DNA from: an uncultured Erythrobacter sp.
GTDB taxonomy: Bacteria; Pseudomonadota; Alphaproteobacteria; Sphingomonadales; Sphingomonadaceae
Direction: 5' to 3'
Assembly (NCBI GenBank): GCA_947488155.1
Contig: CANKYK010000001.1
Location: 558,001-622,000, forward strand
DNA length: 64,000 nt
In this document: in pieces, positions 1-64,000 of the stretch
Layout: every line of letters starts with the position of its first letter
How positions within the stretch are numbered: position 1 is the first letter of the stretch
Notes under the pieces: generated by a model
What the model saw: only the letters and a program-made list of their open reading frames with translations
What the model was told of the DNA's origin: nothing
The model's database searches: none
Program-made: the position numbers and the translations under genes

Positions 1-3000
1 GACGGTGTAGGTAACATTCGCCTCACCGTTGAAATCGGGGTCTGGCGTGAATGTAACCGTGCCGTCAGGATTGACGACAACCGTGCCATTATCAGAGCTC
101 GCGCTGGTAATGGTCAGCGCATCACCATCCGGATCGCTGTCATTGGCCAGAACCGCCACAGTTACCGGCGTATCTTCCGGGGTGGTCGCAGTGTCATTTT
201 GCGCGATAGGTGGAACGTTTTGGATCGAGTAGATGAAGGTCGTGCTGACCTCTTCACCCGACGGATCGGTCGCGGTCACAGTCACCACGAACGGGCCATT
301 TTGCGAGCTGTCCGAGGCCAAGGTGCCAGAGATCACGCCAGTATCCGGATCGATCGACAGTGCCGGCGGCAAACCATCCGCACTAAATGTCAGGACATCG
401 CCATCAACGTCGTTAAACGCGCTTGCCGTTGGGATGGATACAGTCTGGCTGTCTTCACCGCTTTGATTGGGCAGTCCGACAGTTGTCGGCCCATCATTGA
501 CAGGAGTGACGGTTACATCAACGCTGGCCGTTGAGACGCCGCCTTCGCCATCGTCAATGGTGTAGACAATTGTGTCTGTACCATTGAAATCTGGGTTGGG
601 CGTGTAGACCAAAGTGCCATCGGGATTGATCGTGACCGTGCCATTGCCCGCCTCGGCCTCTGTCACCGTTAGATCATCACCGTCGGGATCAACATCATTG
701 GCAAGCACATCGACATTGACCGGCGTATCTTCGTCGGTCGTTACTGCATCATTCGCCGCTATCGGCGCAGGGTTTGCAACGTCCCAGGTGAAGCTCTGTG
801 AGATGGTACCACCACGTCCATCATCGGCAGTCACCGTGACGCTGTAGCTGCCGCCATTGACCTGGCTCGCACTGTTATCAATCGTGCCAGAAATCACGCC
901 CGTATCGGGATCAATCGTCAGACCCGCAGGCAGGCCGGTGGCCGTAAAGCTCAGCGCATCGCCGTCAGGATCAGTGAACGCGCCCGCGACTGGCAGATTG
1001 ATGTCTTGTGCATCAAGATTGGTCTGATCACCGATCGAGCCACTGACCACTGGCGTATCGTTAATGTCGTTGACCACAATTGTGACGGTCGCAATCGACG
1101 TGCCGCCATTGCCGTCCGAAATCTCGTAGGTGATCGTGTCCGTGCCATTGAAGCCCGGATTTGGTGTGTAGGTGACCGTGCCATCGGGGTTGATCACCGT
1201 GGTGCCGTTTTGCGCATCGGCCGATGTCACCGTTAACGGATCGCCGTCCGGATCATTATCATTGCCCAGCACATCGATGGTGACCGGCACATCCTCATCG
1301 GTCGTGGCGTTGTCGTTCATCGCCTCTGGGGGAGGGTTCGCTACATTGAACGTGATCGTCTCGGTGGTGGTGCCGCCCATACCATCGTCAACAGTGATGG
1401 TCGCGGTGTAAACGCCGCCATTGGTCTGGCTGGCATCCGGCGTGATCGTACCAGAGATAACACCTGTATCAGGGTCAATCGTCAGGCCCGGCGGCAGATC
1501 AGCCGCACTAAAGGTCAGCGTGTCGCCGTCAACGTCGCTGAATGCGCCCGCAACAGGGACAGAAACCACCTCACCATCAACAACGTCAACTGGCGGGATC
1601 GGCATCGAATCTGGATCGTCATTGACCGGATCAACCGTGACCGTAACGGTCGCCTCTGACGTACCGCCTTCGCCATCGCTGATGGTATAGGTGATGGTCG
1701 CCGTACCGTTGAAATTGGCAGGTGGAATAAAGTTGATCTGATTGCCGACCAGCGTGGCCTGCCCGACAGACGAAAACGCCGAGATTACAGTGAGCACATC
1801 ACCATCAGGATCGCTGTCGTTCGGCAAGACATCGATCAGAACTGGCGTATCTTCAGTGGTGCTGGCGGTATCATCCACTGCAACGGGCGCAGGGTTGGTG
1901 ACCGTCCACGTGAAGTCCTGATCCGCGCTTTCACCCAATGGATCGGTCGCGGTAACGGTGACATTGTAAACACCGCCGGTGCCGCCAACGCTCGCAGAAT
2001 TATCTATCGTGCCGGTGATCTCGCCCGTGGCGCTATCAATCGACAGACCTGGTGGCAGGCCAGCCGCGCTGTAGACGAGAGTGGCATCATCGCTGTCAAC
2101 AAAGCCGCCAGCGGTCGCCACAGAGATCCCGCCATCCGCGTCGAGATTGGTCTGCGCTGGCAATGTTCCAACAGGAACAGGCGGATCATTGACCGCACCC
2201 ACAGTGACCGTGACGGTCGCCTGCGAGGTGCCGCCTTCGCCATCGCTAATCGTATAGGTGATGGTGTCCGTGCCGTTGAAATCCGCATTCGGCGTGTAAG
2301 TGATCGTGCCGTCTGCGTTGACCACAACCGTGCCATTCGGTGCGCTGCCCGAAACAACGCTAAGATCATCGCCATCGGGATCATTGTCATTGGCCAGAAC
2401 CAGGATGTCGACCGGCGTGTCTTCGTCGGTGGTGGCCGTATCATTGGCTGCCATCGGCGCAGGATTGCTAACCGTCCAGCTGAAGCTTTGGGTGGCTGGC
2501 GTTCCGCCCATATTGTCCGTCGCGGAGACGGTAACATTGTAAACGCCAGCCGTGCCGCCTTGGCTCGCTGAGTTGTCAATCGTGCCGGTAATCTCACCGG
2601 TCGCGGCGTTGATGCTAAGCCCCGGTGGAAGGCCAGTTGCCGAATAGGTCAGATTAGCGCTGTCGACGTCATCAAAACCGCCCGAAGTATCCACACTAAT
2701 GCCGGCATCAGCATCATCGTTCACTTGCGGCGGCAACGAACCAACAGCGACCGGATCATCATTCTGCGCATTTACAAAGACGCTGACGGTGGCCGTGCTT
2801 GTGCCACCCTCTCCATCACTGATGGTATAGGTGATCGTCTCGGGGCCGCTGAAATTGGCATTCGGCGTATATGTGATCGTACCGTCTGCATTGATGACCA
2901 CGCTGCCGTTCGGCGCGCTGGCCGAGGCGACGCTGATATCGTCGCCATCGGGGTCTTGATCATTGGCCAATACGTCAAAAGTAACTGGCGTATCTTCCAG

Positions 3001-3600
3001 GGTGGAACCACCGTCATTATTGGCCTGAGGTGCTGGGTTGGTGACGGTCCAGCTAAAGTTCTGAGTCGCTGTCAGACCGCCGGAATCGGTGGCAGTCACG
3101 GCGACATTATACACCCCGCCAGAGCCGCCCTGGCTCGCAGAGTTATCAATATTGCCCGTGATAAATCCGGTATTGGGATCAATCGAAAGCCCAGCCGGCA
3201 GGCCGGTTGCGCTGAAAGTCAGGCCATTAGGGTCCTCAACATCACTGAAACCACTGGCCGCATTGACGAAGATGCCTTGCTGCGCATCAATGTTGGTTTG
3301 CGGCGGCAGATTGCCATTGGTCGTCGGATTGTCATTGACCGGATCGATCACAATCGGAACGGTCGCGGTGGATGTTCCGCCGCGGCCATCACTGATAGTG
3401 TAAGTGATGGTGTCCGTGCCGCTAAACTCCGCATTTGGCGTATAATTCAGCGTACCATCAGGGTTAATCGTCACGCTGCCATTGCTGGCATTGGCGCTGA
3501 TCACGGTCAGTGGATCGCCATCGCCATCGCTATCATTGCCCAGCACGTTGATATTGTTGGCCGGGGTGTCCTCATCGGTCGTTATCTGCGTGTCATTGAC
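1..3600 (-). repeat. Tandem ~560-572 bp coding repeats inside the giant surface protein
   Basis: On the plus strand the complement of the NDxDPDGD-encoding stretch recurs at about 121, 678, 1240, 1799, 2369, 2941 and 3513. Spacing is 557-572 bp (186-191 codons). The complement of the DPDTGVISGT stretch recurs between them with the same period. The copies are diverged, so this is protein-domain repetition and not a recent DNA duplication. At least seven cadherin-like and six Ig-like units are visible. Confidence 0.85.
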
Positions 3601-5673
3601 CGCAGTCGGCGGATCATTGACCTCTACAACGTTGATCGTTGCCGTGGCCACATTCGAGCTCAATGAAGCGTTTTCAAAACTGATATCAATTGTGCGAGGC
3701 GTCTCGACCGGACGCTCCCCCGCCGTCAGGAATGTTATCGCCTGCAGCGCGTTTTCATAGGAGTTAGCACTGCCATTTCCGGTAATGATGATCTCAGTAG
3801 CAGTGCGAGTGTAGCTGAGCCCGCCGCCCAAAGATCCGGAAGCTGCATTGGAACCATTGACGAGCAGTTCATCGCCGGCCTCCGCATTGGTCAAAGTAAT
3901 GGTCGCACCTTGCACAGATCCATTCGGGTTCTGCACATCAACATCATTGTCGACGATCGATACGCCCGCACCGTTCTCGACATAAGTCGCCGTATAAGCC
4001 GATCCGCTGGCCGCACTATCATTGCCATCCAGATCAAGCCGCGGAATTGAAACCGTGGTCCCGCCAGTGCCAAGATCAAAGTCAAGATCACCGTCGTGAC
4101 TAAAGCCCGCAGCCCCTGCGGCAGTCGGCACAAGATTGTAGGTGATGTTGAAACTGCTGGTGTCCAACCAGTTGAAGCGTGCAGCCGATGGGACCCCACC
4201 ACCCTCATTCCTCGAACCTGAAGCGGTCACCTCTCCCGGCACCGTTGTATCAAACAGAACACGCGATCCGTTGGCAGCCTCGAACGATGAGAGGGTATCT
4301 GTATCAACCGTCACAAATTCGCGGCTGCGCGGCTGATTGCCAACCCCATCAATATCGGCAACTGTGTATGAAACATCGATCTCAGCTGGCGCACCTGTCG
4401 CTGTGAAAAACACATCCCATTGGATTTCTGCGGTCGCTATAGAACTCGTCGGTCCATTTGCATCCAACAGAAAACTCGGATCATCGACACCCGCCCTTGG
4501 ACGATCAAACCTGATCACATCAGTATCGGATATCGACACAATTGTGGCACGTATCGAAATCGACTGACCATTCAGAGTTCCGACATTATCCCAGGTTGCA
4601 GTCGCACCCGCACCCACACTGGCGGATCGCTGGCCGGGCTGGTTGAAACCGCTATTACCGGTTGCGACAATGTTTCCAGCAGCATCACGAACGGTGAGTG
4701 AGTTTGGAGGGGCAGAAATATTGGTCGGCGCGAGCAAACCATCCCATTCGCGAGCCACAAGCGACGCGGTTTCAACCACGCCAAGGCGGTTTTCGAGTGT
4801 CCAGTCACCACCGCGAGAAATGCTGCCTGTATCGTCAATCGACGCCGCAATATCCGCGCCTGTAATGGCCGCGAGACTGTTAAGCAGGGCCTGACCTTCT
4901 GCATCGTCACCGACGTCACAGCCATAAATAAGGATGTCGCCATCGGCTGACAGCTTCGAACCAATCGATGCAAAGGCCGAGGCCAGCTCGCCATTGAGCG
5001 ACTCATTATCAATCAGAGTGTCACCCAACCAGAACAGACCGTCCTCGCCGTGACTGACTATGTGGATTGCACCAATATCGCTTACGCCAGCCAACGCGGC
5101 GAGCACCTGATCAACACCGTCGCTATTGCTGTCGATGAACACGATCGTGCCGCGACCCTCCCAGATCTCGGCTAGCTGCTCATAGTTTTCAACATCAGTG
5201 TTGATGAAGATAAAATCATTGGGAGTTTCGCTAGAGGCGTCCGTGTTCGCCTCTTCAAATGGTTCTGCAAAAAATCCATCCGCCAGCGCGCGTTCCATGC
5301 CAAACATGGCAGTCGCCCGGTCATCATGCATCGCATCAATAATGGCGCGCGGTGCGCTGCCTTCGCGCATCTCATCATCGACTTCAATTTGCGGATGCAA
5401 CTCAGCCCCAATTTCGGACCGGTCACTAGACAGGAACCCTACCGGTTGAGCCGAAAGGCCTGACCTAGAAACATCGCCAGCCCTTGAGGAGATGTCGCTG
5501 CGTATGTCGAGATTGACCGGCGCAACACTCGCCTCGTTAAAAGCATATCCGCCGGGCACGACAGCCATCGGACCAATGTCGGCAGTGATAGCCGTCACCA
5601 CCCCCGCACCATCAAACATCATCCGTGGTTCAAGCGCCAGAATGTGACGACTTGTTGCCTGTTTTTTTGTCAT
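1..5673 (-). CDS. Giant LEPR-motif/DUF4347 surface protein with tandem cadherin-like and He_PIG-like modules (C-terminus beyond window)
   Basis: The reading frame is open from the ATG at 5673 to base 1, so 1891 residues are visible and the protein continues outside the window. The N-terminus carries LALEPRMMFDGAG, the LEPR-type motif typical of very large exported proteins. A DUF4347-like domain follows at about residues 150-310, with the family motifs IHIVSHG, DILIYGCDVG and GGDWTLE. From about residue 700 onward the protein is built of repeated units of about 190 residues. Each pairs a calcium-binding cadherin/VCBS-like domain (NDxDPDGDxL) with a putative Ig domain (GLPxGLSIDPDTGVISGT). Family knowledge suggests a type I-secreted or surface-attached adhesin or biofilm protein. 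There is no Sec signal peptide, and the secretion signal would be in the missing C-terminus. No secretion genes are in the window. Substrate or partner is unknown. Confidence 0.88.
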   Translation of the reverse strand, partial: MTKKQATSRHILALEPRMMFDGAGVVTAITADIGPMAVVPGGYAFNEASVAPVNLDIRSDISSRAGDVSRSGLSAQPVGFLSSDRSEIGAELHPQIEVDDEMREGSAPRAIIDAMHDDRATAMFGMERALADGFFAEPFEEANTDASSETPNDFIFINTDVENYEQLAEIWEGRGTIVFIDSNSDGVDQVLAALAGVSDIGAIHIVSHGEDGLFWLGDTLIDNESLNGELASAFASIGSKLSADGDILIYGCDVGDDAEGQALLNSLAAITGADIAASIDDTGSISRGGDWTLENRLGVVETASLVAREWDGLLAPTNISAPPNSLTVRDAAGNIVATGNSGFNQPGQRSASVGAGATATWDNVGTLNGQSISIRATIVSISDTDVIRFDRPRAGVDDPSFLLDANGPTSSIATAEIQWDVFFTATGAPAEIDVSYTVADIDGVGNQPRSREFVTVDTDTLSSFEAANGSRVLFDTTVPGEVTASGSRNEGGGVPSAARFNWLDTSSFNITYNLVPTAAGAAGFSHDGDLDFDLGTGGTTVSIPRLDLDGNDSAASGSAYTATYVENGAGVSIVDNDVDVQNPNGSVQGATITLTNAEAGDELLVNGSNAASGSLGGGLSYTRTATEIIITGNGSANSYENALQAITFLTAGERPVETPRTIDISFENASLSSNVATATINVVEVNDPPTAVNDTQITTDEDTPANNINVLGNDSDGDGDPLTVISANASNGSVTINPDGTLNYTPNAEFSGTDTITYTISDGRGGTSTATVPIVIDPVNDNPTTNGNLPPQTNIDAQQGIFVNAASGFSDVEDPNGLTFSATGLPAGLSIDPNTGFITGNIDNSASQGGSGGVYNVAVTATDSGGLTATQNFSWTVTNPAPQANNDGGSTLEDTPVTFDVLANDQDPDGDDISVASASAPNGSVVINADGTITYTPNANFSGPETITYTISDGEGGTSTATVSVFVNAQNDDPVAVGSLPPQVNDDADAGISVDTSGGFDDVDSANLTYSATGLPPGLSINAATGEITGTIDNSASQGGTAGVYNVTVSATDNMGGTPATQSFSWTVSNPAPMAANDTATTDEDTPVDILVLANDNDPDGDDLSVVSGSAPNGTVVVNADGTITYTPNADFNGTDTITYTISDGEGGTSQATVTVTVGAVNDPPVPVGTLPAQTNLDADGGISVATAGGFVDSDDATLVYSAAGLPPGLSIDSATGEITGTIDNSASVGGTGGVYNVTVTATDPLGESADQDFTWTVTNPAPVAVDDTASTTEDTPVLIDVLPNDSDPDGDVLTVISAFSSVGQATLVGNQINFIPPANFNGTATITYTISDGEGGTSEATVTVTVDPVNDDPDSMPIPPVDVVDGEVVSVPVAGAFSDVDGDTLTFSAADLPPGLTIDPDTGVISGTITPDASQTNGGVYTATITVDDGMGGTTTETITFNVANPPPEAMNDNATTDEDVPVTIDVLGNDNDPDGDPLTVTSADAQNGTTVINPDGTVTYTPNPGFNGTDTITYEISDGNGGTSIATVTIVVNDINDTPVVSGSIGDQTNLDAQDINLPVAGAFTDPDGDALSFTATGLPAGLTIDPDTGVISGTIDNSASQVNGGSYSVTVTADDGRGGTISQSFTWDVANPAPIAANDAVTTDEDTPVNVDVLANDVDPDGDDLTVTEAEAGNGTVTINPDGTLVYTPNPDFNGTDTIVYTIDDGEGGVSTASVDVTVTPVNDGPTTVGLPNQSGEDSQTVSIPTASAFNDVDGDVLTFSADGLPPALSIDPDTGVISGTLASDSSQNGPFVVTVTATDPSGEEVSTTFIYSIQNVPPIAQNDTATTPEDTPVTVAVLANDSDPDGDALTITSASSDNGTVVVNPDGTVTFTPDPDFNGEANVTYTV

Positions 5674-6324
5674 GCGCGACCTGACCCCATATTCGCAATT
5701 TCGCCCCTAAATCGAAGCAACACATCGCAGAACAATTATTACTTTATAGCTAAAACAGTATCATAGTGAAACAGGTTTGGCACCAGCAAACAGGGGTGGG
5801 AAGTTGTAAAATTACGTTAAGCCGGGCCAATCTGATTACAAAAGTCCTAACGCGAGCAAGTACAAAACACGTAGTTAGTTTATAGTTAGCCATGCATTCT
5901 GTTTGTTTTTCAAACTTCGGTCAGCCATGCAGGCCGTTCGCAGGGCAGGACCGCCAGCGTATAACTCACGCAAAACCAGCAGGCGCACCAAAACTCGGCT
6001 CATCGCACGCCAGATTGCGTTAGTCTCAGGTTAGTCAAAACACCTCAAAAACATGTCGCACTGGCAAAAAACTCATTTCTTGCCAGACGCTTACCGCACA
6101 CCTCTCTTGATAAGCCGTGTGGTGCAGCAAGCGCGATGAGGCGAACCTTTGGCCTAGTGACAAGTTACGGCCTGTTCGGACATCTTGCGTAAAGCTTCGC
6201 ATCTGAAGTCATGAAAACCGCGTTAGCCTTTATGATTAGGAACTGGTTTCATCGCTGGTGATAGCGATCTGTCCAGTTGCAACATTACCCGCCATTTCGG
6301 CGGTACCTTGGGAGGGATTCCAGT
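5674..6324. other. Intergenic region with divergent promoters, no gene seen
   Basis: This 651 bp stretch separates the leftward giant surface protein from the rightward DUF1800 gene and must hold both promoters. It is more A+T-rich than its surroundings between 5700 and 6060. It has a short repeated word (GTTAGCCATGCA near 5884 and GTCAGCCATGCA near 5929). I see no convincing ORF, RNA gene or known operator. Confidence 0.5.
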
Positions 6325-8178
6325 ATGAGTGATGAGCTGCTTGAGGCGCCAGTGCGCCCAGAAGCGGAGACAGCCAGTCCGCCAATGCCTGAGGCAGGCG
6401 AAACCAGCCTAATCCCCGCAATATCTAAAGGCACGGCGGTATCTGCACTTGCTGTTGCGACGGCTGCGTGTGGCGGCGGCGGTGGCAGCGGTGGAGGCGG
6501 CTCAACCGCTGGCGGCGCTCCCCCAACGGGCGGCGGCACCCCTCCGCCTGTTGCTGTTGTCACGCCGCAGACAGACGATGAGGCATCACGCTTTCTGCTT
6601 CAAGCATCCCTCTCGGCCTCCACTGCAGAGATTTCAGCGCTGCGTTCCGATGGCTTTGAGCCTTGGCTGGACAGCCAGATGAACCGTAGCAATGATCAAA
6701 CCGCCCGACAGTTCTTCGCCGACCGCGGATATGATCAAGTCACCACTGAGCGGTACTATTTCAACTCGACCATTGGCGATAACATGCTCTGGGCTCAATT
6801 GTTGCAAGGGGGCAGCAGCGTTCGCAAACGCGCAGCCTTAGCGATGTCTGAGTTTTTTGTTGTCTCTCTAAACAGCATCAACAACACTTGGCGTGCACTC
6901 GCAATCGGCGAATATTGGGACATTCTCAACCGCAACGCGTTTGGCAATTTTCGCAATCTGCTAGAAGAGGTCACGCTCAACCCGTCGATGGGAATTTTCC
7001 TCAACACACTCGGCAATCGCAAAGCTGACCCCAATTCTGGCCGCGTCCCGGATGAAAACTTCGGTCGTGAAATCATGCAATTGTTCACGATTGGCCTGTT
7101 TGAACTCAATAATGACGGCACCGTTCGCACCAGCGGCGGCGAACCGATTGAGACGTACACAAACGAAGATGTCACCGGCATCTCGAAAGTTTTTACAGGC
7201 TACGACTACGATTACACCGGGATTGGCCTTACACCTGATGCGCAAGGTGGCGGGTTCAATATTCCCGATCCAGACTACACCCGCCAGCCAATGACAGCCG
7301 ACCCATCAAAATGGCGCTTCCCAAGGAACGAGTCGTTTCATTCCGACGCAGAGAAAGCCTTCCTCGGTGTTACGATCGCGCCCAATACGGGGGCAGAGGA
7401 ATCGCTGCGCATTGCGCTCGACACCCTGTTCAATCATCCCAATGTCGGGCCATTTTTCGGCAAGCAAATGATCCAGCGTTTGGTGACCAGCAATCCCTCG
7501 CCAGCCTATGTCGATCGGGTGGCCGCCGTCTTCAATGACAATGGCAACGGCACACGCGGTGATCTTCGGGCTGTGTTCAAAGCGATCTTGCTCGACGATG
7601 AAGCGCTTTCCAACACCAACATCACCAATGCCAACTTCGGCAAATTGCGCGAGCCTATGCTGCGTTATGCCCAGTGGGCCCGCACCTTTGGGGCGCAGTC
7701 GGTTTCAGGCAATTACGAGGTGAGCAACACGTCCGACACTGTCAATCGGATCGGCCAGTCACCTTTGAGATCACCGTCGGTGTTTAACTTCTTCCGCCCC
7801 GGCTATGTTCCGGCAGGATCGCAGGCTGCCGAGCGAAATTTGCTCGCACCAGAATTTCAACTGGTCAATGAGACCTCAGTCGCTGGTTACGTCAATCAGA
7901 TGGAGCGAGTGATCGATGGCTCGGTGTTCTGGTCACGCGATATCCAGCCGCAATACACCGATGAGCTCGCTATTGCTGATGACAGCACAGCTCTGCTGGA
8001 TCGGCTCGACCTGCTGCTGACAGCGGGTCAGTTGAGCGACAACACGCGCTCATTGATCCTTCCCGTACTCGACGAAATCACGGTCACCGCCACCAGTGAT
8101 GACGAAACCAAGCTCAGCCGGATCCATCTCGCGATCCTGCTGATCATGGCGTCGAACGACTACCTCATCCAGAAATAA
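6325..8178 (+). CDS. DUF1800 family protein with lipobox-like, Gly-rich N-terminus
   Basis: This 617-residue protein matches the DUF1800 family, for example the segments GREIMQLFTIGLFELNNDG, FTGYDY and SPSVFNFFRPGY. The start is the ATG at 6325, with GGAGGG eight bases upstream; an in-frame ATG at 6277 lacks such a site. The N-terminus has about 30 acidic residues and then a hydrophobic stretch ending AVATAAC followed by a glycine-rich linker. That resembles a lipobox with an unusually long leader. The next gene is a DUF1501 protein 10 bp downstream. These two families are almost always paired in genomes and are thought to act in the periplasm or at the surface, but their biochemical role is not established. 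Confidence 0.9.
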   Translation: MSDELLEAPVRPEAETASPPMPEAGETSLIPAISKGTAVSALAVATAACGGGGGSGGGGSTAGGAPPTGGGTPPPVAVVTPQTDDEASRFLLQASLSASTAEISALRSDGFEPWLDSQMNRSNDQTARQFFADRGYDQVTTERYYFNSTIGDNMLWAQLLQGGSSVRKRAALAMSEFFVVSLNSINNTWRALAIGEYWDILNRNAFGNFRNLLEEVTLNPSMGIFLNTLGNRKADPNSGRVPDENFGREIMQLFTIGLFELNNDGTVRTSGGEPIETYTNEDVTGISKVFTGYDYDYTGIGLTPDAQGGGFNIPDPDYTRQPMTADPSKWRFPRNESFHSDAEKAFLGVTIAPNTGAEESLRIALDTLFNHPNVGPFFGKQMIQRLVTSNPSPAYVDRVAAVFNDNGNGTRGDLRAVFKAILLDDEALSNTNITNANFGKLREPMLRYAQWARTFGAQSVSGNYEVSNTSDTVNRIGQSPLRSPSVFNFFRPGYVPAGSQAAERNLLAPEFQLVNETSVAGYVNQMERVIDGSVFWSRDIQPQYTDELAIADDSTALLDRLDLLLTAGQLSDNTRSLILPVLDEITVTATSDDETKLSRIHLAILLIMASNDYLIQK

Positions 8179-8188
8179 GGGCAGCATC

Positions 8189-9613
8189 ATGTATATTGGC
8201 AAAGGAAATGAACTTTCACGCCGCGCCTTCATGCGCCGCTCTAGCCAGCTTGCAGGGGCAGGTGTGGCATCATCTTATGCGCTGGGCCTTGCCGGGATTG
8301 GTGAGGCCGCAGCGTTTTCATCCGCCGGCGGATATAAAGCGCTTGTGTGCGTGTTCCTTTATGGTGGCAACGACCATGGCAACACGCTGATCCCGTTCGA
8401 TCAGACGAACTACAATCGCTATGCCGCCATTCGCGGCGGTCAAGGCGATGCGGGCGGCGGGATCGCTCTGCCACGTTCAAACCTGTCGGCCACCGTGCTC
8501 AATCCCACCGGCAATCAGACGCTAACAGACGACATTCGTTATGCGCTCGCACCCTCAATGCCGCGCCTGAAGGCGCGCTTTGATCAAGGTGCGATGGCAC
8601 CACTCCTTAACGTTGGCCCGCTGATCGTTCCTTTGACGAAAGCGCAATTCGAAAGCGACAATAATTCGCAATTTCCACGGCCGGCCAAGCTCTTTTCCCA
8701 CAATGACCAGCAATCAACCTGGCAAAGTTCACAGCCGGAGGGGTCAACCTCTGGCTGGGGCGGGAGAATGGGTGACCTAGCCCAGTCAAGCAACACCAAC
8801 TCCATGTTCACACTGATAAACGCCGCCGACAACGCGGTCTTTATGACCGGCGAAGATGCCGTGCCGTATAAGATTTCCAACAATGGCGCGACCCAGTTCC
8901 GCGGGCTTGAACGCGGTCGGGTTTATCGCTCGCAGTCAGCCTCAGCGGCATTGGACAGCATCCTTAAGAGCAGCAATGGCAATGTTCTTGAGGCGGACTA
9001 TTCAATGGTGAATGCCCGCTCGATTGAATATGGCGGTTTCATTGCTGAGGCGTTGGAAAATACGACAGTCACGACCGATTTTGGCCAGAACAACCGGCTC
9101 GCTGCGCAATTGTCGGTCGTGGCCCGGCTGATTGCTGCGCGGAACCGATTGGGCGTCACGCGCCAGGTTTTCTTGGTCGGCATGGGCGGGTTTGACAATC
9201 ATGATGGCCTGATCGGCAATCATGAAGGTCTGCTCAGCCAGGTCGATTTCGCGCTCGATGCGTTTTATCAGGCAACGCTCGATCTGGGCATCCAGGATCA
9301 GGTGACGACGTTCACCGCATCCGACTTTGGCCGGACGCTAGCCTCCAATGGCGACGGTTCAGACCATGGCTGGGGCAGCCACCACTTCATCGTTGGCGGC
9401 GGCGTCAATGGCGGACGCTTCTATGGCACCGCACCTCAGGTGTCCGTCGAGAGCGACGACCAGGTGGGCCGCGGCCGCCTGTTGCCGACTGTCTCGGTTG
9501 ACGAATATTCCTCAACCCTGGCGCGTTGGTTTGGCGTGGAGAATTCAGAACTGCCATCAATCGCGCCGAACATTGGCCGGTTTGCTCAGTCCGACCTTGG
9601 CTTCATGGCCTAG
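8189..9613 (+). CDS. DUF1501 family protein, Tat-exported
   Basis: This 474-residue protein has the DUF1501 (sulfatase/alkaline-phosphatase-like fold) hallmarks: YGGNDHGNTLIPFD near residue 55, LVGMGGFDNHDG and TASDFGRTLASNGDGSDHGWG. The N-terminus RRAFMRRSSQLAGAGVASS looks like a twin-arginine signal, so it probably acts in the periplasm. It sits 10 bp after the DUF1800 gene and forms a two-gene operon with it. A hairpin at 9643-9668 ends the unit. The metal-binding His/Asp positions of the alkaline phosphatase superfamily appear present, but the substrate is unknown. Confidence 0.9.
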   Translation: MYIGKGNELSRRAFMRRSSQLAGAGVASSYALGLAGIGEAAAFSSAGGYKALVCVFLYGGNDHGNTLIPFDQTNYNRYAAIRGGQGDAGGGIALPRSNLSATVLNPTGNQTLTDDIRYALAPSMPRLKARFDQGAMAPLLNVGPLIVPLTKAQFESDNNSQFPRPAKLFSHNDQQSTWQSSQPEGSTSGWGGRMGDLAQSSNTNSMFTLINAADNAVFMTGEDAVPYKISNNGATQFRGLERGRVYRSQSASAALDSILKSSNGNVLEADYSMVNARSIEYGGFIAEALENTTVTTDFGQNNRLAAQLSVVARLIAARNRLGVTRQVFLVGMGGFDNHDGLIGNHEGLLSQVDFALDAFYQATLDLGIQDQVTTFTASDFGRTLASNGDGSDHGWGSHHFIVGGGVNGGRFYGTAPQVSVESDDQVGRGRLLPTVSVDEYSSTLARWFGVENSELPSIAPNIGRFAQSDLGFMA

Positions 9614-9642
9614 GATCAGGCCTGTAAGTCAGACGAGAAAGA

Positions 9643-9668
9643 GGGCTCTGCGCTGCTGCGTAGAGCCC
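9643..9668. terminator. Hairpin terminator between convergent units
   Basis: GGGCTCT at 9643-9649 pairs with AGAGCCC at 9662-9668. The stem is followed by CCTTTTCTTTCTC on the plus strand. It lies between the DUF1501 stop at 9613 and the acyl-CoA dehydrogenase stop at 9698. The T-rich tail suits rightward transcription; it may also stop leftward transcription. Confidence 0.75.
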
Positions 9669-9697
9669 CTTTTCTTTCTCGGCAATCTGCCCTTTGT

Positions 9698-10834
9698 TTA
9701 TGCGTTGGCCAGCGCAACGTGCCGTTTCATGTGATGATCGACATTGCCAAACTCATTGTCGAAGATCGTCAGGCGTTTGAAATAGTGCCCGATCGCATAT
9801 TCGTCGGTCATGCCGTTGCCGCCGTGGATCTGAATCGCTTCCTGGCCGATATGATGCGCCGCTTGGCCAATCCGCACCTTGGCGGCTGAAACGGCGAGCT
9901 TGCGCTCCCTCTCATCCGCATCAAGCTTCAGCGTCGCCAGATAAGTCATCGAAACCGCCTGCTCATATTCGGTGAACATATCGACCATGCGGTGTTGCAG
10001 AACTTGGAACGAGCCGATTGGCACGCCAAACTGCTTACGCTGACGCGAATATTCCACCGTCATGGCATGCGCGACTTTCATCGCGCCGCATATTTCTGCA
10101 GATTGCGCAGCAATCGCCTCGTCGGTGACGAGTTCGATCAGCGGTAGTCCATGCCCCTCTTCGCCAATCAAAGCCTCGGCTGGAATGCTGGCGTTCTCAA
10201 AGAACACCTCGGATGCGCGGCGGCCATCGACCGTGGCATAGTCGCGCGTGACCACGCCCGCAGCGCTCTTGTCGATCACGAATACAGACACGCCCTCACG
10301 GTCAGTCCGCTCACCTGAAGTGCGCGCAGTGACGACCAGATGCGTTGCCCAAGGCGCACCGATCACAACCGCCTTGTGGCCATTGAGGACATAGCCTGAG
10401 CCATCCTTCTTCGCGGTTGTCTCTAGGTTCGCATAATCATAGCGCCCGCGCGGCTCTGCGTAGGCAAAGGCGAAGATGCGGCTGCCATCGACGATCCCGC
10501 CGATATGTTCTTCCTTTTGCGCATCCGTGCCCGCGTGCTTCAAGAACCCGCCAGCACACACCACGGTTGGAACAAACGGCTCCACCACCAGGCCTTTACC
10601 GAATTCTTCCATCACGATCATGGCATCGACCGCGCCGCCGCCAAAGCCGCCATCGGCCTCAGAAAATGGCATGCCCAGCAGGCCCAGTTCGGCCAGCTGC
10701 GCCCAGATGGCAGGCTGCCAACCGCTCTCGCTATTGATCGCCTCCATGCGTGCTTCCCACGCATAATTTTCACGCACCAGCCGGGTCAGGCTGTCGCGCA
10801 CCATGTCTTGTTCTTCAGTGAAGTTGAAATCCAC
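9698..10834 (-). CDS. Acyl-CoA dehydrogenase (PimD/small-subunit type)
   Basis: This 378-residue flavoprotein is of the acyl-CoA dehydrogenase superfamily. It starts at a GTG (10834) with GGGAG upstream. Visible features are the N-terminal helical domain (FNFTEEQDMVRDSLTRLV), a middle segment with FAYAEPRGRYD and the C-terminal helical domain with the family signature AIQIHGGNGMTDEYAIGHYFKR. It oxidises an acyl-CoA to the 2-enoyl-CoA with FAD, passing electrons to ETF. It lies 27 bp downstream of a second, longer acyl-CoA dehydrogenase. This tandem resembles pimeloyl-CoA dehydrogenase large/small pairs and the heteromeric enzymes of steroid or dicarboxylate degradation. The catalytic glutamate was not located with certainty and the substrate cannot be assigned. 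Confidence 0.85.
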   Translation of the reverse strand: MDFNFTEEQDMVRDSLTRLVRENYAWEARMEAINSESGWQPAIWAQLAELGLLGMPFSEADGGFGGGAVDAMIVMEEFGKGLVVEPFVPTVVCAGGFLKHAGTDAQKEEHIGGIVDGSRIFAFAYAEPRGRYDYANLETTAKKDGSGYVLNGHKAVVIGAPWATHLVVTARTSGERTDREGVSVFVIDKSAAGVVTRDYATVDGRRASEVFFENASIPAEALIGEEGHGLPLIELVTDEAIAAQSAEICGAMKVAHAMTVEYSRQRKQFGVPIGSFQVLQHRMVDMFTEYEQAVSMTYLATLKLDADERERKLAVSAAKVRIGQAAHHIGQEAIQIHGGNGMTDEYAIGHYFKRLTIFDNEFGNVDHHMKRHVALANA

Positions 10835-10861
10835 GTAATGTCTCCCGCGTGTCCTTAGGCC

Positions 10862-12058
10862 CTAAAGGCCCAGGATCATCTTGGTGATAATGTTGCGCTG
10901 GATCTCGTTCGATCCCCCGTAAATCGAGGTTTTGCGCATATTGAAATAGCTCGCAGCGGAATGCTCCGCATAGGCGGGACCAACCGGATATTCGTTCGAT
11001 CCGGCATCGGACACGCTCGGATAGAACGGAGTGCCATAATGGCCTACCGCCTCCAGAGTGAGTTCGGTCAGGCGCTGCTGGATCTCGGTGCCCTTGATCT
11101 TGAGGATCGAGCTTTCTGGACCAGGTCCCTTGCCCGCCTGCTCACCGGCCAGCGTGCGCAGCTCGGTGATTTCCAGCGCGGAAAGGTCAATCTCTAGCTG
11201 GCTGACTTTGCGCGCGAAATCGAAATCGCTCATCAATGGCGCGCCGTCCATCTGCTCTGACTTGGCGATATCGCGCAGCTGCTCAACACCGCGTTTTGAG
11301 CGGGCAACACCGGCAATTCCGCTGCGCTCATGCGCGAGCAGGAATTTGGCATAGGTCCAACCCATGTTCTCTTGCCCAACAAGGTTCTCGACCGGTACGC
11401 GGACATCCGTGAGCCAGGTTTCATTGACCTCATATCCGCCGTCGATCAGCTTAATCGGGCGCACTTCGATACCGGGCGATTTCATATCAACCAGAATAAA
11501 GCTGATGCCCTGCTGCGGTTTGGCTGCATCGGGATCGGTGCGGCACAGGAAGAAGCCCCAATCGGCGTGCTGCGCCAGGGTCGTCCAGGTTTTCTGACCA
11601 TTGATCACATAGTGATCGCCATCGCGCACAGCAGTGGTCTTTAGCGAGGCAAGGTCGGAACCTGCGCCCGGCTCTGAATAACCTTGGCACCACCACACAT
11701 CGCCGCTGCGAATGCCGGGTAGGTGCTGTGCCTTTTGCTCGTCATTGCCAAAGGAGTAGATCACGGGACCGACCATCGAAACACCAAACGGCAGCGGCAT
11801 GATCGCATTCACCCGCGCGTTCTCTTCCGACCAGATATAACGCTGCGTTGGGGTCCAACCGGTGCCGCCATATTCGACCGGCCAAGCCGGCACGGACCAG
11901 CCCTTTGCACCGAGGATTTTGTGCCAAGCGACCATGTCCTCTGGATCAAGGTCATCACGCAGGCCGTCTGGCGAGACGTGCTTGGGATAATTCTCTTCGA
12001 TGAAGGCGCGCACTTCTTCGCGAAATGCCAGCTCTTCGGGGCTAAACTCCAGATTCAT
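10862..12058 (-). CDS. Acyl-CoA dehydrogenase (PimC/large-subunit type)
   Basis: This 398-residue acyl-CoA dehydrogenase shows PAWPVEYGGTGW, the flavin-site motif CQGYSEPGAGSDLASL and the C-terminal KTSIYGGSNEIQRNIITKMILGL that is typical of the family. It starts at ATG 12058 with an AGGAG upstream. It is the promoter-proximal gene of a two-gene operon with the smaller paralogue 27 bp downstream. The sequence type (EYGGTGW, WCQGYSEPGAGSD) is that of pimeloyl-CoA dehydrogenase large subunits and related FadE proteins. The pair probably forms a heteromeric enzyme acting on a dicarboxylic, branched or ring-derived acyl-CoA. The exact substrate is an open question. Confidence 0.87.
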   Translation of the reverse strand: MNLEFSPEELAFREEVRAFIEENYPKHVSPDGLRDDLDPEDMVAWHKILGAKGWSVPAWPVEYGGTGWTPTQRYIWSEENARVNAIMPLPFGVSMVGPVIYSFGNDEQKAQHLPGIRSGDVWWCQGYSEPGAGSDLASLKTTAVRDGDHYVINGQKTWTTLAQHADWGFFLCRTDPDAAKPQQGISFILVDMKSPGIEVRPIKLIDGGYEVNETWLTDVRVPVENLVGQENMGWTYAKFLLAHERSGIAGVARSKRGVEQLRDIAKSEQMDGAPLMSDFDFARKVSQLEIDLSALEITELRTLAGEQAGKGPGPESSILKIKGTEIQQRLTELTLEAVGHYGTPFYPSVSDAGSNEYPVGPAYAEHSAASYFNMRKTSIYGGSNEIQRNIITKMILGL

Positions 12059-12191
12059 GCTCTCTCACTCCTGATCGGTCCCACGCAAGTGATAGTGGCA
12101 TCACTGCGAGGGACTGAAAAGGGGTGACGTTGCGGCAACCGAGCGATTTATTTTTGCCCGGAAGAGCGCAAGCTCCGAATGTGAGCTCCCT

Positions 12192-13775
12192 CTACCAGAG
12201 GTATGCGTAGAGGCCGATGAGGATGGCGATGGTGATGGTTGCGAGTGTGTTGAACAGCGCGCTGGTGGCAAAGGCGATGTCGCCCAGCTTCACAGTCTGC
12301 TCCTCATCCGGTGCTGCCGTCATGCGTGAGACGATGGCTGCGGCAACAAGGCCAACCAGGAACACGATCCAGATCCGCACCACAAATGGCAGATCAGGCA
12401 GAACCGCGTTGACGATGAAGTTCAGCGCAACCGACCCAATCAGCGCGGTAAAGGCGCCGGCCGCATTGGCCCTTTTATCAAAGAAGCCGAGCAAGAACAC
12501 GATCACCACGCCCGGCGCGATATAGCCGGTGTATTCCTGAACCGTCTGAAACGCGCTTTCAAACCCGCCGAGGAACGGCCGGGCCAGAACCAGCGCTAGC
12601 GCCATTGCAGTGAAGGCTGCCAAGCGGCCGACGGTCACATAATGCCGTTCACTCTCTTCCGGCTTGACGCTGCGATAAAGGTCCATCGTGAAGATCGTCG
12701 AGATCGAGTTCATCATCGAAGCCAGCGAGCTGACCACCGCTGCGATCAACGCGGCAAACACAAGGCCGCGCAGGCCAGCAGGGGCAAAGCCCATAAGCTC
12801 GCCATAGGTCCGGTCTGAACGCTCCGCGAGTGCAACCCCATCAAGCGCGCCCTGCTGCGCCAGAATGACTGCAGCAATACCGGGGATCACAACAATAAAC
12901 GGCACAACCAGTTTCAGGAACGCAGCAAAGGCCAGGCCCTTCTGCGCCTCGCCCAGGCTCTCTGCGCCAAGCGCGCGCTGGATGATGTACTGGTTGAACC
13001 CCCAATAGCTGAAGTGCAGCACCCACAGCCCGCCCAGCAGCGTCCAGATACCTGGCAGATCGCCATAGGCCGGATGGTCATTGTCGAGGATCATCTCAAA
13101 GTGGCCCGGCATCTCGCCCGCCAGATAACTCAGCCCGCCCAGCGCGCCATCCGCTGGCAGAGCATCAAGCGCAAACCAAGTGATCGCAAAGCCACCGAGG
13201 ATCAGGATCACGACCTGGATAATGTCAGTCAGCGCAACGGCCTTCAGCCCACCATAGAGCGAATAAAGCGCTGCAAACGCCGCCAGCGCCGCCATAGACG
13301 TCAGCACGCCCCAGCCGGTCAGGCTTTCCACTGCAAGGCCACCCAGCCACAGCACGGTGGTGAGGTTGACCGCCGTGTACAAAGCGACCCAGAAGACGCT
13401 CATCAGCGTCTTTACGCCGCTGCCATATCGCTGCTCAAGGAACTGCGGCATCGTATAAATGCGCCGCTTCAAAAAGATCGGTAGGAAGTACTTTGCAACG
13501 ATGATCAGAACGAGCGCCGCCTGCCATTCATAGGCCGCGATCGCCATGCCCACGGCAAAGCCCTGGCCCGACTGACCGATGATCTGTTCCGCTGATATGT
13601 TCGATGCAATCAGCGAGGCACCGATTGCCCACCACGGCAAAGCGCGACCGGCAAGAAAGTAATCCTCGGTGTTCTTATCGCGGCCCTTAGGCTCGCGGCT
13701 CACCGCCAAGGCTATCCCCAGCAACGCCACCGCATACCCAACAATGATCACGATATCGATCGTCTCAAGCGTCAC
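12192..13775 (-). CDS. Sodium/sugar symporter, SSS family (SglT-like)
   Basis: This 527-residue inner-membrane protein has about 14 hydrophobic segments. The N-terminal part has STEDYFLAGRALPWWA-like sequence (here NTEDYFLAGRALPWWAIGASLIASNISAEQIIGQSG), a close match in my memory to the Vibrio Na+/galactose transporter vSGLT. The YEWQAAL and IYTMPQFLEQRYG segments also agree with sugar-type SSS members. It couples Na+ influx to monosaccharide or small glycoside uptake. It lies downstream of the TonB-dependent receptor on the same strand, but a hairpin at 13854-13874 separates them, so it may have its own promoter. Its location suggests it imports the sugar released by this locus. Confidence 0.88.
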   Translation of the reverse strand: MTLETIDIVIIVGYAVALLGIALAVSREPKGRDKNTEDYFLAGRALPWWAIGASLIASNISAEQIIGQSGQGFAVGMAIAAYEWQAALVLIIVAKYFLPIFLKRRIYTMPQFLEQRYGSGVKTLMSVFWVALYTAVNLTTVLWLGGLAVESLTGWGVLTSMAALAAFAALYSLYGGLKAVALTDIIQVVILILGGFAITWFALDALPADGALGGLSYLAGEMPGHFEMILDNDHPAYGDLPGIWTLLGGLWVLHFSYWGFNQYIIQRALGAESLGEAQKGLAFAAFLKLVVPFIVVIPGIAAVILAQQGALDGVALAERSDRTYGELMGFAPAGLRGLVFAALIAAVVSSLASMMNSISTIFTMDLYRSVKPEESERHYVTVGRLAAFTAMALALVLARPFLGGFESAFQTVQEYTGYIAPGVVIVFLLGFFDKRANAAGAFTALIGSVALNFIVNAVLPDLPFVVRIWIVFLVGLVAAAIVSRMTAAPDEEQTVKLGDIAFATSALFNTLATITIAILIGLYAYLW

Positions 13776-13840
13776 AAAATTCTCTCCCTATTGATCCCAA
13801 GCCATCCATGCCGTGTTTCAGAGATCATATCCATGGCCTA

Positions 13841-13874
13841 AACCCAAAGCCCCCCGGATAGCATGGCCATCCGG
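13841..13874 (-). terminator. Hairpin terminator after the TonB-dependent receptor
   Basis: ATCCGG (13869-13874) and CCGGAT (13854-13859) form an inverted repeat around GGCCATGCT. On the minus strand it is followed by a G-run and CTTTGGGTTT. It lies 40 bp after the receptor stop at 13914 and before the SSS symporter start at 13775. The tail is not a clean U-run, so efficiency is uncertain. Confidence 0.6.
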
Positions 13875-13913
13875 AGGTCTCGGGAGATCCTACTAAGAAG
13901 CTTGCGCCTCCGT

Positions 13914-16900
13914 TCAGTAAGTTGCGCGAACGATAAAAGTGAAACGTCTATCATTACGGAAAAAGTTGCGCGGAGCCCGCAATCCATCTTCGTTGATACT
14001 CTGCTCCGTCACCGTAACGTCATCAAGCAAGTTCACACCTTGAACACCAAACTTAATCTTGTCGGTAACATCAAAGAAAAGAGATGCATCAAGCTGACCC
14101 GTGCTTGGTTGATAAATTGAAGCAAACGGGAAGATCACATCGCGCGGCGTCAATTGGAAAGTACTGCGCCAATTGTACGCAAGCCGCGCCTGCACAGGAC
14201 CTTTCTCATAAAGGCCAACCGCATTGATGTTATGAGTTGATATTCTTGGGAAAATTCCTGAATCAATATCAAATCGTGCAGTCGGTGGATCATCGCTTGG
14301 GATGTTGGGATCAAGCTCGTTAGCGACACCTTCCGAGTCGATATAAGTGTAAGTGAACTGGGCACCCAAACCACTCAAAACACCAGGCAAGAAGTCAAAG
14401 AACTGCTGATAGGCAACTTCAAATCCAGTAACACTAGCAGATTCGTCCGAATTGACCTCGGTATTGCGCAGCAGTGGATTGGTAATTGGATTGTTCAAGA
14501 AATCGTCAGAGACTTCTCCTTCCGGCAAATCGACGGCAACCGGAGCGAACGATATGAAGTCGTCAATTTCCTTATGAAATCCAGTGATAGTGATGGAACC
14601 AGCGTTGTCAAAGTACCATTCCCAAGAAACGTCAAGATTCCAAGCCGTTTGAGGGCTAAGATTGGCGTTCCCAGTCGCATTGCCCACAAATCCCTCAAAT
14701 GGGTTGATTGTGCCACCAGCACCATCAGAGATCGGGGAACCCGAGAGGGTTTGCAAAACCACCCGTTCATTGAGTTGGTCAACGCCTGGTCTCGTAAGAG
14801 TGCGAGAAACCGCTAGGCGCAGTACATGATCGTTCGGCAGGTCAAGTTTCAAGTTCAGGCTGGGCAAGAACTCGTCGTAAGAACGCTCAAGGGTTCGCTG
14901 AAGTGCAAAACCCGAACCCAAGGCAGCTTCTAGGCCGTCTAGATCAAGGCTACAAAAGTCCGGAACGGTAAATGAGGGATCAGGCGGAGTTGGCGTGAAA
15001 CCTGGGTCGCAAAGGTTCGCATTTGGGAAAACTTCCGCAAAGCTGTCGACCTGAAGAGAACTATCAACAGAGCGTTCAGTTCGAACGTAACGAAGCCCGA
15101 CATTACCAGAAAGACGAGGCAAGGACTCTGTCGGTTGCTCAAAGTCGACGCGCACATATGCAGAAAAATTGTCACGCTCGATCGAGCCAATTTCGCTCGG
15201 CAGGAACGGCGTTCCCGCAATCACTCCGCTACGAGATGTAAGAGGACGCCAGCCTGATGGGCTATTATTGCCAACCCCGTACAACGTATCAATAATGCCG
15301 TTGAAAGTGTCCTGAAAACCCTGAAAATCGCGCGCTGCAGGGCCAGTGTAGGCCGGAATTGGCCCGCCCAAACCCGTATTCAAGCCACGTTGATAATCCT
15401 GAAACTCAAAACCGCCGAATATTGGGGAAACAAGTTGATCAAGCGCCGGGTTAGGGTTTCCACCCAGCAAGAGGACCGAGCCAATTTCATCAAATACGGG
15501 AGAACCATCAGGATTGAGAGTAGCTAAACCCTGAATATCCTGACCAGTCCAGACCTCAGAGATATTGCCCCAGTTAAAGTCCGATTGCCGCAGCAGGGAT
15601 TCCTGCTGTTGATAGCGTGCGCCACCCCGGACAGACCGAAGCCAGCCATCGCCGGAAAAATCATATTCGACATCACCGCGGAATGCGAAAGAATCTGCCT
15701 CATTCTGCGTGATATGATCCATTGCAGAACGTAGGAAGAAATTGCTGGGATCTTGGAAATAATCCGCCGCCCCACTCGAAGGCACCACGAGACTAACCTC
15801 TGGCACTGTTCCCGTAGAGCCATCGATAAAGATGGGAGCAAAGAAACTGCTATGCACCGTCAAATCCACAACGTCTGCCGTCGACGTAATGTACTGCGCA
15901 TCGAAATTGAAACGCAGATTATCAGTTGGCGAAAATTTCAGATTGAAGCCGTAATCTTCCGTAACGTCTTCCTCAAACCGTTGACGGAAGAGATTGAGTT
16001 GCTGCCCACCAGACCCCGGCGTAAATGCAGGAGGGAAGAGTGCGGCAGTCGCATTTGGACCGCGCCATTGCTGATTATCGTCGATCGTTCCGCCGGTAAA
16101 GACACCGTCATTGCCAAAGGTAAAATCGCTCTGATTCAAGGTATCGCGGGCACTCGCACTATCAGCAACCGTCTCAATAACGTTCTCGCCCCAAATCAAT
16201 TCAGAGTCTGAACGGAGGAATTGCGCAGTTGCCAGCCAACGACCATCGTTACTCTCATATTGAGCAGCACCCGCAATAGTCAGACGCTCGCGGTCGAACT
16301 CCTGAGTGCGAATACTCCCCCCAGAAGGCACAAAGCCATTTGCTGTCTCAATAAAGTCCACAATGCCGGTACCATCCGCACGCGACTGAAGCTCGCTGTA
16401 AGCAACATTGGCCAGAATACCAAAACGTCCGGCACTCGTGTCCCAACTATTTGAGTAAAGACCTGAAAACGTCGGTGACCACTCTTCGCGAAGATCACTG
16501 TAATTTGCTTCAGCCGAAACCGAAATGGTTTGGCCAGCCTGATCAAAAGGCAGACGTGTGCGCAAATCAATCGTACCAGCTGCGCCGCCCTCAATCAGGT
16601 CTGCTGAAGAGTTTTTGAATACAACAACGCTGCCAAGCAACTCTGGCGACACATCCTCAAAACCCAGAACACCACCCGAATTCGCTCCGAAAACATCGCG
16701 GCCGTTAAGCTCTGAGCGCACAAATGGAAGGCCACGAATAACAACGCCACTACCCTCAACCGCAAAGTGATCAGGGTCGTTAGGCCCGGCGAACCGCAAA
16801 ACGCTCACCCCAGGAACGCGTTGTAGAACTTCGGCAACAGACCGATCAGGCAAAGCGCCGATATCTGATGCAGTTACAACGTCAACAACGGTGTCCGCGT

Positions 16901-17120
16901 TTCGCTTAATCCCTTGCGCACTTTCGAGCGAAGCGCGGATACCGGTGACGATAATGGCATTGCCATCATCTTCAGCGGGCTCGGTCGCCTCGGCACCATC
17001 TTGCGGGGCCTCGTCTTGAGCAATCGCCGGCGCAGCCGCCAGCAGCCCCAAGGACGAGACGCTCGTCAAAAGCGTTTTGGACACGGCACCACTTACGGCA
17101 CGAGTGTGGATCTGTTTCAC
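13914..17120 (-). CDS. TonB-dependent receptor, Caulobacter/Xanthomonas carbohydrate type
   Basis: This 1068-residue outer-membrane receptor starts at the GTG at 17120, with GGGGAGG upstream. The start gives the signal peptide MKQIHTRAVSGAVSKTLL...APAIAQ. A TonB-box-like NAIIVTGIRASL follows, then the plug domain (ADTVVDVVTASDIGALPDRSVAEVLQRVPGV) and a long beta-barrel ending in aromatic-rich FRNDRRFTFIVRATY. The ASLESAQGIKRNAD and DIGALPDRSVAEVLQRVPG segments are diagnostic of the TonB-Xanth-Caul subfamily. These receptors often import oligosaccharides in bacteria that lack SusD. It lies directly downstream of four halogenase-like genes. Its own upstream gap carries an operator-like 16-mer, and an SSS sugar symporter follows. 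The ligand is inferred to be a plant or algal oligosaccharide or glycoside. Confidence 0.92.
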   Translation of the reverse strand: MKQIHTRAVSGAVSKTLLTSVSSLGLLAAAPAIAQDEAPQDGAEATEPAEDDGNAIIVTGIRASLESAQGIKRNADTVVDVVTASDIGALPDRSVAEVLQRVPGVSVLRFAGPNDPDHFAVEGSGVVIRGLPFVRSELNGRDVFGANSGGVLGFEDVSPELLGSVVVFKNSSADLIEGGAAGTIDLRTRLPFDQAGQTISVSAEANYSDLREEWSPTFSGLYSNSWDTSAGRFGILANVAYSELQSRADGTGIVDFIETANGFVPSGGSIRTQEFDRERLTIAGAAQYESNDGRWLATAQFLRSDSELIWGENVIETVADSASARDTLNQSDFTFGNDGVFTGGTIDDNQQWRGPNATAALFPPAFTPGSGGQQLNLFRQRFEEDVTEDYGFNLKFSPTDNLRFNFDAQYITSTADVVDLTVHSSFFAPIFIDGSTGTVPEVSLVVPSSGAADYFQDPSNFFLRSAMDHITQNEADSFAFRGDVEYDFSGDGWLRSVRGGARYQQQESLLRQSDFNWGNISEVWTGQDIQGLATLNPDGSPVFDEIGSVLLLGGNPNPALDQLVSPIFGGFEFQDYQRGLNTGLGGPIPAYTGPAARDFQGFQDTFNGIIDTLYGVGNNSPSGWRPLTSRSGVIAGTPFLPSEIGSIERDNFSAYVRVDFEQPTESLPRLSGNVGLRYVRTERSVDSSLQVDSFAEVFPNANLCDPGFTPTPPDPSFTVPDFCSLDLDGLEAALGSGFALQRTLERSYDEFLPSLNLKLDLPNDHVLRLAVSRTLTRPGVDQLNERVVLQTLSGSPISDGAGGTINPFEGFVGNATGNANLSPQTAWNLDVSWEWYFDNAGSITITGFHKEIDDFISFAPVAVDLPEGEVSDDFLNNPITNPLLRNTEVNSDESASVTGFEVAYQQFFDFLPGVLSGLGAQFTYTYIDSEGVANELDPNIPSDDPPTARFDIDSGIFPRISTHNINAVGLYEKGPVQARLAYNWRSTFQLTPRDVIFPFASIYQPSTGQLDASLFFDVTDKIKFGVQGVNLLDDVTVTEQSINEDGLRAPRNFFRNDRRFTFIVRATY

Positions 17121-17190
17121 TAAATTTCCTCCCCTTAGAGCCTCCACTTTACGGAGGTCACCTTAACTTATCCCTTAATTCAATCCCAAA

Positions 17191-17206
17191 TTGACAACCT
17201 TGTCAA
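17191..17206. promoter_or_regulatory. LacI-type operator (TTGACAACCTTGTCAA) upstream of the receptor
   Basis: TTGACAA and TTGTCAA are perfect 7-bp inverted arms around CC. The same 16 bases occur between the SMP-30 and GH3 genes at 34494-34509, and a variant lies at 41575-41590. A further TTGTCAA half-site is at 17213. The site ends 71 bp before the receptor GTG. Shape and distribution fit a LacI-family repressor, and the only LacI gene in the window is at 30942-31994. Confidence 0.7.
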
Positions 17207-17257
17207 CTGAGATTGTCAAATCTTGTGGAAGGCGTGACCTCCATGACACTCCAAATT

Positions 17258-18775
17258 TTAACTCATTGTATTTGAAGAACAATTTTCCTCAATAAACGAT
17301 CGGTGCGTCGGCATATCGTTGGCCGCGTTATCAATTGTTGCTCGGACCTTGTGCAAGATCGAATCAATCCGCTCCATCGGCAGCTTTGCGATTAACGGAT
17401 TGCTGGCCTGCGGCTGGACACCTTGACCATACATCACCGCGAGCCAGCTGGCAGTGCCGAAAATATCGTTCGGCTCTTCAAAAATCCGCCCCCCCTGCTC
17501 GAATTGCGCGATCCGTCGGCGCAGCTCCTCGGGCTGCTCAATCGTTTGGCAATGCCGCCAAAACGGCGTGTCGTCGCGCTGAGTCGCGGTGTAATGCAAA
17601 ACCAGAAAATCGCGGACCCGGATGTACTCTTTGAGAGTGCGCGCGTTAAACGCATCGATATCGGGCTGACTAAAGCGCTTGTCCGGGAAATGCGTCAGCA
17701 ACCGGGCGATGCTGGTTTGAACGAGGTGAATGCTGGTGGATTCGAGCGGCTCCATGAACCCGGCCGCCAGCCCAAGCGCGAGCACGTTGCCGCTCCAGAA
17801 TTGCTTGCGATGCCCTGTGACAAAACGCAGCCGATTGGGCTCGGCCAAAGGTTCGCCATCCAGATTGCTCAGCAGAGTCTTCTCCGCGGTATCATCGTCA
17901 AGAAATTCACTGCAATAGACATAGCCATTGCCGGTGCGATGTTGCAGCGGGATGCGCCATTGCCATCCGGCCTCACGGGCCGTGGCCCTAGTGTAGGGGA
18001 TGGGGAAGGCATCACGGGTACAGGGGATCGCCACGGCCCGGTCACACGGCAGCCATTTACGCCAATCCTCATATCCGGTTTCCAGCGTTTGCTCGATCAA
18101 CAACCCGCGAAACCCGGAACAATCGACGAAGAAATCGCCGCTGATAGATTGGCCAGATTCCAATTCAAGCGAACGCACATGGCCGCTCTCGCTGTCTTGC
18201 GCGACATTGCTGATCCGTCCCTCGATCCGTTCAACGCCCTTACCCTCTGCAAAGCGTCGCAGAAACGCGGCATAAAGGGAGGCATCAAACTGAAATGCAT
18301 AATTAATCCCTGCAAAGGCCGATTGCGGACGCTCCGGGGTTGCCCGCATGAACTTCTCGCGCCGGCATGCCTCCACCATCAGCGAATAGGAAAACAGATC
18401 GTCTTTGTACCCGGCCAGGTTGCGGTGCAGCCAATATTGGTAAAACGGAATAGCATCGAAATCGCGACCAAAATCGCCAAAAGGGTGGATGTAGCTCTCA
18501 CCCTTTTTGAACCAATCAACGAACTCAATCCCAAGCTTGAAGGTGGCATTGGTCTCACGAACGAACTCGTTCTCATCAATGCCCAGCATGGTGTTGAACG
18601 CAATGATCGGCGGAATGGTGGCCTCGCCCACACCCACGGTTCCGATGGCTTCGGATTCGATCAACGTCACCTTGGTTGGCGAGCCTTCGAGCAGGTGGCC
18701 GAGCGCGGCAGCAGTCATCCAGCCAGCGGTCCCGCCGCCAACAATCACAACACGGTCGAGCAAATGAGGGTTCAT
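17258..18775 (-). CDS. Flavin-dependent tryptophan-halogenase-like protein (copy A)
   Basis: This 505-residue protein has all hallmarks of FADH2-dependent halogenases. These are the dinucleotide-binding GGGTAGW at residues 13-19, the catalytic lysine in TFKLGIEF (K80, equivalent to K79 of PrnA/RebH), the WxWxIP motif as WQWRIP and the catalytic glutamate in EPLESTSIH. The start overlaps the stop of the preceding gene by four bases (ATGA), so it is translationally coupled as the last of four halogenase-like genes. Relatives beside TonB-dependent receptors in Brevundimonas (BrvH) and Xanthomonas halogenate free indole in vitro, preferring bromide, but their natural substrate is not known. No flavin reductase gene is adjacent. 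A secondary-metabolite function is not supported by the neighbours. Confidence 0.9.
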   Translation of the reverse strand: MNPHLLDRVVIVGGGTAGWMTAAALGHLLEGSPTKVTLIESEAIGTVGVGEATIPPIIAFNTMLGIDENEFVRETNATFKLGIEFVDWFKKGESYIHPFGDFGRDFDAIPFYQYWLHRNLAGYKDDLFSYSLMVEACRREKFMRATPERPQSAFAGINYAFQFDASLYAAFLRRFAEGKGVERIEGRISNVAQDSESGHVRSLELESGQSISGDFFVDCSGFRGLLIEQTLETGYEDWRKWLPCDRAVAIPCTRDAFPIPYTRATAREAGWQWRIPLQHRTGNGYVYCSEFLDDDTAEKTLLSNLDGEPLAEPNRLRFVTGHRKQFWSGNVLALGLAAGFMEPLESTSIHLVQTSIARLLTHFPDKRFSQPDIDAFNARTLKEYIRVRDFLVLHYTATQRDDTPFWRHCQTIEQPEELRRRIAQFEQGGRIFEEPNDIFGTASWLAVMYGQGVQPQASNPLIAKLPMERIDSILHKVRATIDNAANDMPTHRSFIEENCSSNTMS

Positions 18776-20304
18776 GCAGGTTCCGTCACAAATGAAATGG
18801 GCGCCGCCTTACAGAAGCGGTCAATATAGGCTTGGTGGGTCGGCATGGCCTGGGCCGCCTTGGCATAGCTGGCGCGCATGTTCGTAAGACTGCCCTTCAG
18901 GTTCGCCTCTGACAATCCGCTAGCTATTGCGTTGAAGCCCTGCGGGCCCCACCCCTGCCCCTCAGCAACCGCAATCCAGCTGGTCACATCGAACAATTCC
19001 GCATCATATTTGAAGAAGCGACCCTGCGATTTGAGCAACTCTAGCTTGCCCGCCAGGCTACCTGGAATATCCATTTCCCGCACATAATTCCAAAACGGCG
19101 CGTCATCGCGCTTGGTCGCCTTGTAATGCAGGATCAGAAAGTCACGCACATGGGTGAAATCATCAGTCATCAAGCGGTTGTATTCTGCCCTCTCCACTGG
19201 AGCATCGGCCCTGCTTGGGAACAGCGTCACAAGTTTCGCAATGCCCATATGGATGAGGTGAATACTGGTCGATTCGAGCGGCTCCAGAAAGCCGGAAGAC
19301 AGCCCAATCGCCACGCAATTTCCAGCCCAGAATTCTTCGCGGTGGCCAGTGCGGAAGCGCAGATGATTGGGCGAGGAAACCGGTGCGCCATCAAGGCTCG
19401 CCAGCAGGGTTTTTTCGGCCTCTTCCGCGCTCAGATACTCATCGCAATAGACATAGCCATTTCCGGTACGATGTTGCAGCGGGATGCGCCATTGCCACCC
19501 AGCCTTGCGCGCGGTTGAGCGAGTGAAAGGTACCGGATCGCCTTGCTTCTCGCAGGCCACGGCTACGGCGCGGTTGCAGGGCAGCCAATGGCTCCAATCC
19601 TTATGGACAGAGCCCATTGCTCCGTCGATCAGCAGTCCGCGAAAGCCGGTGCAATCGATAAACAAGTCGCCCTCAATCTGGCGATCATGGTCAAGCGACA
19701 GCGCCGTGATCAGGCCGCTATCACTGTCTTGCTCAACCTCTTCAATCCGTCCTTCGATCCGGGTTACGCCCAACCCTTCGGCAAATCGGCGCAGGAATGC
19801 GGCGTAAAGCCCGGCATCAAAATGATAGGCATAGCCTAGCTGGCCAATTACTGCCCCGTGATCAGGTTCTGGCCGCAGGAATTTGCCCGCATAGGCCGCG
19901 CAGGTGTTGAGCGAATAATCAGCCAGACCATGCGCATCGCCCAGGCTTTTTAACCGCGACCAATATTGATGAAATTCAACCCCCTCCAGGTCAAAGCCAT
20001 ATCGGCCGAAGGGATGGAAATAACGCTCTCCCAAACCGCCCCAATCAGCAAATTCGATCCCTAGCTTAAAAGTTGCCTGAGTCTCGCGCACAAAGGTGTG
20101 CTCATCAATGCCCAGCTGGGTGTTGAACTTTGTGATCGGCGGAATGGTCGCCTCGCCAACGCCGACCGTCCCGATTGCCTCAGACTCGACCAGCGTTACG
20201 GAGACATCAGCGGGCATCACCATTTTTGCCAGAGCTGCTGCCGTCATCCAGCCAGCGGTGCCACCGCCAGCGATTATGACGCGCTTGATCGATCTTTCTG
20301 TCAT
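18772..20304 (-). CDS. Flavin-dependent tryptophan-halogenase-like protein (copy B)
   Basis: With the start at ATG 20304 (ATGA overlap with the upstream gene's stop) this is 510 residues. An in-frame start at 20361 lies inside the neighbour and is less likely. It has GGGTAGW at 13-19, catalytic lysine K80 in TFKLGIEFADW, WQWRIP and EPLESTSIHLIH, so it should be an active FADH2-dependent halogenase or a related flavin monooxygenase. Its stop overlaps the start of copy A by four bases. It is similar to copy A along its length, which suggests an old local duplication. Function in the carbohydrate locus is unknown. Confidence 0.9.
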   Translation of the reverse strand: MTERSIKRVIIAGGGTAGWMTAAALAKMVMPADVSVTLVESEAIGTVGVGEATIPPITKFNTQLGIDEHTFVRETQATFKLGIEFADWGGLGERYFHPFGRYGFDLEGVEFHQYWSRLKSLGDAHGLADYSLNTCAAYAGKFLRPEPDHGAVIGQLGYAYHFDAGLYAAFLRRFAEGLGVTRIEGRIEEVEQDSDSGLITALSLDHDRQIEGDLFIDCTGFRGLLIDGAMGSVHKDWSHWLPCNRAVAVACEKQGDPVPFTRSTARKAGWQWRIPLQHRTGNGYVYCDEYLSAEEAEKTLLASLDGAPVSSPNHLRFRTGHREEFWAGNCVAIGLSSGFLEPLESTSIHLIHMGIAKLVTLFPSRADAPVERAEYNRLMTDDFTHVRDFLILHYKATKRDDAPFWNYVREMDIPGSLAGKLELLKSQGRFFKYDAELFDVTSWIAVAEGQGWGPQGFNAIASGLSEANLKGSLTNMRASYAKAAQAMPTHQAYIDRFCKAAPISFVTEPA

Positions 20305-21347
20305 GCCGCCTGCACCTGCCGAGTTAGACTGGCGATCTGCCCGCGCAATTGATCCAGCCAATCCAAAAGCTGCGAATCTGTGAGGCGCTCTGCCATCCGA
20401 TCAGACCGGCGCGGGCGAACACCGCGCGCCCATAGCGCCGCAAGCCATTCTGGCGGCGTGAACACTTCATAATCCTCAGTTGGGATCCGCCCGCATGCTG
20501 CAAAAACCTCTGCCTTACGCTGCAATGCAGGGCGTGTGCTCGCCAACGGATCCTCTATGTTCAGCAGTTCTTGCATATCAGCCATCCGCTCTCGCTGCGC
20601 TAGGGCCAATCGGGTCCACTCGGCCTGCTCTGGCACGCAATCAGACAAGGGCGCTGCTAAGTTGGCAAATCGCCGCGTCGCACTGCTCAACGCGTGCCAT
20701 TCAAGCCCGGAGATACCGCTTTGCTGCGCAATATTGAGCTCCTGCCCCTGCCACTTGGGCGCTTGTGCATCTGACGAACATTGGATCACCAAACTCGCAC
20801 TCTGCGCCTGTTCACTGCTCGCCTCGATCACGCTCGCGCCGCCCGCCTTGGCGAAAGACAACAGTGCATTGCCATAAGCGCTGCGGTCAAATGCGATGCC
20901 AAAATCGACTGGCAACTGCTCCAATTGTGCCAGTGGCGGCTTATGCGCGGCGTTTTGCAGCGCCAGCGACAGGGAAAATTCCGTGAGATCAGCTTGCTGA
21001 GACAGGCGGCTGGCGCGGAGCCAATATTGGTGAAACTCAACCCCGCCGCGCGGCACGCCAAAGGCGGAAAACGGCAACTGCACTGCCGCGCCATCTGCCG
21101 TCCGCGTCTCAGCTGCTAAAATCGGAGAGCCTCCACAGCGGGCAAACAACTGATCAATTGGCAGGCCCATCTCAGCGTGGAAGCGGTGAACACTGGGCCG
21201 GGTCGCAAAGGAGCCTGTAGCCTTATCCTCGGTGCCGACTGCCAACTCCAAAGAGCGCCCTGGCCCTAGCCAACGGCTGGCTAGATAGGCGCCAATAACT
21301 CCCGCCTGCAGCGGCGATCCGCGAACAAGGATGCGCTCGGTGCTCAT
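20301..21347 (-). CDS. Degenerate halogenase-like protein lacking catalytic motifs (copy C)
   Basis: This 348-residue protein is shorter than its three neighbours (505-513). Homology is still visible in GVEFHQYWLRASRL (compare GVAFHQYW and GVEFHQYW in copies D and B). The C-terminal segment FTPPEWLAALWARGVRPRRSDRMAERL also matches the family's SWLAVMYGQGVQP region. The nucleotide-binding GxGxxG is replaced by VRGSPLQAGVIG. The TFKLGI lysine, the WxWxIP motif and the PLEST glutamate are all absent. The frame is intact and coupled by 4-bp overlaps at both ends, so it seems maintained. It may be a non-catalytic partner or scaffold for the flanking halogenases, or an early decay product. Confidence 0.75.
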   Translation of the reverse strand: MSTERILVRGSPLQAGVIGAYLASRWLGPGRSLELAVGTEDKATGSFATRPSVHRFHAEMGLPIDQLFARCGGSPILAAETRTADGAAVQLPFSAFGVPRGGVEFHQYWLRASRLSQQADLTEFSLSLALQNAAHKPPLAQLEQLPVDFGIAFDRSAYGNALLSFAKAGGASVIEASSEQAQSASLVIQCSSDAQAPKWQGQELNIAQQSGISGLEWHALSSATRRFANLAAPLSDCVPEQAEWTRLALAQRERMADMQELLNIEDPLASTRPALQRKAEVFAACGRIPTEDYEVFTPPEWLAALWARGVRPRRSDRMAERLTDSQLLDWLDQLRGQIASLTRQVQAA

Positions 21348-22885
21348 GCCGCTGCCCGCATCATATTGTTACGCGTGAGATAGGCCGCGTGGTCTTCCAT
21401 CGAACCGGCGGCCTTTTCCATATGGCCTTTTAGCCCCGCAAGATGACGCAAAACCTCCGCATCAGCCTGCCCAGAAACACGGGCATCAAAACTGCTGGGT
21501 AACACACGCTGACCGATCAGCACCGCAACCCAGCTTGGCACCAGAAACAGCCCGTGATCATAGGCGCTGACATGGCCATGTGCAGTGAACAGCTCTAGCC
21601 GTTCGGCCAGGCTGTCGGGCACATTCATCGTGCGCATGTGGTTCCAGAAATCGGAATCGTCGCGCTCTGTCGCGTGGTAGTGCAGGATCAGAAAATCACG
21701 CACCCGCTCAAACTGCAGGTCCATCCAGCGGTTGTATTCCGCCACTTCCACATCGCAGTCCTGATTCGCCGGAAACAGCTCCAGTAACTTGGTGATGCCC
21801 TCTTGGATCAAATAGATGCTGGTCGATTCCAGCGGCTCCAGGAAACCACCGGACAGGCCAATCGCCACGACGTTGCGGCTCCACAATTTGCGCCTCTTGC
21901 CTGTTACGAAACGCAGGAAGCGCGGGTCGGCCAACCGCTCCCCCTCCAGCCCGTCCAGCAAGGTGTCGCACGCCGCATCATCGCTTAGGAATTGGCTTGA
22001 GTATACATGGCCATTACCGGTGCGATGCTGCAGCGGAATGCGCCAGCTCCACCCGGCCTCATGCGCCGTAGCCCGAGTGTATGGCAACAGCGGCCCGTCG
22101 CTCTCACATGGCACAGCAACCGCACGGTCGGCGGGTAACCACTCGCTCCAATCGTCATAACCAGCGCTCAGCGTCTTCTCGATCAGCAGGCCGAAAAAAC
22201 CGGTGCAATCGACGAACAAATCACCCTCTACCACGCGCCCATCATCCATGGTCAACGCGCTCACTCGCCCGCTTTCCGGCTCCAGCGTGACATCGACCAC
22301 CTTGCCTTCCATCCGTGTGACCCCGCGCGCCTCTGCGTGGGTGCGCATGAACGGCGCATATTGCAGCGCGTCGAATTGATAGGCGTAACGATAGGTCGAC
22401 ATGACCGAACGGGGATCTTCGCTAGGCGGTTGAAACTTGCCCATGCGCGAGGCGATGACAGGAAGTGAATATTCATCGAGCGCGCCAACTCCTGGTCGGC
22501 CAGCAAACTTGCGCCAATACTGGTGGAAGGCAACACCAGCATTTGGCAGGCCAAATTCACCGAAAGGGTGGATATAACTATCGCCCTTGCGGCCCCAGTT
22601 CACAAACTCAATGCCCAGCTTAAAGGTCGCCGAGGTCGCGGCCATAAACTCCGCTTCGTTGACGCCGATCGTATCGTTGAAATTTTTTATATGCGGCAGT
22701 GTGGCCTCGCCCACGCCGACAACTCCAATCGCCTCTGATTCGACTAATGTGATTTCCAGGCCTGTCTGGCCAAGCATGCTGGCAAGACCAGCCGCAGTCA
22801 TCCAGCCAGCGGTTCCCCCGCCAACCACAACCACGCGGTTTATCGCTCGCTTGCCCTCATTCGCGCCCACAGGCCGTTCCTCCAT
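21344..22885 (-). CDS. Flavin-dependent tryptophan-halogenase-like protein (copy D)
   Basis: This 513-residue first gene of the halogenase-like operon carries GGGTAGW at 22-28, the catalytic lysine K89 in ATFKLGIEFVNW, the WxWxIP motif as WSWRIP and the glutamate motif EPLESTSIYLIQ. Its stop overlaps the start of copy C by four bases. The promoter must lie in the 166 bp shared with the divergent Gfo/Idh/MocA gene, which contains a half-match to the LacI operator. It should use FADH2 from an unlinked reductase. A role in modifying an aromatic aglycone or signalling during glycan use is possible but unproven. Confidence 0.9.
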   Translation of the reverse strand: MEERPVGANEGKRAINRVVVVGGGTAGWMTAAGLASMLGQTGLEITLVESEAIGVVGVGEATLPHIKNFNDTIGVNEAEFMAATSATFKLGIEFVNWGRKGDSYIHPFGEFGLPNAGVAFHQYWRKFAGRPGVGALDEYSLPVIASRMGKFQPPSEDPRSVMSTYRYAYQFDALQYAPFMRTHAEARGVTRMEGKVVDVTLEPESGRVSALTMDDGRVVEGDLFVDCTGFFGLLIEKTLSAGYDDWSEWLPADRAVAVPCESDGPLLPYTRATAHEAGWSWRIPLQHRTGNGHVYSSQFLSDDAACDTLLDGLEGERLADPRFLRFVTGKRRKLWSRNVVAIGLSGGFLEPLESTSIYLIQEGITKLLELFPANQDCDVEVAEYNRWMDLQFERVRDFLILHYHATERDDSDFWNHMRTMNVPDSLAERLELFTAHGHVSAYDHGLFLVPSWVAVLIGQRVLPSSFDARVSGQADAEVLRHLAGLKGHMEKAAGSMEDHAAYLTRNNMMRAAA

Positions 22886-23009
22886 CCCACCGCCAAGATC
22901 GCATTTGCCTGCCCGCTGTCAATCGCAAGCATTGCAACATTCACACTGATCGGCTGAGGACGCCAATACGCACAATCACTTGACGCCTCTGTCAAAACAG
23001 TAATACAAA

Positions 23010-23025
23010 TTGACAACGTAAGACA
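23010..23025. promoter_or_regulatory. Candidate LacI half-operator in the divergent promoter region
   Basis: TTGACAACGTAAGACA keeps the left arm TTGACAAC of the operator at 17191 and 34494, but the right arm is degraded. An inverted TGTCAA sits 15 bp upstream at 22990-22995, so a wide-spaced TGTCAA...TTGACA pair is also possible. It lies 27 bp before the GTG of the oxidoreductase operon and 125 bp before copy D. Confidence 0.4.
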
Positions 23026-23051
23026 ATAGAGGTCTTCGGGGAGAGGTTTTT

Positions 23052-24251
23052 GTGAGTTCTGCACGTGTGCGGATGGGAATGGCTGGCGGCGGCCAGGGCG
23101 CCTTTATTGGTGGCGTCCACCGTATGGCAGCAGCACTTGATGGCCAGATTGATCTGGTCTGCGGTGCATTCAGCCGCGATTTTACCAACAGCCTGGCGAC
23201 CGGCAAGGCATTGGGACTCTCTGAAAAACGCTGCTATCAAGATGTCTCAACCATGCTCGCCCGCGAAGCGCAGATTGCAGGCGGAAGCACTGGCGAACGC
23301 GATCCGATGGGCTTCCTATCGATTGTCACCCCTAATCACACCCATGCACCGATGGCGAAAGCGGCGGCAGAGGCGGGCTTTCACATTATGTCGGACAAGC
23401 CAGCGGGCATAAGTCTGGCTGAGATCGAGGCTTTGGCCGAAACTCTGCAAGCCACTGGCGTGTATTACGGCCTGACGCATACCTATCTAGGCTATCCCAT
23501 GGTGTGGCAGGCACGGCATTTGGCAACCCGGGCGGAATTTGGCCCGATCCGCAAAGTGCTGGTGAATTATACCCAAGGCTGGCTTGCCAGCGAGACGGAA
23601 AGCGCAGGCAGCAAGCAGGCGGAATGGCGGGTCGATCCAGAGCGGTCCGGCCCCGCTGGCGCGCTTGGTGATATTGGCAGCCACGCCCATAGCCTGGCGG
23701 AATTTATCGCCGATTCACGGATGGCTCGGCTGTCCGCGCGGCTGCGCAGCCATTATCCGACCCGCCCACTCGATGATGATGGTGAGATCAGTTTCTCGCT
23801 GGAAAACGGCGCAACTGGACAACTCATCTCTAGCCAGATTTGCGCGGGCGATGAGAATGATCTGACGATTCGTATTTATGGCGAACATTCGAGCCTGGAA
23901 TGGCGGCAAATGGAGCCAAACACACTTACACAGCGGCTCGCCAGCGGTCAGAGCGTCATCCACCGCGCCGGTGTCGACAAACCGCTGTGCGCTGAGGCAC
24001 TTAACCGGTGCCGCCTGCCCTCTGGTCATCCAGAGGGGTATCTTGAGGCATTTGCTAACCTTTACCGCCATTTCGCCCAGGCATTGCGCGACGGGGTGGC
24101 GCCTTTATCGCTCGGAGTGCCCGGCATTGCAGAGGCTTTGCGCGGCATGGCCTTCCTTGAAGCAGCAGTGGCCAGCAACGCCGCCAATGGCGCCTGGCAC
24201 GATATCAAAGCGCCCTCGGCGGGCTCCGATTTGAAAGGTCTTCTCACGTGA
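23052..24251 (+). CDS. Gfo/Idh/MocA family NAD(P)-dependent oxidoreductase
   Basis: This 399-residue protein starts at GTG 23052 with GGGGAGAGG upstream. The N-terminal Rossmann fold begins [18 protein letters not shown]. The family's catalytic lysine is in the motif SDKPAG (the usual EKP) around residue 118. [12 protein letters not shown] precedes it and the C-terminal half is an alpha/beta dehydrogenase domain with [13 protein letters not shown]. It has no signal peptide and should act in the cytoplasm on a sugar or keto-sugar. It is the first gene of a six-gene unit: oxidoreductase, TIM-barrel isomerase, MFS, dehydrogenase small subunit, GMC dehydrogenase and lipoprotein TIM-barrel. Enzymes of this family reduce or form 3-keto-glycosides in related loci, which is my preferred but unproven role. 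Confidence 0.85.
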
Positions 24252-25324
24252 AGGAACTTCGTGGACCAGCCATTTTCCTCGCCCAGTTTATGGGCGACAC
24301 CGCGCCGTTCAATTCGCTAGATACAATCGCGAAATGGGTTGCAGACCTGGGTTATAAGGGCGTTCAAATTCCCTCTAACGATCCGCGCTGCATGGATCTC
24401 GATCTTGCTGCAGAAAGTCAGGATTACTGCGACGAGCTAGCCGGTCGCTGCGCCGAGCATGGCCTCACCATCACGGAGCTGTCGACCCACTTACAAGGCC
24501 AATTGGTGGCAGTGCATCCGGCCTATGATGAAATGTTCGATGCCTTCGCACCCGAGGCGCTGCATGGCAAACCAGCCGAGCGTCAGGAATGGGCAGTCGA
24601 CCAAATGAAGAAATGCGCCGTTGCCTCGCGCAGGCTCGGCCTGAAGGCATGCGCGAGTTTCTCTGGTGCGCTGATGTGGCACCTCGTCTATCCTTGGCCT
24701 CAACGTCCGGCTGGATTGGTTGAGGCTGGCTTTGCCGAACTTGCCAAGCGTTGGCGGCCGATCCTGGACGTTTACGAAGACAATGGCGTTGATGTCGCAT
24801 TTGAAATTCACCCTGGTGAAGACCTGCACGATGGCGCAACTTTTGAGGCGTTCCTTGAGGCGGTGGACAATCATCCGCGCGCCAACATCCTGTTCGACCC
24901 GAGTCATTTCGTGCTGCAACAGCTCGACTATCTCGACTTTATCCACCGCTATCATGACCGAATCAAAGCCTTCCACGTGAAGGATGCGGAGTTTCAGCCA
25001 AATGGACGCACCGGCGTCTATGGCGGCTATCAGGGTTGGCAAGATCGCGCGGGCCGTTTCCGTTCGCTTGGTGATGGGCAGGTCGATTTCCGCCAGATCT
25101 TCAGCAAGCTGACTCATTACGGGTTTGATGGTTGGGCAGTTCTGGAATGGGAGTGTTGCTATAAACATCCCGAGCAAGGCGCCGCCGAAGGCGCGCCGTT
25201 CATTGCGGATCATATCATCCGCCCAACCGAATACGCATTTGACGATTTTGCCGGCGGGGACATTGACCCCGCGATGATTGCAACAACCCTGGGCATAATG
25301 CCCAAGGGTTCAGGAGAAAATTGA
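24248..25324 (+). CDS. Sugar phosphate isomerase/epimerase family TIM-barrel enzyme
   Basis: This 358-residue member of the xylose-isomerase-like TIM barrel superfamily (AP endonuclease 2 fold) starts at a GTG that overlaps the previous stop by four bases. The metal-binding residues are visible in order: FEIHPGE, LFDPSHF, FHVKDAEF and VLEWECCYKH. It is cytoplasmic. Proteins of this type paired with Gfo/Idh/MocA oxidoreductases include 3-keto-glycoside lyases, C-glycoside deglycosidases and inositol-pathway isomerases. The dehydrogenase downstream favours the 3-keto-sugar reading. Its stop overlaps the following ATG by one base. Confidence 0.82.
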   Translation: MKELRGPAIFLAQFMGDTAPFNSLDTIAKWVADLGYKGVQIPSNDPRCMDLDLAAESQDYCDELAGRCAEHGLTITELSTHLQGQLVAVHPAYDEMFDAFAPEALHGKPAERQEWAVDQMKKCAVASRRLGLKACASFSGALMWHLVYPWPQRPAGLVEAGFAELAKRWRPILDVYEDNGVDVAFEIHPGEDLHDGATFEAFLEAVDNHPRANILFDPSHFVLQQLDYLDFIHRYHDRIKAFHVKDAEFQPNGRTGVYGGYQGWQDRAGRFRSLGDGQVDFRQIFSKLTHYGFDGWAVLEWECCYKHPEQGAAEGAPFIADHIIRPTEYAFDDFAGGDIDPAMIATTLGIMPKGSGEN

Positions 25325-26661
25325 TGCAGGCGAGCGAATATCCACGCCAAAAACTGTTTTGGATCGGGGTTTTGACCCTGTTTACTGCTGCCCTCCTATT
25401 TTCCTTAAGAGTAGGGTTGGCTGGCGATATTCAGGCCGATATCTATGCCGGACTCAGTAACCCAGGCGAAGCCATTGGTAGCGCCTTGGGAGCAGCCTTT
25501 CTAGGTTTCGGCTTCACCTTGTTCCTGGCTAGCCCGCTGCTCGATGCGCTGGGCATTGGCAATGTCCTGCGCGGCGCGGGCACATGTTTTTTTGGCGGGA
25601 CAGTCTTGGCTGTGGGTGGCGCTAGCTTTGCTGGGCCTGAAACCGCCCAGACGCTGTTCTGGCTTGGCTTCCTAATCCAGGGCATTGGCTGGGGCGCGAT
25701 GGAGGCAGCGGTCAATCCCATGACCACCGCGCTCTATCCCGAGGAAAAGACTCACCGGCTCAATGTGCTGCACGCATGGTGGCCTGCTGGCTTAATCGCG
25801 GGCGGACTCATCGGCTTCGCGGTCAGCGGGCTGGAGATTCCTTGGCGCATGGCGATGTCGGTCGCGTTCCTGCCAGCGCTTTTGGTGTTGATCCTTTCAA
25901 TCGGTGTCCGTTTCCCACCAACCGAGCGTGCAGCGGACGGCGTATCGTTTAAAGACATGATGCTTGAAATTGTCCGTGCACCGACATTTCTCGTCTGGCT
26001 CGGCGCAATGTTGCTTACGACATCGCTCGAACTGGGCCCGGCAAGCTGGATTAACACCGCCTTGTCAGCGAAGGTCGGTTTCAATGCAGTGCTGCTGCTG
26101 GTTTACGTCTCTGGGTTGATGTTCGTAATGCGTCACTTCGCTGGCGCGCTAGCAAACAAGCTATCCAATGCTGGCGTCCTGTGGGTGTCCAGCCTTACTG
26201 CAATGATTGGCCTGTATGCCATGTCACAGGCATCAAGCCCGGTCCTTATCATAGCCGCAACCACGATCTGGGGCATGGGCGTTGCTCTGCTGTGGCCCAC
26301 CATGATGGCGACCGTATCAGAACGCTATCCGCGCGGTGGCAGCTGGTTCATCGGTCTGATCGGATCATTCGGCGCGCTCGCGATCTACTTCCTCTTGCCC
26401 CAGCTTGGCCGGATGTATGACGCAGCGATGGTTGTAGAGGCAGGCACTGCGGAAGCGCTAGCGGCCTTGCGCGACGCGGGTACGCCAGAGGCAGCCGCAC
26501 AATTGCAAGCGATCGAAGCTGAGGCCGCACCGCAAGCGTTTGAATTTGTGGCGATGATGCCCATCCCCCTCCTGCTGATCTTCGGTGTAATTTGGTTCCT
26601 TGATCGCAGACGCAAACAATCAGAGGCAAACGCGCCTCAAGTGCAAGCGGAGCAGGCATGA
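25324..26661 (+). CDS. MFS sugar transporter
   Basis: This 445-residue inner-membrane protein has about 12 hydrophobic segments and a short cytoplasmic tail. The ATG at 25324 overlaps the preceding TGA, and a GGAGAAAA lies just upstream. The AMEAAVNPMTTALYPEEKTHRLNVLHAWWPAG segment resembles FucP-like/FHS sugar permeases, where the N-P-T and histidine region lines the sugar path. Within the operon it probably imports the product of periplasmic glycan oxidation or hydrolysis. The stop overlaps the next start by four bases. Confidence 0.85.
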   Translation: MQASEYPRQKLFWIGVLTLFTAALLFSLRVGLAGDIQADIYAGLSNPGEAIGSALGAAFLGFGFTLFLASPLLDALGIGNVLRGAGTCFFGGTVLAVGGASFAGPETAQTLFWLGFLIQGIGWGAMEAAVNPMTTALYPEEKTHRLNVLHAWWPAGLIAGGLIGFAVSGLEIPWRMAMSVAFLPALLVLILSIGVRFPPTERAADGVSFKDMMLEIVRAPTFLVWLGAMLLTTSLELGPASWINTALSAKVGFNAVLLLVYVSGLMFVMRHFAGALANKLSNAGVLWVSSLTAMIGLYAMSQASSPVLIIAATTIWGMGVALLWPTMMATVSERYPRGGSWFIGLIGSFGALAIYFLLPQLGRMYDAAMVVEAGTAEALAALRDAGTPEAAAQLQAIEAEAAPQAFEFVAMMPIPLLLIFGVIWFLDRRRKQSEANAPQVQAEQA

Positions 26662-27227
26662 ATATGACAAATACACGGGCCAAGCTCAGCCGCCGCACCA
26701 TGCTGCGCGGCTCCATAACGGTGGCAGGCGCGGCGATTGTGCTGCCTGCCATGGGCAGTATCGCAGGTTGTTCCAATGGTGCAGGCGGCAGCCTAGCTGG
26801 AAAGCTCGAGCTAATCGATGCTGTCAGCGATCTGGTGATCCCGCAAACCGACACTCCTGGTGCGCGGCTCGCCAAGGTGCCAGCCTATATCGAGGCAGTC
26901 TTCACCGACCATTTCACCACAGAACAGCAAGATGATTTTGCCGCGGGTCTTTCCGTGTTTGACGACATGGCAACGGACGCGGGCGCCGACAGCTTTGCCA
27001 GCGCATCGGCGGATCAGCAGCGCACGATCTTGAGCGAGCTGGACACTGGACCGGGTGACATGACCGGCAAGGGCACGTGGCAGCAGCTGCGCGATATGAC
27101 GATCTTCGGCTTTTACACGTCAGAGGAAGCCACCAAGGAACTCGGTTTTGAAGAGATCCCTGGCCGTTATGAAGCCTGCGCACCCTTGGAAGAGGTCGGC
27201 CGAGCCTGGCTGAACCGCGGCGTTTAA
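26658..27227 (+). CDS. Sugar dehydrogenase small subunit (gluconate 2-dehydrogenase subunit 3 family), Tat signal
   Basis: This 189-residue protein begins MNMTNTRAKLSRRTMLRGSI and has a hydrophobic segment, which is a clear twin-arginine signal. The rest fits the Gluconate_2-dh3 family (DLVIPQTDTPGARLAKVPAYI, YTSEEATKELGFEEIPGRYEACAP). In known systems this subunit carries the signal and takes the folded FAD subunit to the periplasm by hitchhiking. It lies 27 bp upstream of a GMC oxidoreductase that has no signal of its own. No cytochrome c subunit follows, which is unusual for three-subunit enzymes. Confidence 0.88.
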   Translation: MNMTNTRAKLSRRTMLRGSITVAGAAIVLPAMGSIAGCSNGAGGSLAGKLELIDAVSDLVIPQTDTPGARLAKVPAYIEAVFTDHFTTEQQDDFAAGLSVFDDMATDAGADSFASASADQQRTILSELDTGPGDMTGKGTWQQLRDMTIFGFYTSEEATKELGFEEIPGRYEACAPLEEVGRAWLNRGV

Positions 27228-27254
27228 ATAGAATCGAAAGAGAGTAACAAGAGA

Positions 27255-28964
27255 ATGTCTGAGAACACCCCTTTCGATGTGATTGTTGTTGGTTCTGGAA
27301 TGTCGGGCGGCTGGGCCGCAAAGGAATTCAGCGAGAAAGGGTTCAAGACCCTGGTGCTGGAACGCGGCAAACAAACAGAACACAGCGTGGATTATGTCGG
27401 TGAGAACCAAAATCCGTGGGATATGAAGCACCGCGACCGGGTCGACCCAAAACTGGCCAATGCGGAATATCCGGTGCAGCAGACCTGCTATGCCTTCCGC
27501 GAGAGCACGCGGAATTTCTTCATCAACGACAAGGAAAATCCCTACTCGGTTGAGGACGGCAAGACCTTTTCGTGGCTGCGCGGCGATCAGGTCGGCGGCA
27601 AATCATTGATGTGGGCACGGCAAAGCTATCGTTGGAGCGAGATGGATTTCGCCGCCAACAAGGCCGATGGGTATGGTACGGATTGGCCGATCCGCTATGC
27701 CGATGTTGAGCCGTGGTATAATTATGTTGAGAAATTCGTCGGCATCAGCGGTTCAGAAGAAGGCCTAGATCAGCTACCCGACAGCGTGTTCCAGCCACCG
27801 ATGGACCTCACTTGCGTAGAGAAAGACGCAAAAGCCAAGGTTGAGGCAGCCTTTCCGGGACGCAAGATGATCCCCGGCCGCGCGGCACATCTGACGCAGC
27901 CAACAGAAGAGCAATTGGCGTTGGGCCGCGGTTCTTGCCAATTCCGCAACCAATGCGAGCGTGGATGCTCGTTCGGTGGATATTTCTCGAGCGTTTCGGC
28001 CACTTTACCAGCGGCGAAGAAGACCGGGAATATGACCCTGCTGCCAGACACGGTAGTCGAACGCATTCTCTATGACGAGAAAAGCGGCAAGGCGACCGGT
28101 GTGCGAACTGTCAATCGCACCACCAAAGAGCGTAACGATTATCGGGCCAAAGTGATCTTCATGTGCGCATCCACATTGGGTACGGTGCAGGTGCTGCTCA
28201 ACTCCACATCAGAAGCTTTCCAAAACGGGTTCGCCAATAACAGCGGCACGGTTGGCAAATATCTGATGGATCATCACACACGGATCGGCGCAGAGGCGGC
28301 TTATCCAGGTTTTCAGGATAGCTATTTTGCAGGGCGCAGGCCCAATGGCATTTACGTTCCGCGCTTCACCAATCTCGGCAATGAAACCGATGGAGAGTTT
28401 CTGCGCGGATACGGCTATCAAGGGCAAAGCTCGCGTGCCTCTTGGACCCGCGCCTTAGGCGGCCAGGGCTTTGGTGAGGATCTGAAGAACGAACTCAGAC
28501 AACCAGCCGACAGCTGGCGCATTCGCTTGCAAGCCTTTGGCGAAATGCTGCCGCGCGAAGAGAACATGGCGGTGCTGCACCCAACCAAGACCGATCCAAA
28601 CGGTATTCCGCAAATCCACCTGGATGTCAGCTGGTCTGAAAACGAACGCAAAATGCGCGTTGCGATGAAGCGTGATGCCGTTGCAATGCTGGAGGCCGCC
28701 GGCTGCACGGATATTCAGACATTCGAACAAGAACCCGTTCCAGGAGATTGCATTCACGAAATGGGCGGCGCACGCATGGGATATGACGCGGCAACCTCAG
28801 TCGTTAACGGCCGCAACCAATGCCACGATGTGCCCAATGTCTTTATCACCGACGGATCTTCGTTCTCTTCGGTTGCATGCCAGAACCCATCGCTCACTTT
28901 CATGGCTCTAACAGCGCGTGCGGTCGACTATGCCGCCACCCAAATGAAACAGGATTTGATCTGA
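27255..28964 (+). CDS. GMC-family FAD sugar dehydrogenase catalytic subunit with 3Fe-4S-type cysteine motif
   Basis: This 569-residue GMC oxidoreductase has FAD-binding VVGSGMSGGWAAKEF at about residues 11-25. The C-terminal HEMGGARMG and NPSLTFMALTARA segments hold the active-site His/Asn region. Cysteines C228, C234 and C238 form C-x5-C-x3-C. The same spacing binds the 3Fe-4S cluster of the Burkholderia FAD glucose dehydrogenase alpha subunit (C212, C218, C222). Together with the Tat small subunit it should form a periplasmic dehydrogenase that oxidises C1 of an aldose, C2 of gluconate or C3 of a glycoside. The TIM-barrel and Gfo neighbours favour glucoside 3-dehydrogenase; the lactonase and gluconate genes nearby also allow C1 oxidation. 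The stop overlaps the next ATG by one base. Confidence 0.88.
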   Translation: MSENTPFDVIVVGSGMSGGWAAKEFSEKGFKTLVLERGKQTEHSVDYVGENQNPWDMKHRDRVDPKLANAEYPVQQTCYAFRESTRNFFINDKENPYSVEDGKTFSWLRGDQVGGKSLMWARQSYRWSEMDFAANKADGYGTDWPIRYADVEPWYNYVEKFVGISGSEEGLDQLPDSVFQPPMDLTCVEKDAKAKVEAAFPGRKMIPGRAAHLTQPTEEQLALGRGSCQFRNQCERGCSFGGYFSSVSATLPAAKKTGNMTLLPDTVVERILYDEKSGKATGVRTVNRTTKERNDYRAKVIFMCASTLGTVQVLLNSTSEAFQNGFANNSGTVGKYLMDHHTRIGAEAAYPGFQDSYFAGRRPNGIYVPRFTNLGNETDGEFLRGYGYQGQSSRASWTRALGGQGFGEDLKNELRQPADSWRIRLQAFGEMLPREENMAVLHPTKTDPNGIPQIHLDVSWSENERKMRVAMKRDAVAMLEAAGCTDIQTFEQEPVPGDCIHEMGGARMGYDAATSVVNGRNQCHDVPNVFITDGSSFSSVACQNPSLTFMALTARAVDYAATQMKQDLI

Positions 28965-29821
28965 TGAAAGCACTTCAATCACTTGATCGCCGCGATGTTT
29001 TAAAAGGCGGCTTGCTCGGTAGCATCGGATTGCTCGCCGCCTGCAATGGCGTAGCGCCCACGCCGGAAACAGCGGCAAAGACCAGTCCCTACACAGGCAA
29101 GCTCGGTATTCAGCTGTACACTTTTCGCGAGCAGTTTGAGCAAGACTACGACGGTGTCCTCACCACCTTGGCTCAGATCGGTTATAAGGACCTAGAGTTT
29201 GCTGGTTATTATGATCACGATGCCGCCGCGATTAAGGCGCGGATGGATGATCTTGGTTTGGTCAGCAATTCCACTCATGTGCAGTTGGCTGATATGCAAG
29301 ACAATTTCGATGCGGTCATAGAGCGTGCGGCTTTGATGGGACAAACCAAGCTGATCATTCCTTGGCTTGCCCCAGAAGATCGCAATCTCGACAGATACAA
29401 AGCCATTGCAGACCTGCTCAATGAACGCGCTGGACCCGCAAAAGAGGCGGGCATGATAGTCGGCTATCACAACCATGAGTTTGAATTTGAAACGATTGAC
29501 GGTGAAGTGCCTTACGACATCTTGCTAGAGCGTACAGAGGCCGACGCAGTAACGATGGAGCTGGATTTCTTCTGGGCGCACAAGGCCAATGTTGACCCGC
29601 TAGAGCTATTCGCGAAAGCGCCAGGCCGTTTCTCTGCCTGCCATATCAAGGATGCATCTAAAGATGGTGAAATGGTCAACATCGGCGACGGCGTAATTGA
29701 TTTTTCTGCCATCTTGGCAGAGTCAGAGACCGCTGGATTGGAGTGTTTCTACGTCGAAAATGACGATACGAAAGATGCCGAAGGTTTTGCCAAAGCGAGC
29801 TTCGCTTACCTTGATCAGTAG
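28964..29821 (+). CDS. Exported lipoprotein TIM-barrel sugar isomerase/epimerase-like enzyme
   Basis: This 285-residue protein starts at ATG 28964, overlapping the GMC stop. The N-terminus DRRDVLKGGLLGSIGLLAAC has both a twin-arginine-like motif and a lipobox (LLAAC), so it should be anchored on the periplasmic side. The rest is a xylose-isomerase-like TIM barrel with YHNHEFEFE, MELDFFWAH, CHIKDAS and FYVENDD as candidate metal-ligand strands. A periplasmic enzyme of this fold right after a periplasmic dehydrogenase suggests it acts on the oxidised glycoside, for example as a 3-keto-glycoside lyase or hydrolase. That is inference. It is the last gene of the unit; a hairpin follows at 29828. 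Confidence 0.83.
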   Translation: MKALQSLDRRDVLKGGLLGSIGLLAACNGVAPTPETAAKTSPYTGKLGIQLYTFREQFEQDYDGVLTTLAQIGYKDLEFAGYYDHDAAAIKARMDDLGLVSNSTHVQLADMQDNFDAVIERAALMGQTKLIIPWLAPEDRNLDRYKAIADLLNERAGPAKEAGMIVGYHNHEFEFETIDGEVPYDILLERTEADAVTMELDFFWAHKANVDPLELFAKAPGRFSACHIKDASKDGEMVNIGDGVIDFSAILAESETAGLECFYVENDDTKDAEGFAKASFAYLDQ

Positions 29822-29827
29822 AAGCGA

Positions 29828-29857
29828 ATGTGGGTTACCGCGATCGCGGCCCCGCAT
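29828..29857. terminator. Hairpin between convergent operons, containing the palindrome CCGCGATCGCGG
   Basis: ATGTGGG at 29828-29834 pairs, with one G-T, with CCCGCAT at 29851-29857, and CCGCG/CGCGG closes the inner stem at 29838-29849. It sits between the TIM-barrel stop (29821) and the GH5 stop (29873). No T-run follows on either strand, so it could instead be a protein site. Confidence 0.5.
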
Positions 29858-29872
29858 CCCTTCCGCCTACGG

Positions 29873-30913
29873 CTATTCTCCAGTCAAAACGGCGAGCATG
29901 TCTTCGTCCCAACCATTCTCTTCAGTATGGAGCGCGAAGGTGTTCGCGTACGCCCATAGACACCAAGGAATGTCGGCTTCTTCCATCGCCTCTTTGACGG
30001 CACCGGCCCATTTCACTCGTTCCTTGTTATCGACCGGGTCATTCGCTCCGAACTCGCCAAGGAATACGGGCCGTCCCACAGCTTTGCGGAATGTGGTGGC
30101 AATTTCGACTGCGTTCGCCAATTCCACCTTATCTGCAGCCGAACCCCATCCACGCTTACCCTTGGGCATATTCTCACCCAACCAGGCCGCCCCTTGGTGG
30201 GTGAAGTTGAACGGGTCGTAATAATGGAAAGTGTAAACAACATTGGGATCATCGGTCGCTAGGTTGGTCGCCAACGTACGAATGCCAGACCATTCTTCCC
30301 CGCCAAGAATAACGATCCGATCAGGGTTATCACGGCGAATGGTTGCAAGCGCAAGCGCCTGAGCTTGGCGCATCTCCTTGCCCTTCAAATTCTTGGTGGG
30401 CTCGTTCAGCACTTCAAACCAGACATTGCCGGGCAGCTTGGAATAACGCAACGAAAGCTGATCCCAGATCGCTCGGAATCGTTCCATTTGTTCGCCTGGC
30501 TGCTCCATCATCTCTTCAAAATGATGGATGTTAATCACTACATTGAGCCCGCTCGACAAAGCCCATTTGATATTATTGTCAGCTATTGCAACGAAATCTG
30601 GATGGAGCCGATATTCTGGCGCGGGCCCCGTGTAATCGCTCCAACGTATTGGAATGCGGACCGTATCAAAACCTGCCTCAGCAATCTTCTGATAGTCGGC
30701 TTTAGCATAGAGCTTACCCCAAGAGCTTCCATTCGGCGCTTCCAGCGCGTTGCCCATATTGACGCAGCGTTTCATTTGAAAATCGGGTGCGATCGGTGTG
30801 CTCGGAACGGTCTCTGCCTGCGCTGCAGAGGGCACCTGCGCGTTTGCCGACAGCGACAGGGAAAGGCTCATTGCGACCACAATTGCAAGTTTGGAGTTTT
30901 TCAAATGTGTCAC
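29873..30913 (-). CDS. Secreted GH5-family glycoside hydrolase
   Basis: This 346-residue protein starts at GTG 30913 with GAAGGGA upstream; a longer frame would run back into the LacI gene. The signal peptide VTHLKNSKLAIVVAMSLSLS...ANAQ leads to the periplasm or outside. The GH5 barrel begins at CVNMGNALEAPNG, with NIHHFEE near the active site. The acid/base glutamate is in FEVLNEP and the nucleophile glutamate in FLGEFG. Such enzymes are endo-beta-glucanases, mannanases or exo-glucanases; the subfamily cannot be fixed by eye. It is the last gene of the SMP-30, GPH transporter, LacI, GH5 unit. Confidence 0.9.
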   Translation of the reverse strand: MTHLKNSKLAIVVAMSLSLSLSANAQVPSAAQAETVPSTPIAPDFQMKRCVNMGNALEAPNGSSWGKLYAKADYQKIAEAGFDTVRIPIRWSDYTGPAPEYRLHPDFVAIADNNIKWALSSGLNVVINIHHFEEMMEQPGEQMERFRAIWDQLSLRYSKLPGNVWFEVLNEPTKNLKGKEMRQAQALALATIRRDNPDRIVILGGEEWSGIRTLATNLATDDPNVVYTFHYYDPFNFTHQGAAWLGENMPKGKRGWGSAADKVELANAVEIATTFRKAVGRPVFLGEFGANDPVDNKERVKWAGAVKEAMEEADIPWCLWAYANTFALHTEENGWDEDMLAVLTGE

Positions 30914-30941
30914 GTTAAGATCCCTTCTATTCACGTAGCTT

Positions 30942-31994
30942 TTATGGGCGCTTTGGCGGCGCCGTTGTTCCTCTGAGGATGAATTCATGATCCAGGACAA
31001 TGCGATGCGGCCCCGGCCTTTTACTATCGCTTAAGCTCTTTACCAGTTCGCGGACTGCCGTGCTGCCCAGATCGCTTAGCGGTTGGCGTACAGTGGTTAG
31101 GAAGGGGCGCATCCGCGTTGCAATATCGGCGTCATCAAATCCGACAACAGATATATCTTCCGGCACTTTCATTCCGCCTTCGATGAGGGCGGCAACTAGA
31201 CCTGCCGCCATGTCATCGTTGGAAGAGAAGACGGCCGTTGGCGGGTTGGATTGGCCGAGAAAGAACTGCCCAGCATCATAGCCCGTTTGAAAACTAAACG
31301 CGCCGGGCCGCACAAAATCAGGATCAATCTTCAGTCCCGCAGCCTCCATTGCAACGCAAAATCCAGCAAAACGGACATGCGATGAACGCTGGTTCTCGCT
31401 CCCGCGAATAAATCCAATTCGCTTGTGCCCCAGGCTCGTCAAATGCTGGACGACTTCGATTGACGCCTTGTAATCGTCTATCTCAACCAACAGTCCCTGG
31501 TTCTGCAAATCGACCGGGCCGACACGCACCACCGGTATCCCCATTTCGTCAAGTACGAAGGCGACCTTCTCGTCATTGGCATAGGGCGCAAGCAGCATCA
31601 CCCCATCGGGACGGCGACGACGTGTCACAGTCTCTAGCGCGGTACGGATGTCGGCCATTGCCATTTCGTCGAGGTCCTCAACGAGACTAATCGACAATTG
31701 ATAACCCAGCTCCTGACACGCAATCACCGCGCCAAATTGGATCGCATTGACATAGACGCTGCCCGCATGGTGGCAAACAAGGTTGATATCGTAGGAGCGG
31801 CTTCCGCGCAGCGAACGCGCGGACTGGCTAGGGACATAATCGAGCGCCCCGGCTGCCTCGCGCACTTTACGGCGCAGTTTTTCCTGCACGTGCGGCTCAT
31901 TATTGAGGACGCGCGATACTGTCTTGATTGAGACGCCCGCCAAATCGGCAACGTCCTTCATCTTCGCTGAGTTTTCAGATTTCGCCTTTGCCAT
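30942..31994 (-). CDS. LacI-family transcriptional regulator
   Basis: This 350-residue repressor has the helix-turn-helix MKDVADLAGVSIKTVSRVLN at residues 12-31 and a hinge near SQSARSLRGSRSYDINLV. A periplasmic-binding-protein-like effector domain follows (GFIRGSENQRSSHVRFAGF, AVFSSNDDMAAGLV, VVGFDDADIATRMRPFLTTVRQP). It lies 12 bp after the GPH transporter and 28 bp before GH5. It is the only LacI gene in the window and lies inside the unit whose promoter carries the operator at 34494-34509. Autoregulation and control of the other operator-bearing units is therefore the simplest model. The effector is probably a sugar or oxidised sugar of this pathway. Confidence 0.92.
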   Translation of the reverse strand: MAKAKSENSAKMKDVADLAGVSIKTVSRVLNNEPHVQEKLRRKVREAAGALDYVPSQSARSLRGSRSYDINLVCHHAGSVYVNAIQFGAVIACQELGYQLSISLVEDLDEMAMADIRTALETVTRRRRPDGVMLLAPYANDEKVAFVLDEMGIPVVRVGPVDLQNQGLLVEIDDYKASIEVVQHLTSLGHKRIGFIRGSENQRSSHVRFAGFCVAMEAAGLKIDPDFVRPGAFSFQTGYDAGQFFLGQSNPPTAVFSSNDDMAAGLVAALIEGGMKVPEDISVVGFDDADIATRMRPFLTTVRQPLSDLGSTAVRELVKSLSDSKRPGPHRIVLDHEFILRGTTAPPKRP

Positions 31995-32006
31995 TCGCCC
32001 CCCCTG

Positions 32007-33386
32007 TCACTGCGACAACTCGTCAACAATGCGAGCGTGCAGACCACTGCTCAGTGGCATAAGAAACAGTGTAATTGAAGCCGCGATCAAAAAGAGAACC
32101 GGAGCAATTGCAATGTATTGGCCGAGTGAAACCGCCGTCTCTGCAGTTTGCACATCGCGCTCAGGCTGATAGCCAATACCTGAAAGCAGATATCCAACCC
32201 CCAAACCGGTCAGCGCGCTAGACGCCTTTTGAGCAAACAGACTTGAGCCAAACACTGCGCCTTCATCACGGCGCCCGTAATTGTATTGGCCATATTCAAC
32301 CGTGTCGGGGATCAGTGCCCAAATGATGATGGCAAAGGATGAGCCCGCAAATCCGTAAAGAATCAACTGAACCGGCACACCGCTGACCAGAAATGGTCCA
32401 AATGCGAACAGCCATATACCGCCAATGGCTGTCACCAGGGTTCCCAAATACCAGCATTTCTTTTTGCCAAGCGAGCGCGCTATCAATGTCCAGATCGGTG
32501 TCCCGACAAGCGTAGAAAATGCATAGGCTGAAAGGATGACTTCCTTGTTTGCGAAGTCGCCCGCATTCGCTTCGATGTAAAAGGCTATCGGTATGCTGAT
32601 GCTCGCCCCAGCCGCTGAATTCAACAGCAGTACCAGCAAGAGCATACGCAGCGCATCGTTCTGCGAGAAAGCATCAAGGAACGAACGCATGCTCCAACCG
32701 ACCGGCAGATCGTCACCGCCAAGGGGGGGCTTTTCACGAGTGAACAAAAAACATGCAATGAGCGCAATTGTGGCCACAAACGCACCCAGAAGAGCGGCAA
32801 AGAAAGAGCCCTGCCCTGCAAACTCGCCTTGCGTTTCCAATGCGCGGCTGAGCGGAAAGAAGAACGACGTAACACACAGCATGCCGCAAAAGGCGAAGAA
32901 CATGCGCACGCCAGAAAGCTCGGCTCTTTCAACTGAGCTGAAGGTCAAGCGCGCTGACAGCGCGGAGTAAGGCACAGCCACAATAGTGTAGAATGTGCGG
33001 AAAATGATCGCTGACGCCAAAAGCGCTACGAACAGCAGCCAGCCTTCTAATGGAGGTGACCAAAACAGCAGACAGAAAGAGGCACCCAGTCCAAAACTGC
33101 CGAACAAGATAAACGGACGGTATACCCCGTATTTGCTGCGATTGGCAGCGGCAAAACTGGCGACCAAGGGATCAGAAATTGCATCCCACAACAGACCAAG
33201 CGCATAGATCCAACCAGCCAGCTTTGGGTCTAGTCCAACCACCTCTGCGTACCAAAATACGAGGATCAGCGAGAGGCTGTGCCAGTAGATATTGAGTCCA
33301 AAATCGCCAATGCCATAGCCAGCTAGGCGCACAAGTTTTCTGCCGAGCATCAGCTTACGCGGCTCAGATGTAGCAGTGTTCGGCAT
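32007..33386 (-). CDS. GPH-type MFS sugar:cation symporter
   Basis: This 459-residue membrane protein has about 12 hydrophobic segments and the features of the glycoside-pentoside-hexuronide family: YGIGDFGLNIYWHSLSLILVFW at the N-terminus, WDAISDPLVASFAAANRSKYGVYRPFIL in the first cytoplasmic loop and PDTVEYGQYNYGRRDEG late in the protein. It should import a glycoside or hexuronide with a cation. It starts 13 bp after the lactonase gene stop and ends 12 bp before LacI. It is the third predicted sugar importer of the locus, after the SSS and MFS proteins. Confidence 0.88.
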   Translation of the reverse strand: MPNTATSEPRKLMLGRKLVRLAGYGIGDFGLNIYWHSLSLILVFWYAEVVGLDPKLAGWIYALGLLWDAISDPLVASFAAANRSKYGVYRPFILFGSFGLGASFCLLFWSPPLEGWLLFVALLASAIIFRTFYTIVAVPYSALSARLTFSSVERAELSGVRMFFAFCGMLCVTSFFFPLSRALETQGEFAGQGSFFAALLGAFVATIALIACFLFTREKPPLGGDDLPVGWSMRSFLDAFSQNDALRMLLLVLLLNSAAGASISIPIAFYIEANAGDFANKEVILSAYAFSTLVGTPIWTLIARSLGKKKCWYLGTLVTAIGGIWLFAFGPFLVSGVPVQLILYGFAGSSFAIIIWALIPDTVEYGQYNYGRRDEGAVFGSSLFAQKASSALTGLGVGYLLSGIGYQPERDVQTAETAVSLGQYIAIAPVLFLIAASITLFLMPLSSGLHARIVDELSQ

Positions 33387-33399
33387 GACTCAGGACGAT

Positions 33400-34455
33400 T
33401 CAAAAACGACCTACTCCAGCCACTTTGGTGCGCACTGCGACCAGGCGGTCGCCAGCAGTGATGAAAAGGGTGCGTCCATCTTCGCCAAAGGCACAATTGG
33501 CCGTCGCTCGCCCTGTTCCAATCCGGCCCATACAGCGCGCCTGAGGATCGATCACCAGAACTCCGCCTGGTCCGCCCAGAAAGATGTGCCCGCCGACCGC
33601 GACCGCCATCCCATCGGGTAGCCCGCCAACCTCGTGCATAAACGGCTTCGCATCGAACCATATTTCTCCCCCGCTAATCTCACTATCGGCAGACGCGGGA
33701 GTGTCAAACCGGCGGATAAGCGGAGCGTCTGGATCAGATTGGCTCACGTACAAAGAGCTCTCGTCCGGAGACAGCACAATGCCATTGGGGAAGGTCATGT
33801 CATCCGCAAGTCGGGAAAGCGCGCCGTCGCTACCTAGGCGATAAACGCCATTGGCATCCTGCTCTTTCATCGGTGAAGCATTCAACCCTTCCAGCCCATA
33901 GGGCGGATCGGTGAAATAGATCGTTCCATCGCTCGCTTCGATCAAATCGTTGGGGCTGTTAAAGCGCTTGCCCATATATTCGCTCACCAAAGTCCGGCGG
34001 CTGCCAGCACCCATATCGCGCGCTTCGACACCGCGCTTGCCGTGGTTGCATATCAGCAGTTCGCCGCTTTTCCCCATGAGCAAGCCATTGGCACCCGGCT
34101 CACGCAGTCCCCCCGCTTGATCTGGCGCAACGCCTGAGGGATCAAGAAAGATCGAGATGCCTTCCTGCGCGCTCCACGCGTAAGCGCGATTTTTCGGAAC
34201 GTCTGTGAAATAAAGCCTTTGGCGCTCTGTATCCCATGCCGGCCCCTCGGACCACTGGTGCCCTTCTGAAAGGAGCCGTGATGGAGCCGCGATGTCCACA
34301 AGATCGGCGAAGCCGGCTTCAAATTCATCAAAGATAATATTTGCGTCTGCTGCGGAGCCTCCGGCTGCGATCCGCGCGCTATCGTTATCGCCAGCGCATG
34401 CGGCGAGCGCACTGGCCGAAAGGCCCAGCAATGTTGTCCGACGCGTAACCTGCAT
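33400..34455 (-). CDS. Exported SMP-30/gluconolactonase-like lipoprotein
   Basis: This 351-residue protein begins MQVTRRTTLLGLSASALAAC, a twin-arginine-like leader ending in a lipobox. The six-bladed beta-propeller of the SMP-30/gluconolactonase family follows (EGPAWDTERQRLYFTDVP, SPNDLIEASDGTIYFTDPPYG, FPNGIVLSPDESSLYVS, LPDGMAVAVGGHIFLGG). The metal-binding Glu, Asn and Asp of the family are in EGPAW, SPNDL and LPDGM. It hydrolyses an aldonolactone, presumably in the periplasm. It is the first gene of a four-gene unit divergent from GH3, with an operator 39 bp before its start. GntP and gluconokinase nearby fit gluconate as the product. Confidence 0.88.
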   Translation of the reverse strand: MQVTRRTTLLGLSASALAACAGDNDSARIAAGGSAADANIIFDEFEAGFADLVDIAAPSRLLSEGHQWSEGPAWDTERQRLYFTDVPKNRAYAWSAQEGISIFLDPSGVAPDQAGGLREPGANGLLMGKSGELLICNHGKRGVEARDMGAGSRRTLVSEYMGKRFNSPNDLIEASDGTIYFTDPPYGLEGLNASPMKEQDANGVYRLGSDGALSRLADDMTFPNGIVLSPDESSLYVSQSDPDAPLIRRFDTPASADSEISGGEIWFDAKPFMHEVGGLPDGMAVAVGGHIFLGGPGGVLVIDPQARCMGRIGTGRATANCAFGEDGRTLFITAGDRLVAVRTKVAGVGRF

Positions 34456-34493
34456 AGTGAATCAATCCCTTCTAGAGTCTTGATATTCCAATA

Positions 34494-34509
34494 TTGACAA
34501 CCTTGTCAA
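34494..34509. promoter_or_regulatory. LacI-type operator (TTGACAACCTTGTCAA) in the SMP-30/GH3 divergent promoter
   Basis: The 16 bases are identical to those at 17191-17206. They lie 39 bp from the SMP-30 start at 34455 and 77 bp from the GH3 start at 34586, so one site could control both directions and LacI itself. Confidence 0.75.
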
Positions 34510-34585
34510 AAAACGCTGCTAATAGGACAAGATTGACGAATAAGGATTCGTCGGCGCAAAGGTGTGTCGGCGGGGGAGAGCCAGA

Positions 34586-37120
34586 ATGCAGTTGAATTTA
34601 GTGAAACCGGCCTTCACGCTGGGGCTGAGTCTTGTCGCGGCCAGTTGCGCGCAAAGCTATACTGGCGATCAGGCGGAAGTCGTATCGACCAATGCGGTCA
34701 GCACGCAGGGCGTGATCAACCCGGAAATCTGGCCCCAATTGCCCGCCACCCCGCTCGATCCGGCGATCGAAGCACGCATTGATACGATCATGGCCAAGAT
34801 GACTTTGGAACAAAAAGTCGGCCAAACAATGCAAGCCGATTCCGCGTCTGTGACGCCTGAGGACGTGAAGAAATACCGGCTGGGATCTGTTCTCAGCGGC
34901 GGCAATTCCGCGCCGGGCCCCCTACCCTACGCCGACACCTCTAGCTGGCTAGAGATGGCTGACAAATATTGGGAGGCATCGACCGATCCGGAAGGGGTAG
35001 AGGTCGCTATTCCGGTGATCTGGGGGATCGATGCAGTCCACGGCCATGCCAACTTGATCGGCGCAACAATTTTCCCGCACAATATCGGCCTTGGCGCGGC
35101 GCGTGATCCCGATCTGATTGAACGGATCATGGCAGCGACCGCCCGCGAATTGGTCGTCTCAGGCCACGATTGGACCTTTGCACCAACATTGGCTGTACCT
35201 CGCAATGACAATTGGGGCCGAGGTTATGAGGGCTTTTCAGAGGACCCGGAAGTCGTCGTCTCTTATTCAGACCGGATCGTCGAGGGTCTTCAAGGCACAT
35301 ACGGCGAAGCTGATTTTATGGCGTCCGGCAAGATCTTGTCCGCAGCCAAACACTATATCGGCGACGGTGCCACCGATTATGGCCGCGATCAAGGCGATGC
35401 CAGCATCAGCGAAGAGGAGCTGCGCGATATCCATGCAATAGGCTATCTCCCCGCTCTTGAGGCCCAAGTCCAAACTGTGATGGTGTCTTTTTCCAGCTGG
35501 CAGACCGTCAAGATGACCGCCAATAAGGCGCTGATCACCGATGTTTTGAAAGATCGCCTGAACTTCAACGGTTTCGTAGTAAGCGATTGGAACGCGCACG
35601 GACAAATTCCGGGCTGTTCAAACACCGATTGCCCAGAGGCATTCAACGCCGGCATCGATATGTTCATGGCGCCTGACAGTTGGCGCGGGCTGTATGAAAG
35701 CACGCTGGCCCATGCGAAATCGGGGCGGATACCGATGGAACGGTTGGATGATGCGGTTCGCCGGATTTTGCGGGTGAAGCTGCAATATGGTCTGTTTGAT
35801 CGAGGCGCGCCGAGCACTCGGCAAGATGCTGGCGATGTGAGCTTGCTAGCCAATGCGGAGCACCGCGCGCTGGCCCGAGAAGCGGTCCGTAAATCGCTGG
35901 TTCTGCTCAAAAACAACAAGTCTCTGCTGCCACTTGATCCGGGCAAAACTGTGCTCGTAGTGGGTGACGGCGCGGACAGCATAGCCAAGGCTTCCGGCGG
36001 CTGGACCCTGTCATGGCAAGGCGGTGCTCACACCAATGATGAGTTCCCCAATGGCCAGTCGATCCTCAGCGGTATTCAAGAAGCTGTTGGCGCAGCGGGC
36101 GGCACGGTGATCTTTGACAAAGACGGCACCGGCAATCATTCCGCTGATGTCGTGATCGCGGTTTATGGCGAGGATGCCTATGCCGAATTCCAGGGCGACC
36201 GTCCGCATCTCGATTTTTCCGAAGAAGGCTTCGATACGAGCCTGCTTGCAAGCTATCAAGCGGCGGGTACGCCGGTGGTCTCAGTGTTCCTTTCCGGCCG
36301 ACCGATGTGGGTCAATCCAGAGATCAACGCCTCTGATGCGTTCGTCGCCGCATGGCTGCCGGGCAGCGAAGGCGCGGGTATCAGCGACCTGTTGTTCCGC
36401 ACCAATCCTGCATATGACTTTACTGGTAGGCTTTCCTTTTCCTGGCCCAAACTCGCGAGTCAATCGGAACTCAACGTCGGTGATGAGGATTATGACCCGC
36501 AGTTCGCCTATGGCTATGGCCTATCCTATGCGAGCAAGGGGAACTTAGCGAAGCTTTCTGAACGCTCTGGCATTAATGCTAGCGGCTCTTCGGTCGGCGA
36601 TGTTCTCTATGCGGGCGGCCGCGCGCCAAATCCATGGTCGCTCTATGGGGTGGTGGATAATGCGCAAACACGCCTTAATTCCAGCGACTGGGACGGCGGC
36701 GCATTGTCGTTCGCTGGGCTTGACCGTTTGGCCCAAGAGGACTCCTTGCGGATCACTTGGGGTTCGGACGAACCCTATGTTCGGTTCAGCAGTCATGTGC
36801 CTGTAGATTTCAAACGGCAGTCAAACGGCGCAATGGAGCTGGCCTTCTTTGTGCGGAACACTGGCAATGCGCCTGCTAACCTGCGGGTCGCCATGGGCTG
36901 TGATGATGACAGCACATGTGGCCGAGGCCTGCTGGTCAGCGTGACCTCGGGCGAGTGGCGTGAAGTGCGCTTGTCGCTGGCATGTTTTGCAGACCTTGGT
37001 GCTGATCTCGGCGCGCTCAGCACCGGTATGATCATTCGATCCGAAGGCCCCGCGTCCATCGGTCTGTCGGACATCCGGCTGGAGCCTGATATCGACGCCA
37101 CGCGGTCCTGCGCGTTTTGA
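34586..37120 (+). CDS. Exported GH3 beta-glucosidase/glucan glucohydrolase lipoprotein
   Basis: This 844-residue protein starts at ATG 34586 with GGGGGAGAG upstream; an upstream in-frame GTG is less likely. The leader ends LSLVAASC, a lipobox. The GH3 N-terminal barrel shows MTLEQKVGQTMQ, IPVIWGIDAVHGHANL, FAPTLAVPRNDNWGRGYEGFSEDP and KHYIGDG. The nucleophile aspartate is in FVVSDWNAHG. The C-terminal domain follows (REAVRKSLVLLKNN, PMWVNPEINASDAFVAAWLPGSEG), then an extra beta-rich domain of about 170 residues. Architecture and length fit exo-1,3/1,4-beta-glucan glucohydrolases of the ExoP type. It releases glucose from beta-glucan oligosaccharides. Gluconokinase follows after 18 bp. Confidence 0.93.
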   Translation: MQLNLVKPAFTLGLSLVAASCAQSYTGDQAEVVSTNAVSTQGVINPEIWPQLPATPLDPAIEARIDTIMAKMTLEQKVGQTMQADSASVTPEDVKKYRLGSVLSGGNSAPGPLPYADTSSWLEMADKYWEASTDPEGVEVAIPVIWGIDAVHGHANLIGATIFPHNIGLGAARDPDLIERIMAATARELVVSGHDWTFAPTLAVPRNDNWGRGYEGFSEDPEVVVSYSDRIVEGLQGTYGEADFMASGKILSAAKHYIGDGATDYGRDQGDASISEEELRDIHAIGYLPALEAQVQTVMVSFSSWQTVKMTANKALITDVLKDRLNFNGFVVSDWNAHGQIPGCSNTDCPEAFNAGIDMFMAPDSWRGLYESTLAHAKSGRIPMERLDDAVRRILRVKLQYGLFDRGAPSTRQDAGDVSLLANAEHRALAREAVRKSLVLLKNNKSLLPLDPGKTVLVVGDGADSIAKASGGWTLSWQGGAHTNDEFPNGQSILSGIQEAVGAAGGTVIFDKDGTGNHSADVVIAVYGEDAYAEFQGDRPHLDFSEEGFDTSLLASYQAAGTPVVSVFLSGRPMWVNPEINASDAFVAAWLPGSEGAGISDLLFRTNPAYDFTGRLSFSWPKLASQSELNVGDEDYDPQFAYGYGLSYASKGNLAKLSERSGINASGSSVGDVLYAGGRAPNPWSLYGVVDNAQTRLNSSDWDGGALSFAGLDRLAQEDSLRITWGSDEPYVRFSSHVPVDFKRQSNGAMELAFFVRNTGNAPANLRVAMGCDDDSTCGRGLLVSVTSGEWREVRLSLACFADLGADLGALSTGMIIRSEGPASIGLSDIRLEPDIDATRSCAF

Positions 37121-37138
37121 GCCAAGCTGCGCTCTGAC

Positions 37139-37630
37139 ATGACCGCTCGGCTCGTTATTATCATGGGGCCAAGCGGCTGTGGCAAATCACGGATTGCGGG
37201 CGCATTGGCGGAGGCAGTCGCGGCTCCCATGCTGGAGGGTGATGATTTTCACCCGCCTGAGAACCGCGCCAAGATGATGGCTGGCGAGGCCTTAACTGAC
37301 GGCGACCGCGCGACATGGATCGACGCCATGCTTGCCGCAATTGCGCAGCACAAAGAGCCGCTGGTCGTCCTCGCGTGCTCCGCCCTCACCCGATACGTTC
37401 AAGACCGCCTGCAAGCCGTCCCCAACCGCGAAACGCTCTTCGTCTTGCTCGATGCTCCGCGTAAGACACTGGCCGCGAGGATGCGCAATCGCGAAGATCA
37501 TTTCATGCCGGTCAGCTTGCTCGATAGTCAGCTTGACGCGCTCGATGCCCCTGACAGCGCGATCCGCGTGGATGCCGAGCAGCCAGTCAGTGCGATCGTG
37601 CAGCAGCTCTCTGCCGCTCTAGAGCACTAA
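37139..37630 (+). CDS. gntK: Gluconokinase
   Basis: This 163-residue P-loop kinase has Walker A GPSGCGKS at residues 10-17. The gluconokinase signatures MLEGDDFHPPENRAKM, GDRATWIDAM, VLACSALTRYVQDRL and NREDHFMPVSLLDSQ are present. It phosphorylates gluconate to 6-phosphogluconate for the Entner-Doudoroff or pentose phosphate route in the cytoplasm. It follows GH3 after 18 bp without a strong ribosome site, so coupling is likely. Its 3' end overlaps the convergent gluconate transporter gene by 12 bp. Confidence 0.93.
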   Translation: MTARLVIIMGPSGCGKSRIAGALAEAVAAPMLEGDDFHPPENRAKMMAGEALTDGDRATWIDAMLAAIAQHKEPLVVLACSALTRYVQDRLQAVPNRETLFVLLDAPRKTLAARMRNREDHFMPVSLLDSQLDALDAPDSAIRVDAEQPVSAIVQQLSAALEH

Positions 37631-38968
37631 ACCCAGCGCCAATACCATCGCAAAACCGACAAGGCCGACGAGCGTCGAGGCGACAGTCCATGTCCTAAGC
37701 GTTTCGCGTTCAGTCAGGCCAAAATAGCGCGACACCAGCCAGAAGCCGCTGTCGTTCACATGGCTGACCACACTTGCCCCGGCCGCAATGGCGATCACCA
37801 TGCGCGCAAGATCCCAGCCCTCCAGCCCGGCAGCGAGCGCCAATGGCGCGCATAGTCCCGCCGCCGTCAGCATCGCGACCGTTGCCGATCCCTGCGCCAC
37901 TCGCACAATCGCGGCGAGTACGAAGCCTGCGACAATCGGGCCAATGCCCAGGCCCGCAAAGCTTTCTGCGAGCATCTTGCCCGCGCCGGTATCAACCAAG
38001 ACCTGTTTGAACGCCCCGCCTGCCCCGGTCACCAACAAGATCACAGCGGTCGGTTCAAACGCGCGCGACAGACCGTCTTTAAGCCGCTCAGCCCCAGCCT
38101 CATCGTCCGCGCTCAGCGCCATTGCGGCGACCGCGCAGCCGATCAGCAGCGCGGTAAACGGATGCCCTACAAAGGCCAAGAACGGGCTTTCAACGCCGAA
38201 CTGCCCCGCGAGCGCAGCGGCAACGATCAGCGCAATCGGCAGCGCCACGACCAGAGCGGCACGCATTGCCAGACCAGCATTCGCAGCGGCCTCTTCATTT
38301 GCCCCAGCGCCCGTATCGCTCATCGGCAACCAGCCACGCGCATCAGCAAAGCGCGCGTAATACGGTCCCGCGATCAGCATTGCCGGAATACCAGCCGCCA
38401 GCCCGCAGATGATCACCAGGCCCAGGTCGGCCGAGAGAATCTCCGCCACGGCGACCGGTCCCGGGGTTGGCGGGATGAAAGCATGCGCCGTCGCCAGCCC
38501 GGCGAGCAGCGGCAATCCGAAGAACAGCGCCGGTTTGCCAGCGCGCATCGCAAGCGCTTGCACCAGTGGGAACAGCAAGATCAGTCCAACGTCGAAGAAC
38601 ACCGGTATCGCGATCACCAGCCCAACAAAACCCATCGCAATACCCGCTGGCCCCGCGGGGCGATTGCCGATCAACGAGCGCGCCAGCGCCGCTGCGCCGC
38701 CGCTTGCCTCCAGATAGACGCCGAGCAGCGCGCCAAGTCCGACAATCACGGCTATAAAGCCGAGCACACCGGCAAAGCCGTTTGTCACCGCATCGATCAC
38801 TGCGTCCGGCGCCAGGCCCGCCATCAGGCCGGTTGCCAAGGCCGCGACCAGCAAGGCCGCAAACGCATTCACCCGCCGCACCAGGATCAGGATCAGCAAT
38901 CCAGCGACACCAATCGCGGTTGCGATCAGTGGCCGCCACTCAGCCAGCAATTGCGCAAAATCACTCAT
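37619..38968 (-). CDS. gntP: Gluconate:H+ symporter, GntP family
   Basis: This 449-residue protein starts at ATG 38968 (MSDFAQLLAEW); an upstream in-frame ATG at 39043 has a poorer context. It has about 12 hydrophobic segments and the GntP hallmarks AFIPPTPGPVAVAEIL, VSHVNDSGFWLVSRYFGLTERETLRTW and GAGGAFKQVLVDTGAG. It imports gluconate or a related aldonate. It converges on gluconokinase with a 12 bp overlap. With the exported lactonase it suggests that aldonates are made outside the cytoplasm and taken up for phosphorylation. Confidence 0.92.
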   Translation of the reverse strand: MSDFAQLLAEWRPLIATAIGVAGLLILILVRRVNAFAALLVAALATGLMAGLAPDAVIDAVTNGFAGVLGFIAVIVGLGALLGVYLEASGGAAALARSLIGNRPAGPAGIAMGFVGLVIAIPVFFDVGLILLFPLVQALAMRAGKPALFFGLPLLAGLATAHAFIPPTPGPVAVAEILSADLGLVIICGLAAGIPAMLIAGPYYARFADARGWLPMSDTGAGANEEAAANAGLAMRAALVVALPIALIVAAALAGQFGVESPFLAFVGHPFTALLIGCAVAAMALSADDEAGAERLKDGLSRAFEPTAVILLVTGAGGAFKQVLVDTGAGKMLAESFAGLGIGPIVAGFVLAAIVRVAQGSATVAMLTAAGLCAPLALAAGLEGWDLARMVIAIAAGASVVSHVNDSGFWLVSRYFGLTERETLRTWTVASTLVGLVGFAMVLALGLVL

Positions 38969-39177
38969 GCTATACTGGCCTTCCCGTGCAGAGCGGCGTT
39001 GGAACACAGGCAGCATTTGCAAAACTGTGACTTTTGCGAACAAGCAATATTTTTCATGATGTTACACCGCATAACTATGTTGGATGTGTGACTTTTCAAA
39101 TGTACGCTCCAGCAATCACGCACATTCTACTTCAGGCACAAAGAGTAGGAAAATCATCAACCTGTGACACGCAGCAA

Positions 39178-41046
39178 TCATTGCGCATCAACCCGGTCCA
39201 GGAGAAAAACTCGGTCCTCTTTGATGGATGGCCCGATAAGCCTTTTTAGGTCATTTGAACTCGTCAGCTTCACCGCATGCCTATCGCCAACAAATATGCC
39301 AGCAACGGGATCGAACAAACGCACCCGGTAGTGGCCAGGCACAACCACGTCCTTGCCCGGTTTAGGGGCCGCGTCACTCCAATAGATCGCATAGCTGCGT
39401 CCCGCGTCAGTCAGGCAATAGGCATCGCCCGCGCATGGCTGCATGTCCCAATATTCAAGGTTCTCTTCAAAGAAGCGCAGCGCGATCCGCGTTTGCCGCC
39501 ACAGCTCGGCGCGGCTGCGCCAATCCTCCGTCGTCAAATCATTGCCATCCTGATGCGCGCCGAAATACCACTCCACTCCAGCGCCCCCGCCCAACAATGT
39601 ACCCCACAGCGCGTGCTGCCGCAGGCTATCGTGCATGGGATCGTGCTTGTCAGCTCGCGCGCCGATCTGCCACTCACCAATTTCATCCATGGTGATCGCC
39701 CATGGCCGCCCCGCCTCGCGCGAGGCCGCGATCCATTTGCGCACCTCAGCATTCACCGTCATTCGTTTGGAAACCTGAAACGACAGACCAGCCAGCGATA
39801 GCTCGCCAAGCAGGGGAGTGAGGATTGTATCCTTATCCGAGCCTTCCGAATGGGTGTGGAGCAGGACCGGATGGCCATAGGGATCATTCGCGGCGATATG
39901 CTGCGCCATGGCCTTGCGCTGTGCGTCATTCTGCCCCTCTGGGCGCCAATGAACCGGGCCATTTTCCTCACCTAGATTCCAGAACAGTGCCGGATGATGC
40001 GCAAAGCGGGCGATCAACTCGTTCAAATAGAGTTGCCGCTGCGGCCCCGTGTCACCACCATCCAGCAGCAGCTCGTTCTCGGTTTCCTGCAACACAATAT
40101 GCAAAGCGACGCCGCGCGCCTGCATATGCGCAAAAACTGTCTCCCATTGGGCCAGCTTGCTGACATCAAACCGGGTGGGATCATCGGGCGAGGCCCAGGG
40201 CCACACGTCCTTGCCATCACCCGCAACATTATAGGTTAGGAAATAGACGGCGTTCATACCTTGATCGGCGAGGTAGTTGACCGCCCCGATCAGACCTTTG
40301 CCTTTGCCGTCCTGCCAGGTGGGATCGCCCGCCCGCCAATCGCGGATGTGCGGGGCGAAACTGTGAATGTCCCCGCCCGCATCCGCCTCACCATCGCGGG
40401 CATTATCAGACATGCGGTAGGTGCCATCGAAATCAGCAAATGCGAGCAGGTTTTCGGGACTATTGGCTCCGCCCTTCAGCCACCTTTTGCCGGTCTGCGC
40501 GGTGCGGAAATATTGCCCATCTTGGGTGAGCTTTCCAGTCGCGTAGAAACCCCTCGCATCACTCTCTGGCGGTGCAACGGCAAAACGCCCCTGCCATTGG
40601 CCGAGGCTTTTGGGCGTGGCCCCTGTAGAACTGGTTGTACCGGTGGCCAATGCAATATCAGCCCCCTGCTCCAGCCGCGCGGAATAACTCCATTCACCCG
40701 GCTCATCCGGCATAAAGCGCGCTCGCCAGATATTGCCACTATCCGCCCCTGTCTCGCCCGCATTGCCGTCGGCGGCGAAGAACCCGCGGGTCGAAACCAC
40801 GCGCGTCCCCTTGGTGTAGGTGACGATCAGCCGTGTATCGGTAAAGGGGTTAAGCTCGCCGGTCTCACTCAATTGCGGCCCGGCGAAATCCAGCGTCACC
40901 GGCTGCCACTGCTGATGCACAGCGAGCACTTCCGGTGTAGCAGAGACAGCAGCCGCGTTTTGAAGCGGCGGCGGCGCAGCGCAACCAGAAAGCACCAGCA
41001 GACCCGCCGCCATAGCAGCAGCGCGAGTGGCCTGGGCGCTGCGCAT
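39178..41046 (-). CDS. Lipoprotein glycoside hydrolase with DUF5060-like N-terminal domain
   Basis: The start is ATG 41046 (622 residues); a GTG at 41052 directly after the upstream stop is an alternative. The leader ends GLLVLSGC, a lipobox. An N-terminal beta-sandwich of DUF5060 type (WQPVTLDFAGPQLSETGELNPFTDTRL, RARFMPDEPGEWSYSARL) leads into a TIM-barrel (NYLADQGMNAVYFLTYNVAGDGKDVWPW). Candidate catalytic glutamates are in NLGEENGP and TMDEIGEW. A C-terminal beta domain is of the putative collagen-binding type (GHYRVRLFDPVAG). Relatives act on plant or algal polysaccharides, but activity is largely uncharacterised. It follows the cupin lipoprotein gene directly. Confidence 0.8.
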   Translation of the reverse strand: MRSAQATRAAAMAAGLLVLSGCAAPPPLQNAAAVSATPEVLAVHQQWQPVTLDFAGPQLSETGELNPFTDTRLIVTYTKGTRVVSTRGFFAADGNAGETGADSGNIWRARFMPDEPGEWSYSARLEQGADIALATGTTSSTGATPKSLGQWQGRFAVAPPESDARGFYATGKLTQDGQYFRTAQTGKRWLKGGANSPENLLAFADFDGTYRMSDNARDGEADAGGDIHSFAPHIRDWRAGDPTWQDGKGKGLIGAVNYLADQGMNAVYFLTYNVAGDGKDVWPWASPDDPTRFDVSKLAQWETVFAHMQARGVALHIVLQETENELLLDGGDTGPQRQLYLNELIARFAHHPALFWNLGEENGPVHWRPEGQNDAQRKAMAQHIAANDPYGHPVLLHTHSEGSDKDTILTPLLGELSLAGLSFQVSKRMTVNAEVRKWIAASREAGRPWAITMDEIGEWQIGARADKHDPMHDSLRQHALWGTLLGGGAGVEWYFGAHQDGNDLTTEDWRSRAELWRQTRIALRFFEENLEYWDMQPCAGDAYCLTDAGRSYAIYWSDAAPKPGKDVVVPGHYRVRLFDPVAGIFVGDRHAVKLTSSNDLKRLIGPSIKEDRVFLLDRVDAQ

Positions 41047-41052
41047 TGTCAC

Positions 41053-41550
41053 TTATTCTTCGCCTGCCGCCTCCAGCGGATCAGGCGGTGTTGGCAGCCC
41101 GGCGGAATTCCATTTCCAGAACACAAAGGTCAGCGGCGTGTCCCCTGTATTTTTGACGCCGTGCACATCCCACGGCGCGGCGTAGAGCATATCACCCTTG
41201 TTTGCGGTGAAGACCTCTTCACCGACGGTCCATTCACCCTGCCCCTCCAGCACCATCAGGAATTCTTCCTCGGCATGGCGATGCGGTGGATGGATTTCGA
41301 GACCGGGTTTGATCGTCGCTGTGCCCGACAAAAGATCTCGCGTACCGGCCGTTGTCCCGGCGAAATATTCGGCAAAGGTGCCCCATTCCTCTTCGGTGGA
41401 TTTGGCGGTTTGGGTCGTTAGAACAGTGGTCGCCAATGGCGATCCGCCCGCCTCTGCCGGGGCCTCTTCGTTCGGTTCGCTCGCCTGCGGTGCGCCGCAA
41501 GCGGCCAGGCTGCAAGCCGCCAACCCGAGTAATGCTGTATGAAACTTCAT
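41053..41550 (-). CDS. Cupin-domain lipoprotein
   Basis: This 165-residue protein starts at ATG 41550 with AGGAGG five bases before it. The leader ends LAACSLAAC, a lipobox. A single cupin domain follows with the metal-ligand pattern HPPHRHAEEEFLMVLEGQGEW and the second motif GDMLYAAPWDVHGVKNTGD. It should be periplasmic and may bind a metal and a sugar or act as an isomerase or oxygenase. It has an operator-like site 25 bp upstream and is followed at once by the DUF5060-type hydrolase, so both probably belong to the LacI regulon. Enzymatic role unknown. Confidence 0.85.
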   Translation of the reverse strand: MKFHTALLGLAACSLAACGAPQASEPNEEAPAEAGGSPLATTVLTTQTAKSTEEEWGTFAEYFAGTTAGTRDLLSGTATIKPGLEIHPPHRHAEEEFLMVLEGQGEWTVGEEVFTANKGDMLYAAPWDVHGVKNTGDTPLTFVFWKWNSAGLPTPPDPLEAAGEE

Positions 41551-41574
41551 CAATCCCTCCTCACTTTGGAAATA

Positions 41575-41590
41575 CTGATAACGTTGTCAA
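41575..41590. promoter_or_regulatory. Variant LacI-type operator (CTGATAACGTTGTCAA) before the cupin gene
   Basis: It matches TTGACAACCTTGTCAA at 13 of 16 positions and keeps the right arm TTGTCAA fully. It lies 25 bp upstream of the cupin start at 41550, close to where the core promoter should be. Confidence 0.6.
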
Positions 41591-41734
41591 AGAGCGCGCG
41601 CAAGATCACCTGATACCTGCGGGTAAACATGTGGTGGGCATCCACGATCGACCGGCTGACTTACCTGGTCGCTTCGACTAGCAAAGAGAGAGGACGCCCG
41701 CAGGGCGGCACCGGGGCATGATAGGATTGGCCAA

Positions 41735-43396
41735 ATGACGATGGACTGGATTTCTTTGGCTGATGAGGCAGCGCAGGCCGCCCGCTCTTACACCGCCGCC
41801 GTCGCGGACAAGACCGCCAAAGTCATTGCGCCGGGTGGCCGGGTGGATGCCGCCTTGGCTGAGCGCGAGCAGCGCCTGGTTCACGGCTTTGCCTGGACCT
41901 CCACCACGGCTCAAGCGCTGGAGGCGACCGCCGATTGGGCGAAATCGGCGCAGTCTGCGGGCGCATTCCAAGCGGTCGACGAGCTGGTCTTACGCATCGG
42001 CTTTGGCGAATATTGCGCTCAATTGGCCAGCGGCATTGTGATGAGCGCCAATGAAGTGATCCGCCCGGCCGAATTTGGACTGGAGGATGCCGCACACGCC
42101 TTCGCAGCCAATCCCGGCACCGCTCGGATGATCGCAGAGGGCAATACGGCAGAGACCCGCGCTGAGCTAACCGAGCGGCTGAGCCAGGGTGAGCGGCCCT
42201 ACGAAGGGCTGGGCGATGAAACGCTAGACATGATCCGGACGCAATTTCGCGCCTTTACCGCCGACCGGATCACGCCGCATGCCCACGCCTGGCACTTGGC
42301 AGATGATCTCATCCCGCTTGAGATTGTAAATGAGATGGCCGAACTGGGCGTTTTCGGCGTGTGCATTGCTGAGGAATATGGCGGACTTGGCCTGGGCAAG
42401 CTGGCAATGTCGCTCGTGTCTGAGGAGCTGTCGCGCGGCTGGATCTGTGCCGGATCGCTCGGCACCCGGTCTGAGATTGCGGGCGAGCTGATCGGAGAGA
42501 ACGGCACGGATGCGCAAAAGGCCGAGCTGCTGCCGCAAATCGCCGATGGGCGGATCCTACCAACTGCCGTTTTCACAGAGCCGGATACAGGCTCAGACCT
42601 CGCCTCCGTGCGCACCCGCGCGGCCCAGCAAACGGACGGCAGCTGGCGCATTCACGGGGCAAAAACCTGGATCACCCACGCCGCGCGGGCCGATCTGATG
42701 ACGGTTCTGTGCCGCACCAATCCGGATGAACCCGGTTATTGCGGGCTGTCCATGCTGCTCGCGCACAAGGCACGCGGCACCGACGCGGCACCCTTCCCCG
42801 ACGCAGGCCTAGACGGCAGCGAGATCGAAGTTCTCGGCTATCGCGGGATGAAGGAATATGCGCTGGGCTTTGACAATTTCGCCGTCGAAGAGGCCGCCCT
42901 GCTCGGCGGGGCAGAGGGCCAGGGCTTCAAGCAATTGATGCGCACCTTTGAGGGCGCCCGCATTCAAACCGCCGCCCGCGCCATCGGCGTTGCCTGGAAC
43001 GCCTTTGACCTCGCGCTCGGCTATGCATTGGAACGCAAGCAATTTGGCAAATGCCTCACCGCCTTTCCGCGGGTCGCGGATAAGCTAGCGATGATGGCAG
43101 CAGAGACTGTTATGGCGCGCGAACTGACCTATTCGGCCGCCCGTCACAAAGATCTGGGCGAGCGCTGCGATATCGAAGCAGGCATGGCGAAACTGCTCGC
43201 CGCGCGCGTGGCCTCGGCCAATGCGGATAACGCGCTGCAAGTGCATGGCGGCAATGGCTATGCGCTCGAATATCCGATCAGCCGGGTGTTGTGCGACGCG
43301 CGCATTCTCAACATTTTCGAAGGCGCTGGCGAGATCCAGGCCCATGTGATCGGTCGCGGCCTTGTGGCCAACAGGCTTAAGGACGCCTCTAACTAA
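41735..43396 (+). CDS. mcd: (2S)-methylsuccinyl-CoA dehydrogenase-like acyl-CoA dehydrogenase
   Basis: This 553-residue protein has a standard acyl-CoA dehydrogenase core from about residue 160 (FGVCIAEEYGGLGLGKLAM, FTEPDTGSDLASVRTRA, GYRGMKEYALGFDNF, LQVHGGNGYALEYPISRVLCDARI). An extra helical N-terminal region of about 150 residues precedes it. This long form is characteristic of methylsuccinyl-CoA dehydrogenase of the ethylmalonyl-CoA pathway, which assimilates acetyl-CoA. The catalytic glutamate is probably within NIFEGAGEIQ. No other gene of that pathway is in the window, so the specific assignment rests on length and motif character. Confidence 0.75.
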   Translation: MTMDWISLADEAAQAARSYTAAVADKTAKVIAPGGRVDAALAEREQRLVHGFAWTSTTAQALEATADWAKSAQSAGAFQAVDELVLRIGFGEYCAQLASGIVMSANEVIRPAEFGLEDAAHAFAANPGTARMIAEGNTAETRAELTERLSQGERPYEGLGDETLDMIRTQFRAFTADRITPHAHAWHLADDLIPLEIVNEMAELGVFGVCIAEEYGGLGLGKLAMSLVSEELSRGWICAGSLGTRSEIAGELIGENGTDAQKAELLPQIADGRILPTAVFTEPDTGSDLASVRTRAAQQTDGSWRIHGAKTWITHAARADLMTVLCRTNPDEPGYCGLSMLLAHKARGTDAAPFPDAGLDGSEIEVLGYRGMKEYALGFDNFAVEEAALLGGAEGQGFKQLMRTFEGARIQTAARAIGVAWNAFDLALGYALERKQFGKCLTAFPRVADKLAMMAAETVMARELTYSAARHKDLGERCDIEAGMAKLLAARVASANADNALQVHGGNGYALEYPISRVLCDARILNIFEGAGEIQAHVIGRGLVANRLKDASN

Positions 43397-43404
43397 GCTA
43401 GCCG

Positions 43405-44190
43405 TTATTTCTTCACTGGTGGCTGCTCGCGCGTGAACACCAGCTCGCTCTCGCTAGAAGCCGCCGCGTCATAGGCATAACCCTCGGCGTTGAAGTCCTT
43501 GAGGCCCTCCGCCCGGTCGATCCGATTATCCATGATCCAGCGCGCCATTAGCCCGCGCGCGAATTTGACGTGATACATCAGCCTCCGTGCCTCGCCATCC
43601 TTCACATTGAGGAAACTCGCGGTGACCACGGGCGCACCCAGCGCGCTTTGATCAACCGCCTTGAAGTATTCATTCGACGCCAGATTGACGACGGTCTGAT
43701 CGGCGTGATCCGCAAGATCGCTATTCAGTGTCTCAGCGATCCGACTGCCCCAGAAATCATACAGCGATTTGCCGCGATCATTGGCCATCTTCGTGCCCAT
43801 TTCCAGGCGATACGGCTGGATCGCATCCATCGGCCTCAGCAAGCCATAAAGGCCCGACAGAATGCGCAAATTCTCCTGAGCATAGCTAAGCGCCGCCTCA
43901 TCCATGCTGCTCGCCTCCAGCCCCCAATAAACATCGCCGTCAAAGGTCAAACCCGCAGGCTTTGCCGAATTGCTGCGCCCTTCCAGGTCGAACACGCGAA
44001 AGCGCTCTTCATTCAGCTCAGCCAGCTTATCCGAAATATGCATCAGGCGTTTGAGATCGGCAGCGGATTGCTGCTTTGCAACGCGGGCAATCTCGCGCGT
44101 ATCCTCGACCAGGCGCGGCTGCGTAATCTCCAGGCCGGTGTCCAGTGGATCAAAGTTCAGCTTCTTAGCAGGCGAAAGCAAAGTGATCAT
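43405..44190 (-). CDS. yaaA: Peroxide stress protein YaaA (DUF328)
   Basis: This 261-residue protein is recognisable from MITLLSPAKKLNFDP at the start, then YWGLEASSMDEAALSYAQENLRILSGLYGLLRPMDAIQPYRLEMGTK (family core), VNLASNEYFKAVD and FKVKDGEARR-like sequence (here FLNVKDGEARRLMYHVKFARG). In E. coli YaaA limits free iron and DNA damage under peroxide stress and is cytosolic. It converges with the dehydrogenase gene with an 8 bp gap. The 232 bp between it and kynU show no recognisable signal. Confidence 0.95.
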   Translation of the reverse strand: MITLLSPAKKLNFDPLDTGLEITQPRLVEDTREIARVAKQQSAADLKRLMHISDKLAELNEERFRVFDLEGRSNSAKPAGLTFDGDVYWGLEASSMDEAALSYAQENLRILSGLYGLLRPMDAIQPYRLEMGTKMANDRGKSLYDFWGSRIAETLNSDLADHADQTVVNLASNEYFKAVDQSALGAPVVTASFLNVKDGEARRLMYHVKFARGLMARWIMDNRIDRAEGLKDFNAEGYAYDAAASSESELVFTREQPPVKK

Positions 44191-44422
44191 CGGTCGTTAT
44201 GTCCTATCAGCATTGGCGGCGGGAATGCGCGCAGACAAAGGCTGGAATGCGTGTGGGAATGTGGGGACGATGAAACAGCTTTAAACACCTGATGGCAAGC
44301 GATGATGCGCGGCAATCATCGGCAAATTTGCGGCCACACAGATCGATTGCCTCGCTTAGAGGGTTAGCCTTTGACCATGCTGAGCCGGGAGGCCACGCGG
44401 CGCGCGCGCCACAATGCGCCGT

Positions 44423-45658
44423 TCACGTCACCGCTGACATGGCGTGAAATTCTGGTCTGTCCCAGCTGCGCGTCTCGCAAATCTCGCTGAGGCGGCGGAC
44501 CGCCTCGGCGATGTCTGCATAACGCAAGTACAGCGGGGTCAGGCCCAGCCGCAGCACATCCGGCGCACGGAAATCGCCGATCACATCGCGGGTCTTTAGT
44601 GCCTGCGCAATCGCATAGGCATTGGGATGCGAGAAAGAGACATGGCTGCCGCTTTCCTCCCGGTTTTGCGGGCTGACCAGCTCAAAGCCATATTGCGCGC
44701 ACAGCGGCTCCATCTGCTCAATCAGCAGCTCGGCGAGCGCAACCGATTTCGCCCGGACATCGCGCATGTCCGCCTGTGCGATCAGATCGACGCCAGCTTC
44801 CAGCGCGGCCATTCCCAGCACCGGCGGCGTGCCGCACAAGAAGCGCTCAATTCCGCTGGCCGCATCATATTTCTCTTCAAAGGCAAAGGGGCGCGCGTGG
44901 CCAAACCATCCGGCCAGCACAGCATCGGCATGCTGATGGCGCTGCGCGACATAGATGTAAGCGGGCGCGCCCGGCCCGCCATTCAAGAACTTATAGCCGC
45001 AACCGATCGCGAAGTCCGCTCCTGAGCCGTTGAGATCCACTTCAATCGCGCCGGTCGAATGGCTGAGATCCCAAATCACGAGAACACCATGCTTATGCGC
45101 AGCCGCATTGATCGCCGCCATATCGCGCATCGCGCCGGTCTTGTAATGAACTTGTGTGAGCAACAGGACCGCAACGTCGTCACTCAGGCGGCCAAGCACG
45201 TCGTCAGCAGGCACCGCAAGCGAGCGCACTCCGCCACCACTGAGCCGCTCCAGCCCCTGCATCATATAATGATCGGTCGGAAAATTGCCTTCCTCCGTCA
45301 GGATCACCGAGCGCCCCGTTTGCAAGGACAATGCCGCACCCAGAGCCTTGAAGATGTTCACCGACGTGCTGTCCGCGGCGATAACTTCCCCCTGATTTGC
45401 GCCGATCAGTGCGGCAATCTTGTCGCCGATCCGTCGGGGCGCGTTCACCCAATCTGCGCCCAGCCACGAGGTTATCAGGCCATCGCCCCATTGCTCGCTG
45501 ACCGCATCCTGCATAGCCGCAATCGTTGCCTTAGGCAGAGCGCCAAGCGAATTGCCATCGAGGTAAATCAGGCCATCGCGCAACTGGAATTGATCGCGAA
45601 ACCCGCGCAAAGGATCATTCGCATCGAGCGTGGCAACCTGATCTGTCACAGATGTCAT
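44423..45658 (-). CDS. kynU: Kynureninase
   Basis: This 411-residue PLP enzyme of the aminotransferase class V fold cleaves kynurenine to anthranilate and alanine. Visible signatures are IYLDGNSLGALPKATI, VIAADSTSVNIFKAL, VIWDLSHSTGAIEVDLNGSGADFAIGCGYKFLNGGPGAP (the Schiff-base lysine is in GYKFL) and SHVSFSHPNAYAIAQAL. The start overlaps the kynB stop by four bases. It is the last gene of the five-gene aromatic amino acid operon. No anthranilate-degrading genes are in the window. Confidence 0.96.
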   Translation of the reverse strand: MTSVTDQVATLDANDPLRGFRDQFQLRDGLIYLDGNSLGALPKATIAAMQDAVSEQWGDGLITSWLGADWVNAPRRIGDKIAALIGANQGEVIAADSTSVNIFKALGAALSLQTGRSVILTEEGNFPTDHYMMQGLERLSGGGVRSLAVPADDVLGRLSDDVAVLLLTQVHYKTGAMRDMAAINAAAHKHGVLVIWDLSHSTGAIEVDLNGSGADFAIGCGYKFLNGGPGAPAYIYVAQRHQHADAVLAGWFGHARPFAFEEKYDAASGIERFLCGTPPVLGMAALEAGVDLIAQADMRDVRAKSVALAELLIEQMEPLCAQYGFELVSPQNREESGSHVSFSHPNAYAIAQALKTRDVIGDFRAPDVLRLGLTPLYLRYADIAEAVRRLSEICETRSWDRPEFHAMSAVT

Positions 45659-46293
45659 GCCGCCAGCTCCCTTAGTATCGCGCGCACCGGGCTGGCATCG
45701 GCCCCGGTAATCGCCAGCGGAAGTGCGATTAGTTCATATTGGCCGGGCGGCACATCGTCGAGCACCAGCCCTTCCAGAATCCGCATATCACCTGCGAGCA
45801 CTTCGTGATGGGCGTCCATCGTCTTCGAGGTTTCCGGGTCGAGCGAGGGCGCATCTGTTCCGATCAAGCGCACGCCGCCTTCCCGCAAACGCGCAATCAC
45901 CCGGGCATCAATCGCAGTAAAATCAGATTCCCAGACGTCATGCGGAAAGCGTTCATAAGTGCGCATAATCACGCGTGTCGCGCCCGAGATTGTGCGCCAA
46001 TCAAGATCACTCTCCTGAACACTGCCACTGGCATGGCGTACGTCGACGACAAGGCATGGACCAAGATAGGGTTCAAGATCGCATTCATCGCTCGCAATAC
46101 CCGCCGGATCATAGTGAAGCGGCGCATCGCCATGTGTGCCAGTGTGCAAAGGCAACGACAGTTCCCCGATGTTCACTGGGCAATCCGGCCCGATTGAGAC
46201 ATTGCGCTTGATCACCACCGGTGGCTCGCCCGGCCACAAAGGAATACCTGCATGAATACGTTGAGAGATGTCCCAGATCCGGCGCACACTCAT
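45655..46293 (-). CDS. kynB: Arylformamidase (kynurenine formamidase)
   Basis: With the ATG at 46293, which overlaps the kynA stop as ATGA, this is 212 residues; an ATG at 46305 is possible but lies inside kynA. It is a bacterial-type metal-dependent cyclase-like formamidase with WDISQRIHAGIPLWPGEP, HTGTHGDAPLHY (zinc ligands) and GTDAPSLDPETSKTMDAHHEVL. It hydrolyses N-formylkynurenine to kynurenine and formate. It is coupled to kynA and kynU by short overlaps. Confidence 0.95.
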   Translation of the reverse strand: MSVRRIWDISQRIHAGIPLWPGEPPVVIKRNVSIGPDCPVNIGELSLPLHTGTHGDAPLHYDPAGIASDECDLEPYLGPCLVVDVRHASGSVQESDLDWRTISGATRVIMRTYERFPHDVWESDFTAIDARVIARLREGGVRLIGTDAPSLDPETSKTMDAHHEVLAGDMRILEGLVLDDVPPGQYELIALPLAITGADASPVRAILRELAA

Positions 46294-47237
46294 GAAACGG
46301 GACACTGCGAATAATCACCACCCTCTTTCGGGGCATTCATGCGTGTGCGCATCGACCACAGCTCTGGGAAGAAATTGAGATCGAGCGCTTTGACGAGGTA
46401 ATTGACGCCGGACGATCCGCCCGTCCCATGCTTGTGCCCAATCACGCGAGAGACGGTTTTCATGTGCTTGAACCGCCATTCCTGGAAGTAATATTCAAGC
46501 GCTGTGACCTTCTCGCCGAACGTATACAGCTCCCAATGCTGATCCGGGTTGCTGTAGATTTTCAGCCATGCGTCTTCAACGGCATCGCTCGGTTCATAAG
46601 GCTCGCTCCAGTCACGCTCTAACCTGCCCTCAGGAATATCAAGCCCGCTGCGTGCCAGCGCTGCCAGCACTTCATCATAGAGCGAGGGTTCCTCCAGAAC
46701 CTGCATGAGCCTCTCAGTCGCCTCGCCATTGTCGTAGTGGACCAAAATCAGGTCCGGACGTTTGAGGCCCAGCAGAAATTCCAGCTCGCGATATTGGTGC
46801 GATTGGAAGCCTGATGCCTTGCGCAGGAACCCGCGAAAGGTCAGGAAATCATGTGGAGTTAGGGTCGCCAACACCTCCCAGCTATGGATCATGTGGCGCA
46901 TGATGGTCGCGGTCCGGTCGAGCGTCTTGCCCGCCCTGCCCAGCTCGTCTGCGCGCAGGGCAGAGATCGCCTCGCGCACCTCATGCAGCATCAACTTGAT
47001 CCACAGCTCCATGGTCTGATGCATGATAATAAACAGCATCTCATCCGGCTTGTCTGACACCGGGATCTGGCTGCTGAGCAATTGATCGGTCTGCAAATGA
47101 CGACTGTATGTGAGGCCCTTATCCCACTGGATCGTCTCGCCTTGGATCGCCGCTTCAAAGGTCTCCACGCCGCCCTCAACCCGGCGCGTAATCGGCGAAC
47201 CATCGGGCAAGTCGCTGCCAGGTTTCTTGTCGCTCAT
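46290..47237 (-). CDS. kynA: Tryptophan 2,3-dioxygenase
   Basis: This 315-residue heme dioxygenase opens the indole ring of tryptophan to give N-formylkynurenine. Signatures are LTYSRHLQTDQLLSSQ, FIIMHQTMELWIKLMLHE, FLTFRGFLRKASGFQSHQYRELEFLLG and the C-terminal HKHGTGGSSGVNYLVKAL. The start overlaps the phhA stop by four bases. A second, structurally distinct enzyme for the same reaction (IDO type) is encoded at 55267-56463. Confidence 0.97.
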   Translation of the reverse strand: MSDKKPGSDLPDGSPITRRVEGGVETFEAAIQGETIQWDKGLTYSRHLQTDQLLSSQIPVSDKPDEMLFIIMHQTMELWIKLMLHEVREAISALRADELGRAGKTLDRTATIMRHMIHSWEVLATLTPHDFLTFRGFLRKASGFQSHQYRELEFLLGLKRPDLILVHYDNGEATERLMQVLEEPSLYDEVLAALARSGLDIPEGRLERDWSEPYEPSDAVEDAWLKIYSNPDQHWELYTFGEKVTALEYYFQEWRFKHMKTVSRVIGHKHGTGGSSGVNYLVKALDLNFFPELWSMRTRMNAPKEGGDYSQCPVS

Positions 47238-48076
47238 GCCCCGCTCACCTCAAACTCAACATCACTCGGATCGCACTCGCCCGGCGTTAGGATTTTCAAG
47301 TCCTTCAACTCGTCATAGACGGCGCCAAGGCTGGTCGTTTCCATTTCTTCCAGCAAAGCTGCAAAGCTCTCAATCACGAAATAGGTCGGCTGAAACGTAT
47401 CAAACGGATAATCCGTGCGCATCATACGCGGCAGATTGAACTGCAGTCTGCGCGCGATGTCACCGCTCACCGCATGAACCGTCTCAGCATAACTGGACAG
47501 CAGACCCGCGCCGTAAGCCTTCACTCCGGCGCCCTCATGGATCAGGCCAAACTCGACAGTATGCAGATACAGCCGACCAAGCAGATCAGACACGCCCTTG
47601 TTTTTCGCGCGCAGCCCAGCGCGGCCATAGGCGGCCATGAAATCGCCAAAGGTGCGATCGACGAACATTGGCAGATGGCCAAAGACGTCGTGAAACATAT
47701 CCGGCTCGTCATTGTAATCGAGCGATGAATGCTGGCGCAGGAAGTTTGAAACGGGAAAGCGGCGCTGCGACAAATGTTTGAAAAACACATCGGTGGGGAT
47801 GACCCCAGGAACAGCAATCGCCTGCCAGCCGGTGGCCGCAAGGAAACGCGGGTTGAACTCGGCGTAGTCAGGGATGACATTTTCCGCGAGCTGCAAGGTG
47901 GCAAGGCCGTCTAGGAAAGCCTCGGACGCCAGCCCTCGCAATCCGGCCGATTGCCGGGTGACGAGATCGCGCCAGCGCGCGTGATCTTGATCAGAAAACT
48001 GCGCCCAATCCTGCGCAATCGTCCAATCCTCGGTCGCGCCTTCTGGCGGTGTGTCATTGATAAGAAGCTGTTCCAT
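47234..48076 (-). CDS. phhA: Phenylalanine 4-monooxygenase
   Basis: This 280-residue non-heme iron, pterin-dependent hydroxylase is of bacterial length. The iron ligands are visible in DEPDMFHDVFGHLPMF (the two histidines) and the glutamate in TVEFGLIHEG. VPGVIPTDVFFKHLSQRRFP and YPFDTFQPTYFVIESF are family signatures. It converts phenylalanine to tyrosine. It lies 4 bp after the aminotransferase gene and overlaps kynA, so phenylalanine and tryptophan catabolism are co-expressed. No pterin dehydratase gene (phhB) is adjacent. Confidence 0.96.
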   Translation of the reverse strand: MEQLLINDTPPEGATEDWTIAQDWAQFSDQDHARWRDLVTRQSAGLRGLASEAFLDGLATLQLAENVIPDYAEFNPRFLAATGWQAIAVPGVIPTDVFFKHLSQRRFPVSNFLRQHSSLDYNDEPDMFHDVFGHLPMFVDRTFGDFMAAYGRAGLRAKNKGVSDLLGRLYLHTVEFGLIHEGAGVKAYGAGLLSSYAETVHAVSGDIARRLQFNLPRMMRTDYPFDTFQPTYFVIESFAALLEEMETTSLGAVYDELKDLKILTPGECDPSDVEFEVSGA

Positions 48077-48080
48077 GCGT

Positions 48081-49244
48081 TCAGATCAGCCCTTCTAGAG
48101 CAGACACAAATCGCGGCGCAGTGACCGAAGACAATCCAGCGAGATTGATCCGCCCAGTGGGCGGCATATAGATGGCATGATCCTCAGCCAGGCGATCAGT
48201 TACCGCGGCGTCGATCGGAAGCAGTGAAAAAATACCTTTGGTTTGCCAAATGGTGGCAAGTGCCGGATTGGAGCCGCTCAATTCGCGAATCTGAGCGCGC
48301 AGCTGAGTCATACGGGCGCGCATTTCACCTAGTTCATCGCGCCAAGCCTGAGCAAGCGCACTATCTGCCAGAATTGTTCCGATGACCTGCGCTCCATGCG
48401 CAGCGGGCGCGGAGTAATTTACCCGCGCGAGACTCTCTGCATTGGCCTGAACACCGGCGGCAATATCTGCCGAAGGGCATTTGGCAAACAACACGCCGAT
48501 ACGGTCACGATATAATCCGAACGCCTTTGATCCAGACATCGTCAGGAAACACTCAGGCGTATCCACCAGCAATCCCCTGAGCCTGGCAAGGTCAGCATCC
48601 AGCTCGTTGCCGAGCCCATAATACGCCGCATCAATCAGCGGGATGACACCCTTTCTGCTTGCGGTCTGAATGATCTCATCCAGAGCATTATCGCTCAAGT
48701 CGAGCCCGGTTGGATTGTGGCATGGGCCGTGGAGGATCAAGACATCGCCCGGCTGCGCGGCATCAATCGCGGCAAGCGTATTTGCCGCACTCGCAGCACC
48801 ATTTTCTAAATAGTCATAAGTGCGGACAGGAATGCCGAGACGGTTGCAGATGCCTTGATGGTTGGGCCAGCTTGGAACGCCCAAATGGACCGTTAACGAA
48901 GGATTTGCAGCCTGCGCCAATTCCAATGCGAGCCGCACGCCGCCGGTCCCGCCCACCGATTGCACCTGTGCAATATCTGATGGCAATACCTCCTGAAACA
49001 ACAGCTTACTCATCCCGGCAAGAAAGCCGGGCTCACCCGCAAGCGGCAAATAGGCTTTGCTATCATTAGTCTTGGCCAGCCTCTCTTCCGCCTCACGTAC
49101 GCAGGCCATAACCGGCGATTTTCCGCTTTCATCTCGGTAAACGCCCACCCCCAGATCGAGCTTATCAGCGCGTTGATCAGCCCGAAATGCGTTGGCCGTC
49201 CGGTACAAAACGTCAAGCTCAGGTGCCTGGAGTTTTTCGAGCAT
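48081..49244 (-). CDS. Aromatic amino acid aminotransferase (class I, TyrB/AspC-like)
   Basis: This 387-residue PLP aminotransferase is of the aspartate/aromatic type: LDLGVGVYRDESGKSPVM, SVGGTGGVRLALELAQ, HGPCHNPTGLDL and the Schiff-base lysine in TMSGSKAFGLYRDRIGVL. As first gene of the operon with phhA, kynA, kynB and kynU, its likely job is transamination of tyrosine, phenylalanine or possibly kynurenine. Aspartate transamination cannot be excluded. It is cytoplasmic. Confidence 0.88.
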   Translation of the reverse strand: MLEKLQAPELDVLYRTANAFRADQRADKLDLGVGVYRDESGKSPVMACVREAEERLAKTNDSKAYLPLAGEPGFLAGMSKLLFQEVLPSDIAQVQSVGGTGGVRLALELAQAANPSLTVHLGVPSWPNHQGICNRLGIPVRTYDYLENGAASAANTLAAIDAAQPGDVLILHGPCHNPTGLDLSDNALDEIIQTASRKGVIPLIDAAYYGLGNELDADLARLRGLLVDTPECFLTMSGSKAFGLYRDRIGVLFAKCPSADIAAGVQANAESLARVNYSAPAAHGAQVIGTILADSALAQAWRDELGEMRARMTQLRAQIRELSGSNPALATIWQTKGIFSLLPIDAAVTDRLAEDHAIYMPPTGRINLAGLSSVTAPRFVSALEGLI

Positions 49245-49552
49245 GAAAATGAAGCCTTATTGTTGAATGGGTCATGACAAGCGAGGCATGCACATCTAAG
49301 CAACCCCACCAATCGGTGTTAAGCTGATCAATTGCGACAATTTTCCGTGACAGACAAACATTTTGCCATGAAGCCGCGATCCGCTGATCGTCCGTCTCTA
49401 AGACTGGGAATGATGGCAGTCTACACAGCACCAAACAAGCCTCGTCCCGCCCAATACAATCGGTCAAACCCAATAATCGAGAATGTCTATGGATTACACA
49501 AATCGTGTGATAGCAAGTTATTGAGGCCAATAGTTTGAGAGGGAACTAGCAT
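49245..49552. other. Divergent promoter region, no gene seen
   Basis: This 308 bp gap separates the leftward aromatic operon from the rightward response regulator and must contain both promoters. A 68-codon frame at 49332-49538 has no recognisable protein or clear ribosome site. The region is relatively A+T-rich near 49330-49380. I see no known operator or hairpin. Confidence 0.5.
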
Positions 49553-50260
49553 ATGCGCGTGGCTCTAGCAGATGATGAAAAGGAACTGCTCGAACAGGTT
49601 TCGGCCATTGTAGTGGGTGCGGGGCACGAAGTGGAAACATTTCTCGATGGCTCCGCCCTGCAACGGGCGCTGCAACGCGAAACCTACGACATAGTGCTGC
49701 TGGATTGGAACATGCCAGGCTTGACCGGACCAGAGGTCGTCAGCTGGGCAGCAGAGAACATGGACACGCCGCCGCCATTCATCGTAATGACCAGCCGCGC
49801 GGCGAAAGAAGACGTGGTTCACGGTCTGGAAGCTGGCGCAGTGGACTACATCATCAAGCCGGAATCCGACGAAGTGATCAAAGCGCGGATGGAAGCCGCC
49901 GCTCGACGCAACGAGACCGCCAAGCCAGACACACAAGCCAGCTACGGCAAATATTCGCTCGACCGCAAAGCGAAAGCGATAACCGTTGATGGCGAGGACG
50001 TGCAGGTTACCTCTCGCGAGTTTGATTTGATTGATCTGTTCTTCCGGAACTTTGACCGCCCTCTCTCACGCGGCTATCTGCTGTCAAAGGTTTGGGGCGG
50101 CAATGCCGACCTCGAAACACGCACGGTGGATGTTCACATCTCACGGCTTCGCGCCAAGCTGAAACTGGAGCCAGCCAATGGCTTTGTGATCAGCACCGTT
50201 TTTGGATTTGGGTACCGGATGGATGCGTATAATGATGATGAGTCCTCCGATGAAGAGTGA
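49553..50260 (+). CDS. OmpR-family response regulator
   Basis: This 235-residue protein has a receiver domain (residues 1-120). The acidic pair is in LADDEKE, the phospho-acceptor aspartate in VLLDWNMPG at about residue 51 and the lysine in DYIIKPES. A winged-helix DNA-binding domain is at about 130-225 (VTSREFDLIDLFFRN, RTVDVHISRLRAKL, STVFGFGYRM). The start has GAGAGGGAACTAG upstream. It is followed by a small lipoprotein and, convergently, a CHASE2 histidine kinase, its probable partner. Confidence 0.92.
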   Translation: MRVALADDEKELLEQVSAIVVGAGHEVETFLDGSALQRALQRETYDIVLLDWNMPGLTGPEVVSWAAENMDTPPPFIVMTSRAAKEDVVHGLEAGAVDYIIKPESDEVIKARMEAAARRNETAKPDTQASYGKYSLDRKAKAITVDGEDVQVTSREFDLIDLFFRNFDRPLSRGYLLSKVWGGNADLETRTVDVHISRLRAKLKLEPANGFVISTVFGFGYRMDAYNDDESSDEE

Positions 50261-50263
50261 GAT

Positions 50264-50785
50264 ATGATCCGCAATCAACGGTTCCTCAGCAGCACAGTTT
50301 TGGCCGCATCTTGTGGCCTCGCCGCCGCTTGCGCGGTAACAGAAGCGCCGCAGATCAGCTCTAGCATTGGCGCTGCTCCGCGGTCGCAATCTGTGCATCT
50401 GCTCGAACCGGACAAGGATCAGGCACAGCTCCTCGCGCTGCATTCAGCCCTAAAAGAAAGCTTGGCTGGTAAAGGCATCCTCTTGGCAGAGGACGCCGAT
50501 GTCGTGGCTGAATTGGGCATATCTCAGCGCCCAGCCACCCTGGGTGTATTTGCCGGTGAAGCCGGAGCAAATACAGAACCCCCCCGCCCTGTTGCCGAGC
50601 CTCGCAAAGCAAGATTGCTCGACCTTTGCGAGGCCATGACGGTGGAGGCGAACCTGGCCCTGTTTGACCGGGCGAGTGGTGAATTGGTCCAGCAGAGCAA
50701 GGCGCAGGGCACCATTTGCGAAGGCAAAGAGCCGCCAATGGATGAGTTTGCCGAAGTTCTGGTGAGCAAGCTTACCAGCGATTAG
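50264..50785 (+). CDS. Small predicted lipoprotein of unknown function
   Basis: This 173-residue protein has a leader ending GLAAAC, a lipobox-like cysteine at about residue 23. The mature part has LLALHSALKESLAGKGILLAEDADVVAELGISQRPA, which suggests a small alpha/beta fold, and C-terminal cysteines (LCEAM, TICEGKEPP). I do not recognise a family. It follows the response regulator by 3 bp and so belongs to its operon. Its 3' end overlaps the convergent CHASE2 kinase gene by four bases. A sensory or periplasmic accessory role is possible. Confidence 0.75.
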   Translation: MIRNQRFLSSTVLAASCGLAAACAVTEAPQISSSIGAAPRSQSVHLLEPDKDQAQLLALHSALKESLAGKGILLAEDADVVAELGISQRPATLGVFAGEAGANTEPPRPVAEPRKARLLDLCEAMTVEANLALFDRASGELVQQSKAQGTICEGKEPPMDEFAEVLVSKLTSD

Positions 50786-52962
50786 TCGCTGACCATCTGC
50801 TCGCAATTCAAAGTGATTTCGAACGAAGTTCCGCCATCCGATTTGGTGCGCACTCTGATCTCCGCTCCGTGCTCGTCGACGACCTTCTTCACGTAAGCGA
50901 GACCTAAACCAGCGCTGGGCCCTGCCCCCTTTGTGCGCGCGCCAAAACGAGCAAAGGGATTGCTTACGCGTTCGGGCGGCAGACCAGGGCCTTCGTCGGC
51001 GACCTCAATCACCGGGCTGCCGTTCTCATCGCTCTTCAAAGCCACTTTGACAGTTTCGCCCTTGGACGAAAATTTGAGCGCATTGCCGATCAGATTGTCA
51101 ATCGCACGCGACAGCGAATAGGCCTCCACCATGCAGAACACCGGGTCCATCGGCAGGCTGGTTTCCAGCTTGATATTCTTACGTTTGGCCAGTGGATAGG
51201 CGCGGTCTGACGCCTCGTGCAACAGAGCACCAATATCGGTCTCGACCGGCTCAATACCTTCATATTCCAACCGGGCTATCTGCACAAAATCATCGGTCAG
51301 CTTCAGCGTGCGGCGCGCTTGGCTCTCAATTCGCTCCATGCGTTCGTCCTCAGGCAGGTGCTTGCCCGCCGCCCCCACCAGACCCACAATCGCGGCCTGT
51401 GGAGATCGCATATCGTGCGAAAGAAACTCCAGCATCTCGCGGCGTTGCTGTTCGCTCTCGCGGATCTTGGTGATGTCGCGCATGGTGATAATTTTGGTCT
51501 GCTCGTCGATCTCAACCTCTGATGATGCGACCAGAAACTCCCGCCCATCCGCGGTAGTGATCTCTTCCATCTTGGTGTCGAACTGTGCGCGGTTTTCTGC
51601 CAGCAGTTGGAACAAGGTCAGGCCAGACCAGTCTGTCTCCTCACCAAAGATAGCCACCGCCTGCTCATTCATCAGAACCGCGCGGTCCTCTGCATCGAAC
51701 ACCATCATGGGGTCGGGCGAGGCCGACAGCGTCTTGCGCAGGAAGACCAGCCGCTCTCGGGTCGCCCCGATCAAATTGCGCATCAGGGATACCTGGCGCG
51801 CAACCGTGTCAAAGCCGGAGCTGCCATCGGCCACTTCTTTGCCTGCACGCGGCATAAGCGCCTGCGCCTCAACCTCCAGAAACCGGCTGACCGCGCTGAG
51901 CCGCCGCCAACCCCACAGCGGATAGGCAACGACCACGCCCAGGATCGCGGGGAATACGGGCATCCATTGCCCAGACACGACCAACGCGGTGGACAACGCC
52001 ACCAGCGCAGCGATCAGCGCCAGCGACAGCCGCAATCCCCAAACCGGGGGCAATTGCCAGAAGGTAAGAAACAGCAACGCAATCGCCACGATCAGAGCGC
52101 CGCCAACGATCCAATCGTCCAGCTCAGTAATCAGTTCGTTTTGCAGAATGGCGCTCAAAAGATTGGCCTGCATTTCAACACCGCTCATGATCCGCCCAGC
52201 ATGATCTGCCACGGTATAGCGGTCTCCCAATCCTTGCGCGGTTGAGCCTATCAGCACGATCTTATCAGCCAGAAACTCGCGGGAGGCCTGGCCAGACACT
52301 ACGTCGCCAGCAGAATAGCTCACGAACGAGCCATAAGGATGCATGGGTACAATCGGCTCGGCAGTGTCCCGCGGCAATTCTAAGGCTTCCGCATCGGCGC
52401 TCAGGGCTGCGACCTTGGCCAGATGGTCATATTGCTGGCCGCCAGCTTCAAATTCTAGCGCGAAACGGCGCACCACGCCGTCACTGTCCGCACCAACGGA
52501 AACATGCCCAATATCCTGCGCGGCGTTGGCCAACTCAGGGATTGGAAATACCGGGGCCGGATCGGTCGATGCGCCCAATGAGCGGGCGAATGCATGGGCC
52601 AAGATCACATTGTCGGCCTCCGCGACAGCGCGGCTCAATTGCGCGTCGCTCTCTGCCTGGGTCGGGTCCACAAACAGAATATCGACCACGGTCAGCTTTG
52701 GACCATAGGTCGCCAATTGATCGATCAGTTCTGCATGGCGCGCCCGGTCCCACGGCCAATTGCCGATTTCCGACAAAGCACGGTCGTCAATTTCGACAAT
52801 GACGATCTCGTCCGATGGCTCTGCCAGTCGGTATTGCGAGGCAAAATCGAGCAGGCTGTAGTCGATCCGGTGCGTCCATTCCTGCTGCCAGGCGGTCAGC
52901 ACCAAGGCGATGGTCGCGCCAAACAGCAACAGCCATTCGCCGAACAGACGAAAATTCTTCAT
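50782..52962 (-). CDS. CHASE2-domain sensor histidine kinase
   Basis: This 726-residue protein has, in order, an N-terminal membrane segment and a CHASE2 extracytoplasmic domain (about 25-280; IVIVEIDDRALSEIGNWPWDRARHAELIDQL, FVDPTQAESDAQL). Three clustered membrane segments follow at about 285-355, then a PAS-like domain (SASPDPMMVFDAEDRAVLMNEQAVAIFG). HisKA has the phospho-histidine in FLSHDMRSPQAA near residue 516. HATPase_c has NLIGNALKFSSKG, EVADEGPGL and AGLGLAYVKKV. It senses an unknown periplasmic signal and probably phosphorylates the regulator at 49553. The LysM-FecR gene lies 31 bp upstream on the same strand, likely in one operon. Confidence 0.93.
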   Translation of the reverse strand: MKNFRLFGEWLLLFGATIALVLTAWQQEWTHRIDYSLLDFASQYRLAEPSDEIVIVEIDDRALSEIGNWPWDRARHAELIDQLATYGPKLTVVDILFVDPTQAESDAQLSRAVAEADNVILAHAFARSLGASTDPAPVFPIPELANAAQDIGHVSVGADSDGVVRRFALEFEAGGQQYDHLAKVAALSADAEALELPRDTAEPIVPMHPYGSFVSYSAGDVVSGQASREFLADKIVLIGSTAQGLGDRYTVADHAGRIMSGVEMQANLLSAILQNELITELDDWIVGGALIVAIALLFLTFWQLPPVWGLRLSLALIAALVALSTALVVSGQWMPVFPAILGVVVAYPLWGWRRLSAVSRFLEVEAQALMPRAGKEVADGSSGFDTVARQVSLMRNLIGATRERLVFLRKTLSASPDPMMVFDAEDRAVLMNEQAVAIFGEETDWSGLTLFQLLAENRAQFDTKMEEITTADGREFLVASSEVEIDEQTKIITMRDITKIRESEQQRREMLEFLSHDMRSPQAAIVGLVGAAGKHLPEDERMERIESQARRTLKLTDDFVQIARLEYEGIEPVETDIGALLHEASDRAYPLAKRKNIKLETSLPMDPVFCMVEAYSLSRAIDNLIGNALKFSSKGETVKVALKSDENGSPVIEVADEGPGLPPERVSNPFARFGARTKGAGPSAGLGLAYVKKVVDEHGAEIRVRTKSDGGTSFEITLNCEQMVSD

Positions 52963-52993
52963 GCGCGCGCTCGCCTGTACTGCAAGAACCGGC

Positions 52994-54298
52994 TCACTCG
53001 GTTACAGACAGCTCTTGCGTCGGGCTCCACACCTTTATGACGTCGCCTTCATCAATTTCGAATGTCGCCACACGCCAACGGTAATCTCCATTCTCAAGGT
53101 TGGAGATGATAATGGCAGAATTTTCGAGCGCGACTTCGTCGACCAGCAATTGGCCCGGCGTCTTTGCATTCCAAAGCTGGAAAGCGCTGAGAGTATCGCC
53201 GCTGCCCTGCGTGCGCCAGGCGAATTTGAACGCATCGTCGAATGGCGATGGTTCGACCCCGCCCTCCACGCCTGCACGCTTGCGGCGGAAAGAGAATGTC
53301 CGCGACAGCCCCTCAAGGCCCGAGGCAGAAATCGCCCGGGAACGCACGAAATAACGGCCATCTTCAAGGCCATCAAAACTGGCAAGGGGCTCATTGCCGA
53401 GCCGTTCAGTCACCACTTCAACAAAGCCGGCATCCTTGGCGATTTGCGTGCGATAGCCCGCCGCCCCGCTCAGCTCATTAATCGCGAACTCGACCATTTC
53501 GGTAGTTTGGATCCGGCCTGGATCAACCAGCTCTGGCGCAGCAAGCAGGCGCTCCTGCGCGCCCAATTGATCCTTGGCTGAGGCAACACCGAAACCAGCA
53601 GCAGTCGCAGCCTCGTTCTCGCCCGCCCTAACCGCAACTTCACCTTCTAGCACTTCGGTCAGGCTGACCTCTCCATTCGGCTCAAACCCGACGCGAAATT
53701 CGGTGCCGCGTACTGCTGTCACCGCCAAAGGCGTGCCGATCCGATAACGTCCCTGACCATTCACTTTGGGCGCGATCACTTCACTACGCCCCTTTAGAAC
53801 CTTTATCTGGACATCAATCTGGCCGTTGATGAGGTAGCGGCGCGCATCGACAATACGCACCCGAGAATTGGAGGGGATGGAAAGGCGCGAATTACCATCG
53901 CCAGAGAACGCCGCAAAGCTGTTTGCGCTGGTAGTGATCTCTGCGCCCTCGCGTACAGACAAGCCAACGCGAGGTGCGACATTGCGGCCACGCGTGGTTA
54001 GGCTGACGCTGCCTGAAAAGCTCTGCAGGGTCAGCGGAACCGGGCGATATTTCAGCAGGCTACGCGGGATCTTTAAGGTCTGCCCCACCTGCATCAACCG
54101 AGGGTTCCTAACCCCATTGGCGCGGCGAACACGCTCCAGCGCGGCCGGGTTGACCAGATAACGCTTGGTCAGCTCGTACAAAGTATCCGACGGCTTCACC
54201 ACATAGCGGATCTCGCCCTCGGGCGCGGCAACGGCTTGGGTCGTCGCCGAGGCGAAAAACGCCCCCGCAATCAATATTTTCAGCGCAGCGTGCTTCAT
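52994..54298 (-). CDS. LysM and FecR domain protein, exported
   Basis: This 434-residue protein has a signal peptide (MKHAALKILIAGAFFASA...AVAA). A LysM peptidoglycan-binding domain is at about residues 30-77 (YVVKPSDTLYELTKRYLVNPAALERVRRANG). A FecR domain is at about 95-215 (GLSVREGAEITTSANSFAAFSGDGNSRLSI, LAVTAVRGTEFRVGF). A fibronectin-like C-terminal region follows. It should sit in the periplasm on peptidoglycan. FecR and CHASE2 proteins are often neighbours, and the FecR protein is thought to feed an envelope signal to the kinase. It is the first gene of the two-gene unit. Confidence 0.9.
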   Translation of the reverse strand: MKHAALKILIAGAFFASATTQAVAAPEGEIRYVVKPSDTLYELTKRYLVNPAALERVRRANGVRNPRLMQVGQTLKIPRSLLKYRPVPLTLQSFSGSVSLTTRGRNVAPRVGLSVREGAEITTSANSFAAFSGDGNSRLSIPSNSRVRIVDARRYLINGQIDVQIKVLKGRSEVIAPKVNGQGRYRIGTPLAVTAVRGTEFRVGFEPNGEVSLTEVLEGEVAVRAGENEAATAAGFGVASAKDQLGAQERLLAAPELVDPGRIQTTEMVEFAINELSGAAGYRTQIAKDAGFVEVVTERLGNEPLASFDGLEDGRYFVRSRAISASGLEGLSRTFSFRRKRAGVEGGVEPSPFDDAFKFAWRTQGSGDTLSAFQLWNAKTPGQLLVDEVALENSAIIISNLENGDYRWRVATFEIDEGDVIKVWSPTQELSVTE

Positions 54299-54373
54299 GC
54301 AAAATCCTCCGATCCTTCAGGTATAACACCTTGAAGGGCCGCGAAACCAGTATCGGCTCGCCGCAATCAAATT

Positions 54374-54602
54374 TTACATGTTTTGAGCGGCGCGAAAGCG
54401 CGGAAAGGCATTCTGCATCTTCATCTTGCCGCGGCCCTCGGTTTCTCGCTCGATGATCGCCTCGCGCTCTTTAAAATGTGGGTCCTCCAGCATGTCTTTC
54501 GCGGTGTAGACCCGGCCTGCCGCGATCTTTACCAACCATGCGCTCAACCGCGAGCACCTCAACAAGGTGATCCCGGCGTTCGAGTTTGGTGGATCCTTCA
54601 TC
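54374..54602 (-). pseudogene. Remnant of a family III (CaiB/BaiF) CoA-transferase
   Basis: The minus strand encodes AAGRVYTAKDMLEDPHFKEREAI, which matches the conserved C-terminal region of CaiB/BaiF CoA-transferases (GPVY..D...DPHF..R). Just upstream the plausible continuation (KLERRDHLVEVLAVERMVGKD) is in another frame, so a frameshift separates them. No start, N-terminal domain or full C-terminus exists, so only a fragment of about 75 codons remains. It lies between two regulatory loci and is probably a deletion scar. Confidence 0.6.
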
Positions 54603-54715
54603 TAGTGACCAGACCGCCCGTTGATGGATTAGGTTCATCGAGCTCGACGCTTAATGACGTCGCTCTTTAACGCAGCCGCTTGAAACCACTTGGCCGCTAT
54701 TGATCGCCGCGAACG

Positions 54716-55159
54716 CTAGGCTCTCATATCTTTCGATGATCCAAGGCTGATATGTGAGGTTATACGGGCGACTTGTGGCAGAATGCCCAGCGTATCAGCG
54801 TGAAAGGATTTATAGCGCGCCAAACTGCCGACTTCGACCCGCAGCAGATACTCCACTGATCCAGTAATATTGTGACATTCGCGGACCTCATCGGCCAGCT
54901 CCATCGCGACTTCGAACTCTTTTGCATCTTTGGCAAGATGGGCGGAAAGCCCAACCATAACAAATACTGTGATCTCTCCGCCTAGCCTGTGCCGGTCTAG
55001 GATCGCGCGATAGCCCTTGATGTAGCCACTCTGTTCCAACTCTTGAGTTCTGCGCGAACAGGCAGAGGCAGAAAGGCCAACTTTGTCCGCCAGATTGGTA
55101 TTGCTGATTCGGCCTTCACATTCCAAAATACACAATATTTTTTCGTCAATCTGATCCAT
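54716..55159 (-). CDS. Lrp/AsnC-family transcriptional regulator
   Basis: This 147-residue protein starts at ATG 55159 (MDQIDEKIL), the usual start of the family; a further upstream start is less likely. The helix-turn-helix is at about residues 19-40 (NTNLADKVGLSASACSRRTQELEQ) and the RAM ligand-binding domain follows (VFVMVGLSAH, ECHNITGSVEYLLRVEVGSLARY). It is divergent from an indoleamine 2,3-dioxygenase gene 107 bp away. Regulators of this type next to tryptophan-degrading genes usually respond to tryptophan or kynurenine (compare KynR). AT-rich inverted repeats overlap its own start. Confidence 0.92.
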   Translation of the reverse strand: MDQIDEKILCILECEGRISNTNLADKVGLSASACSRRTQELEQSGYIKGYRAILDRHRLGGEITVFVMVGLSAHLAKDAKEFEVAMELADEVRECHNITGSVEYLLRVEVGSLARYKSFHADTLGILPQVARITSHISLGSSKDMRA

Positions 55160-55240
55160 TACACAATTATTCACTGTTCTAGAGCGATTTGTCAATGTGA
55201 TTTGCAACCATTCGCACCGGATTGCGCGTTATTATTGTGC
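55125..55240. promoter_or_regulatory. Candidate Lrp-type operators between the regulator and IDO
   Basis: Three related A+T-rich elements lie here. AAAATA-CACAA-TATTTT is a perfect inverted repeat at 55125-55141, inside codons 7-12 of the regulator gene. ACACAATTATT is at 55161-55171. Its inverted relative TTATTATTGTGC is at 55229-55240, about 27 bp before the IDO start. The ACACAAT core is shared. The spacing could support DNA wrapping by an Lrp octamer. Confidence 0.5.
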
Positions 55241-55266
55241 CCGATTAAAACAATGGGAAATCAAGA

Positions 55267-56463
55267 ATGGCGAACGCATCCAATTCCAACCTCGCGATCA
55301 AACCGCTTGGCGAATATGACATGTCTGCAAACGGTGGTTTCTTGTGCCGATATGACGCCGCAAAGGTTGAACTGACAGGTGCTTGGGGCGATGCCGCATC
55401 TGTGGCTAGCAAGCTCCCGCAAGTCCTACCTTCAAACCGTGTACGCGCCTTTCTTCAGTCACGTCTTCCGCACCCTGAGGACCTCTCAGAGGTGTCCGCT
55501 CTAACCGATGCACAGGCGCGCATGGCGACGGTGCATTACACCTTCATGGTGCAATCCTATATCTGGGGCGAGACGGCACATACGGACCGGCTCCCCGCTG
55601 CTCTGGCAGTGCCGATGGTCACGCTGGCTGACCGATTGGGGCAGCAGCCGCTGCTGACCTATGCCTCTTACGTTCTGGACAATTGGGCTTTGATCGATCC
55701 GTCTAAGCCGTTGGGACTCGACAATATCCAGATGATCCAGAATTTTCTTGGAGGTCAGGATGAGGCGTGGTTTGTATTGGTGCATGTAGCGATCGAAGCG
55801 CGCGCAGGCGAAGTCTTTGCACGCTTTGCAGACATCCATGAAGCAGCCACCCGCAAAGACACAGCGGTTGCAGGCGAACTGCTTGAGAAAACAGCCGAGA
55901 CTTGGGCGCAAATCAACGCGCTGTTTGATAGAATGCCAGAACGGTGTGATCCCTATATCTATTTTGAGCGGGTCCGGCCCTACATTCATGGTTGGAAGGA
56001 CAATCCCGCCCTTCCCAATGGGGTGATTTACGAGGGTGTTGAGCGCTTTGGCACGGTGGCACAGGCCTATCGCGGGCAAACAGGATCGCAATCCTCAATT
56101 GTCCCAAGCATGGATGCGTTGCTGGGTGTGGGACATGCTGCTGATCCACTGCGCGCGTTTCTAGATCAATTGCACGCATATCGTCCCCAGCCTCATCGCC
56201 GATTTGTCGACGACGTGCGTTCAAACAGTGGGCTACGTGGATTTGTCGAAGATGCAGGTTCAGCTGCGCTAACCGACGCCTACAACGCCAATATTCAGGC
56301 CGTGGCCGATTTTCGAACGCGCCATCTCGAATATGCCGCCAGTTACATCAACAAGCAGGGTAAGCGGAACGCTGGCAATGATACGGAGGTTGGCACTGGA
56401 GGCACCCCGTTTATGCGTTATCTCAAGAAGCACCGTGATGAGACACAGGCAAACCTGCTGTAG
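55267..56463 (+). CDS. Indoleamine 2,3-dioxygenase-like heme enzyme
   Basis: This 398-residue protein has the IDO signatures GQTGSQSSIVPSMDALLGVGH and YRPQPHRRFVDDV. The proximal heme histidine is in FRTRHLEYAASYI (H353, equivalent to H346 of human IDO1). The N-terminal helical half is also IDO-like (GEYDMSANGGFLCRYD, PHPEDLSEVSALTDAQARMATVHYTFMVQSYIW). It should open the indole ring of tryptophan or a related indoleamine with O2, like kynA but with different structure and specificity. It is divergent from an Lrp/AsnC regulator, and the other kyn genes are 7 kb away. Bacterial members are rarer than TDO. Confidence 0.88.
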   Translation: MANASNSNLAIKPLGEYDMSANGGFLCRYDAAKVELTGAWGDAASVASKLPQVLPSNRVRAFLQSRLPHPEDLSEVSALTDAQARMATVHYTFMVQSYIWGETAHTDRLPAALAVPMVTLADRLGQQPLLTYASYVLDNWALIDPSKPLGLDNIQMIQNFLGGQDEAWFVLVHVAIEARAGEVFARFADIHEAATRKDTAVAGELLEKTAETWAQINALFDRMPERCDPYIYFERVRPYIHGWKDNPALPNGVIYEGVERFGTVAQAYRGQTGSQSSIVPSMDALLGVGHAADPLRAFLDQLHAYRPQPHRRFVDDVRSNSGLRGFVEDAGSAALTDAYNANIQAVADFRTRHLEYAASYINKQGKRNAGNDTEVGTGGTPFMRYLKKHRDETQANLL

Positions 56464-56647
56464 CCCAATTGGCATAACGCGCCGCGACACGACCGGGATC
56501 CAGGCTGTTGTTGGCTCAATTGGCGGCACCAGGAAAGCTGGGTTGCAGTAGAATATTGGCACCTTCGGACGATTGGCAAACTTATTTGATGTGACGGTCA
56601 AATTTCACTGGGTAGTCGGACGCTGTGCATTTTCGTATGCTGCTGAC

Positions 56648-57580
56648 ATGGATATTCTCGACGACGTTCTCGATACGCTTGACCTTAAGGGCGCGCTCTA
56701 CTTCCGCACAGATTTTTCGGGAGCTTGGTCGGTCACCGTGCCAGTGCTCCCGTGCGCCGCTCGATTTCATCTGGTGGTCCAAGGCCAATGTACGGTCACG
56801 CTTCCCAACAAAGAGCCGTGGGTGCTCAGCCCCGGTGATTTGATCCTGATCCCGCGCGGCCAAACGCATATTCTGTCGGACACGCCAGTGGAAACGGCTC
56901 CGCCGCTCGAAACAGTGCTGGACCAGGTCGGATATGACGGGAACGGTTTTCTAAAGGTTGGTGATGGCGATGCCAATGCGAGCACGCAATTGATCTGCGG
57001 TCACTTCACATTCCGTCAGAAAGCCGATCATGCGATGCTGCGTGCGATGCCGGAAACACTGCTGACCACCTCTTCAATGCGGGCGAAGAACCCATGGTTA
57101 GACGACATACTGCGGTTGATCAGCCGCCATATGCTGTCCGACAAATCCGGGCTGGAGGCGTCGGTCAGGCGTTTATCGGAAGTGATGTTCATCGAATTGA
57201 TGCGGATCGGGATTGAATCCGGGGAGCAAGGTGGGATCCAGCCGGCACTAAGAGGCTTTCAGGACCCCCAGATCGGGCGTGCCCTGGCGATTATTCATAA
57301 AGAATTGTCAGACCCCTGGACCGTGAACAGCCTAGCGCATGAGGTGGGGATGTCGCGCAGCAGTTTCGCAGAGAAGTTTGCTGAATTGATGGGGCAAGGA
57401 CCGATGTCCTACCTGTCGGATTGGCGGCTGCAAAAGGCACTAGCCTTGCTCGAAACGGGCACAGAAAATGTTCAGCAAGTTGCGACTCAAACGGGATACC
57501 GTTCGCCCGCGGCATTCACGCGCGCCTTTGCCACAAAATTTGGTGAAACACCGACACACTATCGGAAATCCATGACCTGA
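56648..57580 (+). CDS. AraC-family regulator with cupin sensor domain
   Basis: The start is ATG 56648 (MDILDDVLDTLDLKGALYFR), the usual beginning of this family, giving 310 residues. The N-terminal cupin (AraC_binding/cupin_6; GQCTVTLPNKEPWVLSPGDLILIPRGQTHIL) is followed by two helix-turn-helices (WTVNSLAHEVGMSRSSFAEKFAELMGQGPMSYLSDWRLQKAL and VQQVATQTGYRSPAAFTRAFATKFGETPTHYR). It probably activates the AhpD-like gene starting 115 bp downstream. Its inducer is unknown. Confidence 0.92.
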   Translation: MDILDDVLDTLDLKGALYFRTDFSGAWSVTVPVLPCAARFHLVVQGQCTVTLPNKEPWVLSPGDLILIPRGQTHILSDTPVETAPPLETVLDQVGYDGNGFLKVGDGDANASTQLICGHFTFRQKADHAMLRAMPETLLTTSSMRAKNPWLDDILRLISRHMLSDKSGLEASVRRLSEVMFIELMRIGIESGEQGGIQPALRGFQDPQIGRALAIIHKELSDPWTVNSLAHEVGMSRSSFAEKFAELMGQGPMSYLSDWRLQKALALLETGTENVQQVATQTGYRSPAAFTRAFATKFGETPTHYRKSMT

Positions 57581-57695
57581 ATTTGCATATCGTCCGGATG
57601 AATTTGCATTCTATCGCGATTTAGTCATGTAGTATTGCCATATCGTCCAATCCGGTCAAATCCCGCTCCATCGTCAAACTAACGAAGGAGCAAAC

Positions 57696-58247
57696 ATGTC
57701 ACGCATACCACCAATCACTTCGGAACAAGCCGATCCAAAGGCCGCCGAACTTCTCGGCAACGTAAAGTCTAGCCTGGGCATGGTGCCCAATATCTTTGGC
57801 ACGATGGCAAACGCCCCATCGTTGCTGGAGGGATATCTGGGCCTCTCAGGTGCGCTCGGCGCCTCCAGCCTCTCAGGCAAGCTCAATGAACAGATCGCTC
57901 TCGTCGTCGCTGGCGCCAATCAGTGCGATTATTGTGCATCGGCACACACGGCACTCGGCGGAATGGCCGGTGTTGATGCCGACGAAATGGCCCGCAACCT
58001 TTCCGGTCAATCGGATGATCCTCGCACACAATTGGTGCTCAATTTTGCCTCAGAGATCGTCAGTGCCAAAGGCCACGTCAGCGATGATCGCATCGCAGAG
58101 CTGCGCGAAAACGGCTTTTCTGACCGTGAGATGCTGGAAATTTTTGGTCAAGTCATGGCTAATATTTTCACAAATTATTTCAACCACTTGGCTGAAACTG
58201 AAATCGACTTCCCGGTCGTGACAACCCCGGCTGCACAAGCCGCCTAA
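57696..58247 (+). CDS. Carboxymuconolactone decarboxylase/AhpD-like peroxidase-type protein
   Basis: This 183-residue helical protein has the redox motif C77-x-x-C80 with H84 (NQCDYCASAH), typical of AhpD-like disulfide reductases. The start is ATG 57696 with GAAGGAG upstream. It may detoxify peroxides or act in general redox defence. It is preceded by the AraC regulator and followed after 36 bp by a YHS protein, suggesting a small inducible stress unit. Decarboxylase activity is unlikely given the CxxC. Confidence 0.87.
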   Translation: MSRIPPITSEQADPKAAELLGNVKSSLGMVPNIFGTMANAPSLLEGYLGLSGALGASSLSGKLNEQIALVVAGANQCDYCASAHTALGGMAGVDADEMARNLSGQSDDPRTQLVLNFASEIVSAKGHVSDDRIAELRENGFSDREMLEIFGQVMANIFTNYFNHLAETEIDFPVVTTPAAQAA

Positions 58248-58283
58248 CCCCTATCAAAACCCAACGGAAGAGAAGGAAATATC

Positions 58284-58766
58284 ATGCTTAAACAAACTCT
58301 TATTGCATCACTTGTTGCTGCTACAGCTTTAACCTCGGGCGTCGCTATCGCTGCTGATGAATACAATGTGTCGGCAGGGCTAACCGCAGCCAATGCGCCA
58401 CTTGGCCTACACGGCGTTGACACCGTGGCCTTCATTAGCACGGGTAACCGCATCCAGGGCGCGGCCAGATTTGCCGCTGTTCATGACGGCGTTGCATATT
58501 ATTTCGCCACCCAGGAAAACCTGGACGCCTTCAACGCAAACCCAGCCAGCTATATCCCACAGAATGGCGGATTCTGCACCTTTGGCGTAGCGGTAGGCAA
58601 GAAGTTCGATGGCGATCCCCGCTGGGCTGATGTCCGTGATGGCAAACTCTACGTTTTCCTGAGCGAGGCCATCTTCAACGCATATCAAAAAGACCCAGAG
58701 GGAACGATCGTCAAGGCAGAAGCCAATTGGCAGCAAATTCGCAGCACAGCGGCCACAGACTTGTAA
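58284..58766 (+). CDS. Exported YHS-domain protein
   Basis: This 160-residue protein has a signal peptide (MLKQTLIASLVAATALTSGVAIA) and an AAD cleavage region. The YHS-type domain spans about residues 45-110 (GVDTVAFISTGNRIQGAARFAAVHDGVAYYFATQENLDAFNANPASY and NGGFCTFGVAVG). YHS domains are thought to bind metal or heme, and the single cysteine in GGFCTFG is conserved in exported members. It should be periplasmic. It lies 36 bp after the AhpD-like gene and is followed by a hairpin. Confidence 0.87.
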   Translation: MLKQTLIASLVAATALTSGVAIAADEYNVSAGLTAANAPLGLHGVDTVAFISTGNRIQGAARFAAVHDGVAYYFATQENLDAFNANPASYIPQNGGFCTFGVAVGKKFDGDPRWADVRDGKLYVFLSEAIFNAYQKDPEGTIVKAEANWQQIRSTAATDL

Positions 58767-58779
58767 ACCCGATCGGATT

Positions 58780-58804
58780 TGAGGAGGGGCGATGCTCCTC
58801 CTCA
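58780..58804 (+). terminator. Weak hairpin after the YHS gene
   Basis: TGAGGAG at 58780-58786 can pair with CTCCTCA at 58798-58804 (loop 11 bases). The following bases TTCATGTTCG are only moderately T-rich. It lies 14 bp after the YHS stop and before the MAPEG gene. Confidence 0.4.
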
Positions 58805-58863
58805 TTCATGTTCGACTGCGAACACTGAACTGATTGATAAACGACCTGAGGAGGGTCGATCCA

Positions 58864-59274
58864 ATGGAAACTGCATACACATATCTCGCTCTAAGCGGCA
58901 TTCTCACCGTCCTGTTGTGGGTGCCGTATATCACTGCACGTCTTTTTATCTGGGGCCTGCCAACCTTCTTGCATAACTATCCTGAAGGTTTCCCAGCCAG
59001 GGAGCCAGAAACACCGTTGTGGGTTGATCGGGCGAAGCGCGCGCACCTCAATATGGTGGAGACCATGCCAGCGTTTATAGCTGTGGTCGTTGCAGCAGGA
59101 TTGATTGGCGACGCATCCACCGCGAGCACAATTGGAACATGGGCATCCGTGTTCTTCTTTGCCCGGATCGCACATGCTGCGGTTTATATACTGGGTGTGC
59201 CAGGCCTCCGGACTCCGGTCTATTTGGTGTCTTGGGCCGCCATCTTGGTGATCGGTTTCACGGCCATCGGCTAG
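58864..59274 (+). CDS. MAPEG-family membrane protein
   Basis: This 136-residue protein starts at ATG 58864 with GAGGAGGG upstream. It has four hydrophobic segments and the MAPEG motif region RAKRAHLNMVETMPAFIAVVVAAG in the second helix. ARIAHAAVYILGVPGLRTPVYLVSW follows in the third and fourth. Eukaryotic MAPEG members are glutathione transferases and leukotriene synthases; bacterial members are inner-membrane proteins of mostly unknown substrate. Its place after AhpD-like and YHS genes fits detoxification. Confidence 0.88.
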   Translation: METAYTYLALSGILTVLLWVPYITARLFIWGLPTFLHNYPEGFPAREPETPLWVDRAKRAHLNMVETMPAFIAVVVAAGLIGDASTASTIGTWASVFFFARIAHAAVYILGVPGLRTPVYLVSWAAILVIGFTAIG

Positions 59275-59350
59275 GCATCCGCATTGCACTTGGCGAGGGT
59301 CTGGCGGTTTGGAACCCGGTTCCTGATCGATCGGCTGCTCAGGCGAGCCC

Positions 59351-60040
59351 ATGACTCTCGCCAAGACATGCAACAGTCAATCCCATGACGCATTCCAGGA
59401 CTCAGTCCCAAAGGTGACGGACACACGCATGGTAAAGAGCTCTAGCCCCAACATTGCACAAAACCTTGATCCACTGATCAAGGAAATCAGCGCGTGCCAG
59501 ATCTGCACCGGACTGCCACTGGGGCCAAACCCCATATTCCAGATAGGATCAAAGGCCAAAATCCTAATCGCAGGGCAAGCGCCTGGACGGATCACACACT
59601 TCAAAAGCAAACCTTTCGATGACCCTTCGGGCAATCGGCTGCGCGACTGGCTGGGTGTAGATCGCACGGCCTTCTACGATGCAGATATGTTCGCCATCGT
59701 ACCGATGGGTTTCTGCTTTCCAGGCACGGGAAAGGGCGGCGATTTGCCTCCACGAAGCGAATGCGAGCAAGCCTGGCGCAAGAAAGTGCTAGACCAATTG
59801 ACGAACATCGAATTGACGTTGGTCATCGGCAAATATGCGATGGACTGGCACTTAGGAGGCGCGAAGGGAAAAACGCTAACGGACACGGTCAGGGATTGGC
59901 GGACTTTTTGGCCGCGGGTTATGCCCTTGCCTCACCCCAGCCCCCGTAACACTCGATGGCTCAAGAACAATCCTTGGTTCGAAGCGGACGTCCTGCCCCA
60001 GCTCCGCAAAGCAACAGCCCGCATATTGCAAGACACATGA
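59351..60040 (+). CDS. Uracil-DNA glycosylase family protein
   Basis: This protein is up to 229 residues; the first 26 are dispensable and an ATG at 59429 is an alternative start. The core has the UDG-fold motifs ILIAGQAPGRITH (water-activating loop region), PFDDPSGNRLRDWLG, MGFCFPGTGKGGD and the C-terminal LPHPSPRNTRWLKNNPWF (HPSPR is the conserved His loop). Two N-terminal cysteines (CQICTG) are present, but a full 4Fe-4S set as in families 4 and 5 is not evident. It probably excises deaminated bases, though some relatives are poorly characterised. It acts in the cytoplasm. Confidence 0.82.
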   Translation: MTLAKTCNSQSHDAFQDSVPKVTDTRMVKSSSPNIAQNLDPLIKEISACQICTGLPLGPNPIFQIGSKAKILIAGQAPGRITHFKSKPFDDPSGNRLRDWLGVDRTAFYDADMFAIVPMGFCFPGTGKGGDLPPRSECEQAWRKKVLDQLTNIELTLVIGKYAMDWHLGGAKGKTLTDTVRDWRTFWPRVMPLPHPSPRNTRWLKNNPWFEADVLPQLRKATARILQDT

Positions 60041-60370
60041 CTGCCTTTGGACCAATTCTAAAGGCCATGTTCCCAGCGATACAATGAACGGTGAAAGTGC
60101 TGCTGGCCAGTCTAGGTAGCCCAGGCAAAATGCGGCAAGATAGACTGAGTACTCATATGCTTGGCATAGTGCCATCAGCGCGCAATATCAGGATCGCCGA
60201 CCGCCCAGGCAGCGGGACACACTCACCATAATACGATACACTGGCAAGAGCATTTGGACGGGCGATTACGCCGCGCAATGTTCGCGCATCATTCGCCCCC
60301 ATTATAAAATCATCAAAAAAGTTCGCCAGCTTCAAGCCGAGTGAACAATTGAGGATTTGAGGGGGAATAT
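60041..60370 (+). other. Upstream region of the second TonB-dependent receptor, no gene seen
   Basis: This 330 bp gap ends in GAGGATTTGAGGGGGAATAT, the ribosome site of the receptor. The stretch 60300-60340 is A+T-rich (TTATAAAATCATCAAAAAAG) and is a plausible promoter. No Fur box or known operator was recognised. A minus-strand frame across 60153-60377 has no recognisable protein. Confidence 0.5.
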
Positions 60371-63241
60371 ATGACAACTAGGTCTATGGTCTATGTTTCA
60401 TCGTCGTTGATTTGCATCGCGATGCATGGGGCCGTTTCAGCACAAGAGACGGGTGCCGAACCGCAAGGCGAAATTGTAGAGGTTGGCACAAGCACCACAG
60501 CGATCGGCGACGAAAGCACGGATGCCATTGTCGTCACCGGCAGCCGCCTGTCCGCAGGCGCCGCGTCCGAGCCAGTAACTGTCATAACCGCCGAGGAGAT
60601 AACCGCACGCGGCATCACCAGTATCGACGAATTGCTGCGTCAGGTCTCTAACAATACCCCTGCAATCTCGGCCTCGAACACAGGCGCAATAAACGGCCGA
60701 GCACCGCTCAACCGTTCTAGTGTCGTGAGCAATCTTGAAGGCGGCTCAGTCGTCGATCTGCGCGGGCTTGGCGCGGGATCAACACTGGTTCTGCTCAATG
60801 GACGACGTCTTGCCGGTGAAGGTGTTGCCAACGCTGACTTTGCCGACATTTCGGCAATCCCTATCGAAACGATTGAGCGTATTGAGATTGTGAGTGCTGG
60901 CGCGTCGGCCATCTATGGTGCCGATGCTGTCGCTGGCGTGATCAATATCATTCAGAAAAGCGACTATACCGGCCTTAGTCTTAGTGGTCAGTACGGCTTT
61001 AGCGAGTCAGGCGGTGACGAACTGCGTCTGGGCGGAACGCTCGGCGTGAGCTGGGGAAGCGGTAACATTAACCTGTCCGGTAGCTATCTCGAACAAGACA
61101 CCATCACTGCCAACGGATTTGGCGTTACGACCCGCGATTTTCGCGATCTTGGCGGGACAGACCGCCGCACGCTGACATCCACTCGCGGCGTGTTTCTGGC
61201 GACATCAGGCGCACTACCGTTTCTTCCGGCGAGCGATGTTTTTTCTTCGAGCGGCCTACTTCTACCTGTCGATTCAGGGCCAGTTGGTGCCGGCACTGAC
61301 CCGTCAACATTCGATGTGGTGGCGCGGGACGATCTCAGTGAATTTCTGCCTGTGAACTTGGCCCCCGGGTTTGAAACCTGGGGCGTCAGCTTTCGCGCGA
61401 GTCAGGATATTCCGCTAGGGATTATCAACAATATCCAGCTTGATGCTTCTTATTCTCAGCGTGACACCATGACGGAAGTGGAGGCACCGCGGATCGACGT
61501 CGCCGGTTTCATTGCGAGCTTCAACGGCTTTGGCTCGCCATTCCCAAGCGGGTCGCCGTTTCCCTTTCCATTCCGCACCGACGTGGATTTCTCGCTTGAC
61601 CTTACAGAGGTCGTGAACGCCGGCATTCTTGCGAACGAATTTATCGATACGCAAAGCGAGAATTTCGATATCGGGGGCAGAATTACTGGAGACCTTAGTA
61701 AGAATTGGGGATGGGAGGCATCGGCCAGTTTCTCGCGCAATGAAGATCGCGGGATCTTTGATGAACTGGTCCTCGGGGATTTGCTTACGGGCAGGTTCGA
61801 TTTTGACACATTTACATTCACGCCGCCTGTGAATTTGCAACGTGCCGATTTCCTGGTGAACGATCAGATTGCGCAGACGCTACAGAATGCTCGCCGGGTT
61901 CAATTGAACGATGGCCAAACAGACCTGCTGACCTTTCAGGGTTTTGTTCGCGGCAAGCTCTTTACGGGGCGCGCGTCAGGCCCGTTGGAAGTGGTGATTG
62001 GCGGCGAGTATCGCGAAGAAAGCCTGAATTTCATCCGGACCAGCACGGACACTCTCGGGATAGAAGTGACTCAACCTGATCTCGATTCAAACCGCGAAAC
62101 AACGGCGTTCTTTGCAGAATTGAGTTTCCCAATTCATTCCTCGGTCGTGGTCAACGCTGCGCTGCGCTATGAAGATATTCAAAACAACGGAACCTCAGTA
62201 ACCCGGCAGAGCGCATTGGACCTGTTCCGAGAGAACGGGATCAATCAGTTTACGCCCGTAGGTGAGCTGGCCGAATATAGCGGATCGAGCGATGGATTTA
62301 GCCCGCGGCTGGGAATTGCTCTGTACCCGACGGACGATCTGACTATCCGTGCGACAATCGGGCGTTCATTCCGCGCACCAAATGCCACCGAGATTGGTCA
62401 GGCAAGCATAGTCGCAAGCCCCTTTGATCCGCAGGTGGACCCAGTATCGGGCGTAGTGCTTGATCCAACATTGGTGCCGCTGGTTTCAGGCGGCAACCCC
62501 GACCTGGGTAACGAAACAGCCGAAACACTGAACGTCGGCGGTACGTATCGTTTCGATGCATTGGGCAGCAATTTTCGCGTCGATGTCGACTATTTCGCAA
62601 TCGATTACAGCAACCGGATTTCATCCTCTGCCCCATTCCTGGGGGCGAGTTTCCCGCAAAGAGACCTGTCAGAACCAGCGATCGTCCGCGATGCAGCCGG
62701 AAATCCTGAATTCCTGTTTAGCGGCCCTGTAAACCTGGCAAGCCAATTCACGGCTGGCCTAGATGTGAAATTCAATCATGTTGTATCCTTGGGCGAGCTG
62801 CAGATCGACAGCCTGTTCACATACAGCCGCATACTGGACAATGAAGAGCGGCTAACAGAAGGCTCGCCATTCGAGAGCACTCGCGGCGAGGATCAACCAT
62901 CGACCAGATGGAACTTCCGCTCGCAGCTAACCTACAACAATTGGTCTCTCACTGGCGTCGTCATTCACAATGGTGGGTACAGTGTTGAATCGGTCGGCTT
63001 TATCGATGGGGTTCTGACCATGGGTCAAATCCCGGTCGACAGCCTGACTCTGGTCGATCTCAACCTCGCCTACACTTTGCCAAAGTCGCTGGGCCCCATT
63101 GGAGGCACTAGAGTGACACTGGCAGTCGATAATGTGTTTGATCAGGATCCACCGTTCTTGAACCTTGCCAACGGTTTTTCCTCTCTCGGGTATGACCTGA
63201 GACGACGCACGGTCTTTGTTGGGCTAAGGAAGAGCTTCTAA
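60371..63241 (+). CDS. TonB-dependent receptor
   Basis: This 956-residue outer-membrane protein has a signal peptide (MTTRSMVYVSSSLICIAMHG...VSAQ) and TonB-box-like DAIVVTGSRL. The plug domain follows (PVTVITAEEITARGITSIDELLRQV, STLVLLNGRRL, IERIEIVSAGASAIYGADAVAGVINII) and then a beta-barrel (PRLGIALYPTDDLTIRATIGRSFRAPNATEIGQ). It ends with a C-terminal phenylalanine (RRTVFVGLRKSF). It belongs to a different subfamily from the receptor at 13914 and has no glycan genes beside it. It is followed after 29 bp by a response regulator and kinase. The ligand is unknown; iron complexes, peptides or aromatics are possible. Confidence 0.92.
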   Translation: MTTRSMVYVSSSLICIAMHGAVSAQETGAEPQGEIVEVGTSTTAIGDESTDAIVVTGSRLSAGAASEPVTVITAEEITARGITSIDELLRQVSNNTPAISASNTGAINGRAPLNRSSVVSNLEGGSVVDLRGLGAGSTLVLLNGRRLAGEGVANADFADISAIPIETIERIEIVSAGASAIYGADAVAGVINIIQKSDYTGLSLSGQYGFSESGGDELRLGGTLGVSWGSGNINLSGSYLEQDTITANGFGVTTRDFRDLGGTDRRTLTSTRGVFLATSGALPFLPASDVFSSSGLLLPVDSGPVGAGTDPSTFDVVARDDLSEFLPVNLAPGFETWGVSFRASQDIPLGIINNIQLDASYSQRDTMTEVEAPRIDVAGFIASFNGFGSPFPSGSPFPFPFRTDVDFSLDLTEVVNAGILANEFIDTQSENFDIGGRITGDLSKNWGWEASASFSRNEDRGIFDELVLGDLLTGRFDFDTFTFTPPVNLQRADFLVNDQIAQTLQNARRVQLNDGQTDLLTFQGFVRGKLFTGRASGPLEVVIGGEYREESLNFIRTSTDTLGIEVTQPDLDSNRETTAFFAELSFPIHSSVVVNAALRYEDIQNNGTSVTRQSALDLFRENGINQFTPVGELAEYSGSSDGFSPRLGIALYPTDDLTIRATIGRSFRAPNATEIGQASIVASPFDPQVDPVSGVVLDPTLVPLVSGGNPDLGNETAETLNVGGTYRFDALGSNFRVDVDYFAIDYSNRISSSAPFLGASFPQRDLSEPAIVRDAAGNPEFLFSGPVNLASQFTAGLDVKFNHVVSLGELQIDSLFTYSRILDNEERLTEGSPFESTRGEDQPSTRWNFRSQLTYNNWSLTGVVIHNGGYSVESVGFIDGVLTMGQIPVDSLTLVDLNLAYTLPKSLGPIGGTRVTLAVDNVFDQDPPFLNLANGFSSLGYDLRRRTVFVGLRKSF

Positions 63242-63270
63242 GAGGCAACACGTTCTGAGGGCCGGCCAGC

Positions 63271-63951
63271 ATGCGAATATTGGTGATCGAAGATGACAAT
63301 GAAATCGCGGAAATGCTGGTCGGACTGCTTGAGGCAAACGGCTACATCGTCGATCATCAAATCAGCATTGAACTAGCAATTGAGGCGATCAAGGGCGCGG
63401 ATTACGCATGCGTGATTTTGGATCGCGGCCTGCCAGATGGTGATGGGGTTGATCTGATTGAGCAACTGAAGCGAGAATTGCCAAGCGAGGAATTGCCCTC
63501 GTTCTTGATACTTTCGGCGCACGGGCAGGCAAGCGACCGAATTCATGGCCTGTCCGCCGGCGCGCTGGACTATTTGGCCAAGCCTTATGAGCCTGATGAA
63601 TTGCTCTTGCGGCTCAGGATATGCAGCAATTCGAAACAGTCCGCACAGCACAAGGTCATAAACGTCGCGAACGCCCAATATGATCTCAACTCGCGGCAAT
63701 TATCCGTGGATGGCCAAGCGGTGGCCTTGCCTCGGCGCGAGCTGGCAATCTTCGATCTACTGGTGCGCCGCAAGGGAGAGGTTGTCTCCCATCAAGCAAT
63801 CGAAAATTCGATTTACAGCTTCGACGACGAGATAGCGTCAAACACCGTGTCCTCGCAAATATCTAGATTGCGCAAGACCCTGGCCAACAGCGGGTCCGGG
63901 CTGCATATTCGCGTGATGCGGCACGTTGGCTACATCCTTGTCGAAAAATGA
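63271..63951 (+). CDS. OmpR/QseB-type response regulator
   Basis: This 226-residue protein has a receiver domain with the acidic pair in VIEDDNEI, the phospho-acceptor aspartate in VILDRGLPDGDG (about residue 51) and the lysine in DYLAKPYEP. A winged-helix output domain follows (LPRRELAIFDLLVRRKGEVVS, NTVSSQISRLRKTL, HIRVMRHVGYILVEK). The stop overlaps the start of a kinase-like frame (ATGA). Its place 29 bp after the receptor suggests that the two-component system regulates that receptor or related uptake genes. Confidence 0.93.
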   Translation: MRILVIEDDNEIAEMLVGLLEANGYIVDHQISIELAIEAIKGADYACVILDRGLPDGDGVDLIEQLKRELPSEELPSFLILSAHGQASDRIHGLSAGALDYLAKPYEPDELLLRLRICSNSKQSAQHKVINVANAQYDLNSRQLSVDGQAVALPRRELAIFDLLVRRKGEVVSHQAIENSIYSFDDEIASNTVSSQISRLRKTLANSGSGLHIRVMRHVGYILVEK

Positions 63952-64000
63952 TTGGTAAGTTCGCCAGAAGCGCATTCAACAGCCTTTCGTCGAGGATCAT
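63948..64000 (+). CDS. Start of a probable sensor histidine kinase (cut by window end)
   Basis: An ATG at 63948 overlaps the response regulator stop by four bases and opens a frame MIGKFARSAFNSLSSRI that runs to the window end. SLSSRI before a hydrophobic segment is common at the start of membrane histidine kinases. Position after an OmpR-type regulator makes a kinase likely, but only 17 codons are visible. Confidence 0.6.
   Translation, partial: MIGKFARSAFNSLSSRI

Follow-up and report, generated by a model that had tools for sequence, protein, structure and literature searches.

An array of four PF04820 genes, in the order A, C, B, D (22885 to 17258, minus strand), lies within the window, the 64,000-nucleotide stretch of DNA from an uncultured Erythrobacter sp. 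that was analysed, and in it an intact flavin-dependent halogenase homolog (A) is directly followed by a degenerate one (C). Among 515 sampled halogenase-like proteins, all 114 members of the intact clade containing A, a branch selected post hoc because it gave the best fit, have a degenerate copy directly after them; none of the other 289 intact rows in that sample was found with one. That the slot-1 enzyme adjoins a dead copy in each sampled case suggests an unrecognized two-protein enzyme. The reading that we favour, and to which we would give about an even chance, is that A is a catalytic member paired obligatorily with C, and that the three intact enzymes (A, B and D) act on the aromatic moiety of glycosides taken up by the cell.

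The four-gene array

The genes of the array and the joints between them are as follows:

21344..22885, minus strand: halA, intact flavin-dependent halogenase (predicted), slot 1; 513 aa; PF04820, 620 bits
20301..21347, minus strand: halC, degenerate halogenase-like protein, slot 2; 348 aa; PF04820, 62 bits
18772..20304, minus strand: halB, intact halogenase (predicted), slot 3; 510 aa from ATG; PF04820, 615 bits
17258..18775, minus strand: halD, intact halogenase (predicted), slot 4; 505 aa; PF04820, 644 bits
21344..21347, minus strand: ATGA overlap of halA and halC, 4 bases
20301..20304, minus strand: ATGA overlap of halC and halB, 4 bases
18772..18775, minus strand: ATGA overlap of halB and halD, 4 bases

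The PF04820 cut-off is 21 bits, and the matches of A, B and D span the whole length; halB was taken from its ATG (the open reading frame list has a TTG start at 20361). Flavin-dependent halogenases are marked by a GGGxxGW flavin motif, a catalytic lysine, a WxWxIP motif and the glutamate of PLEST. A preliminary description of this DNA had claimed that A, B and D keep these motifs and that 4-bp overlaps join all four genes, and both claims hold: GGGTAGW, KLG (K89, K80, K80), WxWRIP and PLEST are all present, and ATGA is found at each of the three joints. Its term 'four halogenase-like genes' is apt insofar as all four belong to PF04820, but C is without the catalytic motifs, which had been listed for A, B and D only. 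The three intact proteins, which share 49–52% pairwise identity and have dN/dS values of 0.03–0.06, thus belong by sequence to the flavin-dependent halogenases, with halogenase activity predicted. Given four tandem paralogues whose order is kept in 7 of 99 other genomes in the sample of relatives, the array is beyond chance.

The closest solved relatives of A, B and D include BrvH (6frl) and Xcc4156 (6y1w), which places them in that subgroup; for halD, the nearest PDB entries are 9luq, 6y1w and 6frl. According to the portion of PMC7336383 that was available, bromination of indole-type test compounds has been obtained in vitro with BrvH and with the Xanthomonas enzymes, whose native substrates are described as unknown. 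The intact members might instead be oxygenases or hypohalite generators, as the preliminary description had suggested, and the flavin monooxygenase family QhpG does match, albeit weakly (31–35 bits against a cut-off of 240); however, the full set of halogenase motifs in A, B and D and the bromination seen with their relatives make this distinctly improbable. No flavin reductase was found among the window neighbours scanned.

Copy C is degenerate but conserved

None of the catalytic lysine, WxWxIP, the PLEST glutamate and GGGxxGW is retained in C. Its predicted structure is a fairly confident, shrunken BrvH-like halogenase fold, consistent with common descent, and an alignment of eight orthologues indicates that an HQYW-like stretch and the C-terminal domain are retained. 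Decay into a pseudogene might be supposed from the length of C, which is shorter than its kin, and from its dN, which amounts to 3–7-fold the value for A, B or D; nevertheless, the frame is open in 8/8 aligned orthologues, the dN/dS of 0.13–0.22 indicates purifying selection, 116 degenerate copies are kept across the sample and the fold is predicted with fair confidence. We, therefore, reject this explanation, which has very little chance of being correct. Judged by its sequence and model, C is a catalytically dead, conserved halogenase that lost the chemistry and kept the fold.

Pairing of intact and degenerate copies across relatives

A profile search built on full-length slot-2 proteins, in which three candidates per genome were scored, failed to separate degenerate from intact copies and ranked intact ones first; gene neighbourhoods were, therefore, collected instead. 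The first survey tree comprised 128 of 224 rows, with one locus per lineage. The survey leaves out L037–L040, L042, L043, L132 and L138, which are copies of other loci, rows below 280 aa or 40 bits (below 200 aa in other steps) and the rows of L222–L273 cut by contig ends; the excluded rows include a degenerate contig-end piece in L087, and the contig-end rows L104 and L108 were scored as intact, although their PLEST column is unreadable. Four degenerate genes missed by the overlap filter were recovered by tblastn, and a wider distance limit produced one false pair, across arrays, in L256. Some genomes are possibly present twice.

In the 515-protein tree, 112 degenerate proteins form one group, although as long branches they may be drawn together; the catalytic lysine is retained in 1/112 and the glutamate in 12/112 of these rows. 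The order intact–degenerate–intact–intact was seen at least 46 times, and this number, like those for pairing, is low, as loci with two equal-size arrays were tallied once. The intact/degenerate cassette is present in ten NCBI orders of the Alpha- and Gammaproteobacteria. In many cases, one or two additional intact enzymes accompany the pair.

Enzymes that are heteromers with a non-catalytic paralogue have the catalytic and the dead paralogue encoded side by side, as is the case for A and C here; we know of no PF04820 enzyme with such a partner. Other array members are also joined by gene overlaps, so coupling alone is no proof of contact between A and C. Moreover, a mirror-tree test of coevolution gave no special signal for slots 1 and 2, with partial correlations for slot 2 of 0.16, 0.19 and 0.43 against slots 1, 3 and 4, respectively. 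It is conceivable that C acts on its own in regulation or ligand binding, as a sensor with the substrate pocket retained, rather than as a subunit of A: conservation of the C-terminal domain and of the HQYW-like stretch would be in keeping with this, as would one short degenerate copy that is unaccompanied (L137). Against it stand the one-to-one pairing with the clade of A and the overlap of the genes, and we regard it as quite unlikely.

A, B and D have the fold and the catalytic lysine and glutamate in common with the tryptophan halogenases RebH, PrnA, Thal and PyrH, which show a lower identity to A (31–34%). Similar dimers are seen in crystals; Xcc4156 may be monomeric in solution, which counts against an oligomeric reading (both from the available part of PMC7336383); for A, a heteromer with C is proposed instead. 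In the same part of that paper, a degenerate partner of BrvH or Xcc4156 goes unmentioned, whereas here a dead paralogue adjoins slot 1 in every sampled case. A full-text literature search combining halogenase with pseudoenzyme returned no paper, and among the matches listed in our other searches, taken mostly from outside subscription journals, no title or opening of an abstract referred to a dead halogenase partner or to TonB-linked halogenase arrays. Additionally, a table of Sphingomonas colony-morphology genes has one halogenase row (in the accessible part of PMC11340318), the main text of PMC1790865 does not mention a halogenase and the accessible part of PMC8269204 does not mention TonB.

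Locus setting and regulation

Downstream of the array, on the same strand, lie a TonB-dependent receptor and a sodium:solute symporter; LacI, GH5, SMP-30 and GH3 genes lie beyond the divergent operon described below. These genes, and the operator-like sites, are:

12192..13775, minus strand: sodium:solute symporter (SSF), profile match
13914..17147, minus strand: TonB-dependent receptor (TIGR01782), 595 bits
17191..17206, unstranded: operator-like palindrome TTGACAACCTTGTCAA before the TonB receptor, exact
23010..23026, unstranded: 17-mer TTGACAACGTAAGACAA in the halA/Gfo-Idh divergent promoter
29873..31000, minus strand: GH5 glycosidase (PF00150)
30942..31994, minus strand: LacI-family regulator, profile match
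32007..33386, minus strand: MFS_2 sugar transporter, profile match
33400..34455, minus strand: SMP-30/gluconolactonase-like protein (PF08450)
34494..34509, unstranded: second exact copy of the palindrome, between the SMP-30 and GH3 genes
34562..37120, plus strand: GH3 glycosidase (PF00933)

The exact 16-bp palindrome occurs at just two sites of the 3.2-Mb genome, both of them in this locus. It was first spotted by eye, as a TTGACAA palindrome in intergenic sequence, and tested afterwards: before the receptor, it is present with at most one mismatch in 11 of 15 related loci scanned, and the 17-mer is exact before Gfo/Idh in 12 of the 13 of these loci that have the divergent operon. LacI-type palindromes with a CG centre were absent from the stretches scanned. 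With a LacI gene and a common palindromic operator-like site at several promoters, the locus is probably a LacI-type regulon, in which the regulator would bind the putative sites at 17191, 34494 and 23010; the earlier view of a LacI-controlled carbohydrate locus is, to that extent, borne out. The gene layout also agrees with the placing of the array between a sugar receptor and a sugar-oxidation operon, uptake of sugar by the receptor being presumed from its neighbour genes.

The divergent operon and its putative role in glycoside oxidation

Upstream of the array, and divergent from it, are six genes:

23052..24251, plus strand: Gfo/Idh oxidoreductase (3v5n, 292 bits; family level)
24248..25324, plus strand: probable 2-hydroxy-3-keto-glucal hydratase, a TIM barrel (8ro4, 567 bits over 348 residues)
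25321..26661, plus strand: MFS transporter, profile match
26658..27227, plus strand: gluconate 2-dehydrogenase subunit 3-like small subunit (PF13618)
27255..28964, plus strand: GMC oxidoreductase, profile match; probable glycoside C3 oxidation (putative role)
28967..29821, plus strand: second TIM barrel (PF01261), candidate glycoside beta-eliminase (putative role)

The operon resembles a pathway for the C3 oxidation and beta-elimination of glycosides, the type formed by GlycDH, AtOGE, AtHYD and Gfo in Agrobacterium and shown there for an aryl O-glucoside (PMC10628242, as far as available): both combine a Gfo/Idh protein and a GMC oxidoreductase with two TIM-barrel proteins that resemble sugar isomerases. 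The hydratase is identified by homology and the reductase at family level; the chains nearest to the GMC oxidoreductase are fructose and glucose dehydrogenases (124–130 bits), and the candidate eliminase, as a point of difference, matches sugar isomerase-like chains only weakly (64–96 bits; 8tcd 95.5, 8bvk 91). Further differences are the extra MFS and gluconate-2-dehydrogenase subunit 3-like genes in the window, and that the part of PMC10628242 available names no halogenase in the Agrobacterium operon. The likeness in make-up favours the suggestion, made in the preliminary description, of a role in aromatic-glycoside processing.

The cassette and sugar genes in other lineages

A tie between the cassette and one sugar pathway was considered and rejected: the five Gfo/Idh–TIM–MFS–GMC–TIM gene groups are found in just 14–15 of 115 loci with a degenerate copy (and in 0–1 of 86 without). 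In other lineages, the four-gene set adjoins different sugar genes (FGGY kinase, GH43, GH9), so that the single sugar of this locus is unlikely to be what the set acts on, and the link of its substrate to the divergent operon is uncertain.

A TonB receptor is present in 86/115 loci with and 62/86 loci without degenerate copies, the latter in line with the earlier remark that single halogenases occur near TonB receptors. These frequencies, together with recurrent Cupin_8 and DUF6445 genes in the sampled loci, would also suit enzymes that modify Trp or Tyr of a peptide or envelope protein, with C binding that substrate; indeed, peptides are the suspected substrates of BrvH and Xcc4156, whose active sites are open (PMC7336383, in the part available). 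Many loci, however, carry sugar transport and glycosidase genes, and we consider a peptide substrate possible but rather unlikely.

In our preferred reading, that of an A–C enzyme acting on glycosides, the LacI-type regulator would induce the array, the TonB receptor, the symporter and the glycosidases upon glycoside import. A and C would be made by coupled translation, and a hetero-oligomer of the two would most likely replace the usual halogenase homodimer; in it, C may position the substrate or hold A in its active state. B and D, both also catalytic, would act on that substrate or a related one. The aromatic part of the imported glycosides would most likely be halogenated, or oxidized via HOX or flavin hydroperoxide, and the divergent operon would strip the sugar by C3 oxidation, beta-elimination, hydration and reduction. 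More broadly, and with somewhat less than even confidence, we propose a class of halogenases whose function depends on heteromer formation with a dead paralogue, encoded by an old cassette mostly in TonB-linked sugar loci, and dealing here with the aromatic side of C3-oxidized, beta-eliminated glycosides.

BrvH-type halogenases are, as a rule, assayed as single purified proteins. If the proposal is correct, such assays would miss the activity of the whole slot-1 clade, which would need its dead partner, and the adjoining pathway would point to the class of substrate: beta-glucosides with aromatic aglycones.

Intact and degenerate halogenases are paired

In the 515-row set, one clade (support 98), made up of 114 intact rows drawn from 113 loci, has a degenerate gene directly behind every member: 109 of these followers were identified by script, four by tblastn and one, at locus L238, by reading the ORF list, an overlong ORF start having masked it in the script. 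Behind the other intact rows of this set, a degenerate gene was found in 0 of 289. The slot-1 clade was selected as the best-fitting branch, and the perfect score is partly a product of that choice; it is still striking that any branch should fit the pairing without exception. Two degenerate copies lack an upstream intact gene, namely, those of L094, at a contig end, and L137. The latter (9119-10108, minus strand) is short and solitary, no intact halogenase having been found next to it, and it alone clearly departs from the pairing. For 100 measured pairs (91 distinct at a tree distance of 0.12), the intact gene extends over the first possible start of its degenerate partner in 82; this start lies no more than 30 bases away in 16 and more than 100 bases away in two. 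A mirror-type test of slot 2 gave a partial correlation of 0.43 with slot 4 versus 0.16 with slot 1, which speaks against a particular tie of slot 2 to slot 1.

With intact genes written A and degenerate ones P, the complete arrays comprise 46 APAA (39 distinct at a slot-1 tree distance of 0.12), 36 AP, 32 AA, 16 APA and one each of PAA, APAPA and AAA; none in the fetched loci consists of four intact genes. The APAPA array (L125:5253-12813, plus strand) seems to contain a duplicated pair. Among the loci fetched from the window's family, many have the intact-degenerate pair facing two further intact genes, and in L178, L230 and L250 a Cupin_8 gene lies between the two groups. By NCBI taxonomy, the named loci fall in the Sphingomonadales, Caulobacterales, Maricaulales, Hyphomonadales, Kordiimonadales, Cellvibrionales, Alteromonadales, Lysobacterales, Arenicellales and Steroidobacterales.

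Gene C and the wider degenerate class

Gene C, the degenerate second gene of the window's array, is maintained by selection. Its dN/dS is 0.15-0.22 when the window is compared with two close relatives (0.03-0.05 for the intact genes A, B and D) and 0.13-0.16 between those relatives (0.03-0.06 for A, B and D); identities to orthologs are 29-82% for C and 61-97% for the others. Orthologs of C occur in 7 of 99 other genomes in the relatives sample, always in the order A-C-B-D-receptor opposite the Gfo/Idh-TIM-MFS-GMC-TIM operon, the MFS being a distant one in four of the seven; one locus, L043, has an additional DUF6445 gene in between. DUF6445 (PF20043) recurs beside halogenases (8/115 loci with a degenerate partner, 7/86 without; for example, L043:6972-7658, L158 and L230). 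A sample of 396 genomes of the order, in which no more than five candidates per genome were scored, yielded short C-type proteins in 10 genomes (E ≤ 9.5e-49), the first match beyond them being a full-length protein (E 2.8e-26). Among the named carriers are Erythrobacter crassostrea, Pontixanthobacter, an Altererythrobacter MAG and an uncultured Kordiimonas, together with EH31_11935, recorded under the name Erythrobacter longus. Elsewhere in the window's own genome, another halogenase-like stretch (G000:C1:353872-354768) matches PF04820 at positions 125-428 only.

Alignments and trees indicate that gene C belongs to a broader class of degenerate halogenase-like proteins. In loci fetched via C-derived patterns, a biased selection, the second array gene in other genera is full length yet degenerate; the degeneracy is visible column by column in an alignment of 224 proteins, and in a tree of 128 of these, all 33 degenerate rows lie on one side of a single branch (SH-aLRT 99). 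A less biased set comprised 80 regions around part of the listed matches from a sample spanning the phylum, in which 63 of 398 genomes matched at E 1e-50: 11 regions contain a degenerate copy, each directly behind an intact halogenase, and as the search profile was built from degenerate proteins, bias may persist. A slot-1 profile, derived from enzymes already having a degenerate neighbour, matched 8 of 337 genomes in a class sample (E 1e-200) and 60 of 357 in a family sample (E 1e-225). The pair is present in 50 of 52 additional loci fetched after these searches; in the other two (L268 and L273), the profile matches fall outside the slot-1 clade. The final 515 distinct rows, sorted by the catalytic Lys and Glu, comprise 403 intact and 112 degenerate, the latter forming one side of a branch with support 100, long branches being a standing caveat. 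The WxWx[IV]P motif, left out of the sorting, is kept in 388 of the 403 intact rows and in none of the 112 degenerate ones.

Operator-like sites and sugar context

The features relevant to regulation are:

17191, palindrome TTGACAACCTTGTCAA, exact, before the receptor
23010, 17-mer TTGACAACGTAAGACAA, 25 bases upstream of the Gfo/Idh start, 124 bases away from halA
30942-31994, LacI gene
34494, palindrome TTGACAACCTTGTCAA, exact, between SMP-30 and GH3

The copies of TTGACAACCTTGTCAA at 17191 and 34494 are the only exact ones in the genome; allowing up to three mismatches, the window has seven matches against 2.1 expected. Of 15 related loci scanned, 11 have the palindrome ahead of the receptor with at most one mismatch. 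The 17-mer TTGACAACGTAAGACAA before Gfo/Idh is exact in 12 of 13 related loci having the divergent operon. Because these sites recur and a LacI gene is present, a LacI-type regulon is likely, as the preliminary description had proposed, with LacI as the presumed ligand of the sites. Given its position, the effect of the 23010 site on halA itself is less sure. A DUF5060 protein (39178-41052, minus strand), with a palindrome-like site at 41575 (two mismatches), is possibly in the same regulon.

About 22 kb from the halogenases lies a Trp/Phe catabolic operon:

44423-49244, minus strand, kynureninase, arylformamidase, tryptophan 2,3-dioxygenase (match under its curated cut-off), phenylalanine 4-monooxygenase and aromatic aminotransferase

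The first TIM barrel of the divergent operon matches 8ro4 (PDB name 2-hydroxy-3-keto-glucal hydratase; 567 bits over 348 residues), and its Gfo/Idh matches 3v5n (292 bits); the operon also encodes a second TIM barrel and a GMC oxidoreductase accompanied by a partner resembling gluconate-2-dehydrogenase subunit 3. This make-up resembles that of an Agrobacterium operon which, as outlined in PMC10628242, degrades an aryl O-glucoside in steps of oxidation, elimination, hydration and reduction. The likeness is the best support for the earlier suggestion of aromatic-glycoside processing; elsewhere, however, the cassette adjoins other sugar genes. Comparing loci with and without degenerate copies, a sugar MFS occurs in 20/115 versus 0/86, aldehyde dehydrogenase in 10/115 versus 0/86, CBM_4_9 in 12/115 versus 1/86 and GH3 in 24/115 versus 14/86. 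Carbohydrate uptake, rather than one sugar, seems to be the common factor.

Proposed function

The halogenase family is known; as far as our literature search goes, a conserved dead partner is undescribed, no paper having been found on halogenase pseudoenzymes or on TonB in a Caulobacter or carbohydrate context. The crystals of known family members outlined in PMC7336383 contain similar homodimers, although in solution Xcc4156 is possibly monomeric. A heteromer would be expected to leave this kind of genomic trace, an exclusive and translation-coupled pairing with a dead paralog, and on this basis we propose that A and C may form a single two-protein enzyme, with B and D as putative additional catalysts. 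The main rival concerns the substrate, which could be a peptide: the active sites of BrvH and Xcc4156 are open and, according to the same source, their natural substrates are perhaps peptides. With halogenation presumed, the likeliest substrate of the proposed A-C enzyme and of B and D would be an aromatic part of imported glycosides.
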